From the NCBI GenBank assembly GCA_029582155.1, contig CM055906.1, positions 17,718,437 through 17,782,436 on the forward strand: DNA of 64,000 bases, given 5' to 3'. The stretch comes from Panopea generosa. Lineage: Eukaryota > Mollusca > Bivalvia > Adapedonta > Hiatellidae. Below are positions 1-64,000 of this stretch, piece after piece. Each line of letters begins with the position of its first letter. Positions within the stretch are counted from its first letter, which is position 1. The notes beneath the pieces were generated by a model. It was not told where the DNA came from, did not search any database, and was given only the letters and a program-made list of their open reading frames with translations. The translations under genes and the position numbers were made by a program.

Positions 1-60
1 ATATTCGGACGTATGACCGAATATTCGAATATCCGAATATTCGTTGACATCCTTAATTAT

Positions 61-328
61 GTGTCATGTGTTACAGTCTGTGTATTATTTACCATGTGTT
101 ACAGTCTGCATATTATGTGCCATGTTTTACATTCTCTGCATTATGTGCCGTGTGTTACAGTCTCTGTATTATGTGTCATGTACTACAGTCTCTGTATTAT
201 GTGTCATGTGTTACAGCCTATGTATTATGTGCCATGTGTTACAGTCTGTGTATTATGTGCCATGTGTTACAGTCTGTGTATTATGTGCCATGTGTTACAG
301 TCTATGTATTATGTGTCATGTTTTACAG
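61..328. repeat. 28 bp tandem repeat before a coiled-coil exon
   Basis: About nine imperfect copies of a 28 bp unit with the core TGTGTTACAGTCTGTGTATT. Each unit contains a TTACAG word that resembles a 3' splice acceptor, and the last copy (TTTTACAG, ending at 328) appears to be the real acceptor of the next exon. All three frames stay open through the array, which is an artefact of the repeat. Confidence 0.85.
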
Positions 329-448
329 GAGAGGAAGATCCTTAAAGAGCAAGTGGAGCAGGCCCAGAAGCTGCAGACGGATGTGGAGAAGGAGTCAGAT
401 GCCGCCATGACACAGCTGGAAGAGTTTATAAACGAACAAGAAAAACTG
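329..448 (+). CDS. coiled-coil protein, internal exon a
   Basis: A 120 bp exon of exactly 40 codons, bounded by TTTTACAG and a weak GTTACT donor. It starts ERKILKEQVEQAQKLQ and ends EFINEQEKL. The charged residues and heptad-spaced Leu/Val/Ile are typical of a long alpha-helical coiled coil. GC content is clearly above the flanks. It is the first of a set of + strand coiled-coil exons with similar character (3.5, 4.7, 9.7, 12.8, 50.7, 51.6 and 57.2 kb). I do not recognise the gene; centrosomal or ciliary coiled-coil proteins look like this, but composition alone cannot name it. Confidence 0.6.
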
Positions 449-896
449 GTTACTAGTTCACTTTATACTTTCATGCATTCTCTGGTCCTCAAGTGGTGTA
501 AATCTCTGTCTCATTATCACTAACCTCTCATCGCTGAGCTCAATACATAACATTCTATATAATGAAGACAAGTGCCCTTTATACTGTTTTTAGGACAGGG
601 TCGTAACTAGTATTGATAGAGCATGTGACTTAACGCATTGTCGCATAATAGTGTAATAAAATATGTTTAAACTTAATAATAATTTCCATTCATCCATTCT
701 TGGATCCTCCATGGTCAAGTGTCTGTATAACCACTGTCTCAAAATTACTTGCCTTTCAACACTGAGGTCTTGAGTTAAGGATGGTCACAGTTCCAGACAG
801 ATGTACGTACACATCCAAGAGCTTTCTCTGCCAATATCAATTATAATATGTTTTGAAAATTATCTTCACCCCTTTCAGTCATTTTTATGCCATGTG
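449..896. other. intronic sequence, nothing recognised
   Basis: AT-rich sequence between exon a and the SINE at 897. I see no open reading frame with coding character and no repeat structure. Confidence 0.4.
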
Positions 897-1146
897 GGGC
901 CCTCTGTGGCAGAGTGGTCTAAGGCGCCATCTCAAGATCACTTACCTCTCAATGCCTAGGTTGTAGATTTGAGTCTCGCTCACTCCAAAAACTTTATGTG
1001 AGGAAGTTTCCAATTACTTGCATAAGGACGGTGGTTTTACTCGATCTGACTCGGTCTGAGGTCTTCCTCCACCAGTAAAACTGGATATGCCATATATAAT
1101 CTGAAATGTGTTGAACATGACATTAAACCCAATTCCAAAAAAAAAT
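897..1146 (+). mobile_element. tRNA-headed SINE (family B), full-length-like copy
   Basis: The head reads like a degenerate Ser/Leu tRNA: an A-box region GTGGCAGAGTGGTCTAAGG and a B-box-like region TAGATTTGAGTCTCG about 50 bp later. The body includes GAGGTCTTCCTCCACCAG and AACTGGATATGCCATAT, then CATTAAACCCAATTCC and an A-run tail. A second copy of the same body lies at 50,873-51,052. The layout (tRNA head, conserved core, short tail) matches tRNA-derived SINEs common in bivalves. Confidence 0.75.
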
Positions 1147-1558
1147 TATGATGTGTGATTCAAAGAATAGTAATCTTGGTACTGTAAACAGACATTGTAC
1201 ACATTGGCAGGTAGAGGCTTAAAGCTTGCTTTTATTATGTATCTGTAGCTGAGATAAAAGTGGGTGTTGGTTATTTTACAGAATGCAGAAATGTCCTTAA
1301 TGGATGTGAAAGACCACTAATGAACTCTCTAGTAATCAACTCAATTCTGAGGGAATGGAAAAGGTAGCTTAATATTAAACACTGAAGGAAGCTTATGAAT
1401 CCAGCTCTCGTTGTTGGGTCTGTTACACAGCAATGAGATTTGAGCACATCGATTTGTCAGTTGCTTCATGGAAAGTTGAATGATGTCAGATTGGTTAATG
1501 TTAAATGTTATGAATTGTTCGACAGGCATAGAATTCTCTGCTTTTTCAGGGACTGGGA
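1147..1558. other. intronic sequence, nothing recognised
   Basis: AT-rich. A short open frame on the minus strand has no recognisable domain and is probably chance. Confidence 0.4.
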
Positions 1559-2490
1559 TAAACTAAGCTTATCATGACCACATCCATACTGGTTGTATCT
1601 TATCATGACTGTATCCAGACTGGTTATATTTTATGATGACTACAAGAAGCATGTATCCAGACTGGTTATACCGTATCATAATTGTAAGAAGCATGTATCC
1701 AGATTGGTTTTAGCTTATCATGACTGCATCCAGACTGGTTATATTTTATGATGACTACAAGAAGCATGTATCCAGACTGGTTATACCGTATCATGATTGC
1801 AAGAAGCATGTATCCAGATTTGTTTTAGCTTATCATGGCTGTATCCAGACTGGTTATATTTTATGATGACTGCAAGAAGCATGTATCCAGACTGGTTATA
1901 CCGTATCATGATTGCAAGAAGCATGTATCCAGATTGGTTTTAGCTTATCATGGCTGTATCCAGACTGGTTATATTTTATGATGACTGCAAGAAGCATGTA
2001 TCCAGACTGGTTATACCGTATCATGATTGCAAGAAGCATGTATCCAGATTGGTTTTAGCTTATCATGGCTGTATCCAGACTGGTTATATTTTATGATGAC
2101 TGCAAGAAGCATGTATCCAGACTGGTTATACCGTATCATGATTGCAAGAAGCATGTATCCAGATTGGTTTTAGCTTATCATGACTGCATCCAGACTGGTT
2201 ATATTTTATGGTGACTGCAGAAAATGTGCATTCATTGTAGTTCTAGCTTATTATGACAGCAAGAAAACGTGCATCCAGACTGATGATAGCTAACAATAAT
2301 TGCAGAAAGCATGTATCCAGACTAGTTTTAGCTTATCCTTATTGCAGGAAGCATACATCAGACTGGTACAAATTTATCCAGACAGCAAAAAGCATGTATC
2401 CAGACTGGTTTTAGCTTACTATGACTGTAGGAAATGTACATCCAGATCATATAGCTTATAACTACAGGAAGCATGCAATAAGACTGGTTA
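1559..2490. repeat. 115 bp higher-order tandem repeat
   Basis: Copies of TTATACCGTATCAT recur at about 1668, 1783, 1898, 2013 and 2128, a constant 115 bp period. Each 115 bp unit is built from three diverged roughly 38 bp subunits, each carrying ATCCAGACTGGTT. From about 2,215 the regular period breaks down and only single diverged subunits remain to about 2,490. This is a young homogenised core with a decayed flank. Confidence 0.85.
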
Positions 2491-2794
2491 TAGTTTAAAC
2501 ATATTTTATTGCCAGTTATTCATAGCACCTGCACTGGGGCTACACATTCTGTCAAAAAAAGTGTCTTGCATGTCTCCTTAAAATGTCCATTTACAAACTT
2601 ACTGAAGTGTGATAATCTGTCACTGTATCATGTAGCTGACATGTCACTGTATCATGTAACTGACGTGTTTTTTATTTCACAAAAAATGGATGCTATATAT
2701 AACTTTTGATAACAAATGGTATTATACCAACCTCATTCCCACCTAAAGAGATATTATTGAAACTTGGTGAAAACATTCCTTGAGAGGTGCCATT

Positions 2795-2855
2795 ACAGTG
2801 AGGGTTATGACCAAATGGTCTAAGGCCTTGTTTCAAGATCACTTTCCTCTTACAG
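2795..2855 (+). mobile_element. SINE family B head fragment
   Basis: The words GGTCTAAGGC and TTTCAAGATCACTTTCCTCT match the head region of the SINE at 897. The body is absent; the next SINE begins immediately after. Confidence 0.45.
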
Positions 2856-2870
2856 CTATAGCTAGTCTCA

Positions 2871-3105
2871 GTTAGCTCAGGCGGAAGCACGTCTTTGCGT
2901 GACCTCAGTCTCAGTTATACATGATATATAAAATTGCATCTCTTTGTCATTTGTCTCACCACTGATTCAAGTGGAAAAAATATCAGTTACTTGTGAAGAT
3001 GAGTGTGCTTAAGTACTGGTTAACCTTCTAAGATCCCAAGGAAAGAGTGATTTGGTTAAATGATCTGTTAGCCTTTAGTGGCTGAAGAATGATGCTTAAT
3101 ATTCA
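2871..3105 (+). mobile_element. SINE family A, diverged copy
   Basis: A short tRNA-like start (GTTAGCTCAGGCGGAAGCAC) leads into a body sharing CTGATTCAAGTGG, ATCAGTTACTTGTG and TGTTAGCCTTTAGTGGC with the well-preserved copy at 44,430. The head is degenerate. Confidence 0.6.
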
Positions 3106-3303
3106 CACAAGCAAGTATTCATACCACACTCATTGGTTTGAGTGTAATGGCTTCATGTGAGACAGTTTGTCATTTACTTATAAAGACAGTGAATCATTCT
3201 CAGATTCATCCGGAGCTGTTCCTCCACCAATAACAATAGATGCTTAATATAATATGTAATGAGTTGAAAATTAAAAAAAAATTAAAATAAATTCTCCTAT
3301 ATA

Positions 3304-3468
3304 AGGCCATAATAAATTAATTTCTAGATTATCATCCCCTTCTGCCCCCTTTTTTTCATGCAGCTCCTATCATTTTTAAAACATCAAAAGTTTTAAAAAT
3401 AAAATCCTTCCACCTTGCCCCTTTTAAGAAAAATTTCGATGATCCAGCAATTAATTTATAATGACCTA
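3304..3468. mobile_element. MITE with AGGCCATAATAAATTAATT inverted ends, copy 1
   Basis: The left end AGGCCATAATAAATTAATT continues into TCTAGATTATCAT. The right end, read in reverse, gives AGGTCATTATAAATTAATTG. The same ends delimit the element at 52,294-52,509. No internal ORF. The target duplication could not be fixed because the flanks are AT-rich. Confidence 0.65.
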
Positions 3469-3542
3469 AATAAACAACAGCAGTGTTGTGTTACTGTTAT
3501 CTCTTTAAACTAGATTTCAGAGTTATGTTTATTTTGTTACAG

Positions 3543-3710
3543 GACAAAGAAGTTCACCTGAAAATGGAAAAAATTCTCGATTACAGACAGAGTACGAATC
3601 TCTGTGGAACATGGTCGATGCACATGAGGACCTGCTAAAACACTGTGTAGGACTATAAATGAAAAAGAACAAAAGATATCATTACATGAAAAAAACTTAA
3701 ACAGGCTGAG
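3543..3710 (+). pseudogene. coiled-coil exon b, two single-base frameshifts
   Basis: Acceptor TTGTTACAG, donor GAG|GTATGA. The coding frame starts DKEVHLKMEK, switches by one base at a run of six A (3568-3573) to RLQTEYESLWNMVDAHEDLL, then switches by one base again near the AAAA run at about 3637 to INEKEQKISLHEKNL. Both shifts are in the direction of a lost base. With both restored the exon would end with two spare bases, exactly what exon c at 4727 needs. Either decay or homopolymer sequencing error could cause this; the intact neighbouring recombinase gene argues for decay. Confidence 0.65.
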
Positions 3711-3762
3711 GTATGAAAATTCATCTCTATCTACCGTTATCACTCCATGTATCTTTTATGTG

Positions 3763-3792
3763 ACACACACACACACACACACACACACACAT
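3763..3792. repeat. (CA)n microsatellite
   Basis: An uninterrupted run of about 15 CA dinucleotides in the intron after exon b. Confidence 0.95.
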
Positions 3793-4726
3793 CACCAAGT
3801 ACAAGATCTACTAAAGAAGATATACAGACAAACCTGTGTAAGTGGTCTCCTCTGTTAAGCAGCCACTTGTCTTGAGCAGCCATATTTGCTATTTCCCATT
3901 TCCATGCTTCCAGAGCAAATTAACCTTTATTAAGTAACAACCTGTCTTAAGATGTCACTTTGGCTCCTTTCCTGGATTGACTGCTTAAGACAAGTGTGAC
4001 TGTATTTACATGAACTTACTATACCTCCGTGAATGTCCAGCCTGGTTTGGTTTCTGGTTTTGGAGAACTAATTGATCTAAATGATCATCCTATTTCACAC
4101 ATTTGTTGTCACGAAAATCATAAAAAGAGGTGTTTACTCTGTTAGCAATGTTGAAAGCAAACATTTTGTTTAGTTGACAACTTCTGTTATCAAATGTTTG
4201 CAAACAAATTAAACGTTTAAGCAAACTAAACGCAGTCCAAGATCAACGTTTACGGTAAATTGTAGTTTGGTCGGGATATATATGGATTGGCACTAAGTTA
4301 ATATAAAATATTATACATTGGTTTTGTGAAATTAACTGTGACAAACATGACCAGTATTCATGTTCATGTTTTGATTAGTTAGCAATCTAGCAGGTTCAAG
4401 ACTGATTTATTGTAACTAGATCACAACTCAGTTTGACTCGGTCTCTCATTTGTCTTTTATTGGCACTGACTATGGTAAAAAATATTTTGTTCCCAATTTA
4501 AAGATATAATTTGGATTCTGAAAATGAAGAAAAGTTAAATTAACAAAACGGAAAACATTTTTTTATCTTATTTGACATCAAGATGTACAAAGAGACAAAA
4601 AACAGTCTTTTTTTTTTTTTGTAGGATTAATACAAAATTGTATAAATTATGTATATGTATAACATTGAAATACCATATAGTTTTGAACTCTGACCAGTTA
4701 TAGGCCAAGATATCACAGCAGTACAG

Positions 4727-4910
4727 TCATATAGAAGAGGACAGTAATGCCATAACGGAGTTACAACAGAGGCTGGAGAACAGTCAGGAGCAGATAACCT
4801 GTTTTATGAATGTTGAAACTGATCTGAATGTGACCATTGACAGCTTACAGAAACAACTCGATGTGAAAGAGAAGCTCAAACAGACTGCTGATAAACAGAG
4901 AAGAGTCGAG
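4727..4910 (+). CDS. coiled-coil protein, internal exon c
   Basis: 184 bp from acceptor AGTACAG to a good donor GTGAGC. Joined to exon b it reads SHIEEDSNAITELQQRLE, then NVTIDSLQKQLDVKEKLKQ and ends DKQRRVE, with no stop. Strong heptad pattern with Leu/Ile/Val at a and d positions. The exon ends in phase 0, matching exon d. The upstream acceptor TTATAG at about 4702 would add residues but puts the exon b junction out of frame, so I chose the AGTACAG acceptor. Confidence 0.65.
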
Positions 4911-5204
4911 GTGAGCATGGGGTTTGCTTAATACTTATTTATTTTACATTGATTGTAAAACACATTCTTGCATCTTAATACAAATCACACTCAAGGTCAT
5001 TTTTGGTATAACCAGAACTTAGCATTTGTGGATAAATGGCCTTGCTCAATACTACACATAGCTCCCCCTCCCCCACTATAAGACGGTTTGTAACACTCAT
5101 TGTTCAGCCTCAAAAAATGGCCTTTCACAGTTGTTAGCTCGTATATTTAGTTCTGTTAAATGTAATAGGTGTAGATGCTCTCATTGTTTCAATATCGTAC
5201 AAGA

Positions 5205-6215
5205 TTCAAGTAAGTAAATAAGTAAGTAAATATTTTATTATAGTGACATGTGTATACAATATATATTACAAATAGTTATATACAAAAAGAAAAAACAAGC
5301 ACCGGCCCATTGGACCTATAAGTGACCTAAACTATTAGGTATAAACTGTACGTGAGATATTTAAATTATAATATGTTGGTAAATGGCTGTTCAATCAACT
5401 TACATTAGCTCAGACACATGTAATATAAAATGCTGATCATTATCATAGTAGGTTATTGAAATTCATTAAATTAATGATGGTTTATTTCTAAAATAGTACT
5501 GAATAGTGGAAAGATCAATCTATATAGTGTTTAAATGGCAAAACTAGTATAATTGTGAAATTAACGGTAACAGTTTACTCAGAATACATAATGGTACGCC
5601 TACGGAGATAAGCTTTTACAATAAATTTTGCAGTTTTTCTTGGGTAATCATCTAACAAATTACATATTTTCAGTTCTGTATTTAAATCTATAAACTCATT
5701 TTGTCTTAAAATATCACTAAACATATTTGTCCTGATATTGTTATATAAATCACATTAAGTAAAAAATGTTTCTCATCTTCTGTGGCCTGCATATCACAGA
5801 ATCTACAAGTCCGTCTCTCAATAGGTTCACCCACATATCGTCCTGTCTCTATTTGTAACGGTAGTATTCCGGTCCTAAATTGGCAAAGTAACGATCATTC
5901 ATGTTTTGACAGATTCATTGTTAAATAGTCTTCGCACTTAAACTCCTTTTTTAATAATCTGTATGTTCGTAACTTAGGCATATTTGATACGTCCTGCAAC
6001 CACTTGTCTCTATAATGTTGGGTTATTAATCCTTTTGTAAGTGTTAAATCCACAAATGCTTTCCATTCAAATTGGTCATTAATGCCTAAAGTTGTAAATA
6101 TTTGCTTAACGTCACTAGACCATGTGTTGAAATCGTAATTAAACACCTGCTTAGTCTGTCTACCGTTATCCATCTTGACCATCTGTGATAAGTTTGGTAT
6201 ACGTTGTAATACCCA
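5205..6215 (-). mobile_element. LINE (non-LTR retrotransposon) 3' fragment
   Basis: Read on the minus strand, an open stretch (about 6221-5895) has the composition of the region after a LINE reverse transcriptase (SNMPKLRTYRLLKKEFKCED). It continues into a cysteine cluster (RRTCRFCDMQATEDEKHF) characteristic of LINE C-terminal zinc-knuckle-like segments. The reading frame breaks after that. The element's 3' end at about 5,205-5,240 is an AAGTAAGTAAAT-type simple tail, as in LINEs ending in short repeats. The 5' part is missing. The element stops at about 6,215, exactly where the Penelope-like fragment begins. Confidence 0.75.
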
Positions 6216-6870
6216 TTGCACATCTAAAAATGTTATATATCTTATTACATGTAAAAAATGTCAAGTACAGTATGTTGGACAAATGAATAAAAATGTATCA
6301 AAATGTATGAATAGTCACCGTTTTGATATAAGAAGTTTCTCAGATTTAATGTTTTCATTTAATGTCGCAACGCATATTAACACTGATGCTCATTCAATAG
6401 AAGATTTTTCATTTATGCCATTCGACACTGTTAGTAATAACTTTGATCGTTTGTGTAAGGAAACTTATTGGATTCACAAATTACAAACATTGTATCCATT
6501 TGGACTAAATGCAAAACAGCTATATGATATGTAAAGATGCTTCCATTGAACAGTTATATGTACTATCGTTTGTTCCTGTTTCTCTTTTTTACTATTATTT
6601 ATAGGAATTAAAGTATCGTTTCGATCCGATATTTCATGTACTTGTGTTTGCGACAATATTCTATATGAGTCGCATCTTGTCGCGTGTTTGGCTCCTGGAT
6701 GAATAATTCTTTGAGTCGAATTTCGCGCGACGCGGCTCATTTGTTTTTCCCGCTATTTTAACGTCACATTATGTGACGTGACTTCCTATGTTTATATATT
6801 TATTGTACCATGATTAAGGCGATATGCCGAAATGTGGTATTAAATTTTAATTAACGTTTTTTACGTGTTG
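6214..6870 (+). mobile_element. Penelope-like retroelement 3' fragment with GIY-YIG endonuclease
   Basis: The open frame from about 6214 to 6534 encodes CTSKNVIYLITCKKC, then VQYVGQMNKNVSK, then MNSHRFDIR and ends GLNAKQLYDM. VIY followed ten residues later by YVG is the GIY-YIG nuclease signature, and the intervening CxxC is typical of Penelope-like elements, which carry this nuclease after the reverse transcriptase. The RT is absent, so this is a 5'-truncated copy. The 3' UTR has a CpG-rich stretch (about 6690-6735) and the hammerhead-like motif at 6809-6836. The first 13 residues of the open frame belong to the abutting LINE and are not part of the nuclease. Confidence 0.8.
6809..6836 (+). 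ncRNA. degenerate hammerhead-ribozyme-like motif in Penelope 3' end
   Basis: The sequence ATGATTA, then a GGC-GATAT-GCC hairpin, then GAAA matches the order of a hammerhead core (CUGAUGA, stem II, GAAA). The first block is mutated. Penelope-like elements are known to carry hammerhead motifs in their terminal repeats, and the location just after a GIY-YIG ORF fits. Probably inactive. Confidence 0.45.
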
Positions 6871-6964
6871 GTGTTTTTATACCCCCGACAAACAAAGTTT
6901 TGAGGGGGTATACTGGAGTCACCCTGAGGTCGGTCTGTCGGTCGGTCTGTCCGTTGCAATTTTC

Positions 6965-8190
6965 CTTGTCCGAAGCATAACTTGAAAAGTACTGGATGGA
7001 ATTTCATCAAACGTCATACAATGGTAGAATACAATGAGAGGAAGTGCAGTGTACAAGAAACATAACTCTATTCTTGCTAAATACAGAGTTATTGCCTTTT
7101 GATATTTTTTCTTGTCGGGAGCATAACTTGAAAAGTACCAGATGGAATTTCATCAAGCTTCATACAATGGTAGAATATAATGAGAGGAAGTGCAGTGTAC
7201 AGGAAACATAACTATATTCTTGCTAATTACAGAGTTATTGCCCTTTGATATTTTTTCTTGTCCGGAGCATAACTTGAATAGTACTGGATGGAATTTCATC
7301 AAGCTTCATACAATGGTAGAATATAATGAGAGGAAGTGCAGTTTACAGGAAACATAACTCTATTCTTGATAAATATAGAGTTATTGCCCTTTGATATATT
7401 TCCCTTGTTCGGAGCATTACTTTTAAAGTACCAGATGGAATTTCATCAAACTTCATACAATGGTAGAATATAATGACAGGAAGTGCATTGTACAAGAAAC
7501 ATAACTCTATTCTTGCTATTTACAGAGTTATTGCCCTTTGATATATTTCCCTTGTCTGGAGCATTACTTTTAAAGTACTGGATGGAATTTCATCAAACTT
7601 CATACAATGGTAGAATATAATGAGAGGAAGTGCAGTGTACAAGAAAAATAGCTCTATTATTGCTAATTACAGAGTTATTGCCCTTTGATATATTTCCCTT
7701 GTTCGGAGCATTACTTTTAAAGTACCAGATGGAATTTCATCAAACTTCATACAATGGTAGAATATAATGACAGGAAGTGCATTGTACAAGAAACATAACT
7801 CTATTCTTGCTAATTACAGAGTTATTGCCCTTTGATATATTTCCCTTGTCTGGAGCATTACTTTTAAAGTACTGGATGGAATTTCATCAAACTTCATACA
7901 ATGGTAGAATATAATGAGAGGAAGTGCAGTGTACAAGAAACATAGCTCTATTATTGCTAATTACAGAGTTATTGCCCTTTGATATTTTTTCTTGTCCGGA
8001 GCATAACTTGAAAGGTACCTGATTGAATTTCATTAAGCTTCATACAATGGTAGAATATAATGAGAGGAAGTGCATTGTACAAGAAACATAACTCTATTCT
8101 TGCTTATTACAGAATTATTGCCCTTTGATATATTTCCCTTGTCCGGAGCATTTCTTTTAAAGTACTGGATGGAATTTCATCAAACTTCAT
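6965..8190. repeat. 146-147 bp tandem repeat inside the Helitron-like element
   Basis: The unit start CTTGTCCGGAGCAT (variable) occurs at 6965, 7111, 7257, 7404, 7551, 7698, 7845, 7991 and 8138, so the spacing is 146 or 147 bp throughout. Units alternate between two variants (CCGGAGCATAACTTG and CGGAGCATTACTTTTAAA). The array resumes at 8,671-8,940 after the inserted MITE. Confidence 0.95.
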
Positions 8191-8194
8191 ACAA

Positions 8195-8665
8195 GGCATA
8201 GTGCCACCATTGCAAAACAGGAAGTGCTTCCGTGGGGTAGTCGCATGATGGCTGCCATAAATAATCCTAGTTTTTTTTTCTCTTAAAATGCATTTTCACA
8301 TTTTTTATTGTCATCTTTTGGTTTGGGTGGCATTGTTAACCTATTTGGAACATTTCAGAAGCATTGTCATGTTTGAATTGTGAATCTAGAAGAAGAAAAA
8401 AAGTTTTTGAGATGGGGGGTATGAATACAATATTTTGGAAGTTTACTTCCGTTTTTTCAACGGTGTTTACACTTGACATAAAAAAAGTCTCTTATATGAC
8501 ACATGACCCCCACTTTTTTCATCATATTTTGGTAGTGCAGAGGTTGGCAAACAGGAATATGTAAGTTTCACTTCTTTCATTTGGGTCCCTCTATGAATGA
8601 CAAGCCTTCAAACTTTTATTATTTACTATAGAATAAAGAACAAAAATCAATGGTGGGGTTACACC
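8195..8665. mobile_element. 471 bp MITE nested in the Helitron repeat array
   Basis: The array sequence CATACAATGG is split. TACAA at 8190-8194 is followed by the insert, and TACAA recurs at 8666-8670 before the array resumes in register. The insert begins GGCATAGTGCCACCATTG and its other end reads in reverse GGTGTAACCCCACCATTG, giving an imperfect 18 bp terminal inverted repeat. The 5 bp target duplication and inverted ends indicate a DNA-transposon MITE. No coding content. Confidence 0.75.
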
Positions 8666-9652
8666 TACAATGGTAGAATATAATGACAGGAAGTGCAGTG
8701 TACAGGAAACATAACTCTTTTCTTGCTAATTACAGAGTTATTGCCCTTTGATACATTTCACTTGTCCGGAGCATTACTTTTAAAGTACTGGATGGAATTT
8801 CATCAAACTTCATACAATGGTAGAATATAATGACAGGAAGTGCAGTGTACAAGAAACATAACTCTATTCTTGCTAATTACAGAGTTATTGCCCTTTGATA
8901 TATTTCCCTTGTCTGGTGCAGTACTTTTAAAGTACTTTTAAAGCTATCAGTGATAACAGTTTAATAAAGTTCATGAAAGAACCAAGTTGATGAATACATG
9001 GAGTTCGAGCAAAGCAGGTTCGATATTGTATTCCTAGTGCTCTTGTTTGTTTCTTATCCATAAAATTGTTGTCCCTCAACATAACTCGAAAAAGTATAAC
9101 ATTTATTGATTGCCATGAAAGCTTGTACACTGCACAATAATTAAAAAGACCGTTTTTAATTTTAACAAAACCATAAAAAAATTAACAATACAAACAACTC
9201 AATCCATAACATTCTCTTTTATTAAGAATTTCTTTTGTCTGGAGCATAACTTTAAAACTACTGGATATAATTTAATAAAACTTCATACAATGGTTAACCA
9301 TTTTCTGTCATGGCGGCGTTCGGGGGTATTCATCACTACAGTGATAGGTCTAGTTTTAAACTGTATTATCCTGTATTATAATAAAATACAGGTCAGGTTT
9401 AATACTTGTCTGTCAAACAATTTAGACGGATTTACACTTCTGATTAAGGTCTTTATGTTTTGATCTCAAACAGTCTTTAAAACACCCTCACTAGATAATA
9501 CTGTTAGAGTCTAAAATGAAGGATTTAAGATAGAAATGTAGGCAGATTAGAGTTTACTAATGCAACATACTAACATGTACCTACTTATTTTTCAGAAAGA
9601 GCCATGTGTTTGATGATGTACCTTTTACATGCAATATTTTCTCCTTATACAG

Positions 9653-9725
9653 TTAGAGATGGCTTATGAGGACTTAAAGTGTCTCCAGTCAGATGTAAAG
9701 GACTTGACAGCTACTTAAATCACAG
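9653..9725 (+). pseudogene. coiled-coil exon d, in-frame stop
   Basis: Acceptor CTCCTTATACAG and donor CAG|GTAAGA are both good. In the phase set by exon c it reads LEMAYEDLKCLQSDVKDLTAT and then meets TAA. Dropping one base near GCTACTT gives LTALKSQ and a clean phase 0 end, which is what exon e requires. So the exon most likely carries a one-base insertion or a two-base deletion. Confidence 0.6.
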
Positions 9726-10372
9726 GTAAGACCTTCATTGAAATTTGACTACCTTGAACTTTTGTGTAGAGGATTTCCGACAGGTTTCATCGTGTTTACT
9801 ATATGTTCCTGGTTATCTTTTTTCCAAATATTCTAAACATTTGGAAAAATTGACATATTTAAATTACTTAAATCAATCTACTTACTTGGATAACAGATAG
9901 TAGCTGCTCCTGATCTTTGTGTGATTATTGGTAGATGCCGATTTCAAGCTTTCTATAATTCTGTAATATTCTGTCTTTGGAATCAGATCCTTCTGACATA
10001 CTTCATATCGTTTGAACAACTCTTGCCTGAAAACGTCTTCCATACTATCAGAAGACATCTTGCATGAAAGTAAATCTATACTGAATGGGCTGAACCGGGA
10101 TGCCTTTTTAATAGGACAGGCCTCAGGGGAAGCCATTTGCCAGGCCTACACCTATTGACCTGGTGTGACTCAAAATAATTGACATATGGTCAGACAGACA
10201 CCCAGGCCCACCCCTATTGTCCTGACAAACACCTTTTTCCTGGTAGTCGCATCAGTAGAAGTGGCTTCCTGACACTGTTTGTGCTAATGAGTGATGTAAT
10301 AATCAGAAGAAAAAAAAACAACTGTATAGTAAGTTAACTAAAATAGAATTACACAGATTTACTGAAATCAGC
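9726..10372. other. intronic sequence
   Basis: The minus-strand open frame at 9,882-10,136 is compositionally ordinary (KRYEVCQKDLIPKTEYYRII) and could be a piece of a retroelement polyprotein, but nothing flanking supports it. Otherwise nothing recognised. Confidence 0.3.
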
Positions 10373-10531
10373 CAGTAAGATAGTGTAAAATCCCTGCCCA
10401 TATTTCAGGGATTTCATGAATTTACTGGAATTTTCAGGGATTTCATGAAATCCCCGAGTGAAACAGTAATTTCACGAAATTACTGAAATTTTCAGGGATT
10501 TCATGAAATCCCTGGTTTCACAATCTTACTG
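10373..10531. mobile_element. 159 bp palindromic MITE
   Basis: The ends CAGTAAGATAGTG and, in reverse, CAGTAAGATTGTG form terminal inverted repeats. The interior holds repeated palindromes of the type CAGGGATTTCATGAAATCCC, so a single strand would fold almost entirely into hairpins. No target duplication could be assigned. Confidence 0.65.
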
Positions 10532-11194
10532 TAACATATACATATATTTATAATGGTTTTAAAAGAATAAATATGAAAATGACCTACATAGTTTTTTGCG
10601 AACGATTAAGTGTTGGATAAAACCAATTGTAACTAGCATGTGTACGTTAGATGAAATAGACAACATTAAAGTCAATTTCCACATGATGCAGGGACCAGTA
10701 TATTTTGTGTTTATAAAATTTTGAATTTGTGATGTTTAAGATATTGTTTGTAATGTGTATGTAAAATATGCATACCATCATTCAGAACCATTCAGTATCC
10801 TTAAATCCAGTAGGTATGACTAGAAAAGCAGAGTGTGGTGTAGAACTGACCCTATGTTTCTTTTGATTTAAAAACCTGTTATTCTAGGATTCAATCTCGG
10901 ACCAAACAACCAAACAGGGGACTTAGGATTTCTCTAAGATTCAATTGATATAAAGTCGAGAAGTGTTACCATATTTTATTTTCACAATATTACATAATCA
11001 AGTATTCCCAAATTAAATCAAATCACTTAGTTTGTTTCAGTATAAGTGGAGCGCATGGTCATGTCCGTTGTGACTTCAACAGATAACTGCTATTGAAGCT
11101 ATAGATTCTCACGCAAGGAAGCGACTGAGGGCATATATAACCAAAACTTTGTTGCGCTTAAGTATGATAGCAACACACCCCTTTGGTGTACTAA

Positions 11195-11325
11195 AAACCA
11201 AACCAGGTACCCCATTGGTACCATGATAACAACAGGTACCACATTGGTACCATAATAATATCGGGTACCCCCTTAGTACCAAATAAAAGCAGGTGCCCCT
11301 TTGACACCATAATACAACCAGGTAA
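11195..11325. repeat. short tandem array rich in GGTACC sites
   Basis: Four imperfect copies of a roughly 36 bp unit containing AGGTACC...TTGGTACCATAATAA. The last copy is diverged (AGGTGCCCCTTTGACACC). Confidence 0.7.
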
Positions 11326-11799
11326 CAGCGCAACTTCGCCTACTTCCTGTTTCAATATAAAGTAGTCTTACATAAACGGGTGAGACAATGTAAGAACGCC
11401 TAGCCCTTATTGCTCTCTGGCCAGTTCTTACATGCTCCAAAAACCACTCCCAAAAAACTAATTTTTAGCCACATGAGTCTACTCCATATCACAGATGACT
11501 GCTATGGTATGTTGAAAGACCCATGGGCATGCAAAAGAATGGATTTGAAATATGCCAATACATAAGTAATATTTCGTTATGCCCCCGATCGCATCCAAAC
11601 GTAAGAATTTTCCGCAGACATGACAAAGAGAGATGAAAAGAAGAAAAGGAAAGAAAGCAAAAGAATAATGAAGAAAAATAGGAGATAGCAACTTTCATAG
11701 ATACATAACAATAAAATATACAGTTCAAACTATTTGTCATTATTACGTTTGCCTAAGACAGTCACTTTTTTAGCTTTCGTTGTTTTCACTTGGAACTAT

Positions 11800-12300
11800 A
11801 TCAACGTCAGTTCGTTTCCGCCACTGCTGGCACATTTGAAAATGTAACATGTTAACACTGAATTGTTACTGTTAATCGTTTAAACTCGACGGTTCACAAA
11901 CAACACCTGGACCAAAATGTTCATTGCCTGCTCAGTTCCGAAACCGAGATCGCCACATTTCGGACTGTTGTAGTGCGAAGCCTTTGTGTCTTTGAACGTG
12001 CTTCAAGTCCATGGTGTATAACATGTACTGAAATTAAATAACTGACCAACAGTTAACATGTTAATTCTGTATGCATAAAATAAAGGAGATTTTTAGAAAT
12101 TTTAACTTGGTTAAGAGTGCGGTGGGTGGGTTGATGTTTTGCTTTTACCCGTGCAATATGAAAGTGCGAGGGCGACGTGGCGGTCACATGGCCTTATATA
12201 CCCGACCAGTTCACGTCCAATATCGCGAAGATTAGTTACTATAAAGAAACTAGCGTCTTTAAAATACAACTTGCTTCCGTAAAGCGTGTCCGAAAATATA
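11800..12300. promoter_or_regulatory. CpG-richer segment with a TATA-like word
   Basis: This stretch has many CpG dinucleotides (ACCGAGATCGCC, GTGCGAGGGCGACGTGGCGG, AATATCGCGAAG) in an otherwise CpG-poor region, with CCTTATATACCCG at about 12,192. It could be a promoter or a young transposable-element end. No gene could be tied to it. Confidence 0.25.
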
Positions 12301-12746
12301 CGGAAATTGTTACCAGAATAACCAAGATTAATCTTTAAAATTAATCTCTATTATTTGTACAATCGACATTTGATTTGAATTATATTTGTATTTTCAGAAT
12401 GAAAATAAAGTCCATGTAGAGGATATCAACAAACTAAAATTTTTCGTTATGTAACTAATTATCTGTATTTTGTATATACAAAATATTTAAAAAATAAGAT
12501 TATAAAATGTCATAATCACCATGGTAACTAGTCACCTTCTGCTAATACTATGTAAAGCTTTGCTTTCTAGTCGACTACACACTGTATATTCTGCTATTAG
12601 AGCAGTAACTTAAAGTGTACACCTATATACTGGTGAAATATTTCTTTACAATCTGAGATGAGTGGTTCAAAGCCCTCTGGTAGATGTCAATAAGCAGCGA
12701 ATCATTTGTAACATGGATGGTATGAAATGAAACTTTGTTATTTCAG

Positions 12747-12875
12747 TTTAGTCAGAAATAGGAAGCCACCCTGGCACTATCTAGTAAAGAACTGGAGCTT
12801 ACTGACCTTACACGGCAGCTGGAGGAGCTACAGTCAGTTAGAAAACAATGGTCAGAAGAAAACATGCAACTGAAA
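12747..12875 (+). pseudogene. coiled-coil exon e, in-frame TAG near its start
   Basis: The best acceptor is TTATTTCAG (ending 12,746). In the phase expected from exon d it reads FSQK, then TAG, then EATLALSSKELELTDLTRQL and QWSEENMQLK before donor GTAAGA. If instead the weak AAATAG at 12,761 is used, the exon is 114 bp (38 codons) and intact. A CAG to TAG change in a Gln-rich coiled coil is the simplest reading. No frame-compatible next exon was found until 50.7 kb. Confidence 0.6.
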
Positions 12876-12934
12876 GTAAGAATCATTGAAGAATAATATC
12901 TGATTTGTTAGTTTATACTAATTTATATTATCTT

Positions 12935-13170
12935 GATTGCGAAGAAAGCTTAGCCCTTATATGAACTGCTCTCAAGTCAGCTTCCTGGTTAGCCCTTATA
13001 TGAACTGCTCTCAAGTCAGCTTCCTGGTTAGCCCTTATATGAACTGCTCTCAAGTCAGCTTCCTGGTTAGAACCAGTACTGATGTTGCTTGTTGAAAGGC
13101 ATCAGGTTGAGCTGGGTGTGAGCTGCCAACACTATCCACTACACTACCACTCCGCTATTATGGAGCCTGG
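12935..13170 (-). mobile_element. SINE family C with a 39 bp internal triplication
   Basis: Shares words (AGCTTAGCCCTTATATGAAC, ACCAGTACTGA) with the SINE-C copies at 29,345, 42,815 and 43,720. A 39 bp segment starting GCCCTTATATGAACTG is present three times in tandem (about 12,953-13,069) with almost no divergence, so the triplication is recent. Confidence 0.65.
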
Positions 13171-13331
13171 TAGAACTATAAAAAAGGTCAGAAATTAGGT
13201 CATCATGCCATACTATTAAAGTATTTTTTTTAAAAACTTGGCAACCAAATATTGGCTCAATCTTACTATTGTGCCTGATATAACCCTGTAGGCAGTGCTT
13301 ATATACACATAAAGTGGCAGATAACAGGTTT

Positions 13332-13400
13332 TAGCTCACCTGAGCACAGCCAAAGTTGAGCTATTCTGATTGCCTGTTGTCCGTGTTTACGAGAGGGCAC
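13332..13400. mobile_element. left end of an AGCTCACCTGAGC-type non-autonomous element
   Basis: TTTTAGCTCACCTGAGCACA followed by GAGCTATTCTGATTGCC is a recognisable terminus that recurs at about 51,071. Its possible right end is at 19,230-19,355, where a GGGGGCATACATGTTTTACA word precedes TTGTT. If both ends belong together the element is about 6 kb; they may also be remnants of two elements. Confidence 0.4.
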
Positions 13401-13599
13401 ATATTGGGTAGTTTGTATGTCCAAACATCTTGTATTGGGTATTTTTCTCTTGTTGGGTATATCCAATAGTAGGACATATATTTCTACGTTCAGACAACCT
13501 TTATTGGGTTAGAAATTCAAAATATCCAACAAGTGTTTTGGACTGCGGTTGTCCAATATATCTGTCCAACTTTGGACACCCCTGTTATTTAATTTATGA

Positions 13600-13818
13600 T
13601 GTTCTGTTTCCGTGTAGTTTGTTGGCATCCAATGAAAACGCGAGCATCTAAAGTCGGTGATTTCCGTCGATCCAACGGCCAATCAAATTACGCGCACCTG
13701 CCTCTTTACGTTGTACGCGCACCTGCTTCTCGAAGTTTCCTTCGGATATGGCGGCGTAGACTTCGTCTATATATCGAGTTATATCTACAAACATCTACCA
13801 CCATCTGGCAATATTGGG
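13600..13818 (+). promoter_or_regulatory. possible promoter and 5' UTR exon of the recombinase-like gene
   Basis: A local GC- and CpG-rich island (AACGCGAGCATC, ATTACGCGCACCTGCC, ATGGCGGCGTAGACTTCG) ends near a donor-like TTGG|GTATGT at 13,818. The first coding exon of the gene at 19,453 is preceded by an acceptor (CTTTATAG at about 19,440), so at least one non-coding 5' exon is needed upstream. This island is the best candidate in range. This is inference only. Confidence 0.35.
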
Positions 13819-14128
13819 TATGTTTAAGACGTTTTATTGGATATCTGTATTATTATTTCCTACAATGAGCTCGATGAATCAACATTATACTGGCTTTTCA
13901 GGAGTATGTTCAAGCTCAGGGCCAAACTACATTTTTTTTCGTCTGACTAATATGCGTGAGAATGACAACATTTTTGTATGAAGTACGCTAAAAATACGAA
14001 AAATGGCTTGTTTAAGAACATTTTAGGTTTTTATATGATTGGCAGCTCGTCAAATTGGTTTGTAACCTGTATTCGCGAGTGACTTGTTTTTAGAACCCAT
14101 CAATTTTGTCATATGATTTTAAGAAAAA

Positions 14129-14359
14129 ATGAATTTTGCACATCGATCTGTTGGTTTCATAAGAATCCTTACATATGGTGACGTTGATCAGATTACAACA
14201 TTTTGTGATTACTTGAAGATTGATTTCCACATGAGTTATAGCAGTCAAGATGGATCATTCTTAATTTATTTTTTCTGCATGAATAGTGCCACCAAGGTTC
14301 TACAGTTTGCAAAGAAAATAGGGATCGAGGCCATTTTTGTCAACACAAACTCTGGTTAA
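14129..14359 (+). CDS. hypothetical 76-residue ORF
   Basis: Starts MNFAHRSVGFIRILTYGDVD and ends IGIEAIFVNTNSG. The residue mix (mixed hydrophobic and charged, Phe/Ile core) is more protein-like than chance ORFs nearby. I recognise no family. It lies between the GC-rich island and the 106 bp array and could be a stand-alone small gene, an exon, or a transposon remnant. Confidence 0.3.
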   Translation: MNFAHRSVGFIRILTYGDVDQITTFCDYLKIDFHMSYSSQDGSFLIYFFCMNSATKVLQFAKKIGIEAIFVNTNSG

Positions 14360-15876
14360 AAAGGTATTATTATATAGGTCAAAGTGCTTTGTTATATGAT
14401 CCTTATCTTGACGGAATGTTACACAGTTGAGTTTAGAAATTAACAACAATGTAGTTAACATTCTGTACTATAGTTTAAGCTTTATTTAGTCATGCTGAAG
14501 TAATATAGAGGCTGAAATTGTTGCTACATGGAGATCGCCAATTTACAAAGTCTTTGTGAGCAAAAACTTATGACCGATGTAGGCCTAAGTAATTTCAGAC
14601 AAGTAAGTCAACTTTTGTTTGATTTCATCAGCAGCTGAATAATTCCTTAGTTGGCTATTAAAATTCCGATAAAGGCGATGAAATCCGATATATTCTGAAT
14701 TGAAAAAAAATCCACCCAGTAGCAGAAAAAAATGATTAACAAATCTCGACACATTTAATATGTTTTCTCGGTAATATTTTTGACTATGTTTTCTTTAGAA
14801 AAATCATGATTTTTAGCATTTTAAAGATAAATCGAATGTAAACATAGGCATTGTGGTGGAGAGATTTCCTGTGTATAAATATGACATTTGAAATTTAATG
14901 TAACAATTTTACAAAAATAAAAAAAAAAGTCTGTAAAAAGTGTCAAACCGGTCACATCAAATTAATTTGGCTAGCCTGTTGGCTAACTTGTAATAGGAAT
15001 CCTGATTTAAAAAAATCTTAAAAGCTACCTGGTTAATTGTACTAATTGATGGATCAGAGTAGCCACATGTTGTTGAATTAGAGTATAGATTGAGGCTAGC
15101 GTTACAATGATTTTCATTCCTTGACATATAATATCATATATCTTCAACAGTGTAAGTGTACTGCTTTAATAATTCCGCAGATTTTGATCCCGGGCCATTA
15201 TTAAGTTAATACCCAGATGCTTCTTTGCTATGTACAACAACAGCTCTGGTTTTTCTCTTCCTTCAAATGTTGTGTGATCAATTCCATTCGGATTGAACTG
15301 TCACGAGGCATTAGTGATTATGGTTGTTCCGCAATTTATCTTGAATAAAGTAGTATAAACTTAGCCAAAAAAGCAAATGGCAAGTCACACAAAATTCTAC
15401 CTAAATGACACATTGGCCTTAATTTTTAAAACTGTTTTTTTTTTACATTGATTAACGTAACAAAAAATAAATTGTTTAAAAAGAACAACTGTTGATAGCA
15501 TTCATGTGCTGTTGAATGTAATGCTAAGCCCTTTTTTGTAGCGATTTAAATATTAGGATTTGAATATTCATTTATTCATACATGTTATAAGAATTTATTC
15601 TAATATTCATAAAAAAACATTTGTTTAAATTTCATATATGTCCGAAATTTTGTATTGGCCAAATAACCGTATACAATGATGGAGTAGACATATCCTTAAA
15701 GATACCTCCAAATTGTAACAGTTTCCTTGTACTTGGCTGCACATGACAGAAATCCAGGTATAACCTGTACAATCTGAATTCTCTATATCTATTGAGAAAT
15801 TGGATTTGTCATAGAAAGAAACCAATTAACCAACAACTTTGGACAGAGGAAGTACTGAAGCAGCCATTTTGTAAAA

Positions 15877-16028
15877 TGGAGGACAATGAGCTTTTAGTTC
15901 TGTTAACTCTGTTAAATGTTTTCTTATTTATGATAGTGGTTATACTGTTAGCAGTATTAGTAGTTGTGTATAAAACAGTGAAATCCTGGTCGAGATTATT
16001 TGCATCTTGGAGTTCAGATTTAAAATAA
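15877..16028 (+). CDS. hypothetical 50-residue single-pass membrane peptide
   Basis: An ATG in the context AAAATGG opens MEDNELLVLLTLLNVFLF, followed by a hydrophobic run through VVILLAVLVVV, then basic/aromatic YKTVKSWSRLF and a stop at 16,026-16,028. The pattern is short acidic N-terminus, about 25 hydrophobic residues and a positive cytosolic-type tail, so a type III or tail-anchored micropeptide topology is predicted. The longer frame from 15,792 adds an unremarkable leader; I prefer the ATG at 15,877. No family recognised. Confidence 0.35.
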
Positions 16029-16179
16029 CTCCTTTTAAGGTGAGAATGCTTAATGTCTGTTCTCATTTTTAAGTAAGTTGTCAAAGTGGATTATTAAAAT
16101 TAATAGTAAAGTTGTCTAAATATGAAATGGGTGTCACAGAATATCATTTTAAAACATCTTTCATGTCCACTTTTAATTT

Positions 16180-19100
16180 CAAGGGTATAATGTCAAATTA
16201 CTTGCTGGTTATCTGGTCCAAATCTTTGCTGGGTATCTAAAAACAAAACATCTTTAAACATCTTTTGTGTCCAATTTTATTCTTAGTTGGGTATAATGTC
16301 CAATAACTTACTGGATATCTGGTCCAAATCTCAAAATAAAACATTTTTAAACATCTTTTTATTCTTTGTTGGGTACATTGTCCAATTACTTGCTGGTTAT
16401 CTGGTCCATATTTTTGCTGGGTGTCTCAAAATAAAACATTTTTAAACCTCTTTTGTGTCCAATTGTATTCTTTGTTGGGTATATTGTCCAATTACTTGCT
16501 GGTTATCTGGTCCAAATCTTTGCTGGGTATCTCAAAATAAAACATTTTTAAACATCTTTTGTGTCCAATTTTATTCTTAGTTGGGTATATTGTCCAATTA
16601 CTGAGCTGGTTATCTGGTCCAAATCTCAAAATAGAACATTTTTTAACAACTTTGGTGTCCAATTTCATTCTTTGTTGGGTACATTGTCCATTACTTGCTG
16701 GTTATCTGGTCCAAATCTTTGCTGGGTGTTTCAAAATAAACATTTTTAAACATCTTTTGTGTCCAATTTTATTCTTAGTTGGGTATATTGTCCAATTACT
16801 TGCTGGTTATCTGGTCCATATCTTTGCTGGGTGTCTGAAAATAAAACATTTTTAAACATCTTTTGTGTCCAATTTTATTCTTAGTTGGGTATATTGTCGA
16901 ATTACTTGCTGGTTATCTGGTCCAAATCTTTGCTGGGTATCTAAAAAAAAAACGTTTTTAAACATCTTTTGTGTCCAATTTTATTCTTAGTTGGGTACGT
17001 TGTCCAATTACTTACTGGTTATCTGGGCCAAATCTCAAAATAGAACATTTTTTAACATCTTTGGTGTCTAATTTCATTCTTTGTTGGGTACATCGTCCAA
17101 TTACTTGCTGGTTATCTGGTCCAAATCTTTGCTGGGTGTTTTAAAATAAACATTTTAAAACATCTTTTGTGTCCAATTTTATTCTTAGTTGGGTACATTG
17201 TCCAATTACTTGCTGGTTATCTGGTCCAAATCTTTGCTGGGTATTTCAAAATAAAACATTTTTAAACATCTTTTGTGTCCAATTATATTCTTAGTTGGGT
17301 ATATTGTCCAATTACTTGCTGGTTATCTGGTCCAAATCTTTGCTGGGTATCTCAAAATCAAACATTTTAAAAAATATTTTGTGTCCAATTTTATTCTTAA
17401 TTGGGTATATTGTCCAATTACTTACTGGTTATCTGGTCCAAATCTCAAAATAGAACATTTTTTAACATCTTTTGTGTCCAATTTTATTCTTAGTTGGGTA
17501 CATTGTCCAATTACTTGCTGGTTATCTGGTCCAAATCTTTGCTGGGTATTTCAAAATAAAACATTTTTAAACATCTTTTGTGTCCAATTTTTTTCTTAGT
17601 TGGGTATATTCACAGTATCCTAGCGTACAGTAAGCCGAAACGGAAGTTGCTGATCATATTTGCTTCAAATAATGTGTAGTATACATGCATTCGGCATTCG
17701 TTTTCAGTTTGATCACTGCCAAACTGACAAAAGGCCATTCAAATTTTGACTTTGTGTTCGCATATTTCACTGTGTATATAGTTTCTGGTCTATTATTGTG
17801 TTGGCATGGAAGCAACAATGTGCCCGGCACGTAGGTTACCTATCATCAGGGTCGAATGGCTAGATGTCGAGAAATTGACAGTTTTTATCAGTCACTGCGA
17901 GTTACGTGACTGTACGCCTAGTTGCAACTGTACGCAATCGTTAGTTGTGTGTTGGGTATATTGTCCAATTACTTACTGGTTATCTGGTCCAAATCTCAAA
18001 ATAGAACATTTTTTAACATCTTTGGTTTCTAATTTCATTCTTTGTTGGGTACATTGTCCAATTACTTGCTGGTTATCTGGTCCAAATCTTTGCTGGGTGT
18101 TTTAAAATAAACATTTTTAAACATCTTTTGTGTCCAATTTTATTCTTAGTTGGGTACATTGTCCAATTACTTGCTGGTTATCTGGTCCAAATCTTTGCTG
18201 GGTGTTTCAAAATAATCATTTTTAAACATCTTTTGTGTCCAATTATATTCTTAGTTGGGTATATTGTCCAATTCCTTGCTGGTTATCTGGTCCAAATCTT
18301 TGCTGGGTATCTCAAAATCAAACATTTTTAAAAATATTTTGTGTCCAATTTTATTCTTAATTGGGTATATTGTCCAATTACTTGCTGGTTATCTGGTCCA
18401 AATCTTTGCTGGGTGTTTTAAAATAAACATTTTTAAACATCTTTTGTGTCCAATTTTATTCTTAGTTGGGTACATTGTCCAATTACTTGCTGGTTATCTG
18501 GTCCAAATCTTTGCTGGGTGTTTCAAAATAATCATTTTTAAACATCTTTTGTGTCCAATTATATTCTTAGTTGGGTATATTGTCCAATTTCTTGCTGGTT
18601 ATCTGGTCCAAATCTTTGCTGGGTATCTCAAAATCAAACATTTTTAAAAATATTTTGTGTCCAATTTTATTCTTAATTGGGTATATTGTCCAATTATTTA
18701 CTGGTTATCTGGTCCAAATCTTTGCTGGATATCTCAAAATCAAACATTTTTAAAAATATTTTGTGTCCAATTTTATTCTTAATTGGGTATATTGTCCAAT
18801 TACTTACTGGTTATCTGGTCCAAATCTTTGCTGGGTATCTCAAAATCAAACATTTTTAAAAATATTTTGTGTCCAATTTTATTCTTAATTGGGTATATTG
18901 TCCAATTACTTACTGGTTATCTGGTCCAAATCTTTGCTGGGTATCTCAAAATCAAACATTTTTAAAAATATTTTGTGTCCAATTTTATTCTTAATTGGGT
19001 GTATTGTCCAATTACTTAGCTTGTTATCTGGTCCAAATCTTTGCTGGGTATCTCAAAATCAAACATTTAAAAAAATATGTGTCCAATTTTATTCTTAATT

Positions 19101-19240
19101 GGGTATATTTGCCAATTTCTTTCTGATTATCTGGTCGGAAAATAAAACAATTTTTTAAACATCTTTTGTGTCCAATTTTATTCTTAGTTGGGTATATTGT
19201 CCAATTACTTGCTGGTTATCTGGTCCAATTCATGACCAGT
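16180..19240. repeat. 106 bp tandem array (about 26 units)
   Basis: The unit contains TTGGGTATATTGTCCAATTA, CTGGTTATCTGGTCCAAAT and TTTGCTGGGTATCTCAAAAT. Between 18,571 and 18,889 the period is exactly 106 bp. Some units lack the TTTGCTGGGT block (about 85 bp), giving long/short alternation. Because 106 is not a multiple of three, the apparent ORFs (FLVGYIVQLLAGYLVQIFAG) rotate through all frames and end; they are not genes. The array is split at 17,611-17,950. Confidence 0.95.
17611..17950. mobile_element. 340 bp insertion inside the 106 bp array
   Basis: Unrelated, CpG-containing sequence interrupts the array. GTTGGGTATATT (17,599-17,610) recurs at 17,951-17,962 on the other side, giving a 12 bp direct repeat consistent with a target duplication, although the array itself could supply it. 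The insert has GCGTACAGT near both ends in opposite orientation. A short ORF begins MEATMCPARRLPIIRVEWLD and runs out into the array. The class is unknown. Confidence 0.5.
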
Positions 19241-19355
19241 AGATAACCCGTATTGATTTTTTGGTCACTAGGTCAAAAGTCAGTCATAATAACCTGGCCA
19301 CATGACTAATTGGCTGCCGATAGGGGGCATACATGTTTTACAAAGATATATTGTT
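19230..19355. mobile_element. possible right end of a large non-autonomous element
   Basis: After the array come TTTTTTGGTCACTAGGTCAA and TAGGGGGCATACATGTTTTA, then ATATTGTT. Such a right terminus pairs, in bivalve repeats I know, with AGCTCACC-type left ends. Tentative partner at 13,332. Confidence 0.35.
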
Positions 19356-19452
19356 CCAATTTCTTTACATATATATTTACAGACCAATAATAACATTCTT
19401 TACAGCTTAGTAGCTTAAAAGAAATTTATATCTTTATAGGGTGAACAGCAGC

Positions 19453-22400
19453 ATGAATCGAAAACGTCGGAGAACTCTGAACAGAGATGAGGATGAAAGG
19501 GGATTGAGCCATGTAAGTATAAAAATATTAAAGATTTATATTAAGCTTAATGGTGAAGAGGCAATTTAAAAGGGTACCTAATGTAAAAGAAAAAAGTTAC
19601 TTATTGGATTTCTCTTTTCATTATTATTCTGTGTCATTATAGACTGTGGTCTGGGGCACAAATAGTTTGTTGAACATATAAGGTTTTACGCCACATTTTT
19701 TAAAATTTCAATCAATTACTTACTCAGCTACCACTTTTGGTATCTACTTAAACGTTCATAATAAGGCAGATATATTAGTGAGCTTGTAACAGATATAAAA
19801 ATCCCCTTTTTTTGACTTGAAAAGTACTGTAATAAGTTAATTTATTTGACATGAACCAGTATTTGTATACTTTACAGCTCAAGAAACCTGTACCTTTCAC
19901 TTCCTTGGACGATCTGTATTGGTCCTCGGTACCTGGGTTGTCAAGAAAAGTTAAATGGCCAGTGAAGGTGCAAGATTGGTCAATGGATCCTGATGTGTTG
20001 GTTTTTTGCAAGGCAGATGATGCAAAGTAAGAAACATATTTTAAGAATTGAATAGAGTAATAATAAAGTTATATTGTACCCCATGCAAACTGTTATAAGG
20101 TAGAGTCAACCTGTACGTTGGCAAGTTAGTTGGTTGTGCTGTTTAGAAAATTACGTGCTGTGTACTACTTTCACTGTTCTAGATTAATTCTCTTTTAACT
20201 TCTGTATTGAACTATTTGGCTGGTAGTTGTGAGTGGCAAAATTATACTAGATTAGAATCCCATTCTAAGGGATTCTTCACATCACACCATGTCACAACAA
20301 ATCCCACTTTTAATAAATAGGATTGATAGGTCATGGTTAAGTGAAACCTTCTTACAATGGTACTTTAAATTGTGTTGAAGGACAACATACAATGTAAATG
20401 CATTCATGTTTCAGTTTAAAGGTCAAAAGAGATCAGCTGGTGCCATTCCCAGGTCCATTTGATAAATTAAAACAAATTGGTTCAGGTAGTATTGTTAAAG
20501 TTATGTTGAGTTAATTGTTTAAAGTTGTGTTGTTTGTCCATGGAAGTACACTACCCAAATTTGCACAGAACGCAGACTGGTCCCTGTGGTGTAGTGCTTT
20601 AATATGAAAAACTGCTAGTCCATGGTTTGGATATTGAAGCACCACACCTGACCAAATACCTGAAGTAGTGATTTGCTATGACAGTACCTCAAATATTAAG
20701 CACCATCTGACAAAAGTTGATGACTGTGACTTTCATTTTTTGGCAAATTATGCCCCTTATTGACTTTTTTTGTGGTTAAAGTGTTAAACTAGTTTATAAG
20801 CTACGGTGTCTCAACAACGACTTGCTCTTCCCATCCACAAACATTAACTCTAGGCTTTTTCACAATGCCCTTTCTGTGACTTAACATTAAATAGTTGAAC
20901 ATGCTATTTTTCTGTTAGTCTTGTTTAGTTGATTTTTACAATTCAAAAATTTTCAAAAAATGAAACCAATTGTTATTCAGTGCTTAAACCTATATCAGTA
21001 TGAGAAAATTCAATGTGCTTATCTTAAGTGTACTACCATTGACATTTACATATGTATGTACAGTGGTGCTCAACGAACATGCCTAAACCAAAATGAAAGT
21101 CTTAAAAAAGAGAGAAAAATCCCAAAACTTCATCCTAATTTTCCTATTTGTATAGGTAGTTGTAAATCTTATTCAGGAAAAAATAAATAAAAAAGACATT
21201 TTCAGAGTTGCAAAATGTTAGTCGTCCTAAAAGCTTTAAAGAATAGGTTAGATACCATGTCAGGCAGCTTTACTTTTTGTTGGTTTTTGTTGGGTGGGGG
21301 GAGGGGGGGCGGTGTCAGATTTAGCTCTAAAATTTCCATAGGATTGAACATTTAACAGCATTTAAACATTGTTTTTAATGCTTTTGCAGAAGATGTACAC
21401 ACATCTATGCAAGTTTAAACAGTTTATTGTTGAAAAATAAACAATATGATATATTGGTGTATCGTCAATATATGCCTTTCGATATATCGTTATCGAGGAT
21501 TTGCAAAAAAGCGAATCAATGACAGCTCTAACAAATAGATCTTTAATAATTGCTGACAGACCTGGGGATGATTACATTGATCAGTAATTGATTTAATTAC
21601 AATTACTTTCAGATTTTATTGTAATTGATTATGATTGATTACTCAGACTTGCCTCTGTAATCAATTAAATTACAATTACTTTAAGAGAGTAATTGATTGA
21701 TAATTGATTACATTCAATGTATAACTGTAAAACAAAAGTTAAACTGTATCATGTAAAATAAAGGCATCCTTTATATTTTAAATAGTTTCCTGTTAAATCT
21801 GATAGTAATCAATGTCAATCAAATTGTAATCATAATTACTGACTGAATTTAAGCTGTAATTGATTAATTACAATTTATATAATCAATTTTGGGCAAGGTC
21901 ATCAATTACATGATGATAACAGTGTAATCATGCAATCGATTAAAAAATAGATGATTGCGATAAATGATTACCAAATTGCTGTTGAAAAGAAAGATTTTGT
22001 AAATCATATTTTCTAAATATATGTAATACGTTTTATGATTTATACATGAAGTTTGGTTTGGTTTCAGTCTATGCTAATATCATAAAATTTCATTGCTTAA
22101 ATTATAAAAACCTATTCCAGTCAATGTCTAGTGTTATGACTCCTGTTTATAATGACACAAATAGTAGCAACTTGTTTTTATTTTTCTTACTAGCTTTCTT
22201 GACACAGAAAAAGCAAATCAACACATTAACAGCCTTTTTAAAGGACATTGAATGGGCTTGTAGCGATGAAAGTAAAGAGCCTCCTAGCAAGAGAAAGAAT
22301 AGAAGTATGAAGGTAGAGCAGAAAAATCCCAGTTACAGTTATAGGAGACAAGAAACCAGTAGTTCTGACAACATGTCTGACAAAGAAGAGTTGAATGATG

Positions 22401-25400
22401 GAAGGAGTATCAGTGTTAATGAAAGTATAGAGCCACCTAATGAGAGAATGGACAGTAAGATAAATGTAGATCAGAAAAGGCTCAGTAAAAGTTGTGGGGG
22501 ACATGAAAAAAGTAGTTCTGACAACATGTCTGACAAGGAAGAGTCATATGATGAAAGTAATATCAATGTGAATGAAGGTAAAGGGTCTCCAAACGAGAGA
22601 ATGGACGGTAGGATGAATGTAGAGCAGACAAATCCCAGTTACAGTTATAGGGGACAAGAAACAAGTAGTTCTGACAACATGTCCGACAAGGAAGAGTTGT
22701 ATGATGGAAGGAGTATCAATGTTAATGAAAGTATAGAGCCACCTAATGAGAGAATGGACAGTAGGATGATTGTAGAGCAGAAAAAGCACAGCAACAGTTT
22801 AGGGGGACATGAAACAAGTAGTTCTGACAACATGTCTGACAATGAAGAGTTAGGTGATGAAAACCATATCAATATGAATGAAATTGAAGAGCCTCCTATT
22901 GAGAGAAAGGACAGTACGATGAATTTAGAGCAGAAAAAGCCCAATAACAGTTGTGGGGGACATGAAACAAGTAGTTCTGACAACATGTCTGCCAAAGAAG
23001 AGTTAGGTGATGAAAACCGTATCAATATGAAAGAAATTGAAGAGCCTCATATTGAGAGAAAGGACAGTACGATGAATTTAGAGCAGAAAAAGCCCGGTAA
23101 CAGTTGTGGAGGACATGAAACAAGTAGTTCTGACAACATGTCTGACAATGAAGAGTTAGGTGATGAAAATCATATCAATATGAATGAAATTGAAGAGCCT
23201 CCTATTGAGAGAAAGGACAGTACGATGAATTTAGAGCAGAAAAAGCCCAATAGCAGTTGTGGGGGACATGAAACAAGTAGTTCTGACAACATGTCTGACA
23301 ATGAAGAGTTAGGTGATGAAAATCATATCAATATGAATGAAAGTGAAGAGCCTACTATTGAGAGAAAGGACAGTACGATGAATTTAGAGCAGAAAAAGCC
23401 CAATAACAGTTGTTGGGGACATGAAACAAGTAGTTCTGACAACATGTCTGACAATGAAGAGTTAGATGATGAAAACCGTATCAATATGAAAGAAATTGAA
23501 GAGCCTCATATTGAGAGAAAGGACAGTAGGATGAATTTAGAGCAGAGAAAGCCCAGTAACAGTTGTGAGGGACATGAAACGAGTAGTTCTGACAACATGT
23601 CTGACACAGGAGAGTCTTGTGATGACAGTGACTCTGACGATGTATACATATCAAGTGAGGTAGGATTTAAATCAAAGAACAAGAGTAAAAAAATTAAAAA
23701 ATTAAGGGATATGAATAACCGTGACATATATGTTCGCAAGTTAACAACATCTAAGTACCATGTACTTACTGGAAAAAGGAAAAAAAATGATTTTGACTGG
23801 AATCAAGAACATTGCTGCAAATTCTGTAAAGAAGTGAAAACTAACATTGCAAAACATTTCAAGGGGACTCATAAAAATGAGAAAGAAGTAGCTAAAATTG
23901 TTAAGCTTTCAATGCAGAATGGTCCAAAAGATGAAGTAGTGATGGCAAAGTGGGCCCTGTTGCGTCAAGAAGGAGATCATGAAAACAACATGAAAGTTTT
24001 GGATGCAGGCAAGGGGGAATTCATTTTATCAAGACGCCAACATGGAAAATTAGATGTTGGTCGATATGGACCATGTCCATCGTGTTTTGCCTGGTTGAGA
24101 CTTGAGAAAACGATGTTCAGACATCAAAGTAGATGCCCAGCAGTCATTCTAGGAAATGAAACTGCAGATGTAACTGCTGGGGAACTTAGAGTTCGAAGTC
24201 TTGGATTAGCTGGAAAACTAAATCAACAAGCTAGCAGAGCACTGACAGATGAAGTGTTTCCCATCATGACAAATGACGACATATCCTGCATAGCACAGAA
24301 TGATCCCGTAATTGTAGCCTTAGGAAACCTTTGGATGAGCAAAAATATTGGTAATTGTTTAAAAAGGAAGTATTATACCTCATCCAGAATGAGAGGTGCA
24401 GCCAGACTCCTTATGAATGCTAGGCAACTTTCAGGATTGGATTATTCAATGCATGAAGTTCTTGTTACAGAAAATTTCAACGACTTGGTAAAAGCAGCTT
24501 TGATGACTGCCTCTCCAGAAATGGATGATCTGGAAGATCTTAAATCTCTGTCAACGGCCATAAAAGCTGGTTATGACATTAAAAGAATGTTGGGTTCGAA
24601 ATGGGCACAGGCATTAAAAACCAAATCCATCGAGGACAAAAGAGAAGCAAAAGATGTTTTGAAATTGATGGAAATTGAATGGTCTGTTAGAGTAACAAAA
24701 CTTGCATCCACTATTTTGACCCAGAGGCGCTTCAACATGGAAAAAAAATTGCCAGAACCCTCAGATCTGGTTGACCTTAACAAACATTTGAAAAATGAGA
24801 TTAGCTCCCTGGATTTGACAGACACATCATCAGGAGCATTTCAAAGGGCTTGTCACCTAGCAGAAGCCAGGCTTCTATTGTACAACAAAAGACGAAGTGG
24901 GGAAGTGGAAGGAATCAGGTATATCATATTGTCTTTTGCATGTTTCATCTAAGTTCTGCTTTAGCCGATGCTAGGGGGCGTGAAGGTAGCTTGCATTTAC
25001 CATTACCGTCCATGAAAGGGCTCAATCAAACTGAGCCTGCAACATTTTTAAATTTTGCCGTATTGATCAATTTTCAAGTGTGCAATTGTTTTACAATTGG
25101 CCAAGGAACAAATTAATTTTTAGCTTAAGTGGAAGTCTTTAGCAATCTTTGTAATTCACTAGGTCTGCTTCATCATTGGCAATGGTGATGGTGGCCCTTT
25201 ACTTATTACTTGATGGATTCTTTTCATATTCACAAACAATGGTCTTTTAGGTCAACAGCTTTCCTTACTTTCGTGGATCTTTGAGCTTAACTTTCAAATG
25301 ACCTTTAAAACAGACGAAGGTTGGAGTCAGGCGACTCTTGTTTCTTTATTGCAAAGACAAAATAGAGGATGACAATTTAAAAAATGAAGTATAATAATGT

Positions 25401-28400
25401 GTATGTATTTAATTGTATTTATTAAGTAAAAACTATTTCTTTGAGGTAAAATGACTTTTAAAACAGACAAGTGTTGGGGCTGTCTAGCTTTTGTTTAATT
25501 ATATTGTATTTGTCACCTCAGAGTGCCAGAGTACGTGAGAAGACAAAGTGGCATTTCCAACCTAGACAAGGTAATGAGATCAGAACTTTCAGTACTTGAG
25601 AAGAAACTTCTAGAAAACCAAGATCTCCTTGAAACCAGAGGCAAGGTAATTAAATCAGCAACTTGGCAGCTTGCCTAGTAAAAGTTGTCATTGATTTTCT
25701 TTTCATATCTTCCATACCAATGTATCGAAAGGTATATATCGTCAATACATCAATATATCATATTGTTTATTTTTAAATAATAAACTCTTTTAACATGCAT
25801 ACTTAAGAACCTATCTTTAGCAAAAGCATTAAGATACAATATGTAAATGCCATTAAATGTTCAGTTTTAGAAAATTTAAAACAATTATTTCATTAACAAA
25901 GCTGTGAATTTCTAAATAGTGGTGCAACTTGCATGCTTTTTTGACAGGGAACATGTTTCTTTTCATATTTCAGTTTTAATTTGTTTTTCCAGTTTGGTCG
26001 TGGAGTTCCTGTAGTTATACCTCCAGAACTCAAAGATGTACTGAAGTATCTAGCCGCATTCAATGTTCGCACCAGCGCTGCAAGATTGTCATCAAATAAA
26101 TATTTGTTTGCCAACACCAGTAAGTAAATTGTCAGAATGTTGAAATTTCTGGCTATCAAGCAGACATTGTGAGTTATAATCTACTAATGACACTGTTTTG
26201 AAAGGCTGCTGAACCGACATGACTTGATGGTTATGAAATCACTTCTTTTTACCCCATCCACTGAATCAAGTAGGGCAGCATGTGGACTATTTTCTGTTAA
26301 ATGGCATAGGTCACCTTAGAAAATCCTTGAACAGTGGGTGTAGGTTAACAGATATATGACCTAAACAGTTAAGGATTTCAGCCACAAACACTAACTTCAT
26401 CATCATTTTTATTTTCAATATTTATTTGCCATTTAATTTTTTGTTTCTTAGTAGTGTTCAATTTATTCTTCATTTTACATGGAGCAGATATCAGATTAAA
26501 GGCGAGATAGATGTGATTTAAGCAATATTTTTTTTTGACAAAAATCAAAGGGAGTGAATACTTCTCTCCCTTTCATATGAATATTGAAGAGTTTAAATAT
26601 CATGGCTAACAAGTAAGTTTAAATGAAATCTTAGAAAATGGCTTGGTGAATGATGATATTATATCAAATTATGCCTAAAAATGCATCAAAATATATATTC
26701 CACATTAACCAATGGGAGTTGGGGTGGAAGACTTACACAAAACATACAGAGCTTCTCCAATCTATGAAATTAAGTTATAATGGTTGGTTCAATTTTGTCA
26801 GGCAAAGGGGTGATCAGAGCATACGACAGTCTGAAGACTATTTGTGATGAGGTTGATCTACTCAAACCAGAGAAAATCACATCTGTGAATTTGAGGAAAT
26901 ACACCGCAACAATATCACAGGTATTGTATTGTTAATTTACTCTTTACCCATTTGTTGAAAAAACATTCTGGCTAATTTATTGAAATTGAATCAAAATTGG
27001 CCTTTAGAAAATAAGTAAAGACACCAGTAAAATCTATTAATACAAGATGTTGATTTCTTTTACCAAATACATAAACCTTGATCTGAAGAATTTTTAGGTT
27101 AAGTTAAAAGCTGGGTTTTAAGATCACATCTAAAATAAAACAACATTCCCTTGCAATTCAAAATGCTGATCTTAAATAGTTTAAAAACAGTACTTTCTAG
27201 GCAAGTGATTGAGGAATCCAGATCATTTGTTTTTGTACTGATAGATTTGTAAAGGTTTTAAGTGTCTTACAAATAACAATGCTTTTTGTACATGTTAAAA
27301 ATTGATTTTTAATTTGAAGATTATATGTTTTGTATATGGTAGGTGTTCGATTTAAGTGACCAGCAGCAATCCTGGTTGGTGAACCACTTGGGGCATAGTA
27401 TGGATATTCATAAGATACACTACAGACAGACGTCTGGAGCAATAGAGCGAATTGACATCTCAAAGTTGATGCTTCTTCAAGAGTTTAATCTCACATCCAA
27501 ATATGCAGGCAAACAGCTGAAGGATATCCAGTTGAAAGGTAAGAGACAGAAAATTTGGTAAATATGCTAAACACTTACATACTAATGAGGAAAATATTAC
27601 GATAATGTTTAAAGGATGTTGGCAAATCTTAAGCCTTGTGGGGAAAGGCAGTGCTTGTTTATTCAGTACATCCGAGAGGTCAGCATATACTAATGCAAAG
27701 CCTAACTATCCTAATTTTTGACAACTTCACAGGCATTCATTCCCTTTAAAATTGTTTTTTTTAGGATATTGTACCTTCCATTTGCTCAACTGTTATGGCT
27801 TTAACAGCTTTCGTTTATCAAGATAGTTGGATGAACAGTTAATCTTTAAAATGTCTGATTTGAACATTTGGTTATTATTCTTGCATTTTTTAAAGAATTG
27901 CTGTTTCCTGAAGATGGGGAAGCAATTGCAATGGACCCGGATCTTGAGGAGATATCTGATGAAGTACAAATTGAAGATGAGGAATATCAGCCACACCAGG
28001 ACAAAGGTACAAACATAACCTGTCACCTTGTTAAATTTTTAGCTCAACTTTTTTTTTTTTTGAAAAAAAAAAATAGAGGTGTATTGTTACAGTCATGTCG
28101 GCATTGCCATTGCCGTCCGCAAACTTTAACCTTGATCATAACTTTTTAAGTTCTTGGTGTATTGTCTTCATACTTAGCCACAACAACCCTTGGGACAAGA
28201 CCTTAAAGTAGACCAGACTAAGTTTGACCTTCATTCATAAATGACCTTGACCTTCAAGGTTAAATATCTAAATTTTGCTTGTTTTTTGCTATTAGTGGCT
28301 ATAACTTTGTTATTTTTGAATGGATTGTCTTCAAACTTGAACACAATAATCTTTTAGGATAGACCCTCAAGTTAAACAGACAGACCTTGACCTTCACTCA

Positions 28401-30995
28401 TAAATGACCTTGACCTTGAAGGTCAAATTATTGAAATTTTCATTTTTTCTGCTGTAACTGGCTATAACTTTGTTATTAATGCATGGATTGATTTCATATT
28501 ATAACACAACATTCTTTAGGAAAAGACCTTCATGTATATCAAACTCAAATTGACCTTGGCTCTTTAATGACCTTGACCTTGAAGGTTAAATTATTGAATT
28601 TTCACTGATTTTTGCTATAATTGTAACTTGGTAATTAATAAATGGATTATCTTTATACTTGACAAAACAACATTTTGGACGAGACCTTCTATAAGGTTGA
28701 ACTGACCTTGACCTTTAAATGACCTTGACCATCAAGGTCAAATTATTGAATTTTGGTTAAAACCTTTTGGACAAGAACTTCTTAAAGGTTGAACTGACCT
28801 TGACCTTCAGCTTTAAATGACCTTGACCATCAAGGTCAAGTTACTGAATTTTGGTTAAGATGTCATAATTTTGTTATTTATGTACAGATTTCATTTCATA
28901 AATGGACAAAACAGCTCTTGTGACCAAACGGACATGTTGAATGAATTAGAAATGACCTTGACCGTCAAATGATTGAATTTTGCTTATATTTTTTTAACTT
29001 TGTCAATGATTCATACTTTGACAAAGGAACAAGTGTGACTAGACAGACCTATTAAAATTTAAAAAAAGGAAAAACTTAATTTTTTTTCTTTAATTTTCTT
29101 TTTAAAGATTTGTTTAAACCAATAATTTGTTTGCTCATAGAAAAAGTAAAAACGTCGAGCTTTGCCCCCGCCCAGCAGTGGCTCTTGTTATTTTCTTAAG
29201 ATTTAGAGGGTAACAGATTAGTTATTTGTGTAAAAGTGGTAATAATAAGGTATGTGCAGTTTTTCAATAAAGATTTTCAAGTTTTATTTCATTAGATATT
29301 ACATATCTATACCCCCATCATAAGTGGCTATATGGGAAACACATTTTGAGGGTGAGATGGTCTAGTGGTAAAGGTGTCTACCCCTCAACCCAGGGATCGT
29401 TGGTCTGAATCCCACCCTGGGGTCATGACCTTGATTCTTCATATGAACACCAGTACTGGTTGATTCCGGAAGTGGACTCTAAAGTGGTTCAAATAAGCTG
29501 TAAGCTTTCATCACAATCGAGCTAAAATAAATGTGTTTAAACTAAACACGTTATGTTGGGTTGTGTCTCATCACATCATACCCCATAATTTAAAAATTAC
29601 ATGGGCATAAAATTTCAAGTTGATAGATTTTAGTGTGAAAAAATGCTACACATAAAGAGCATTGATGATTTGTTGGTTTTCTGAGGTGTTATTACCTTTA
29701 AACAATTTACAAAGTTGACCTGTCCGTAGCTCAATAAGTACATGGGAAATTACCTTTTGGGGGTATTAAACACTTTGCAATAGCTCTAGTTAAATATTTT
29801 TGTGAAGTTATTGTCCATTTCATATTTGAAGTCCAGCGCATAGCATACTACATAACTTTAAGATGAATTTCAGTAGAACTGCAGCCCAAAAGAATGTAAA
29901 CTGCATTTTGGAAAAAAAAATTTCATATTGCTTCTGTCATAGTATGTTGATGAAAATTTATGAAAAACATTTTAATATGTTTAATCTTTAGCCGCTGACA
30001 AAGTCTTCGATGAATTTGACTTCACAGAGGAAGATGAGATCAATCCCAAACCCAAAAAGAAGTCTAATACTGGTATGTCCTAGTCTCTAATAATTTATAT
30101 AAATAATTTATAGATATATGTAAACTGATGTTAAAATAATGATTGTTTGCCCACCTCATGAAGTGCTTATCGTAAGCATTGTAATTGGTGGCTGTGTGTT
30201 GTCAGTCACATTAGTAGTTAACATTCAACTTCAAGGTTCCCTGTTTGTAATTGAAAAAAAAAATTGATCACATGTCGTGTTGAGTTACGAATTACAACTG
30301 TTAAGGAACAACGCCATATTTTTAGCTCGACTATTTTTCAAAGAAAAAAATAGAACTGTATAAAGTTGTCACAGTCATGTTGTCGTTGCAGCTGCCATCT
30401 GAAAACTGTTACATTGATCATTATTCTTTTCATTAATGATCAGATTCTCTTCTTACTTGGTCACAACCCTTTGGACAAGACCTTCAAGAAGATCCAACTG
30501 AACCTTACATTTATTCATATATGAGCTTGAGACTCAGTCAAATTTTTGATTGTTTTTTTGCTATATTCAACTCTTAACTTTACTATTTATGAATGGATTT
30601 TCTTCATACTTAAACAGAACAACCCTTAGGCTCTTGTTGATAATGGCCATTGGGCCCAATATCGCAAAGGTATTCAGGTATCCAATATAACAAATTTAGC
30701 ATATATTCCACTTGCAGTGCCTTCTTTCTCTATATATTTTGATGCATTCTCAATTCCTATTAATTTGTTAGCCTTTTTTTTCATTGCAGGAAAAAGAGAA
30801 CAATGGAACCAAGTGGAAACTCAAGAAATGAAAACGCTCTTCAAAGACAATTTGGAAACATTGACGACTCCAGGAATGAAAGAATGCTTAAAAGCAATTA
30901 AAGTGAGCAAGAAAAACAATGGACAATTGTGGCGAAGACCTTGGGAGACAATTAAAAAGAAAGTTTGGAATGAGATCCAGAAGCTTAAGATTTAG
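19453..30995 (+). CDS. tyrosine-recombinase-like zinc-finger protein, 11 exons, 1,322 residues
   Basis: Exons: 19453-19512, 19878-20026, 20415-20485, 22194-24918, 25522-25645, 25993-26119, 26802-26920, 27343-27538, 27896-28006, 29992-30072, 30790-30995. All introns are GT-AG and every phase matches. The sum is 3,969 bp ending in TAG with no internal stop. Domains: basic start (MNRKRRRTLN); nine 51-residue acidic repeats (120-578); C2H2 finger (C635, C638, H648, H653); CCHC motif (C721, C724, H737, C741); tyrosine-recombinase catalytic domain (about 940-1160) with R994 in NKRRSGEV, R1117 in NLRKYTAT, H1140/H1143 in NHLGH and Y1152, nine residues after H1143; acidic linker; C-terminal Trp-rich domain (LWRRPWETIKKKVWNEIQ). 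I recognise the architecture from uncharacterised multi-copy proteins of fish and molluscs. The fold is that of Crypton/integrase tyrosine recombinases. Whether it is a domesticated host gene or an element's own gene is open. Start choice: first ATG after the acceptor. Confidence 0.88.
20486..21339. other. intron 3, first part
   Basis: Contains a weakly tRNA-like stretch (about 20,580-20,650, CCCTGTGGTGTAGTGC) and a G-run (GGGGGGAGGGGGGGCGG at about 21,296). No coding content recognised. Confidence 0.35.
21340..21490 (+). repeat. interspersed repeat, left arm of an inverted pair
   Basis: Contains TTAATGCTTTTGCAGAAGAT, AAATAAACAATATGATATAT and GCCTTTCGATATA. The same words occur in reverse orientation at 25,720-25,870. 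The two copies flank exons 4 and 5 of the recombinase-like gene. Confidence 0.75.
21560..21990. repeat. AT-rich imperfect repeats of ATTGATTAC type
   Basis: Dense, irregular recurrence of TAATTGATTACAATTACT-like words on both strands, giving many small inverted pairs. No period can be fixed. Confidence 0.6.
22271..23647 (+). repeat. nine in-frame 153 bp (51-residue) repeats in exon 4
   Basis: Exactly nine head-to-tail units of 153 bp, no indels. The invariant core is ETSSSDNMSD (EKSSSDNMSD in unit 2, DNMSA in unit 5), followed by an acidic stretch (NEELGDEN) and a short basic patch (IERKDS). The nearest units (5-8) differ at only a few positions, while units 1-4 are more diverged, so the array has grown from the C-terminal side. 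SSSD and SDNE fit casein kinase 2 acidic sites. Predicted disordered and nuclear. The central units are prone to unequal exchange. Confidence 0.95.
25522..27538 (+). CDS. catalytic part of the tyrosine-recombinase-like gene (exons 5-8)
   Basis: Sub-feature of the gene at 19,453. The first Arg (R994, in KRRSGEV) is at the end of exon 4, followed across the junction by EGIRVPEYVRRQSG. Exon 7 carries NLRKYTATISQ (second Arg, R1117; the usual HxxR His is Val here). Exon 8 carries LVNHLGHSMDIHKIHYRQTS, with the LGH His and, nine residues on, the Tyr nucleophile, the same spacing as in bacterial and phage recombinases. After the Tyr come ISKLMLLQEFNLTSK and the GKQLKDIQLK tail. All catalytic positions look usable. 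Confidence 0.85.
25720..25870 (-). repeat. interspersed repeat, right arm of the inverted pair
   Basis: In reverse it matches 21,340-21,490 over its whole length, including AAATAAACAATATGATATAT and ACCTTTCGATAC. It lies in intron 5. Confidence 0.75.
28033..29190. mobile_element. non-autonomous element with repeated TGACCTTGACC words, in intron 9
   Basis: Starts near TTTTTAGCTCAAC and ends TCGAGCTTTGCCCCCGCCCA, then GTGGCTCTTGTT. The interior is an imperfect tandem array of about 120 bp units, each with TGACCTTGACCTT and often CATCAAGGTCAA. A partial relative lies at 30,318-30,640, and another right end (CGAGGCTTGCCCCCGCCC) at 31,895-31,938. No coding content. The AGCTC...CTCTTGTT ends resemble Helentron-type elements. 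Confidence 0.6.
29345..29530 (+). mobile_element. SINE family C, full copy
   Basis: tRNA-like head with A-box region GATGGTCTAGTGGTAAAGG and B-box-like TTGGTCTGAATCCCACC. The body carries ACCAGTACTGGTTGATTCC and AAGCTTTCATCACAATCGAG. Minus-strand relatives lie at 12,935, 42,815 and 43,720. Located in intron 9. Confidence 0.75.
30318..30640. mobile_element. truncated relative of the 28,033 element, in intron 10
   Basis: Begins TTTTTAGCTCGACTATTTTT, then AGTTGTCACAGTCATGTTG, matching the start of the 28,033 element; the array is short. It breaks off before exon 11, and the matching right end sits beyond the gene at about 31,895. Exon 11 and the 3' UTR therefore lie between what look like two halves. 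Confidence 0.5.
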
Positions 30996-31343
30996 ATGAT
31001 GCTTTTTGAAAATGTTACTTTGGATTATGTCTTTGGACTCCCATTTGAAAATGACTGTTTGGTACTTGAAAATATCACGCCTACTATCTGAGATGAAATA
31101 CATGTATTTACAGTCCTCGTTTTTTGGCTGAGGGAAGTGGGGACATTCAAATATGAAAACTTGATCTTGTGACCCGTAAAAGACATCATTTGCCTCTTGT
31201 TTCTAATACAACGAATGCTTGGAGCAAAATGTTTGTCTAATACTGAGATTTTACATTTCCTCCACCTTAAGCAACAAAATTTGATTGTTATTTTCTGCAG
31301 ACTCGTAAATACAGGGAGTAATGTAAAAGGTTTCAATAACTGA

Positions 31344-31349
31344 AATAAA
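31344..31349 (+). terminator. likely polyadenylation signal of the recombinase-like gene
   Basis: AATAAA about 350 bp after the TAG stop, in the context CTGAAATAAAACATAATG. No competing hexamer was noted closer to the stop. This implies a 3' UTR of about 370 bp. Confidence 0.5.
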
Positions 31350-31894
31350 ACATAATGTAAGAATTATTTTCCATGTTTTTGGTGTTCATGCAGTGCGGAT
31401 GCTGAGACACTTCTTTGAAATTGACCGAGAAGCCCCAACACAAATAGAATTTTCAGAATGGCATCTTACAGTTCGTACTGCATGACCCCCAAAAAAATAA
31501 GTATCTGTTGTTAATTCCATATTCTTTTATTGCATACAATTACTTTTAAACCATTGAGAATCCAGTTTCTCATGTTGTATTGTTGTTTGTTTTTATATTT
31601 GAATGGTGCTTATTGTTTGAAATTTACGAGGTGTAGCCTATTTCTAACTGTTAAAAGATATTTTCAGGACACTGGAAAAGTTAACTTTTTAAGACCTTTA
31701 TAGACATTCATTTCGTGTTTACCGTTAAATAAAAATCTAATATTCCATTATTACTATAACCTAAACAAGGTCAGATATTCCATTGTATGACAATGAAGCA
31801 TTTTCAATTTGTTGAAAAGTTAAATTTTTATATACAGTCATGTTTCTTGATACAAATTTTGTCAATGTGAAACAGCAGAGGTTAATTATGAAAA

Positions 31895-31940
31895 AGTAAA
31901 AAAGTCGAGGCTTGCCCCCGCCCGATGGTGGCTCTTGTTT
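31895..31940. mobile_element. orphan right end of a TTGCCCCCGCCC element
   Basis: AAGTCGAGGCTTGCCCCCGC followed by GATGGTGGCTCTTGTTTT matches the right end of the element at 28,033-29,190. No array precedes it here. Confidence 0.5.
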
Positions 31941-33918
31941 TGATTATGTGATTCTAATGTATTAAGTAATGCCTTTGTTCAAGATATTTTTAAAGTGTGT
32001 ACTCATTTGTTTGTTTTATCATTGATGTTTATATATTTGATTGTCATACATGCATAATTTGCATTATACACATGTATGTGGGGCTATACCAGAATCATGT
32101 TGTAATGTCTCTTCATCTCATGACCCCCTGGATTGTGATTTAAACTTCACTCATATATTTGTGGTAACCAGCTAAGGAAACCAAGTTTCATTTGACAAGC
32201 ATTTTAACAAAAATATCCCATTTGTTTTTGGAATTTTTGTTTTTATTCAGTTCTTATTTGCATTCATTAATGATGTTAGCTTGAAACTTCAATCAGTGAG
32301 TGCTAGGGTAATATTTTATGTTGTGTTTTATACCTAACCATTGTTTCCCTCTTAAAGCTGCACGTCTCCAGATGAGTGAAAAATATTTTGAAAAATAAAA
32401 TTTAAGAACAATATGTTAAATATGTGGGGCACTGATCCCTTTTGGTAAAACATCTAATACTTAGCAGTAGCCATAGTTTACCTTAAATCTTATCACCATA
32501 ATTCTACAGTGTGACCTACGTAGTAGCACCTATTTGAGGCCATCCTTTAAAAAATTGTTTTGAGTTACCCTTCCTACCCACCAAAATAGTTCCCTACTCA
32601 ATTTTTTTGTCCATATCCTTTAAAGTTTATAGACCCAGAAATTTTTACAGACTTTTTAATTTAAAAAAAAAAAAATTTGGCTTACCTACCCACCCTTAAA
32701 GTCTTGAGTTGCATTTACTCCAAACAAACTGTTTTTAAAAGGATGGCCTTTGCATAATGTGACACTTTCAAGGTTATATCAGAGGAAAAAAGTTCTATTA
32801 TCTGGTCTTATTCATTGATCTGTACTTATTTCTAATGATTCAAGATGTTTTTTATAATTTTCATGAAAATTTATATAAAACGGGGTGTGCTGCTTAAAAG
32901 AGGCAAACCCTAAATTTTATACATTTTTTTCTTGCAACAACTAAATATATCACTTTTGAATGCAAATTGCAAATATTTTTTAAAAAGTACAGAAGAATGT
33001 ATGTTGAAAAATGCATAGGTTTTGTACAACCAGCTTTTTTTGAAACTGTCTAGTATAAATCACTTCCTACCAAAAATACAACAACTCCATATATTTCACG
33101 AAAGAAATAATCTAAGCATTTCCATACTGTAAATCTTTATAATTTTTGTTGTTTTTATTTTAACTCCTCATTCTAAGGTTGTTAGAACCCAGTAAACATC
33201 TTTACTTGATATTTATTATAGATTTTAACCCCCCAAAAATACTTTTTTGAATGATAATGTTAAAACAGAAATAGTTTTTTATAACCATTGGTGATAACTC
33301 TTTGAATTATGTTTGCTTCAATGTGCAGGTTTTGTGATACGTATTTTATTGTCATAAAGGTTTCTCATTCAAAACATACAAAATTTACGGTATGCCTCTT
33401 TAAACTAGATTATTTTGATGGTTTTAGAAACAGTATTGTGTAAGACAAAATCGAGCGTTTGTAATTATTGGTTACTTTCTCATTGTTTTCTTTATAAAAC
33501 TTTCATTCTTATAGAATAATTTAGCATTTGTTATTTTGAAGTGATAAAATTTATATGTTTTAGTTACAGAATAAAATAAAGCTCATAGATAATGAGAACA
33601 ATAAATAAAAATAGTAACTTAATTACATGTCTTTATTTTATGCAAAATTTTTCAAGGTGGAGGCAAAATGTCTTGCTTATTAAATGGTTCATCAACCTGG
33701 CCTGTGTTACTTTGAACCCTTCTTCCGTGATTATGCTAGACAACTCTTGTTTAAATAAATACAAATAATACTGTATTTTCTACAAAAAAAGAACTGTCAG
33801 GGCTTTTTTAATAAAATTTTTTATCTAGTATTTATTTCAGTTACAGTGGCAAAACAGTTAAGCAAACAGTCATGTGACTACTGTTAAGAGTGAAGTTAAA
33901 GTCTGTACAGAACAATTT
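31941..33918. other. gene-free AT-rich intergenic stretch with one MITE
   Basis: About 2 kb without coding character downstream of the recombinase-like gene. Apart from the MITE at 32,540, I see only A/T runs and chance ORFs. Confidence 0.5.
32540..32748. mobile_element. 209 bp MITE with GGCCATCCTTTTAAAA ends
   Basis: Left end GGCCATCCTTTAAAAAATTG, right end in reverse GGCCATCCTTTTAAAAAC. The interior contains CTTCCTACCCACC and ACCTACCCACCC in related form. A one-ended relative is at about 51,930 (GGGCCACCCTTAAAAATTG, CTTCCTACCCA). Confidence 0.65.
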
Positions 33919-34895
33919 TTAGCTCGACTATTCGAAGAATAAGGAGAGCTATCCTAGTCTCCTGAGCGTCAGTGTCGGCTTAACCACTTATGTTAAAGTT
34001 TGCGTACCACCTCAAATATTTTCAAAGTCCATTGACATATGGCATTGAAACTTTGCACACTTGTTCACCATCATGATCCCAACCTGTACACAGGAGGAGG
34101 TAACTGTATCAAACATTTTGACAGAATTATGCCCCTTTTTGGACTTAGAATTTATGTTAAAGTTTGCGTACCACCTCAAATATTTTCAAAGTCCATTGAC
34201 ATATGGCTTTGAAACTTTGCACACTTGTTCATCATCATGATCCCAACCTATACACAGGAGGAGGTAACTGTATCAAACATTTTGACAGAATTATGCCCCT
34301 TTTTTGACTTAGAATTTATGTTAAAGTTTGCGTACCACCTCAAACATTTTCAAAGTCCATTGACATAATGGCTTTGAAACTTTGCACACTTATTAACCAT
34401 AATGATCCCAACCTGTACACAGGAGGAGGTAACTGTATCAAGCATTTTGACAGAATTATGCCCCTTTTTAGAATTTACGTTAAAGTTTGCGTACCACCTC
34501 AAATATTTTCCAAGTCCATTGACATATGGCTTTGATACTTTGCACGCTTGTTCACCATCATGATCCCAATATGTACACAGGAGGAGGTAACTGTTTTAAG
34601 CATTTTGACAAAATATTGCCCCTTTTTCGACTTAGAATTTACGTTAAAGTTTGCTTACACCTCATATATTTTCAAAGTCCATTGACATATGGCTTTGAAA
34701 CTTTGCACACTTGTTCCCCATCATGATCTCAACCTATATACAGGAGGAGGTAACTCTATCAAGCATTTTGACAGAATTATGCCCCTTTTGCGACTTAGAA
34801 TTTTAGTACCACCTCAAATATTTTCAAATAATAATAATATTATATTGTCAAGCACTGAGAATAGTCGAGCGCGCTGTCTACTGACAGCTCTTGTT
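33919..34895. mobile_element. AGCTCGACTATTCGAAGAAT element with 164 bp internal repeats
   Basis: Left end TTTTAGCTCGACTATTCGAA, right end GAATAGTCGAGCGCGCTGTC then ACAGCTCTTGTT. GAATAGTCGAG at the right is the reverse of CTCGACTATTC at the left, giving a short terminal inverted repeat. Inside are five units starting near 33,991, 34,155, 34,319, 34,479 and 34,642 (160-164 bp), each with GTTAAAGTTTGCGTACCACC. No coding sequence. Confidence 0.75.
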
Positions 34896-35029
34896 AAGAT
34901 TTATGACTGAAATACGGCTAGAGTACCATGGCAACTCGCTTTTGTTGGTGATGACAAAATTTCTAAAATACCCAGTTGTGTCTTTGGACACATACCCAGT
35001 AACTGTTCTCTCGTGAGAACTGTTTTTTT

Positions 35030-36120
35030 ATACCCAATATGAGGTACCCAACAATGTTTTATTGAACATACCCAAGAAATGGTCAAATGTAGGTACGTCC
35101 GTCCGTCCGTGAACTTTTTTGTTGTGTGCACTGTAGCACTTGCATTTTTCATTAGATCTTCACTAAACTTATATAGTAGTTATATAACCATTACATGTTA
35201 TTGAATTGGCCAAATTGGATTATAAATGTCTGAGTTATGGCCCTTGAAACATTTAAAAATGCTCTATTTGAACTTGTGTGCACTTTAGCACCTGCATTTT
35301 TAGCTCTACTGGCCAAACGCCAGAATTGCTTATGCCATGGCGCGTTGTCCATCGTCCGTCGTCTGTCGTCTGTTAGTAGCACTTTCTCTGAAACCACCAG
35401 GCCAATTAAACTGAAACTTCACATGGGTGTTTCTATTGCATAGGAGACTATACAGAAGATTTTTTTTTTCGATCTGAAATTCAAGATGGCCGCAGTTACT
35501 AAAAAATAGTCCAAAGCTTAGAAAATCTTCTTCTCATGAACGGCCCAACAGATTTTCAAAATGTTTATGTAGTAATGATGACCAACTATAGTTCTGTTAG
35601 ATTTGTTCAAATGGTGTCCCTAGGGTTAAAAATGATCCTGCCCCGATGTTTCTTTTGCATAGGAGAATTTCAAAAAGTGCTATGGCCACTATGAGTCAGT
35701 AGAGCGTCCTCAGGCCCTCTTGGGCCTCTTGTTTTAATTGATCCTCACCAAACTTACACAGTAGTTATATAACCATAATATCGTGGACAAGTTCTCAAAC
35801 TGGCCAAATCAGACTGTTAAAGTAAGAATTGTGGCTCTTGAAACATTAAAAATGCTTTATTTGACCATGTGTGCACTCTAGCACCCACATTTTTATTTGA
35901 TCCTCACCAAACTTGCACAGTGGTTATATAACCATTGTATCTCAGACAAGTTCTTAAACTGGCCAGATCGTATTATAAATATCAAAGTTGTGGCGCTTGA
36001 ATTATTAAAAAAATGCAATATTTTAACTTGTGTGCACTCTACCACCTGCAAAAATTGCCATCTTTGGCATTTCCTCTGCCACAGGTGAGCGATTTAGGGC
36101 CATTGTTGCAGCCCTCTTGT
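35030..36120. mobile_element. non-autonomous element with roughly 150 bp repeats, split by an insertion
   Basis: Begins with TTTTTATACCCAATATGAGG and GTACGTCCGTCCGTCCGTG and ends GTGAGCGATTTAGGGCC, then GCAGCCCTCTTGTT. The interior is four diverged units of about 150 bp, each with GTGTGCACTNTAGCACC and TAGTTATATAACCAT. The 35,302-35,733 element sits inside the second unit. Confidence 0.65.
35302..35733. mobile_element. nested AGCTCTACTGGCC element, inserted without target duplication
   Basis: Left AGCTCTACTGGCCAAACGCC, CATCGTCCGTCGTCTGTCG; right GTCCTCAGGCCCTCTTGGGC then CTCTTGTT. Sister units of the host array read GCACCCACATTTTTATTTGATCC, so the empty site can be inferred as a T-run. The insert lies within T residues with no duplicated flank, as expected of Helentron-type insertion between two T. 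Confidence 0.65.
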
Positions 36121-36163
36121 TTATAGATCAGGGTTGGCTCAGGTAAAATGAAGGAAGATTTGT

Positions 36164-38960
36164 TCATACACGTTGTACAAGTACAGGTCATGTGACTGTG
36201 TCAGTATGTAAGTACAGGTGATGTGACCAGGACAACATACAAGTACTGGTCATGTGACTGTGTCAGTATGTAAATACAGGTGATGTGACCAGGACAACAA
36301 ACAAGTACTGGTCATGTGACTGGGTCAGTATGTAAGTACAGGTGATGTGACCAGGACAACTACAAGTACTGGTCATGTGACTGGGTCAGTATGTAAGTAC
36401 AGGTGATGTGACCAGGATAACAAACAAGTACTGGTCATGTGACTGTGTCAGTATGTAAGTACAGGTGATGTGACCAGGACAACAAACAAGTACTGGTCAT
36501 GTGACTGGGTCAGTATGTTAGTACAGGTGATGTGACCAGGACAACTACAAGTACTGGTCATGTGACTGGGTCAGTATGTAAGTACAGGTGATGTGACCAG
36601 GATAACAAACAAGTACTGGACATGTGACTGTGTCAGTATGTAAGTACAGGTGATGTGACCAGGACAACAAACAAGTACTGGTCATGTGACTGTGTCAGTA
36701 TGTAAGTACAGGTGATGTGACCAGGACAACTACAAGAACTGGTCATGTGACTGTGTCAGTATGTAAGTACAGGTCATGTGACCAGGACAACAAACAAGTA
36801 CTGGTCATGTGACTGTGTCAGTATGTAAGTACATGTCATGTGACCAGGACAACTACAAGAACTGGTCATGTGACTGGATCAGTATGTAAGTACAGGTGAT
36901 GTGACCAGGACAACAAACAAGTACTGGTCATGTGACTGTGTCAGTATGTAAGTACAGGTCATGTGACCAGGATAACTACAAGTACTGGTCATGTGACTGT
37001 GTCAGTATGTAAGTACAGGTCATGTGACCAGGACAACAAACAAGTACTGGTCATGTGACTGTGTCAGTATGTAAGTACAGGTGATGTGTCCAGGACAACA
37101 AACAAGTACTGGTCATGTGACTGTGTCAGTATGTAAGTACAGGTGATGTGACCAGGACAACAAACAAGTACTGGTCATGTGACTGGGTCAGTATGTAAGT
37201 ACAGGTGATGTGACCAGGACAACAAACAAGTACAGGTCATGTGACTGTGTCAGTATGTAAGTACAGGTGATGTGACCAGGACAACAAACAAGTACTGGTC
37301 ATGTGACTGTGTCAGTATGTAAGTACAGGTGATGTGACCAGGACAACTACAAGTACTGGTCATTTGACTGTGTCAGTATGTAAGTACAGGTCATGTGACC
37401 AGGACAACTACAAGTACTGGTCATGTGACTGGGTCAGTATGTAAGTACAGGTGATGTGACCAGGACAACAAACAAGTACTGGTCATGTGACTGTGTCAGT
37501 ATGTAAGTACAGGTGATGTGACCAGGACAATTACAAGTACTGGTCATGTGACTGTGTCAGTATGTAAGTACAGCTGATGTGACCAGGACAACAAACAAGT
37601 ACAGGTCATGTGACTGTGTCAGTATGTAAGTACAGGTGATGTGACCAGGACAACAAACAAGTACTGGTCATGTGACTGTGTCAGTATGTAAGTACAGGTG
37701 ATGTGACCAGAGAAACAAACAAGTACAGGTCATGTGACTGTGTCAGTATGTAAGTACAGGTGATGTGACCAGGACAACAAACAAGAACTGGTCATGTGAC
37801 TGGGTCAGTATGTAAGTACAGGTGATGTGACCAGGACAACAAACAAGTACAGGTCATGTGATTGGGTCAGTATGTAAGTACAGGTGATGTGACCAGGACA
37901 ACAAACAAGTACTGGTCATATGACTGTGTCAGTATGTAAGTACAAGTGATGTGACCAGGACAACAAACAAGTACTGGTCATGTGACTGTGTCAGTATGTA
38001 AGTACAGGTGATGTGACCAGGACAAAAAACAAGTACTGGTCATGTGACTGGGTCAGTATGTAAGTACAGGTCATGTGACCAGGACAACTACAAGTACTGG
38101 TCATGTGACTGTGTCAGTATGTAAGTACAGCTGATGTGACCAGGACAACAAACAAGTACAGGTCATGTGACTGTGTCAGTATGTAAGTACAGGTGATGTG
38201 ACCAGGACAACAAACAAGTACTGGTCATGTGACTGTGTCAGTATGTAAGTACAGGTGATGTGACCAGGACAACAAACAAGTACAGGTCATGTGACTGTGT
38301 CAGTATGTAAGTACAGGTCATGTGACCAGGACAACAAACAAGAACTGGTCATGTGACTGGGTCAGTATGTAAGTACAGGTGATGTGACCAGGACAACAAA
38401 CAAGTACTGGTCATGTGACTGGGTCAGTATGTAAGTACAGGTGATGTGACCAGGACACCAAACAAGTACAGGTCATGTGACTGTGTCAGTATGTAAGTAC
38501 AGGTGATGTGACCAGGACAGCAAACAAGTACTGGTCATGTGACTGTGTCAGTATGTAAGTACAGGTGATGTGACCAGGACAAAAAACAAGTACTGGTCAT
38601 GTGACTGGGTCAGTATGTAAGTACAGGTCATGTGACCAGGACAACTACAAGTACTGGTCATGTGACTGGGTCAGTATGTAAGTACAGGTGATGTGACCAG
38701 GACAACAAACAAGTACAGGTCATGTGACTGTGTCAGTATGTAAGTACAGGTCATGTGACCAGGACAACTACAAGTACTGGTCATGTGACTGTGCCAGTAT
38801 GTAAGTACAGGTGATGTGACCAGGACAACTACAAGTACTGGTCATGTGACTGTGTCAGTATGTAAATACAGGTCATGTGACTGAGCCCATATTTCAGTAC
38901 AGGTCATGTGACCAGGACAACATGCAAGTACAGGTCATGACTGGGTCAGTTTGTAAGTAC
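36164..38960. repeat. 62 bp minisatellite, about 45 units
   Basis: The unit is GTACAGGTGATGTGACCAGG, ACAACAAACAAGTACTGGTC, ATGTGACTGTGTCAGTATGT, AA. A 61 bp variant has ACAACTACAAG. Point variants (GTGATG or GTCATG; TGTGTC or TGGGTC) are shared in blocks, showing local homogenisation. Diverged units continue to 39,110 and resume at 50,116 on the far side of the Harbinger element. Confidence 0.95.
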
Positions 38961-39363
38961 AGGTCATGTGACCTGATTATTAAATGCATCTGCAGCTTAT
39001 GTGAACAGATAAACATGAAAGAACAGACCATGTGACCATGGCAACATTTAATTGCAAGGGTTGGTAATGTGATCAGGTCAACATGTAGGAGGTGCTAATC
39101 ATGTGACCAGGGGCCATATTCATAAAGCTTCTTAGATTTCCGCTTAGAAAATATCTTAACTCAGTAATGTTTTCTTAGCTAAGAAGAAAACAAATTCTTA
39201 ACTTAAGTGGTATTCATAAAACCACTAAGACAAATCTTAGTTAAGAAAAAATATAAGAAAATAATAATTCTTAGATCAAATGTTTCCTCAAAATCTTAAA
39301 TACGTAACTAAGGAAGTCCCGGTGTTTTCTAACCTAAAAATAGTATCGGAAGTGATCAATTGT

Positions 39364-39372
39364 TATAAATAG
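39364..39372 (+). promoter_or_regulatory. TATA-like box of the Harbinger Myb-like gene
   Basis: TATAAATAG lies 28 bp upstream of the ATG at 39,401. With transcription starting about 25-30 bp downstream, the 5' UTR would be very short. No other promoter element could be identified. Confidence 0.45.
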
Positions 39373-39896
39373 TAACAGAAACAACAACCGGTGCGCAACA
39401 ATGTCAGAGCTCAAAAGAAAACGTAGGGCAAACTGGACCAGCGCGGAGATCTTGTTCCTCTGCGAACTTATGGGTGAAACAAACAGTACCATTCCAGGGA
39501 TATCTAATCATATATACCTGAAACAGAGGTTTGGAAATGGTAAGCACGTGTATCTGTAAAATCTTTTTCCTGATTTTCTCCTCTGATCATGATGTCGTAA
39601 TTTTTGTATAATTTTATTGGCAATTTCGGTTAAATAAATATTCATTAATGCATATAGCCTTTAGGCAACATAGAGCTCACAGTTGATGGCTAGCAAAAGC
39701 CGTGGCCACCTACCACAACCCCACCCACCTATGTGTTAGCATTGGCTATACCACGATATACCTATTACCGCGAATGCCCGTATAATAACAATATCCCAGA
39801 CATGCGCAAAGCTCCAACTTTACTTTTAGAACTTTATCAACTGTTTATTATTGATGCCATTATTTACATGGTTGACAAAGTTTTAGACTCGTGTAA

Positions 39897-41830
39897 TTTG
39901 TATGACCGGGTCATTGGTGGTCTGGTAGTATAGCAAGCAGAAGGTAGTGGGTGTGATCCATGGCCCGGTAATTGGTGGTCTGGTAGTAAAGCAAGCAGAA
40001 AGTGGTGGGTGTGATCCTGGGCCGGGTCATTGGTGGTCTGGTAGTATAGCAGGCAGATGGTGGTGGGTGTAATCCACGGCCGGGTCATTGGTGGTCAGGT
40101 AGTATAGCAGGCAAAGGTAGTGGGTGTGATCCATGGCCCGGTCATTGGTGGTCTGGTAGTATAGCAAGCAGATGGTGGTGGGTGTGATCCACGGCCCGGT
40201 CATTGGTGGTCTGGTAGTATAACAAGCAGAAGGTGGTGGGTGTGATCCACGGCCCGGTCATTGGTGGTCTGGTAGTATAGCAAGCAGATGGTGGTGAGTG
40301 TGATCCACGGCCCGGTCATTGGTGGTCTGGTAGTATAGCAAGCAGATGGTGGTGGGTGTGGTCCACGGCCTGGTCATTGGTGGTCTGGTAGTATAGCATG
40401 CAGAAGGTGGTGGGTGTGATCCACGGCCGGGTCATTGGTGGTCTGGTAGTATAGCATGCAGAAGGTGATGGGTGTGATCCATGACCCGGTCATTGGTGGT
40501 CTGGTAGTATAGCAAGCAGATGGTGGTTTGGTTGTGATCCACGGCAGGGTCATTGGTGGTCTGGTAGTGTAGCAGGCAGATGGTGGTGGGTGTGATCCAC
40601 GGCCGGGTCATTGGTGGTCTGGTAGTGTAGCAAGCAGATGGTGGTGGGTGTGATCCACGGCCCGGTCATTGGTGGTCTGGTAGTATAGCAAGCAGAAGGT
40701 GGTGGGTGTGAATCCGGCCCGGTCATTGGTGGTCTGGTAGTATAGCATGCAGAAGGTGGTGGGTGTGATCCACGGCCGGGTCATTGGTGGTCTGGTAGTA
40801 TAGCAGGCAGATGGTGGTGGGTGTGATCCATGGCCCGGTCATTGGTGGTCTGGTAGTATAGCAAGCAGATGGTGGTGGGTGTGATCCAGGGCCCGGTCAT
40901 TGGTGGTCTGGTAGTATAGCAAGCAGAAGGTGGTGGGTGTGATCCATGGCCGGGTCATTGGTGGTCTGGTAATATAGCAGGCAGAAGGTGGTGGGTGTGA
41001 TCCATGGCCCGGTCATTGTTGGTCTGGTAGTATAGCATGAAGAAGGTGGTGGGTGTGATCCATGGCCGGGTCATTGGTGGTCTGGTAGTATAGCAGGCAG
41101 AAGGTGGTGGGTGTGATCCACGGCCCGGTCATTGGTGGTCTAGTATAGCAAGCAGATGGTGGTGGGTGTGATCCACGGCCCAGTCATTGGTGGTCTGGTA
41201 GTATAGCATGCAGAAGGTGGTGGGTGTGATCCATGGCCGGGTCATTGGTGGTCTGGTAGTATAGCATGCAGAAGGTGGTGGGTGTGATCCACGGCCGGGT
41301 CATTGGTGGTCTGGTAGTATAGCATGCAGATGGTGGTGGGTGTGATCCACAGCCTGGTCACTGGTGGTCTGGTAGTATAGCAGGCAGAAGGTGGTGGGTG
41401 TGATCCACAGCCTGGTCACTGGTGGTCTGGTAGTATAGCAGGCAGAAGGTGGTGGGTGTGATCCACGGCCGGGTCATTGGTGGTCTGGTAGTATAGCAGG
41501 CAGATGGTGGTGGGTGTGATCGACTGCCCGGTCATTGGTGGTCTGGTAGTTTAGCATGCAGAAGGTTGTGGGTGTGATCCACGGCCCGGTCATTGGTGAT
41601 CTGGTAGTATAGCAAGCAGAAGGTGGTGGGTGTGATCCATGGCCGGGTCATTGATGGTCTGGTAGTATAGCAGGCAGAAGGTGGTGGGTGTGATCCATGG
41701 CCCGGTCATTGTTGGTCTGGTATTATAGCAGGCATAAGGTGGTGGGTGTGATCCACGGCCGGGTTATTGGTTGTCTGGTTGTATAGCAGGCAGAAGGTGG
41801 TGGGTGCAATCCACGGCCCGGTCATTCCAA
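39897..41830. repeat. 58-59 bp minisatellite in intron 1 of the Myb-like gene, about 33 units
   Basis: The unit runs GGTCATTGGTGGTCTGGTAG, TATAGCAAGCAGATGGTGGT, GGGTGTGATCCACGGCCC. Variants (AAGCAG, ATGCAG, AGGCAG; ATGG or AAGG) are scattered. GTGGTCTGGTAGTATAGC and GTGGGTGTGATCC resemble a tRNA A-box and B-box, suggesting the unit descends from a SINE head. G-rich on the + strand. Confidence 0.95.
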
Positions 41831-42814
41831 ATACATGAAAACTGGTACTAAGAACAGTTCTTAGTCTAGAATAGTAAAGCATATGACAGCAACATTCATT
41901 GAAATGTGTAAATTTTATTATTAATTGTGCATCTGTCATCTGTTTCTTTGTTGATAGATATTTTTGTGTGTTTACAGTTATAACTGCAAAAAGTAAAAAG
42001 CAGCTGCTCATTACAATCACCAGTCAGCTAAACAGTCTCATCGAAAGCCTGCACCATCCAGATGAAGTGGATAAAAAATGGCACAACCTTGTCGCCAAAC
42101 ATAGATCACTGTTCAGAGAACACAACAGAGATCTGTTATTGACAGGTAAGAGACCATGTTGCACAGAAACATATAGATATAACCACAAAAAGATTTAGTT
42201 GAAAAATGTATTCTGGGTACAACCAGTATTAAAAATACAGAGTATGTTAACAAAGTGTTTTGCTCAATAGCACAACCCAGGCTGCCATGGGGGATAAGCC
42301 ATGGCCTTGCATGCCTGGGTCGAAATGTTTATCACTAGAGCCTGTATTCCCCCATATGACCCTTACCTAAGTCCATGTGTACATGGAGAGACCTCTATTG
42401 ATTTGTGACAGCATTTCATTTCAATGTTGTATAGGTCAAAATTTAGCTCCATTTAGCAGCTGATATGTCTGACATTCCTATAGATAAATAAGTCTGGTAC
42501 ACGTTTTGACTAGTACCGGTACTTTGTGTAATGGTAAAAGAGCATCGTCCATCCGTTCCGTTCCATAAGTTACTCGTGAATTTTCTGACAATAAGTATTT
42601 GCACCAACTTGGCTTTGAACATTAGCAATGACAAGCAAGTGACCATTCAAAAAACAGAGGAGACTCGCATCTCACTGCAAAGTTAGTGAAAGTTATATCG
42701 TTGTTGTTGTAAAAAATGGTTCATAGGGGCTGTGATTTCTTGATGCAGAGGAGTAGAGCAGAAACTGGAATATTAAGTCACTTTATAGGATTTGGTTTAT
42801 ACTCATTTATTTTA

Positions 42815-42950
42815 GCTTGATTGCGATGAAAGCTCAGAGCTTATATGAACTGCTCTCGAGTTCTCTTCCTTGATAGAAGCAGTACTGAGTGTTGTTTTGA
42901 ATCGAACCTGTAATCGACCAACACTATCCATTACACAACCGCCCCTGTTT
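42815..42950 (-). mobile_element. SINE family C fragment in the Harbinger
   Basis: TAGCTTGATTGCGATGAAAG, AGAGCTTATATGAACTGCTC and GAAGCAGTACTGAGTG match the body of the SINE at 29,345 in reverse. The tRNA-like head is present only as AACACTATCCATTACACAAC. Confidence 0.65.
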
Positions 42951-43719
42951 TTTATAAGATTTAACAGATGGATGTATTTAATGAAGATATTTTTTTTTTT
43001 TTTCAATAACGGTTGTCAATGCACTGTCTTTAAAAAATACAAGCTGGCCAACCCATCCGTTATTGTATTATGTTTAACGGATACTTTTCTGATATGGAAA
43101 TAAATACTTTTTAAACCTATCTATGTTTTGTTACATGGAAATCCTATACTAATATACCTTACTTTATATTGAACAAATAACAAAATTCAACTATATGTAT
43201 GTAGTGAGACATTCCCTACCTGTATATTGAAATTAAGGTATGACATGGTTCCTACATAACATACATTGTATGCATAATTTCCATTGTAGTGTTTAAGGTG
43301 TATGGAAAAAATTGTATTCTTTTGATTTCATGATTTGTTTACAATTTTTAGGTGGTGGTCCTGCACCGAAACAGCTAGATGCAGTGACGGAGGCTGTCAT
43401 GGATGTGATTGGTCGTAACTCGCTGAGTGTAACATGAGTTACTGGCGGTTTAGACATGTCTTTAATAAATGTGTAAGTGATGTTAAATTATCATAAATTG
43501 TTGTTTTTATTTGATTTAGAAATTAAACATGCATTGCAAGTTTCTGGTTTCCATTTCATTATTTTTTTTCCCATTCAAGTTAGTCACCCAAAATTTATAT
43601 TTTATTACTAGTTTATGTGTAAGCTGTGTGTGCTTATTTATATGCATGTTTTTCACTAGCTGCTTTATATAACAGCTAGTTAGTTTATACTACGTTATTA
43701 TAGTTCCATTGTGAAGAAT

Positions 43720-43890
43720 GTTCAATTGCGATGAAAATTCAGAGCTTATATGAACCAGTTTCGAGTCCATTTCCTTAATTGGACCAGTACTGAGTGTTGT
43801 TTTATGAGAGGCATCGGGTGGAGCTGGAGATGGAAACCACAACATCCAGCTTGAGCGGCCAACACTATTCATTACACTACGACCCTCATT
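43720..43890 (-). mobile_element. SINE family C, longer copy in the Harbinger
   Basis: ATTGCGATGAAAATTCAGAG, GGACCAGTACTGAGTGTTG, GGCATCGGGTGGAGCTGG, then in reverse GAGGGTCGTAGTGTAATG as the tRNA-like A-box region. Lies in intron 3 of the Myb-like gene. Confidence 0.7.
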
Positions 43891-44429
43891 CTTGGCTAGC
43901 TACTTTGAATTGATAATTGTAGTTGCACTAGAGTGACACATTTTAATGTTATTTAGGGCATTCTTTAAAAATAACAGTTTGTCTTGTTTTTACCTACTAA
44001 CTGAACTTTCATCTACCCAAAATGTAATATTGACTTTCAAAGTATTGGATTTTTATTTGTATGATTTATGTCCATGATTATGCAAATTAATTGTTTAAAA
44101 AAACAACTAAATAACTAAACACATAAATAACACTGAGTGATCGGAGTACATACACATGTGGTCAGAGTAAAGCATACACATATGGTCGGAGTAAAGCATA
44201 CACATAGTTTATTAATGGTGGGATTACTTCATAAGTTTGACATTTAATTGAAATGTTCTTTACAAATAAGATTATAATTTCTTAAGCTCAGCTAACAATT
44301 TGGATTTGTTATACAAAAATAATGCATGATGTTTTCATTTGGATATATGTATATGAATAAAATCTTATTGTATGCAATACCTTTAAACAATTGCACTTTT
44401 GTGTTGTTTAATTTTCTTAACAATCCAGC

Positions 44430-44699
44430 CGGGCCCGATTACCTCACTGGGTGATGCGTCTGACTATCAATCCAGGGGTCGTGACTTCGAATCCTCAACC
44501 AGCAACAGTCTCCAGGATAATAGATATACGACACGGTGTCTCATTATCATTCCTCTCTCACTACTAATTCAAGTGGGAAAGTTATCAGTTACTTGTGGAG
44601 ATGGGTGGTTAATCCAGAAACCAGTGGTTAGGTTAACTGAATGTCTGTTAGCCCTTGATGGCATAAAAATGGTGCTAAATATTTAATCAATCAATTCAA
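44430..44699 (+). mobile_element. SINE family A with a perfect 13 bp target duplication
   Basis: TTAACAATCCAGC flanks both sides (44,417-44,429 and 44,700-44,712). The head is clearly tRNA-derived: ATTACCTCACTGGGTGATGC (A-box region), GTGACTTCGAATCCTC (B-box). The body has CTAATTCAAGTGGGAAAG and TTATCAGTTACTTGTGGAG. About 270 bp. The freshness of the target duplication makes this the youngest dated insertion in the Harbinger, in intron 3 of the Myb-like gene. Confidence 0.9.
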
Positions 44700-45499
44700 T
44701 TAACAATCCAGCATGACTTTATTTAAACATAACACTGATAACATGGTCTTACTTTATTTATTAAGCCTTGTATTATATAAATATCAATGTTCTTATCAGA
44801 TTACACAATGAAGATATCAACGAGTGTTACGATGTTGATGGAATGGGAGATGTCGTGGACTTCCAGTACATCAATTGGTAAGCCTTTATTTTAATTATGT
44901 TAAGTAATTTTTTTTTCAACATTTAATTTGCTACAAAAAATGTATAGATTTTTCACATATTTCATGCTTATATAACAACGAAGATGGCTGTAACTAATGT
45001 GATGAGCACTTGTGGCCAGAGCCTTTTGACTTATTCATTTTAAAGTTACATGCATGATTGTGATATGTATATGAGTGAATATTTGGGCAATCAAATATGC
45101 CCTTCAATTTTCAAACGATACATTAATTTATAATGCACTCTTTTACCAGCAGCAATCATTCGATTCTTATACAATTATAACAGTAGTTTTGCCTCACATA
45201 AATTTCTGATTGCACAAATTGAATAATAAATGCCACAGTTGTGACCTTAATTAAAAAAACAGTTGTGTCATTTCACATTGTGTGCACTTTTATTAAATAT
45301 ACATGTATCTTTATTGTTTCCTTTATAAATGTGTCAGATAATCACAGTATTACAAACTACATAATAAATTAACTGTTTGTTCCATATATATGCATATTTA
45401 GTATTTGATTGATAATTGAAAAAAATAAAAATAATTTAGCATTGTATTTGTTTTAAGAATGAATAAAGTGTGATAAATAAAATAAATGTCTTCCAGTAT

Positions 45500-45727
45500 T
45501 CACCCACGAACATCAACAGCAACAGCAACGGCAACAGCAACATCAACAGCAACATCATCAGCAACACCAAAATCAACACCAACATTAACAGTAACATCAT
45601 CAGCAACACCAACATCAACAGCAACATCAGCAGCAACATCATCAGCAACATCATCAGCAACATCAACACCAACAGCAACATCATCAGCAACATCAACAGC
45701 AACATCAACATCAACACCAACATCTAA
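45500..45727 (+). repeat. expanded Thr/Ser/Ala codon repeat in Myb-like exon 5
   Basis: Recurring ACATCAACAGCAACATCATC, built from ACA, TCA, GCA and CCA codons. In the frame set by the upstream exons it reads TSTATATATATSTATSSATP and so on, ending SKGKQLSS. Other frames give poly-Asn/Ser, poly-Gln/His or poly-Leu, so the frame assignment rests on the exon phase, not composition. Confidence 0.7.
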
Positions 45728-45747
45728 AGGAAAACAATTATCATCAG

Positions 45748-47330
45748 TATTTTGGACAACATAAGAGAAAATGATACTCTGATTCAACAATATTTAAAGA
45801 ACATAATTTACAAATTCGATTTTCTCTTTCTACATTATTATATCTGCCTGATTCTATTTCTAAAGTATGGGCACTAAGACGTAAACGTGTCAGATTTTTG
45901 TGATTATTTTCATTTGAAATAAAATCTAAGTACTCTTCATATTTAAAATCTACTTTAAACTTATTAAAATATTGTAGTTTTTGCATAGTCTGGACAGATG
46001 CAGTCCACGTTTGCATGTATTGGTCTCTAATTCTTTGTTTAAATAAGATAGAATAGTTTATAACTGGGTTGAAATTTTGCCAAATGTCTCCTAATCCTAG
46101 ATTATTTATGAAAGATTCCATACATTTGGCCCAATATTTATTATTTTGAAAGTTACATTGCTCATTAAAAGATTTATACAAAATTGAATTCGGTTGCTTC
46201 ATGATCTTAGTCCAGTACGTAATGGAACGTTCTTTAGCAATCACAAATATAGGAAATCTACCTAGTTCACCTAAAACAGCTATGTTCGGAGTTTGCTGTT
46301 TTACACCTAAAATATGTTTGCAAAATTTTATTTGTAATTTATCTAAATCTTTAAATTCATATATTCCCCAAATTTCCGACCCATATAAAAGTATAGGTAA
46401 AACCATTGAATCGAAAAGTTGTAACTTGGTTTTAATATCTACATTGATTCTACTTAACACCGAAAGCAAACAATTATACGCTTTAAGTGCTTGCTCTTGA
46501 AGAGCTATTATCGCATTTGCCATGCTTCCTGTATATGAAAAACGTATTCCTAAATAACAAAATGTATCTACTGTTTCTAATTTCTCATTATTGATAAACC
46601 ATTCGTAGTGATGTAATTGCTTTCTTTTCTCAAATATGCATACTTTTGTTTTATTAACATTAATTTTTAAACCTCATTTAGCTGAATATTGAAAAATATT
46701 ATCAAGCTGTAATTGTAAACTATGTGGATCAGTCGTAAATAGAGCTATGTCATCGGCAAAAAGTAATATATAAATAGATAATTGATTAATGTCCTTATCA
46801 GTTAAATTGTTAAATTCAATATTATCGGTTATATCATTGATGAACAAAATAAAAAGTAAGGGTGACAAGGGCTCCCCTTGGTTTAAACCAAGGGTTACAT
46901 CAAAGAAGTCTGAAAAAGTCATATAAGTGATTTTATACAAGATTTAACGTTACTATAGATCGCTTTTATAATATTAATCATTTTGCAACTTATACACGAT
47001 TTGTCGAGCTTCACCCACAGTGCATCATGTATAACAGTATCAAAAGCCTTTTCATAATCTATAAATGTACAGTATAATTTAGATTTAGACATAAGTACTT
47101 TTTGTATAATCGAATGAAGATGCAATCTGTCGTGCTATGATTGTCCCTGAAGCCAAATTGGTGTTCGTTGAACACATTTTCAGATTCGCACCATTTATTA
47201 ATTCTGTTTCTTAACGCAAGCGAGAATATTTTAGATAGAACATTTATAAGAGTTATTCCACGATAATTGGAGGGATTATCACGGTCGCCTTTCTTTAATA
47301 ATAAACATCCATTAAACTATTCACTAAATA
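45748..47330 (-). mobile_element. LINE fragment with reverse-transcriptase core, inside the Harbinger
   Basis: On the minus strand: KKGDRD near 47,315; FIDYEKAFDTVIHDALWVKL (47,070-47,020); GLNQGEPLSPLLFILFINDI (about 46,890); the catalytic LLFADDIALF (about 46,760); then a 259-residue region ending ICKLCSLNIVESEYHFLLCC. Damage: a frameshift at about 46,935 (and another near 47,120) and a TGA at about 46,675 where the family has Trp (SAKW). No 3' UTR or tail: the element ends within the CCPKY motif at the edge of Myb-like exon 5, which is odd for a target-primed insertion. Also 5'-truncated. Related to the 5.2-6.2 kb LINE. Confidence 0.85.
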
Positions 47331-47360
47331 AACAATCTACCTTAACTATTTAATTACTTA

Positions 47361-47466
47361 CCATCAAAACAATTTTATCGTCGACTTTCCATTCACATCT
47401 TGATTCTTCACCTACCAAACACTCGCTTTCCGTATGATCTGTTGTGACAGTGTTTGTCTTTAGTGA
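47361..47466 (-). CDS. possible exon, acidic then Trp-containing (SANT-like?)
   Basis: On the minus strand, acceptor GTCACTAAAG, then TNTVTTDHTESECLVGEESR and CEWKVDDKIVLM, then donor GTAAGT. The CEW...DDKIVLM ending resembles the first helix of a Myb/SANT-like domain. It lies between the transposase exon and the LINE on the transposase strand. Possibly an exon of a second gene, or chance. Confidence 0.3.
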
Positions 47467-47824
47467 CAAACAAACTATAAACAGTTAAGATCGTCATCCA
47501 ACTTTGTAATCCTTTAATTACACCCTCAATTAACACCTCCCCGAGGCATAAACTTGTAAAAATTGCAAATTATCACCGCATGCACCTGTTTGTGTCAAGG
47601 TCAGGAAAACGATTTTTTCGCCAAAATCAATAAGTGTAAACCAACTAAAAGTCGGACATTGCTGTAAAACTCAGAAAATGGTGGTCATTTTTTTCCAACT
47701 TGCGAAATACGGATTTTCCGTGAGATTTTGAATACGGCCCGTGAGACCGTGAATTGCTGAAAAATCTGTGAGTTTTGGTCTCACGCCGTGAGATATCACA
47801 TGTATGTGGAAGTTATTCAACATT

Positions 47825-48215
47825 TCAAATACTGTTATATTCAGTTTGAGAACCTTGTTGTGGGTTTAGATATGGCGTTAAAAGCCAACGCTTACAAGGA
47901 TATCCACTGTCCCCCAACATGTAATAATGTCCAGCTGGCATACGTCCACTTTCAAATATTGTTTTAATGCCACTCTCATTTAGAACCCTGCTATCATGGG
48001 TAGATCCTGGCCACTTTGCAACCATATCAATTATTCTGTCATCAGCATCAAATACAATTTGTGTGTTTATGCTGTGATATCTTTGCCTATTGATAAAATC
48101 TGGCTCATTTTCACTTGGAGCACTTATTTGTATGTGAGTTCCATCAATCAACCCCACAACATTGGGGAATCCTGCAATGTCGAAGAACTGCTGTTGGGTC
48201 TGTTGTAAGAGCAAC
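47825..48215 (-). pseudogene. PIF/Harbinger transposase (HARBI1-like, DDE_Tnp_4) fragment
   Basis: Minus-strand exon starting after the acceptor TCTTACAACAG: QQFFDIAGFPNVVGLIDGTH (first catalytic Asp in LIDGTH), APSENEPDFINRQRYHSIN, DDRIIDMVAKWPGSTHDSRV, then YYMLGDSGYPCKRWLLTPY (second Asp in GDSGY) and YLNPQQGSQTEYN. The last catalytic residue (the Glu in a VIERAFG-type motif in this family) is absent before the stop, and neither the N-terminal nor the C-terminal part was found, so this copy cannot encode an active enzyme on its own. A GTATTT donor at the end might lead to a lost exon. It faces the Myb-like gene, the common arrangement in this superfamily. Confidence 0.88.
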
Positions 48216-48239
48216 AACCTTGTTAACACCATGCGATTA

Positions 48240-49430
48240 CAGCAGCAACATATAACATATTATGATAAACACTAGGTAGAATACCTAGTTTCTGGCAATA
48301 GTTATACACAATAGGTTTAGTGATGGTCAACCCTATGTAAATACCAAATGATAAGGGGGTATGTGGTATGATACTTAAATATAACAATACCATTCAAGTG
48401 CTAGCTCAATGAAATAAATCAATATATTTATCTATTAAATGAATTGTTACTTTTTATTTATTTATTACTCAATTAATTGATATTATGATAATATGGTTTC
48501 ACAGTATTGATATCAGTTTGATGTTAAAACATGGAATAGATTTGATATAACTGATTTGAAAAAAAAGTCACAGAACATGTCTTTCATAATGCAATAATAC
48601 TGTTTGTACATGTTACTGAAACTATGATATATTTGTACACAAAGCATTGTGAGAAAGTAATGTTTATTGATATCTTACTTACTTTATATCACTGATGGTG
48701 TGATGATATCACTAATAACACTGATATATATACACATGTATGGTGGCACTTATAAAGATTGATTTCAGTGAGTGTTTCTGTATTTATATAATATATAGAA
48801 TTATACTATATACCAGTTAATGTCATCAAATTCCTGCAGATGGTTGGTTATGTTATAAATGATTCCATTGCATCATTTTATAGAATCTTTATTGTGATTA
48901 AATTATCACCCCCTGTATTTCTCCAAGGTTCTGAGTGATGGAAATAACAAGACCACTGTAGCCATGCCTGCTGGAAGGGATGTCAATTTGAAAAATAAAA
49001 CTTTGGTAAACTGAGATTCTATTCAACGATCAAGTTTTAAAGTTCATTCTGCATATTCATTGTTTGATGCAGGTTGTCATTGTCTTCACACCACCTTTAT
49101 TATTTTGTTGTGAGAGTTACTCTGGAGGTTTCTACTTCCTGTTATGCAGCTTTGTGTTGGTTCACAATACTACTCATTTATTTATTATTTAATATAATGT
49201 GCCAAATTATTTACCTATTAATGTCGGATGAAATCATCATCTCATTACATATATTGTAATTATTTATGACCATGGTGAAAGTCTTACAATAAAATAGTTA
49301 CAAACATGCAATATGCTTTGTTTTATATTTGTTTCCAACCATCATCATATGTTGTCATGAAAACATGAATATAGAATAGTTTCGTTCAAATATTAAGCGT
49401 CATTTTTATGCTATCGATGGCTAACAGACA
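48240..49430. other. Harbinger right part, AT-rich, no gene recognised
   Basis: Expected to hold the transposase N-terminal exons on the minus strand, but I could not find a convincing one. A short + strand stretch (48,930-48,990, TCTCCAAGGTTCTGAGTGAT) has mild coding character. The rest is AT-rich with ATTGATAT words. Confidence 0.35.
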
Positions 49431-49439
49431 ATCAATTTA

Positions 49440-49664
49440 CCTAACAACTGTTTCCTGAGTTATTGGAATAATTACTGATACGAGAGCACATTCATATCCT
49501 CGAGTAACTGATGACTTCCCCACTTGAATCAGAGGCGAGAGATGAATGAAAAGGAGATGCAATGTATATCAACCATCACAGGGATTGTGGCCGGGCAGGG
49601 ATTCCAACTCGCAACTTTTGTATTGATAATTATATGCGCTATCCACTGGGCTAACCGGGCCCAT
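49440..49664 (-). mobile_element. SINE family A in the Harbinger right part
   Basis: In reverse the head reads GGGCCCGGTTAGCCCAGTGG then ATAGCGC (A-box) and GCGAGTTGGAATCCCTG (B-box). The body continues to CTGATTCAAGTGGGG and the GTTAGCCATCGATAGC end. Confidence 0.8.
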
Positions 49665-50444
49665 CTTGTGGAAAAATGAACAATAATAGTAAATAGGTCA
49701 ATGACAACTTGAACATAATGGGTCTATAACAAGAACATTTAAATCTAACTGGGGTGTCTGTAATATTTAACAGCAGTTACTAAACCCCAGTGACATATTC
49801 ATGCTGAAAATCGTTCATACTTACCCGATTTTTACTTGTTTTCTTATTCTTCTCTGCTGCAAATGCCACTTTCTAAACTGAAACCGCCGTTTTTAAGAAA
49901 TTTCTTAGATAGATAAGATACCTCTGACTTATCTTAAAGTTGAGAGGAAAAACAATTTACTCTAAGATGATTTTTTCACTAAGACGCTTTATGAATTCTA
50001 CTTAAGATTTATTTTTAATCTTAGATGAAAATATGGATTTAAGATGAAAAGTTAAGAAAAATTACAATATCTAAGATGAAAATAAATCTAAGAAGCTTTA
50101 TGAATACGGCCCCAGGTAAACATGAAAGAACCGACCATGTCTCATTATTAAATGCAAGGGTGGGTCATGTGATCAGGTCAATATGTAGGTGCTGGTCATG
50201 TGACAAGGTAAAATGTCAGCAGTACTATGACCTGATTAGCATACAGTGTTTCGTCTGGCCTCAACTCCAATTTTGGTAAAAATAATACAGAAAAAACATA
50301 TTAACTACATGTAGGATAAAATCTCTAACGGTGAAATATGTAGTGATATTAAAAATTAATTGTTTCATCCAACAAAATAGTTTTTGGTGAACCCAGTTTT
50401 AAGTTTAGACTCAGAGTCCTCTCTGAAGAATTTGTTTGTTTGTT

Positions 50445-50588
50445 TGAATATCAGCGGTGAGAGTTGAATAATAATGAGACTCAATGTCATATTTCAATCA
50501 TCAGAGAGACTGTGGCCTGCTGGGGATTCTAACTCATCACCCCTTGATTGATAGTCAGACGTGCTACCGACTGAGCTAAATAGACCCA
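50445..50588 (-). mobile_element. SINE family A, short copy
   Basis: In reverse: GGGTCTATTTAGCTCAGTCG then GTAGCACGTCTGACTATC, and ATGAGTTAGAATCCCCAG as B-box. The body is cut after CTCTCACCGCTGAT. Confidence 0.8.
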
Positions 50589-50711
50589 GCTCCAAATTGA
50601 AAAACCAGGAGCTTTGTTTTCTGATTAAGTGGAGAAGGAGATACAATATCTATTGTGGGTGGGGACTTACAGGTTCAAAACTATTATTTTACTATTGGTA
50701 CTAACTCTCAG

Positions 50712-50838
50712 TTTAGAGAAACAGAAAGAAGAAGTTTCACAGATGGAAAGTCGACTATCACAGGCTGATACAGAAGTGTCCACATCAAAATCACAACTCC
50801 CAACAGGCCGAGACAGAAAGAGATCAAATACAATTGAA
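50712..50838 (+). pseudogene. coiled-coil exon f, one-base frameshift
   Basis: Acceptor CTAACTCTCAG, donor GAA|GTAAGA. Reads EKQKEEVSQMESRLSQADTE then STSKSQL; a run of three C at about 50,799 then shifts the frame. With one C fewer it continues QQAETERDQIQL and joins exon g in phase (AA|G). The unshifted reading (PTGRDRKRSNTIE) loses the heptads. Another single-base lesion in this gene. Confidence 0.7.
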
Positions 50839-50872
50839 GTAAGATTATACAGTTTCCAACAAAGTATATGTA

Positions 50873-51052
50873 TAAGGGTCCTCTATGGCTGAGCAGTCTA
50901 TCACTTATTACCACTAAGGTCCCTCTCGCTAAAACATTTGGTGGTTCTAATCGGATTCATTCTGAGGTCTTCCTCCACCAATAAAACTGGATATGCCATA
51001 TAAAACCCTCAAATGTGTTGAAAATGGCGTTAAACCCGACTCAAAATAAAAT
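50873..51052 (+). mobile_element. SINE family B, second copy
   Basis: GGGTCCTCTATGGCTGAGCA opens a worn head; the body GAGGTCTTCCTCCACCAATA, ACTGGATATGCCATATAAA and GGCGTTAAACCCGACTC matches the SINE at 897. Confidence 0.75.
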
Positions 51053-51070
51053 TTAAATGTACATGTATGT

Positions 51071-51130
51071 TTACCTCACCTGAGCTAAAGACCCAAAGAT
51101 GAGCTATTCTGATCAGTGTTTATCCAGAGT
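51071..51130. mobile_element. AGCTCACCTGAGC-type left end, second copy
   Basis: CTCACCTGAGCTAAAGACCC and GATGAGCTATTCTGATC match the terminus at 13,332. The right end was not found. Confidence 0.45.
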
Positions 51131-51582
51131 TTATTATAAATCATAACTTTTCATTTTAATGACTTCATCTCATAGATTTGGTTTATATTTTGGCACAAAC
51201 ATTGGATGGGAGTAAAGATTTAATAGTTTTAAAATTTTGCATTGATTGTGAAACAAGTTCTTACAACTTACAACAATCATGCTTGATTTTTTATATAGAC
51301 AAAACATCCCCAACATGAAAACTATACATTTTCTCATCTATCTTATATTTTACTCAACTTGAGGTTTGAAGTATTGTCTAGTCATAGTGTTTGAAAGTTG
51401 GTTTATAAAGAGAAAGAAAGTACCCGGAAAGGGATAAGAATTGTAATTGATTTCAAAATTGTGTTCTCACAAACCCAACACGAGCTGTTTTTGTTGCTGT
51501 TAATGATGAATGAATTTGAATATTGACTGTTGACACACGGTAAATTTCATTTGATATTTGACCATAAATCTGTATATTTCAG

Positions 51583-51654
51583 GATGACTACACTGTTCCT
51601 GGACCGCTCAGAGATGACGAGGGAGAATCAAGATTTAAAGGAGACAGAGGAGAG
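51583..51654 (+). CDS. coiled-coil protein, internal exon g
   Basis: 72 bp between TATATTTCAG and GTTAGT. In the phase from exon f it reads MTTLFLDRSEMTRENQDLKE then TEE, with no stop. Ends with two spare bases, which does not fit exon h directly, so at least one exon between 51.7 and 57.1 kb is missing or unrecognised. Confidence 0.55.
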
Positions 51655-52293
51655 GTTAGTAACAACAGTATTTTATTTATATTTCAGATAAATAGGATAC
51701 AACCAACGAATACAGGCAGAAAATTACGTTTCGGTTTCGTTTTTTAGGGGATTGGGAAGAAGGGTGGAGGAGTGGGGTGGGGATTCTCTTTAGATTTTTG
51801 AACCTTGTCACACCAGTTTCTTCTAACACAAATAGTTATATACATTACTTCATGACAGATAGCTGAATAGGCTTAGATAAGGTGATTTTAGTGTTTTTTT
51901 ATTCTCAGGATATATCTATCAAGATAGAAGGGCCACCCTTAAAAATTGTTTGTTTACCACTTCCTACCCATACAATTTAGGAGTGGGTAGAATTAAATTT
52001 TTTTCTCTATTTTTTAAGGACCTACATTACATGACCTTTTTGGCAGGAATATTACATGCATATGTAAAATTAAAAATAAATAATGGTGAAAGGGAAAAAA
52101 CTCTTACAAAAACATTACCGTTGATTTACTATAAAAATCTGGTATCAGATGTCGAGAGCAATAAGATCTGCAATTGGTGTAACAATTAAACATCAGTTTT
52201 AGTCAAGAATCTGGATCTAACATGCCCATTAGTGTATAACAGAAAATATGTTTTATGTATTTCTGAAAGGAAACCCTTCTTTTGCTTTGGCAC

Positions 52294-52509
52294 TAAGACC
52301 ATTATAAATTAATTGCTAGATTATCATCCAAATTTTTCTTATAAATGGGGTAGGTGGTAGGATTTTATTTTGTATTTTTATTTTCAAAATTTTTAATGTA
52401 TATCTATTTTTTATTTTATTTTTTTTATGAAAATAAAAAGGGTCAGGGCGGCATGAAAATTAGGGAGTGGGCAGAAATGATAATCTAGCAATTAATTTAT
52501 TATGGCCTA
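52294..52509. mobile_element. MITE with AGGCCATAATAAATTAATT inverted ends, copy 2
   Basis: Left AGACCATTATAAATTAATTG then CTAGATTATCAT; right in reverse AGGCCATAATAAATTAATTG then CTAGATTATCAT: 32 bp inverted repeats with two mismatches. Same family as 3,304-3,468. Interior A/T-rich with GGGTAGGTGGTAGG. Confidence 0.8.
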
Positions 52510-53159
52510 ATGAAATCGGTACTAGATGTTATTTTGGCCTAATATAGTTGGTACTAGATGTTAAGTGAATAAATTCAAAAGGAATAGTAAAAGCTTCTAG
52601 TATAAAATGAACATTGTAGATTTTTCATGAATTGTGTATTTATGAATTTTGGTAGACAGTATCTGCTTGTTGGCACACTTCTGTTTACACATTAGTCTGT
52701 GTATTCATGGCTGAATTATTGTGGAGTGTACATGAAAGAATATGCTATGCTCCCCTTGGGAGGCATACAGAAATCGCATTGTACTTCTAAGATTTGTTTC
52801 CGGTCGGTATATTTGTCATATATGGATGGATTTTATAAAAAAATGGCATTAAATTATCAAAATGATATGACGAGGTGTTGCATGTAAGATCCAGACCCAT
52901 ACAGAAAATGTTGAGGTCACACTGATTTTTTGAAAGTCCGTATCTGGTCAGTAAGTGTCTTATATGAAGGAATTTTAAAATAATCAACTTGCCATCATGA
53001 TGTGTCAAGTGTAATATGTAGTCCTTATATCAGATATCAAGGTCACACTTTTTAGTCTTTTAATACCTACTTATAAGATACATTGTTATTTTCACAGACC
53101 AGTGACATTTCGTCTTCACATGGGTTTGAGATTTTATTGCATGGACTATTATATTTCTA

Positions 53160-54085
53160 TTTCCCAGAGTCTACAACAGATACAGCATTTGTATTCAGAC
53201 ACCTTGTGTCCCGACACATTTCCCAGAGTCTACAATAGATACAGCATTTGTATTCAGACACCCTGTGTCCCGACACATTTCACAGAGTCTACAACAGATA
53301 CAGCATTTGTATTCAGACACAATTCCCAGAGTCTACAATAGATACAGCATTTGTATTCAAACACCTTGTGTCACGACACATTTCACAGAGTCTACAACAG
53401 ATACAGCATTTGTATTCAGACACCTTGTGTCCCGACACATTTCCCAGAGTCTACAACAGATACAGCATTTGTATTCAGACACCTTGTGTCACGACACATT
53501 TCACAGAGTCTACAACAGATACAGCATTTGTATTCAGACACCTTGTGTCCCGACACATTTCCCAGAGTCTACAACAGATACAGCATTTGTATTAAGACAC
53601 CTTGTGTCTGACACATTTCCCAGAGTCTACAACAGATACAGCATTTGTATCAAGACACCTTGTGTCCCGACACATTTCCCAGAGTCTACAACAGATACAG
53701 CATTTGTATCCAGACACCTTGTGTCCTGACACATTTCCCAGAGTCTACAACAGATACAGCATTTGTATCCAGACACCTTGTGTCCTGACACATTTCCCAG
53801 AGTCTACAACAGATACAGCATTTGTATCCAGACACCTTGTGTCCTGACACATTTCCCAGAGTCTACAACAGATACAGCATTTGTATTCAGACACTTTGTT
53901 TTCCGACACATTTCCCAGAGTCTACAACAGATACAGCATTTGTGTCCCGACACATTTTCCAGATTCTACAACAGATACAGCATTTGTATCCAGACACCTT
54001 TTGTCCTGACACATTTCCCAGAGTCTACAACAGATACAGCATTTGTATTCAGACACCTTATGTCCGACACATTTCGGGTAGATGA
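53160..54085. repeat. 59 bp minisatellite, about 16 units
   Basis: Unit CCCAGAGTCTACAACAGATA, CAGCATTTGTATTCAGACAC, CTTGTGTCCCGACACATTT. Unit variants (CCCGACAC, CACGACAC, CCTGACAC) are grouped. The apparent proteins rotate through frames and are not genes. The word TTGTGTC...GACACA forms a small hairpin in each unit. Confidence 0.95.
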
Positions 54086-54433
54086 CCTAGTTCATGTAAG
54101 TTTTGTCCTCCAGCAAACCTGTTTCTAATTAAAACATTGTCAGGTGTTTGTAAAATTTGAACATATTAAAATATAATATCACAATACAATGATTTGCATT
54201 GGTTTGAAATCCTGGAGACAGTGAAGTTATTTTGAACCATTGCTATCTAACTATTGAGTTGTGGTTCAGAGTGGTAGAAATCGTGCATATATCTCGCTGT
54301 TGACATATGTTCTTCAAACACATGCCATATATATCTAATACCTACTTTCTTTATGTATTGTGTTGTTTTGTATTGTTATGTGTTGTAGAGATATTATTGT
54401 ACAATGTGTGTATTCTGTAACCTGTCATTAGTT

Positions 54434-55597
54434 GTTAAACATGGAATATTGTAATGTTGTTTATATGATACCCAACACCACTTTTATCCTCCATTGGTGC
54501 TTATGTACAACTATTGTAATGTTGTTTATGTGACACCCAACACCACTTTTATCCTCCATTGGTGCTTATGTACAACTATTGTAATGTTGTTTATGTGACA
54601 CCCAACACCACTTTTATCCTCCATTGGTGCTTATGTGCAACTATTGTAATGTTGTTTATGTGACACCCAACACCAGTTTTATCCTCCATTGGTGCTTATG
54701 TGCAACTATTGTAATGTTGTTTATGTGACACCCAACACCAGTTTTATCCTCCATTGGTGCTTATGTGCAACTATTGTAATGTTGTTTATGTGACACCCAA
54801 CACCAGTTTTATCCTCCATTGGTGCTTATGTGCAACTATTGTAATGTTGTTTATGTGACACCCAACACCAGTTTTATCCTCCATTGGTGCTTATGTACAA
54901 CTATTGTAATGTTGTTTATGTGACACCCAACACCAGTTTTATTCTCCATTGGTGCTTATGTACAACTATTGTAATGTTGTTTATGTGACACCCAACACCA
55001 ATTTTATCCTTCATTGGTGCTTATGTACAACTATTGTATTGTTGTTTATGTGACACCCAACGCCAGTTTTATCCTTCATTGGTGCTTATGTACAACTATT
55101 GTAATGTTGTTTATGTGACACCCAACACCAGTTTTATCCTCAATTGGTGCTTATGTACAACTATTGTAATGTTGTTTATGTGACACCCAACACCAGTTTT
55201 ATCCTCAATTGGTGCTTATGTACAACTATTTTAATGTTGTAAATGTGACACCCAACACCAGTTTTATCCTCCATTGGTGCTTATGTACAACTATTGTAAT
55301 GTTGTTTATGTGACACCCAACACCAGTTTTATCCTCAATTGGTGCTTATGTACAACTATTGTAATGTTGTTTATGTGACACCCAACACCAGTTTTATCCT
55401 CCATTGGTGCTTATGTACAACTATTGTAATGTTGTTTATGTGACACCCAACACCAGTTTTATCCTCAATTGGTGCTTATGTACAACTATTGTAATGTTGT
55501 TTATGTGACACCCAACGCCAGTTTTATCCTCCATTGGTGCTTATGTACAACTATTGTAATGTTGTTTATGTGACACCCAACACCAGTTTTATCCTAA
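54434..55597. repeat. 65 bp minisatellite, about 18 units
   Basis: Unit CTATTGTAATGTTGTTTATG, TGACACCCAACACCAGTTTT, ATCCTCCATTGGTGCTTATG, TACAA. Very homogeneous; variant positions (CACCACTTTT or CACCAGTTTT, TGTGCAA or TGTACAA, CTCCATT or CTCAATT) occur in blocks, with the CTCCATT/CTCAATT pair alternating toward the right, suggesting a two-unit (130 bp) turnover step. Confidence 0.95.
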
Positions 55598-55784
55598 CTA
55601 CTTTAAGGTTACTGCTCAAACATTTCTGTCAAGATAATAATAAATACAACAATCTGGTATTGAATATTAATTAACTCATTTAGTAAATTCAGTTAAAAAA
55701 TCAAACAAATATAATTCCATAATCGCTACGCCGGTCACTGTTAATTTCTTGATTATCACAACAAACTAATTTACATTATTGTGC

Positions 55785-55935
55785 TGACACTTTGTAATCA
55801 GGTCACTATCCTCTAAATGCTGAGCACCAAGTGAGGAAGTTTCTATTTTTCAAGTCTTTGGCATGACCTAGCTGGGGATCAAACCCACGACATTCCATAT
55901 GCAAGGTGGACGCTCTACCACTAGACCACAACAGC
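55785..55935 (-). mobile_element. tRNA-headed SINE, distinct head
   Basis: In reverse: GTTGTGGTCTAGTGGTAGAG then CGTCCACC (A-box region) and CGTGGGTTTGATCCCCAG (B-box). The body could not be aligned with families A, B or C. Confidence 0.65.
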
Positions 55936-56384
55936 AATTTTTAACAACAGTTTATGAAACATGCCATCAAAACACAGATGCCAATAGTGACCTAGCGAGC
56001 CACAACAACCACAAACAGAAAATCAAATATCACGAGGCTTTGAAAAATGAATTATTCAGTTAAAAAAAGGTAAATTATTGCATTTGTTGATATAATTTTA
56101 AGGCAATGGATTATACCAGGCAAGAAATGATTTGAAAATGATCAGTTAAGCTAACCACTCCTGGTATCCTGGGACCGATTTCACTAAACATCTCAAGATG
56201 ACATTTTCCTCAATTAAAAAATTTCAATTTCTCTATATAATTACTCAAACTTATTACACATTCAATGACCATTCAGAACTGAAGTCAGGACAATCGTAAC
56301 TAAGGATAACATGCAAAATGAAAAATGTAAATCAAGTTACAGCATTTCAAAAATTTGAGTTGAGGAAAATCTCAAGTTGAGATG

Positions 56385-56607
56385 TTAGTGAAACTTGGGC
56401 CACAAAGGTTAACCAGTACTCAAGTATACCCATCTCCACATGTAAAACTGATCATTTTCTCACTTGAATCAGCAGTGAGAGATGAATGATTATGAGACAA
56501 TGTCATATATCAATCATTGCAGACTGTGGCCTGGTGAGGATTCAAACTCGTGACCCATGGATTGATAGTTAGATGTGCTACTGACAAAGTTAACCAGGCC
56601 TGGCTCA
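56385..56607 (-). mobile_element. SINE family A, copy near 56.5 kb
   Basis: In reverse: GCCTGGTTAACTTTGTCAGT then AGCACATCTAACTATCAAT and CACGAGTTTGAATCCTCACC; the body reaches CTGATTCAAGTGAG and AGTACTGGTTAACC. The A-box is damaged. Confidence 0.75.
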
Positions 56608-56773
56608 GGAAATGAAGTCGCACCAAAAAATCTGTTATATATATAGCAAAAATATATGTTTCTTTATTCAAAAGAAAAGGTTTTTGTATTGTTGTGTGGC
56701 AAATTTTGTTCATCTGAATAAAATATGTTGAAAGACAAGAAATTGTGAATGATAAAGGAGTACTTGTTTCAAA

Positions 56774-56907
56774 TTAATATGTAACAAAACTGAGGCTTAG
56801 ATCTGACACCTGCACTTAATATGTAATAACAAAACTGAGGCTTAGATCTGACACCTGCACTTAATATGTAATAACAAAACTGAGGCTTAGATCTGACACC
56901 TGCACTT
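56774..56907. repeat. 45 bp tandem triplication
   Basis: AACTGAGGCTTAGATCTGAC occurs at 45 bp spacing three times with almost no differences. Confidence 0.9.
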
Positions 56908-57170
56908 ATGTGCAAATATAATGTAGTCTTTTAAAATGTTTGTCGGGGAGGGGAATTCTATAAATGTCTGTAATTTTGAATTTTAAATCTTCCACATAAG
57001 ATGAAAAACAATATTTCATCCGAGTGATAAAAGCAAAAAGAAAAGAAATGGGGAAATAGCAAATGTGGCTATTTAGGACAAGTGACTGTTTTAAAGAGAT
57101 GGCTGCTTACACAGGTTTGACTGCATTTTATGTTTTCCAATATGCTTTTATAACTCTTTTTTTTTCCCAG

Positions 57171-57272
57171 GATATTTTGGCAATTGAAATAAAATACAAA
57201 CATGGCCAAGAACAATTAAAAGACTTACAACGAGAAAATAGAATAAAGCCCAGAGTGTTGAAGGAAAACACG
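57171..57272 (+). CDS. coiled-coil protein, internal exon h
   Basis: A long pyrimidine tract and TTCCCAG precede 34 codons: DILAIEIKYKHGQEQLKDLQ then RENRIKPRVLKEN, donor GTACCA. Phase 0 at both ends. Coiled-coil composition with a basic end. Most 3' recognisable exon; no stop codon exon was found to 64 kb. Confidence 0.55.
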
Positions 57273-57834
57273 GTACCAGCGCACAAGTCATTTTTTAAGT
57301 TAATTCAAACATAACCAGAGTATTAACATGTTTTATTCAAATGTTATGTTTGATGTATAGAATACATGTGTTCAAATGTCACTTTGTATAGACAATTATT
57401 CAACAACATTTTTCATGACAATCTCTTTCTAACTGTTTTGTTCGTCTGTACCATTCTAAATAGGTTGTGTGACTGTACCATTCTAAATAGGTTGTGTGAC
57501 TTCCTCTAAAAACCTAATATATTATCTGTAACAATGTATTGTTTTTCAAGAATAGAAACCCAGGTGGTTCTGAGGAAGGATAGGCCCATTGCTGATCTCT
57601 TTAGAGGGGTAACAAAATTTCAAAACAGCATCATTACTAATATATATATAATATAACACGTTCTGATTCAAATTGACCCTTTTCTGAAACGGTCAAAACT
57701 ATTGTGTTTGTAACTGTTGTGGTTGCAATGTTCATTGAGTATCATTTATATGATCTGCATGAGCATAACTTCATATTAATACAATAAGGACATCAAACTA
57801 GCAGGCTTATTTGTAGATTTTAAATGCTATAACC

Positions 57835-58909
57835 TGGCTGAATTCAGTCATTTACATTACATGTGGTATAGGTTTAACTGAGTATTTTTGCTGGATAAAT
57901 AATTGAACTTGTATAATTTCAAAGTGAAATGGGTATTATCAAATAGATTTGAAGTGATTGGCTGAATTCAGTCAAACTTTAGTTTAGTCAACAAGCATTA
58001 CATATGCTGCATATAAAATCATCAAACTTTGTCATTACAGCTCTTCACTGGCTGAATTCAGCCAAGCTTTAGTTTAGTCAACAAGCATTACAGATGCTGC
58101 ATATAAAACCATCAAACTTTGTCATTACAGCTCTTCACTGGCTGAATTCAGCCAAGCTTTAGTTTAGTCAACAAGCAAGCTTTAGTTTAGTCAACAAGCA
58201 TTACAGATGCTGCATATAAAATCATCGAACTTTGTCATTACAGCTCTTCACTCGCTGAATTCAGCCAAGCTTTAGTTTAGTCAACAAGCATTACAGATGC
58301 TGCATATAAAATCATCAAACTTTGTCATTACAGCTCTTCACTGGCTGAATTCAGCCAAGCTTTAGTTTAGTCAACAAGCAAGCTTTAGTTTAGTCAACAA
58401 GCATTACAGATGCTGCATATAAAATCATCGAACTTTGTCATTACAGCTCTTCACTCGCTGAATTCAGACAAGCTTTAGTTTAGTCAACAAGCATTACAGA
58501 TGCTGCATATAAAATCATCAAACTTTGTCATTACAGCTCTTCACTGGCTGAATTCAGCCAAGCTTTAGTTTAGTCAACAAGCATTACAGATGCTGCATAT
58601 AAAATCATTAAACTTTGTCATTACAGCTCTTCACTGGCTGAATTCAGACAAGCTTTAGTTTACTCAACAAGCATTACAGATACTGCATATAAAATCATCA
58701 AACTTTGTCTCTTCACTGGCTGAATTCAGACAAACTTTATGTTTATAGTTAGAAGTCAGTTTGCAGTTTTTCTTTTGAAAGAAACCATTTTGCTTGCTGG
58801 CTGAATTCAGTCAGTGTTAGGCATCTCACAATACAACATGAAAACTACGGAAGTCATATATTTATTTCATTTAGTTTTTCTGTAAAATATGCTTGGCTGA
58901 ATTCAGTCA
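57835..58909. repeat. 90 bp array plus dispersed TGGCTGAATTCAGTCA palindromes
   Basis: Between about 57,959 and 58,740 the unit GCATATAAAATCATCAAACT ... GGCTGAATTCAGCCA repeats at 90 bp, with some units carrying an extra copy of CAAGCTTTAGTTTAGTCAA (giving 203 bp pairs). The palindromic word also stands alone outside the array at 57,835, 58,798 and 58,894. Confidence 0.9.
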
Positions 58910-59837
58910 GAAGGATCACATTTGTGTATCAGATAATTTTGTGAGTTCTTTAAGTTTGATTTTTTTCTCAGGCTGTTTCGGAAGGTGAACAACGGCCACT
59001 TTTAATAGGACACTTAGCCTGTAATATGATAATATAAGTCATACAAAATCCAAAGTCGCCAAAAGGTGTATGGATGAAATGTAGCTGTTTGATTTGAATG
59101 AATATAATATTTTTTAGCCTATGTGTAGTTCTGTCAAATATTGATAGACAATGACATGTGGCGATATATACAGCACAGTATGCCCACTGTCCAAAGGTAA
59201 TCTATAATTGTGTGTAAAACATTTGAAAATCATGTCCGTGAAACTCTTTTACATTTGCTTGAAATTGTCACTGTACAAACAGGTATATTCAGCTTATTAT
59301 TTTTAGAAATGCAAATAATTATAATACTGTAGTATCTAAAGATAACAAGAACCAAAATGTTCATAAAAATGTTTGAAACATGAAAAGCAGTTAAAAATGA
59401 CCTAAATGTGTTTTTTGCATGATTAATGTTACAGTGACAAGACTGTTGAGCTACTGATATTTTTTCACAACATGCACTGACAGTTGTAAATCTTGCTGGT
59501 TCAGGTATTTAAGTTTAGAAGTTTTCAAGTATTCAAAAAGTTTGCTTTTTATCTATAAATATCTACAAATATTGATTAACTATTGATTATATATCAGGAT
59601 TTTTCAAAAATTTTAAATTGGCTCAAAACATTTTTTCAATAATTTGTACTCACTCACCCCATATTGCCAAAAAGATATATATTTGCTCTTGATTTCCCGC
59701 TTAAAATGGCAGCGTATTCTCAGACTAAAATAATTGATGAATTTAGACCATGGGGCCTCGTAGTTATAAAATGATTTTCACGCTCAGCTTAAAGTTATCC
59801 TCAAACACAGTTTCAGGGATTTGTATATAAACATAAA
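58910..59837. other. AT-rich stretch, nothing recognised
   Basis: No coding, repeat or element signature found. Confidence 0.45.
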
Positions 59838-60855
59838 GAAAAGCCCAAATACCTGACTGAGTTAAAGCCCAAATACTTGACTGAGTTAAAGCCCAAACAC
59901 TTGACCGAGTTAAAGCCCAAACACTTGACCGAGTTAAAGCCCAAACACTTGACTGAGCTAAAACCCAAATACTTGACTGAGTTAAAGCCCAAACACTTGA
60001 CAGAGCTAAAACCAAAATACTTGACTGAGTTCAAGCCCAAACACTTGACTGAGTTAAAGCCCAAATACTCAACTGAGTTAAACTCCAAATAATTGACTAA
60101 GTTAAAGTCCAAATACTTAACTGAGCTAAAACCCAAATACTTGACTGAGTTAAAGCCCAAACACTTGACTGAGTTAAAGCTCAATCACTTGACAGAGCTA
60201 AAACCCAAATACTTGATTGAGTTAAAGCCCAAACACTTGACTGAGTTTAAGCCCAAACACTTGACTGAGTTTAAGTCCAAACACTTGACTGAGCTAAAAC
60301 CCAAATACTTGACTGAGTTAAAGCCCAAATACTTGACTGAGTAAAAGATCAAACACTTGACTGAGCTAAAGCCCAAACACTTGACTGAGCTAAAACCCAA
60401 ACACTTGACTGAGTTAAAGCCCAAACAGTTGACCGAGTTTAAGTCCAAATACTTAACTGAGTTAAAGCAAATACTTGACTATGTTAAAGCCCAAACACTT
60501 TACTGAGTTAAAGCCCAAACACTTGACTGAGTTAAAGCCCAAATACTTGACTAAGTTAAAGCAAACACTTGACTGAGTTAAAGCCCAAATATTTAACTGA
60601 GTTAAAGCAAATACTTAACTAAGTTAAAGCCCAAACACTTGACTGAGTTAAAGCCCAAACCCTTGACTGAGTTAAAGCCCAAACACTTGACTGAGTTAAA
60701 GCCAAAATACTTGACTGAGTTAAAACAAATACATGACTGAGTTAAAGCCCAAATACTTGACTGAGTTAAAGTCCAAATACTTGACTGAGTTAAAGCAAAT
60801 ACTTGACTAAGTTAAAGCCCAAATACTTGACTGACTTATAGCTAAAATATTTGAC
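59838..60855. repeat. 24 bp minisatellite, about 42 units
   Basis: Unit GAGTTAAAGCCCAAACACTT GACT. Reads as an eight-residue LTELKPKH/LTELKPKY repeat on + and a GFNSVKCL-type repeat on -. Two 83/71-residue frames persist at the left, but stops and 22 bp units (lacking CC) break the frame further right, so it is not a protein gene now. Confidence 0.95.
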
Positions 60856-61880
60856 AGAGCTGCAAATTTGGAATTATTAATGGTGACCTGAGGTAGAAAG
60901 TTACTGTGGTCTACATTTATTTTGTTATAATGAGTACATTCATTTGTAGTTGTCAGCATGAATTCTTGAGTTAGACATGGTACAAAGTTTTATAACCTGG
61001 CCCAGAGCTTATACAACATTTTTCATGCTCAACTCAAAATTGGTACTCAACCACACTTTCTATAATTCATTATATAGACACAGAGCACAAACACTTGAAA
61101 ATATTAATGAACATCTGCACATCTGAGGTAAAAGGTTACAATTATTTCATTTATATTATTATAATGAGTCCAATCGTTTTTCAGTTGAAAATGAAATGTA
61201 GAGTTGAGCACGGAACCTTCGACCTAAATTCATCAGTCTTGAGTGACGGTCTAAAAATCTGCAATTTAAAACCAAAAGAAACGAACAATCAATTGATAAT
61301 TTTATAATCAATTTGTATGATACATTATTGGACTATATAAAAACATACCAGTAACTGAATATTTTGCTATTAAAAAGTGAAAGTTTGCGTTAGTCTGGAT
61401 TTTAGACTCAAAAGGTTGATGAATTTAATTAAGTCCTGATCTTCTGAAATATGTTTATAAATTAATCACTAAAAATGTATAAATCACAGTTGAACACAAG
61501 CAACAAACGTTGCACTGACCGATATTGATTTGCATATAACTACTAATTTACATGTAGAACCAAGGACTTATACAGACAAGGTAAGCAATTGATTGAGATG
61601 TTAAGAACACTCGTAAAATCTCACAAAATCTCATTTTCATATATCCTAACTTCCTTTCATCCCAGAAATGCAAATTAACATTCTTTCTTTGCACAATGAA
61701 ATTCTCAACAAAAAGAGACCATGGCCAAAACGTTGTGTTGACAATTGTTGAAGTACTTATGATTATAAAATTTGTCTACTGCAGGAAAGTACTAGATATT
61801 TTCCTTTGAACTGCAATACTTTAAATTCAAGATAATTTTGCTTGTTTAAAACATTATAAAATACCTAAGGTTATACACAT

Positions 61881-64000
61881 GTACATTCACAATATAAGTC
61901 ATGACATATTGTTAAAATTCAGCAGTCATGTCAGTCACAGCATAGCAGTCATACCATAAAGTCACAATTTTGCATTTAACTCATAGTGTCACAGTTCTGC
62001 AGACATGTCAAACAGTCAACAATACTCAAGTGATGTCAAATGGTCACAGTACTGCAGTTGTGTCCTACAGTCACAGTATTGTGGATCAGTTATACCGACC
62101 CAATCATCCAGTCATTTCATACAGTTACAGTTATGCAGTCATATAATACTCATAGTATGGAGGTCAAGTCATGAGCCAACAATTCTGCTATCATATCATA
62201 CAATCATAGTTCTGATGCAGGTCATACAGTAACAGTGCTGCAGTCATGCCATACAACCACAGTCATGCAGTCATGTCATACAGTCGCAGTGTTAAAGTCA
62301 AGTCATATGTTTTGCAGTTATGTCATATGGTCACAGTTCTGTTGTTATTTCAGTGTCACAGTTCTAAAGTCATGCCATATAGTCAGAGTACTGTAGTCAA
62401 CTCATACAGTCACACTGTTTCAGACATAGGTCTGCAGTCATACAGTTACAGATCTGCATTCAAGTCATAAAGTCAGTTTTTCAGTCATGCAATAGTTACA
62501 ATTCTGTAGTAATTTCATCAATTTACAGTTCTGCAGTCAAATTAAACAGTTACAGTTCTGCAGTCATGCAATACAGTCAAGTAATACAGTTACAGTTATG
62601 CAGTCATGCCATACAGTCACAGTTCTACAGTCATGTCATACAATCATAAAAGAGGTACTGTCACTCGGTTAAGTTTTGCAGTCATGTCTAACAGTCAAAC
62701 CTCTTCATTCATGGAATATATTAAAAAATCTGCAGTGAAGCCAGTCAGTGTTTTAGTCATACAGCCATAGTTCTGCAGTCATGCCATACAACCACAGTCC
62801 TGCAGTCATGTCATACAGTCACAGATTTGCAGTCATATCATACAATCACAGATTTGCAGTCATACCATACAGTCACAGTGTTAAGGTCAAGTCATATGTC
62901 ACAGTTTTGAAGTTTTGTCATATGGTCACAGTTCTGTGGTTATTTCAGTGTCACAGTTCTGCAGTCATACCATAGTCAGTGTACTGTAGTCAAATCAAAC
63001 AGTCACAATGTTTCAGACATAGGTCTGCAGTCATACAATGTTTCAGACATAGGTCTGCAGTCATACCATACAGTCAGTGTACTGTAGTCAAATCATACAG
63101 TCACAATGTTTCAGACATAGGTCTGCAATCATAATGTTACAGTTCTGCATTCAAGTCATACAGTCATAGTTTTTCAGTCATGCCATACAGTCACTGTTCT
63201 GAAGTCAATTCATACAGTAACAGTTCTGCAGTCATGTCATACAGTTAGTTCTGCAGACATGCCATACAGTCACAATTCTGCAGTCATGTCATACAGTCAA
63301 GTCATACAAGTCACAGTTCTACAGTCATGTCATACAATCATGAAAGAGATCCTTTCACTCGGTTAAAGTTTTGCAGTCATGTCATACAGTCACAGTACTT
63401 CAGTCACAGTTTGGCAGTGAAGCCATAGTCAATGTTTCAGTCATTCTGTCATAGTTCTAGAGTCATGACAAATGGTCAGTTTTTCAGTCAGGTTATGCAG
63501 TCATAGCAAGAGTTGTGTCACAGGTCTGCCGTCATGCCATAAAGGCAAAGTACTGAAGTCGCAGTACCGCAGTCATACCATCAAGTCAAAATTCTGCATT
63601 TAAGTCATAATGTTGCAGTTCTTCTGTCATGTCGTACATTCACAATATAAGTCATAACATATTGTTAAAATTCAGCAGTCATGTCAGTCACAGCATAGCA
63701 GTCATACCATAAAGTCACAATTTTGCATTTAACTCATAGTGTCACAGTTCTGCAGACATGTCAAACAGTCAACAATACTCAAGTGATGTCAAATGGTCAC
63801 AGTACTGCAGTTGAGTCCTACAGTCACAGTATTGTGGATCAGTTATACCGACCCAATCATGCAGTCATTTCATACAGTTACAGTTATGCAGTCATATAAT
63901 ACTCATAGTATGGAGGTCAAGTCATGAGGCAACAATTCTGCTATCATATCATACAATCATAGTTCTGATACAGGTCATACAGTTACAGTGCTGAAGTCAT
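61881..64000. repeat. CAGTCATGTCATACAGTCACAG-type repeat field with 1,753 bp higher order
   Basis: Built from roughly 27 bp imperfect units (TCATACAGTCACAGTTCTGC AGTCATG). Sequence from 61,881 recurs from 63,634 at a constant offset of 1,753 bp without indels up to the window's end, with few substitutions. Smaller internal duplications, e.g. ACAACCACAGTC...TTTCAGACATAGGTCTGC near 62,256 and 62,790. The array runs off the window. Confidence 0.9.

What the first reader, a model, noticed from the sequence alone, without database searches (positions are those of the whole stretch)
19453..30995. Intact multi-exon tyrosine-recombinase-like gene with zinc fingers and a nine-fold acidic repeat
Eleven exons with perfectly consistent phases, good splice sites and no stop over 1,323 codons, in a window where other coding remnants are broken. 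The R994, R1117, H1140/H1143 and Y1152 positions match the tyrosine recombinase catalytic set, with the Tyr nine residues after the LGH His. Upstream are C2H2 and CCHC motifs; downstream a basic, Trp-rich DNA-binding-like domain. A catalytically plausible recombinase in a spliced host-style gene would be a domesticated or cryptic DNA-rearranging system. Seen: exons and motifs. Known: tyrosine recombinase motifs and Crypton elements. Inferred: activity and domestication.
Basis: partly seen in the sequence, partly recalled or inferred. Interest (0 to 1): 0.9.

Follow-up and report, generated by a model that had tools for sequence, protein, structure and literature searches.

The report
Spliced tyrosine-recombinase gene with mobile kin
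An intact, spliced animal gene (probably from a bivalve) encodes a tyrosine recombinase that keeps five of its six catalytic residues, and relatives in the same genome are 11-14 kb jumping elements found inside TCTG microsatellites, so it points to a little-known class of animal transposons.

Summary
Eleven exons join into 1,322 codons plus stop without an internal stop, and relatives support most joins. The protein is a tyrosine recombinase (YR): the model of a 43%-identical relative matches XerH, Cre, integron and lambda integrases over core-binding and catalytic domains. R994, K1043, R1117, H1143 and Y1152 are kept in nearly all of 51 chosen relatives; the HxxR histidine is replaced in 50 of 50. 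Relatives occur in molluscs, echinoderms, fish and others. Ten paper searches found no description.

In the same genome, six loci carry elements of 10.9-14.3 kb, about 96-99% identical, with matching ends and unrelated flanks. All 12 ends abut TCTG arrays; 245 kb of other sequence holds no array of nine or more units. These elements carry exons of this gene family but lack exons 4-5. So the family includes mobile YR elements with introns.

The window's copy looks old and alone: best exon-4 paralogue 53%, synonymous sites saturated, protein conserved. Whether it is a transposon copy or domesticated is open.

The parts
19453..30995 (+). Whole gene, 11 exons, 1,322 aa
   Evidence: open frame, AG/GT borders, consistent phases
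19878..20485 (+). Exons 2-3: N-terminal domain that looks PWWP-like by eye (W..V.G..RKVKWPVKV..VFCKADD..PFPG)
   Evidence: 35% identity to sea urchin P0043 N-terminus, 1e-15; related exon in the mobile elements and in L026; no Pfam or PDB match, so the name PWWP is inference
22194..24918 (+). Exon 4: tandem repeats, two zinc fingers, core-binding domain and the first catalytic Arg
22266..23606 (+). Nine-fold 51-aa acidic repeat (153-bp tandem repeat)
   Evidence: dN/dS between copies about 1.0
23813..23872 (+). C2H2 zinc finger, residues 634-653
   Evidence: ligands C, C, H, H kept in every one of the 51 relatives that has a letter there: 47/47, 47/47, 48/48, 48/48
24074..24136 (+). C2HC zinc finger, residues 721-741
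   Evidence: ligands kept in 50 of 50 with a letter there
24893..24895 (+). R994, catalytic Arg I
   Evidence: 51 of 51 in alignment A5
25643..25645 (+). K1043, beta-hairpin Lys (RGK)
   Evidence: 49 of 51
26894..26896 (+). R1117, catalytic Arg II; three residues before it V1114 stands where HxxR has His
   Evidence: R in 49 of 50; box-II His replaced in 50 of 50, T 40, V 8, S 2
27394..27396 (+). H1143, catalytic His III (LGH)
   Evidence: 50 of 50
27421..27423 (+). Y1152, nucleophile
   Evidence: 49 of 49
24919..25521 (+). Intron 4, position and phase conserved in the family (inference from where relatives' frames stop)
   Evidence: 30 of 58 motif-bearing relatives stop within 14 residues of the Arg I motif, 27 of the 30 exactly five residues after it; same border in paralogue K, L028-L031
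30789..30992 (+). Exon 11: C-terminal helical domain resembling homeodomains

Best explanation
The gene encodes the recombinase of a lineage of large, intron-bearing YR DNA transposons of animals; the window holds a lone, old, intact copy kept by selection. Shown: the gene model, the YR fold in a relative, conserved catalytic residues, purifying selection, and recent mobility of relatives in the same genome. Inferred: conserved introns (from stop positions and one paralogue) and the mechanism. The zinc fingers, N-terminal domain and C-terminal helical domain would bring the protein to chromatin and to short inverted arms at the element ends. Arg994, Arg1117, His1143 and Lys1043 would activate the phosphate, and Tyr1152 would form a 3'-phosphotyrosyl bond. 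A tetramer would exchange strands in a short core sequence, excising a circle and inserting it at a matching core elsewhere. In the mobile sister family the joined ends would read AAGTGTTA-AATGTTGG-(TCTG)n-CTC-TAACACTT: two perfect 8-bp inverted arms (five of six copies) around a TCTG core. The core used by the window's own copy is unknown.
Against: No near-identical copy of the window's gene was found (best exon-4 paralogue 53%; one exon-8 piece on C15 81%, which scored 97 of 163 candidates). No ends were identified, and the window has no TCTG array, so this copy shows no sign of recent movement. The fresh elements lack exons 4-5 (ZnF, core-binding, Arg I) and could not make this protein alone. 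The TCTG link is seen in one family only: the other repeated groups (L021-L024, L032-L035) show no such array in what was fetched. The HxxR histidine is missing family-wide. Best PDB Foldseek E-value is 2.6e-3. The group of L032-L037 has undetermined ends.
Confidence: 0.58

Rival explanations
1. A domesticated host recombinase: an ancient YR transposon gene now kept for a host job, still able to cut and rejoin DNA, for example in programmed rearrangement, germline genome defence or copy-number control of repeats.
For: Single copy among scored matches, with saturated synonymous sites and conserved protein against paralogues; eleven exons with an intron that seems conserved in position and phase; relatives with the same architecture in molluscs and a sea urchin; catalytic residues kept; introns 3 and 4 hold an opposed, 83% alike repeat pair, which suggests long residence (inference).
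Against: Relatives in the same genome have moved recently; selection on a transposon's recombinase gives the same signal; some paralogues are decaying (stop in exon 6 of L029; exon 4 not found in the 10 kb fetched at C15); the family tree mixes phyla, with weak support in places.
Confidence: 0.32
2. A catalytically dead DNA-binding protein that uses the YR fold only to bind DNA, like the DUF3504 genes.
For: HxxR His replaced in 50 of 50 relatives; several likely DNA- or chromatin-binding domains around it.
Against: Arg I, Lys, Arg II, His III and Tyr near-invariant; known dead relatives lost Tyr and the second Arg (PMC3212892 section 10, passage); relatives have moved.
Confidence: 0.08
3. An ordinary animal Crypton.
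For: Crypton is the known class of YR-only DNA transposon in animals, including a mollusc and sea urchin (PMC3212892).
Against: No DUF3504 family among the matches of 51 relatives; animal Cryptons are described without a C-terminal domain. No Crypton sequence was compared.
Confidence: 0.02

Closest known systems
SET/Tudor/THAP-zinc finger-YR proteins of fish, echinoderms, annelid and molluscs (unnamed)
   Same: Same two fingers, core-binding plus catalytic YR domain, same catalytic set with Thr/Ser/Val at box-II His, related C-terminal domain in 30 of 47 that reach far enough, tandem repeats before the fingers in 30 of 81
   Different: Different N-terminal domain; separated from our clade with support 1.0; four copies in this genome (L021-L024) read through the place of intron 4 in one frame
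Crypton (CryptonA/CryptonI) DNA transposons
   Same: YR as the only recombinase and a DNA-only element
   Different: Described animal Cryptons have no C-terminal domain and no terminal repeats; ours is spliced, 1,322 aa, with fingers and extra domains
DUF3504 genes (ZMYM2/3/4, KIAA1958, KCTD1, QRICH1, WOC)
   Same: YR-derived domain in spliced host genes, some with zinc fingers (PMC3212892, abstract and passages)
   Different: They lost the catalytic Tyr and second Arg; this family keeps them
XerH, Cre, integron integrase, lambda integrase
   Same: Two-domain YR fold in the predicted structure
   Different: About 10-14% identity; no HxxR His; eukaryotic extra domains
ALOG/DIRS1-like YR retroposons
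   Same: YR with zinc-binding part, in marine animals (PMC3537659, passages)
   Different: Zinc ribbon sits inside the DNA-binding domain and the element is a retroposon; no reverse transcriptase was seen, by eye, in the open frames of 90 aa or more inside element A

Membership tests
Tyrosine recombinase superfamily | Two-domain core-binding plus catalytic fold | tested here: met
Tyrosine recombinase superfamily | Catalytic R, K, R, H/W, Y | tested here: met
Tyrosine recombinase superfamily | His of HxxR | tested here: not met
   V1114; T, V or S in 50 of 50 relatives. From recall, this position varies in the superfamily (Lys in topoisomerase IB), so it is not decisive
Crypton | DUF3504/Crypton-type YR sequence | tested here: inconclusive
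   no DUF3504 family listed at E 0.01 for 51 members; no Crypton sequence was compared
Crypton | No C-terminal domain in animal forms | tested here: not met
   exon 11 domain conserved and folded; definition from PMC3212892 section 8
DUF3504 domesticated genes | Catalytic residues lost | tested here: not met
   against PMC3212892 section 10 passage
DIRS/Ngaro YR retrotransposon | Reverse transcriptase in the same element | tested here: inconclusive
   none seen among ORFs of 90 aa or more inside element A, read by eye; the window's own element ends are unknown
Domesticated host gene | Orthologue at a conserved place in other species | not testable with these tools
   no genome DNA of related animals was at hand
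YR DNA transposon | Dispersed near-identical copies with common ends | tested here: inconclusive
   met for six sister elements; not seen for the window's own gene

The most novel reading that the evidence does not exclude
Animals carry a widespread, undescribed superfamily of large YR DNA transposons whose recombinases are spliced and fused to chromatin domains (SET, Tudor, THAP, PWWP-like), and at least one family uses tetranucleotide microsatellites, (TCTG)n, as its integration core. Domesticated, catalytically competent members such as the window's gene act on host DNA.
Probability: 0.3. Interest if true: 0.92.

Novelty: new variant of a known kind. Interest (0 to 1): 0.76.

Why it matters
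If right, YR transposons are far more varied in animals than the Crypton and DIRS classes suggest. They would have spliced recombinases with chromatin domains and, in one family, a target (a microsatellite) that explains how a large element can insert with little harm. It would give a catalytically plausible animal YR to test for DNA rearrangement, and a natural system for insertion in simple repeats.

Tried and rejected
Rejected or led nowhere. A first splice with wrong borders gave stops and was corrected; the alternative acceptor 22068 adds 42 codons that the urchin protein does not have. Pfam, PHROGs and PDB sequence searches of the window's protein gave nothing. PWWP: tested by Pfam and a PDB profile, no support. 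Viral and prokaryote collections: no relative confirmed among 12 and 38 pattern matches. The two PDB profile hits of A5 fall in its N-terminal stretch, before the fingers, on unrelated proteins; I discount them. Pieces of other reading frames could not be named. The C18/C6/C1 group first seemed to have clean ends; pieces of a third copy showed that the 3' break was an indel and that the 5' flank is shared with one copy, so I claim no ends for it. The L021-L024 group shares pieces of up to about 9 kb at 91-99%, but its ends lie outside what I fetched. dN/dS as a ratio could not be computed for paralogues because dS is saturated. Foldseek found no match with E below 1e-3 in PDB for either model; the viral library gave three at 5e-4 to 8e-4, one named integrase. 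An earlier count said 26 exact intron-stop ends; the table gives 27. Another entry calls K and M full exon sets; one search shows exons 5 and 11 only for K.

Papers. PMC3212892: abstract and outline, sections 5 and 8, and passages. PMC3537659, PMC13228809, PMC9004415: passages only. Others: search listings only. That I found no description of this family rests on the searches in an open-licence library; Repbase was not available.

Full report
THE OBSERVATION. The eleven exons at 19453-30995 join to 1,322 codons and a stop with AG/GT borders throughout. Relatives support most of the model: between them they match exons 4-8 and 11, and joins 4/5 to 7/8 align without a gap in the seven relatives shown, join 3/4 in the urchin protein. 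Exons 2-4 match that sea urchin protein (35%, 89 columns). Exons 1, 9 and 10 are unsupported. Relative P0001 is one continuous 818-aa frame on a 3,128-base contig, 43% identical over 97% of the query; it looks like an assembled transcript (inference).

CATALYSIS. In the 51-member alignment Arg I is kept in 51 of 51, Lys in 49 of 51, Arg II in 49 of 50, His III in 50 of 50 and Tyr in 49 of 49 (gapped rows left out). The His of HxxR is replaced in 50 of 50 (Thr 40, Val 8, Ser 2). The window's set is R994, K1043, R1117, H1143, Y1152, with V1114 at the HxxR place. Known domesticated Crypton genes lost the Tyr and second Arg (PMC3212892, passage), so this family is unlike them.

INTRONS AND TREE. 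Of 62 proteins have the Arg I motif. Thirty of them stop within 14 residues after it, 27 exactly five residues after it; 28 read further. This is what a phase-2 intron with donor GTAA gives, so the window's intron 4 is probably conserved in position and phase. Paralogue K in the same genome has exons 4-8 and 11 with matching borders; M has 4, 6, 7 and 8. The tree of 70 sequences separates the window's clade from the SET-type relatives with support 1.0; many inner branches are weak.

THE OWN GENOME. The window lies at C13:17718437-17782436 of a 1.47-Gb assembly. A search with the YR core gave 87 matches (97 of 163 candidates scored). The best other exon-4 match is 53% identical; a lone exon-8 piece on C15 is 81%. 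So no near-identical copy was found among scored matches. Synonymous sites are saturated against paralogues (exon-4 core pS 0.74-0.85) while pN is 0.33-0.48. In the catalytic exon 8 pS is 0.89-1.02 and pN 0.14-0.21. That is strong purifying selection. Between 15 and 40 kb the window shares with K, outside exons, only a 314-base repeat, and nothing with M or the C15 piece at E 1e-10.

MOBILE RELATIVES. Six loci (L009-L020), all that one search lists for one exon-8 class, share one element of 10,897-14,287 bases, long pieces about 96-99% identical. Its ends are CTCTAACACTTTCC and AAGTGTTAAATGTTGG; copy E has one base changed near the 5' end. All twelve ends abut arrays of TCTG in the same strand sense. 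The arrays measure 51-447 bases, some compound; the pure TCTG run next to the end is 24-444 bases. The flanks beyond share only five short matches of 45-147 bases. In 244,963 control bases of this genome, window included, there is no TCTG array of nine or more units. Outer parts of the arrays differ between loci (CCTG in one, TGTA in another), which fits insertion into existing arrays better than carriage by the element (inference; no empty site was seen). Joined end to end, the ends give AAGTGTTA and TAACACTT, perfect 8-base inverted arms in five of six copies, around a TCTG-containing spacer, the plan of a YR site. The elements carry the N-terminal exon and exons 7, 8 and 11, and exon 6 in the two copies where the profile found it (A, D; E and F tested without it). 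Frames of exons 7, 8, 11 and the N-terminal exon are open except one frameshift each in copies C (exon 11) and E (exon 7). They lack exons 4-5 in the four copies profiled (A, D, E, F), and the window's exon 4 matches none of the six, so they are probably moved in trans by a full-length relative. J on C16 is their nearest (support 0.97, 54% identity). Two more repeated groups exist, neither in TCTG arrays as far as fetched: four loci with a 574-aa frame (long pieces 91-99%), and C18/C6 copies with exons of a sister-type YR gene (97-98%). I could not define the ends of either.

HOW IT WORKS. My best reading is a YR transposon lineage with spliced genes: recognition of short inverted arms, Tyr-mediated strand exchange in a short core, circle excision and reinsertion at a matching core. 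For the sister element the core is TCTG. For the window's gene no ends are known. It may be a lone old element or a domesticated recombinase; present evidence does not decide.

COMPARISON AND NOVELTY. It works like a Crypton, but membership was not shown and one described feature of animal Cryptons (no C-terminal domain) is not met. Ten paper searches in an open library gave no description of this family. I rate it a new variant of a known kind.

Noticed in passing
L009-L020 (G000 C6, C1, C19, C3, C14, C6): Six near-identical 11-14 kb elements lying inside (TCTG)n microsatellites; part of the explanation but outside the window.
   Followed up: yes
L021-L024 (C2, C19, C17, C4): A second repeated group with an uninterrupted 574-aa YR frame; long shared pieces 91-99% identical, ends not reached.
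   Followed up: partly
L032-L037 (C18:33.53M, C6:44.03M, C1:53.35M): Repeated copies of a sister-type, intron-bearing YR gene, 97-98% identical between two; ends undetermined; a tandem repeat near 16-17 kb differs in copy number between them.
   Followed up: partly
P0122-P0140 (Misgurnus anguillicaudatus): SET-zinc finger-YR proteins from several loci are 97-100% identical to each other, pointing to recent spread in a fish.
   Followed up: partly
22266-23606: Tandem repeats with unrelated units occur at this same place in many members of the family, here at near-neutral dN/dS.
   Followed up: partly
21406-21510 and 25697-25801: Two opposed copies (83%) of a repeat in introns 3 and 4.
   Followed up: no
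47828-48259 (-): DDE_Tnp_4 transposase fragment (1.8e-23).
   Followed up: no
45744-47316 (-): Reverse transcriptase remnant in several frames; RVT_1 1.4e-7 at 47062-47316.
   Followed up: no
16357-19228: Large minisatellite (106/410-bp units) ending about 225 bp before the start codon.
   Followed up: no
36177-38881, 39909-41826, 54447-55595, 59840-60859: Several long minisatellite arrays in one 64-kb window.
   Followed up: no
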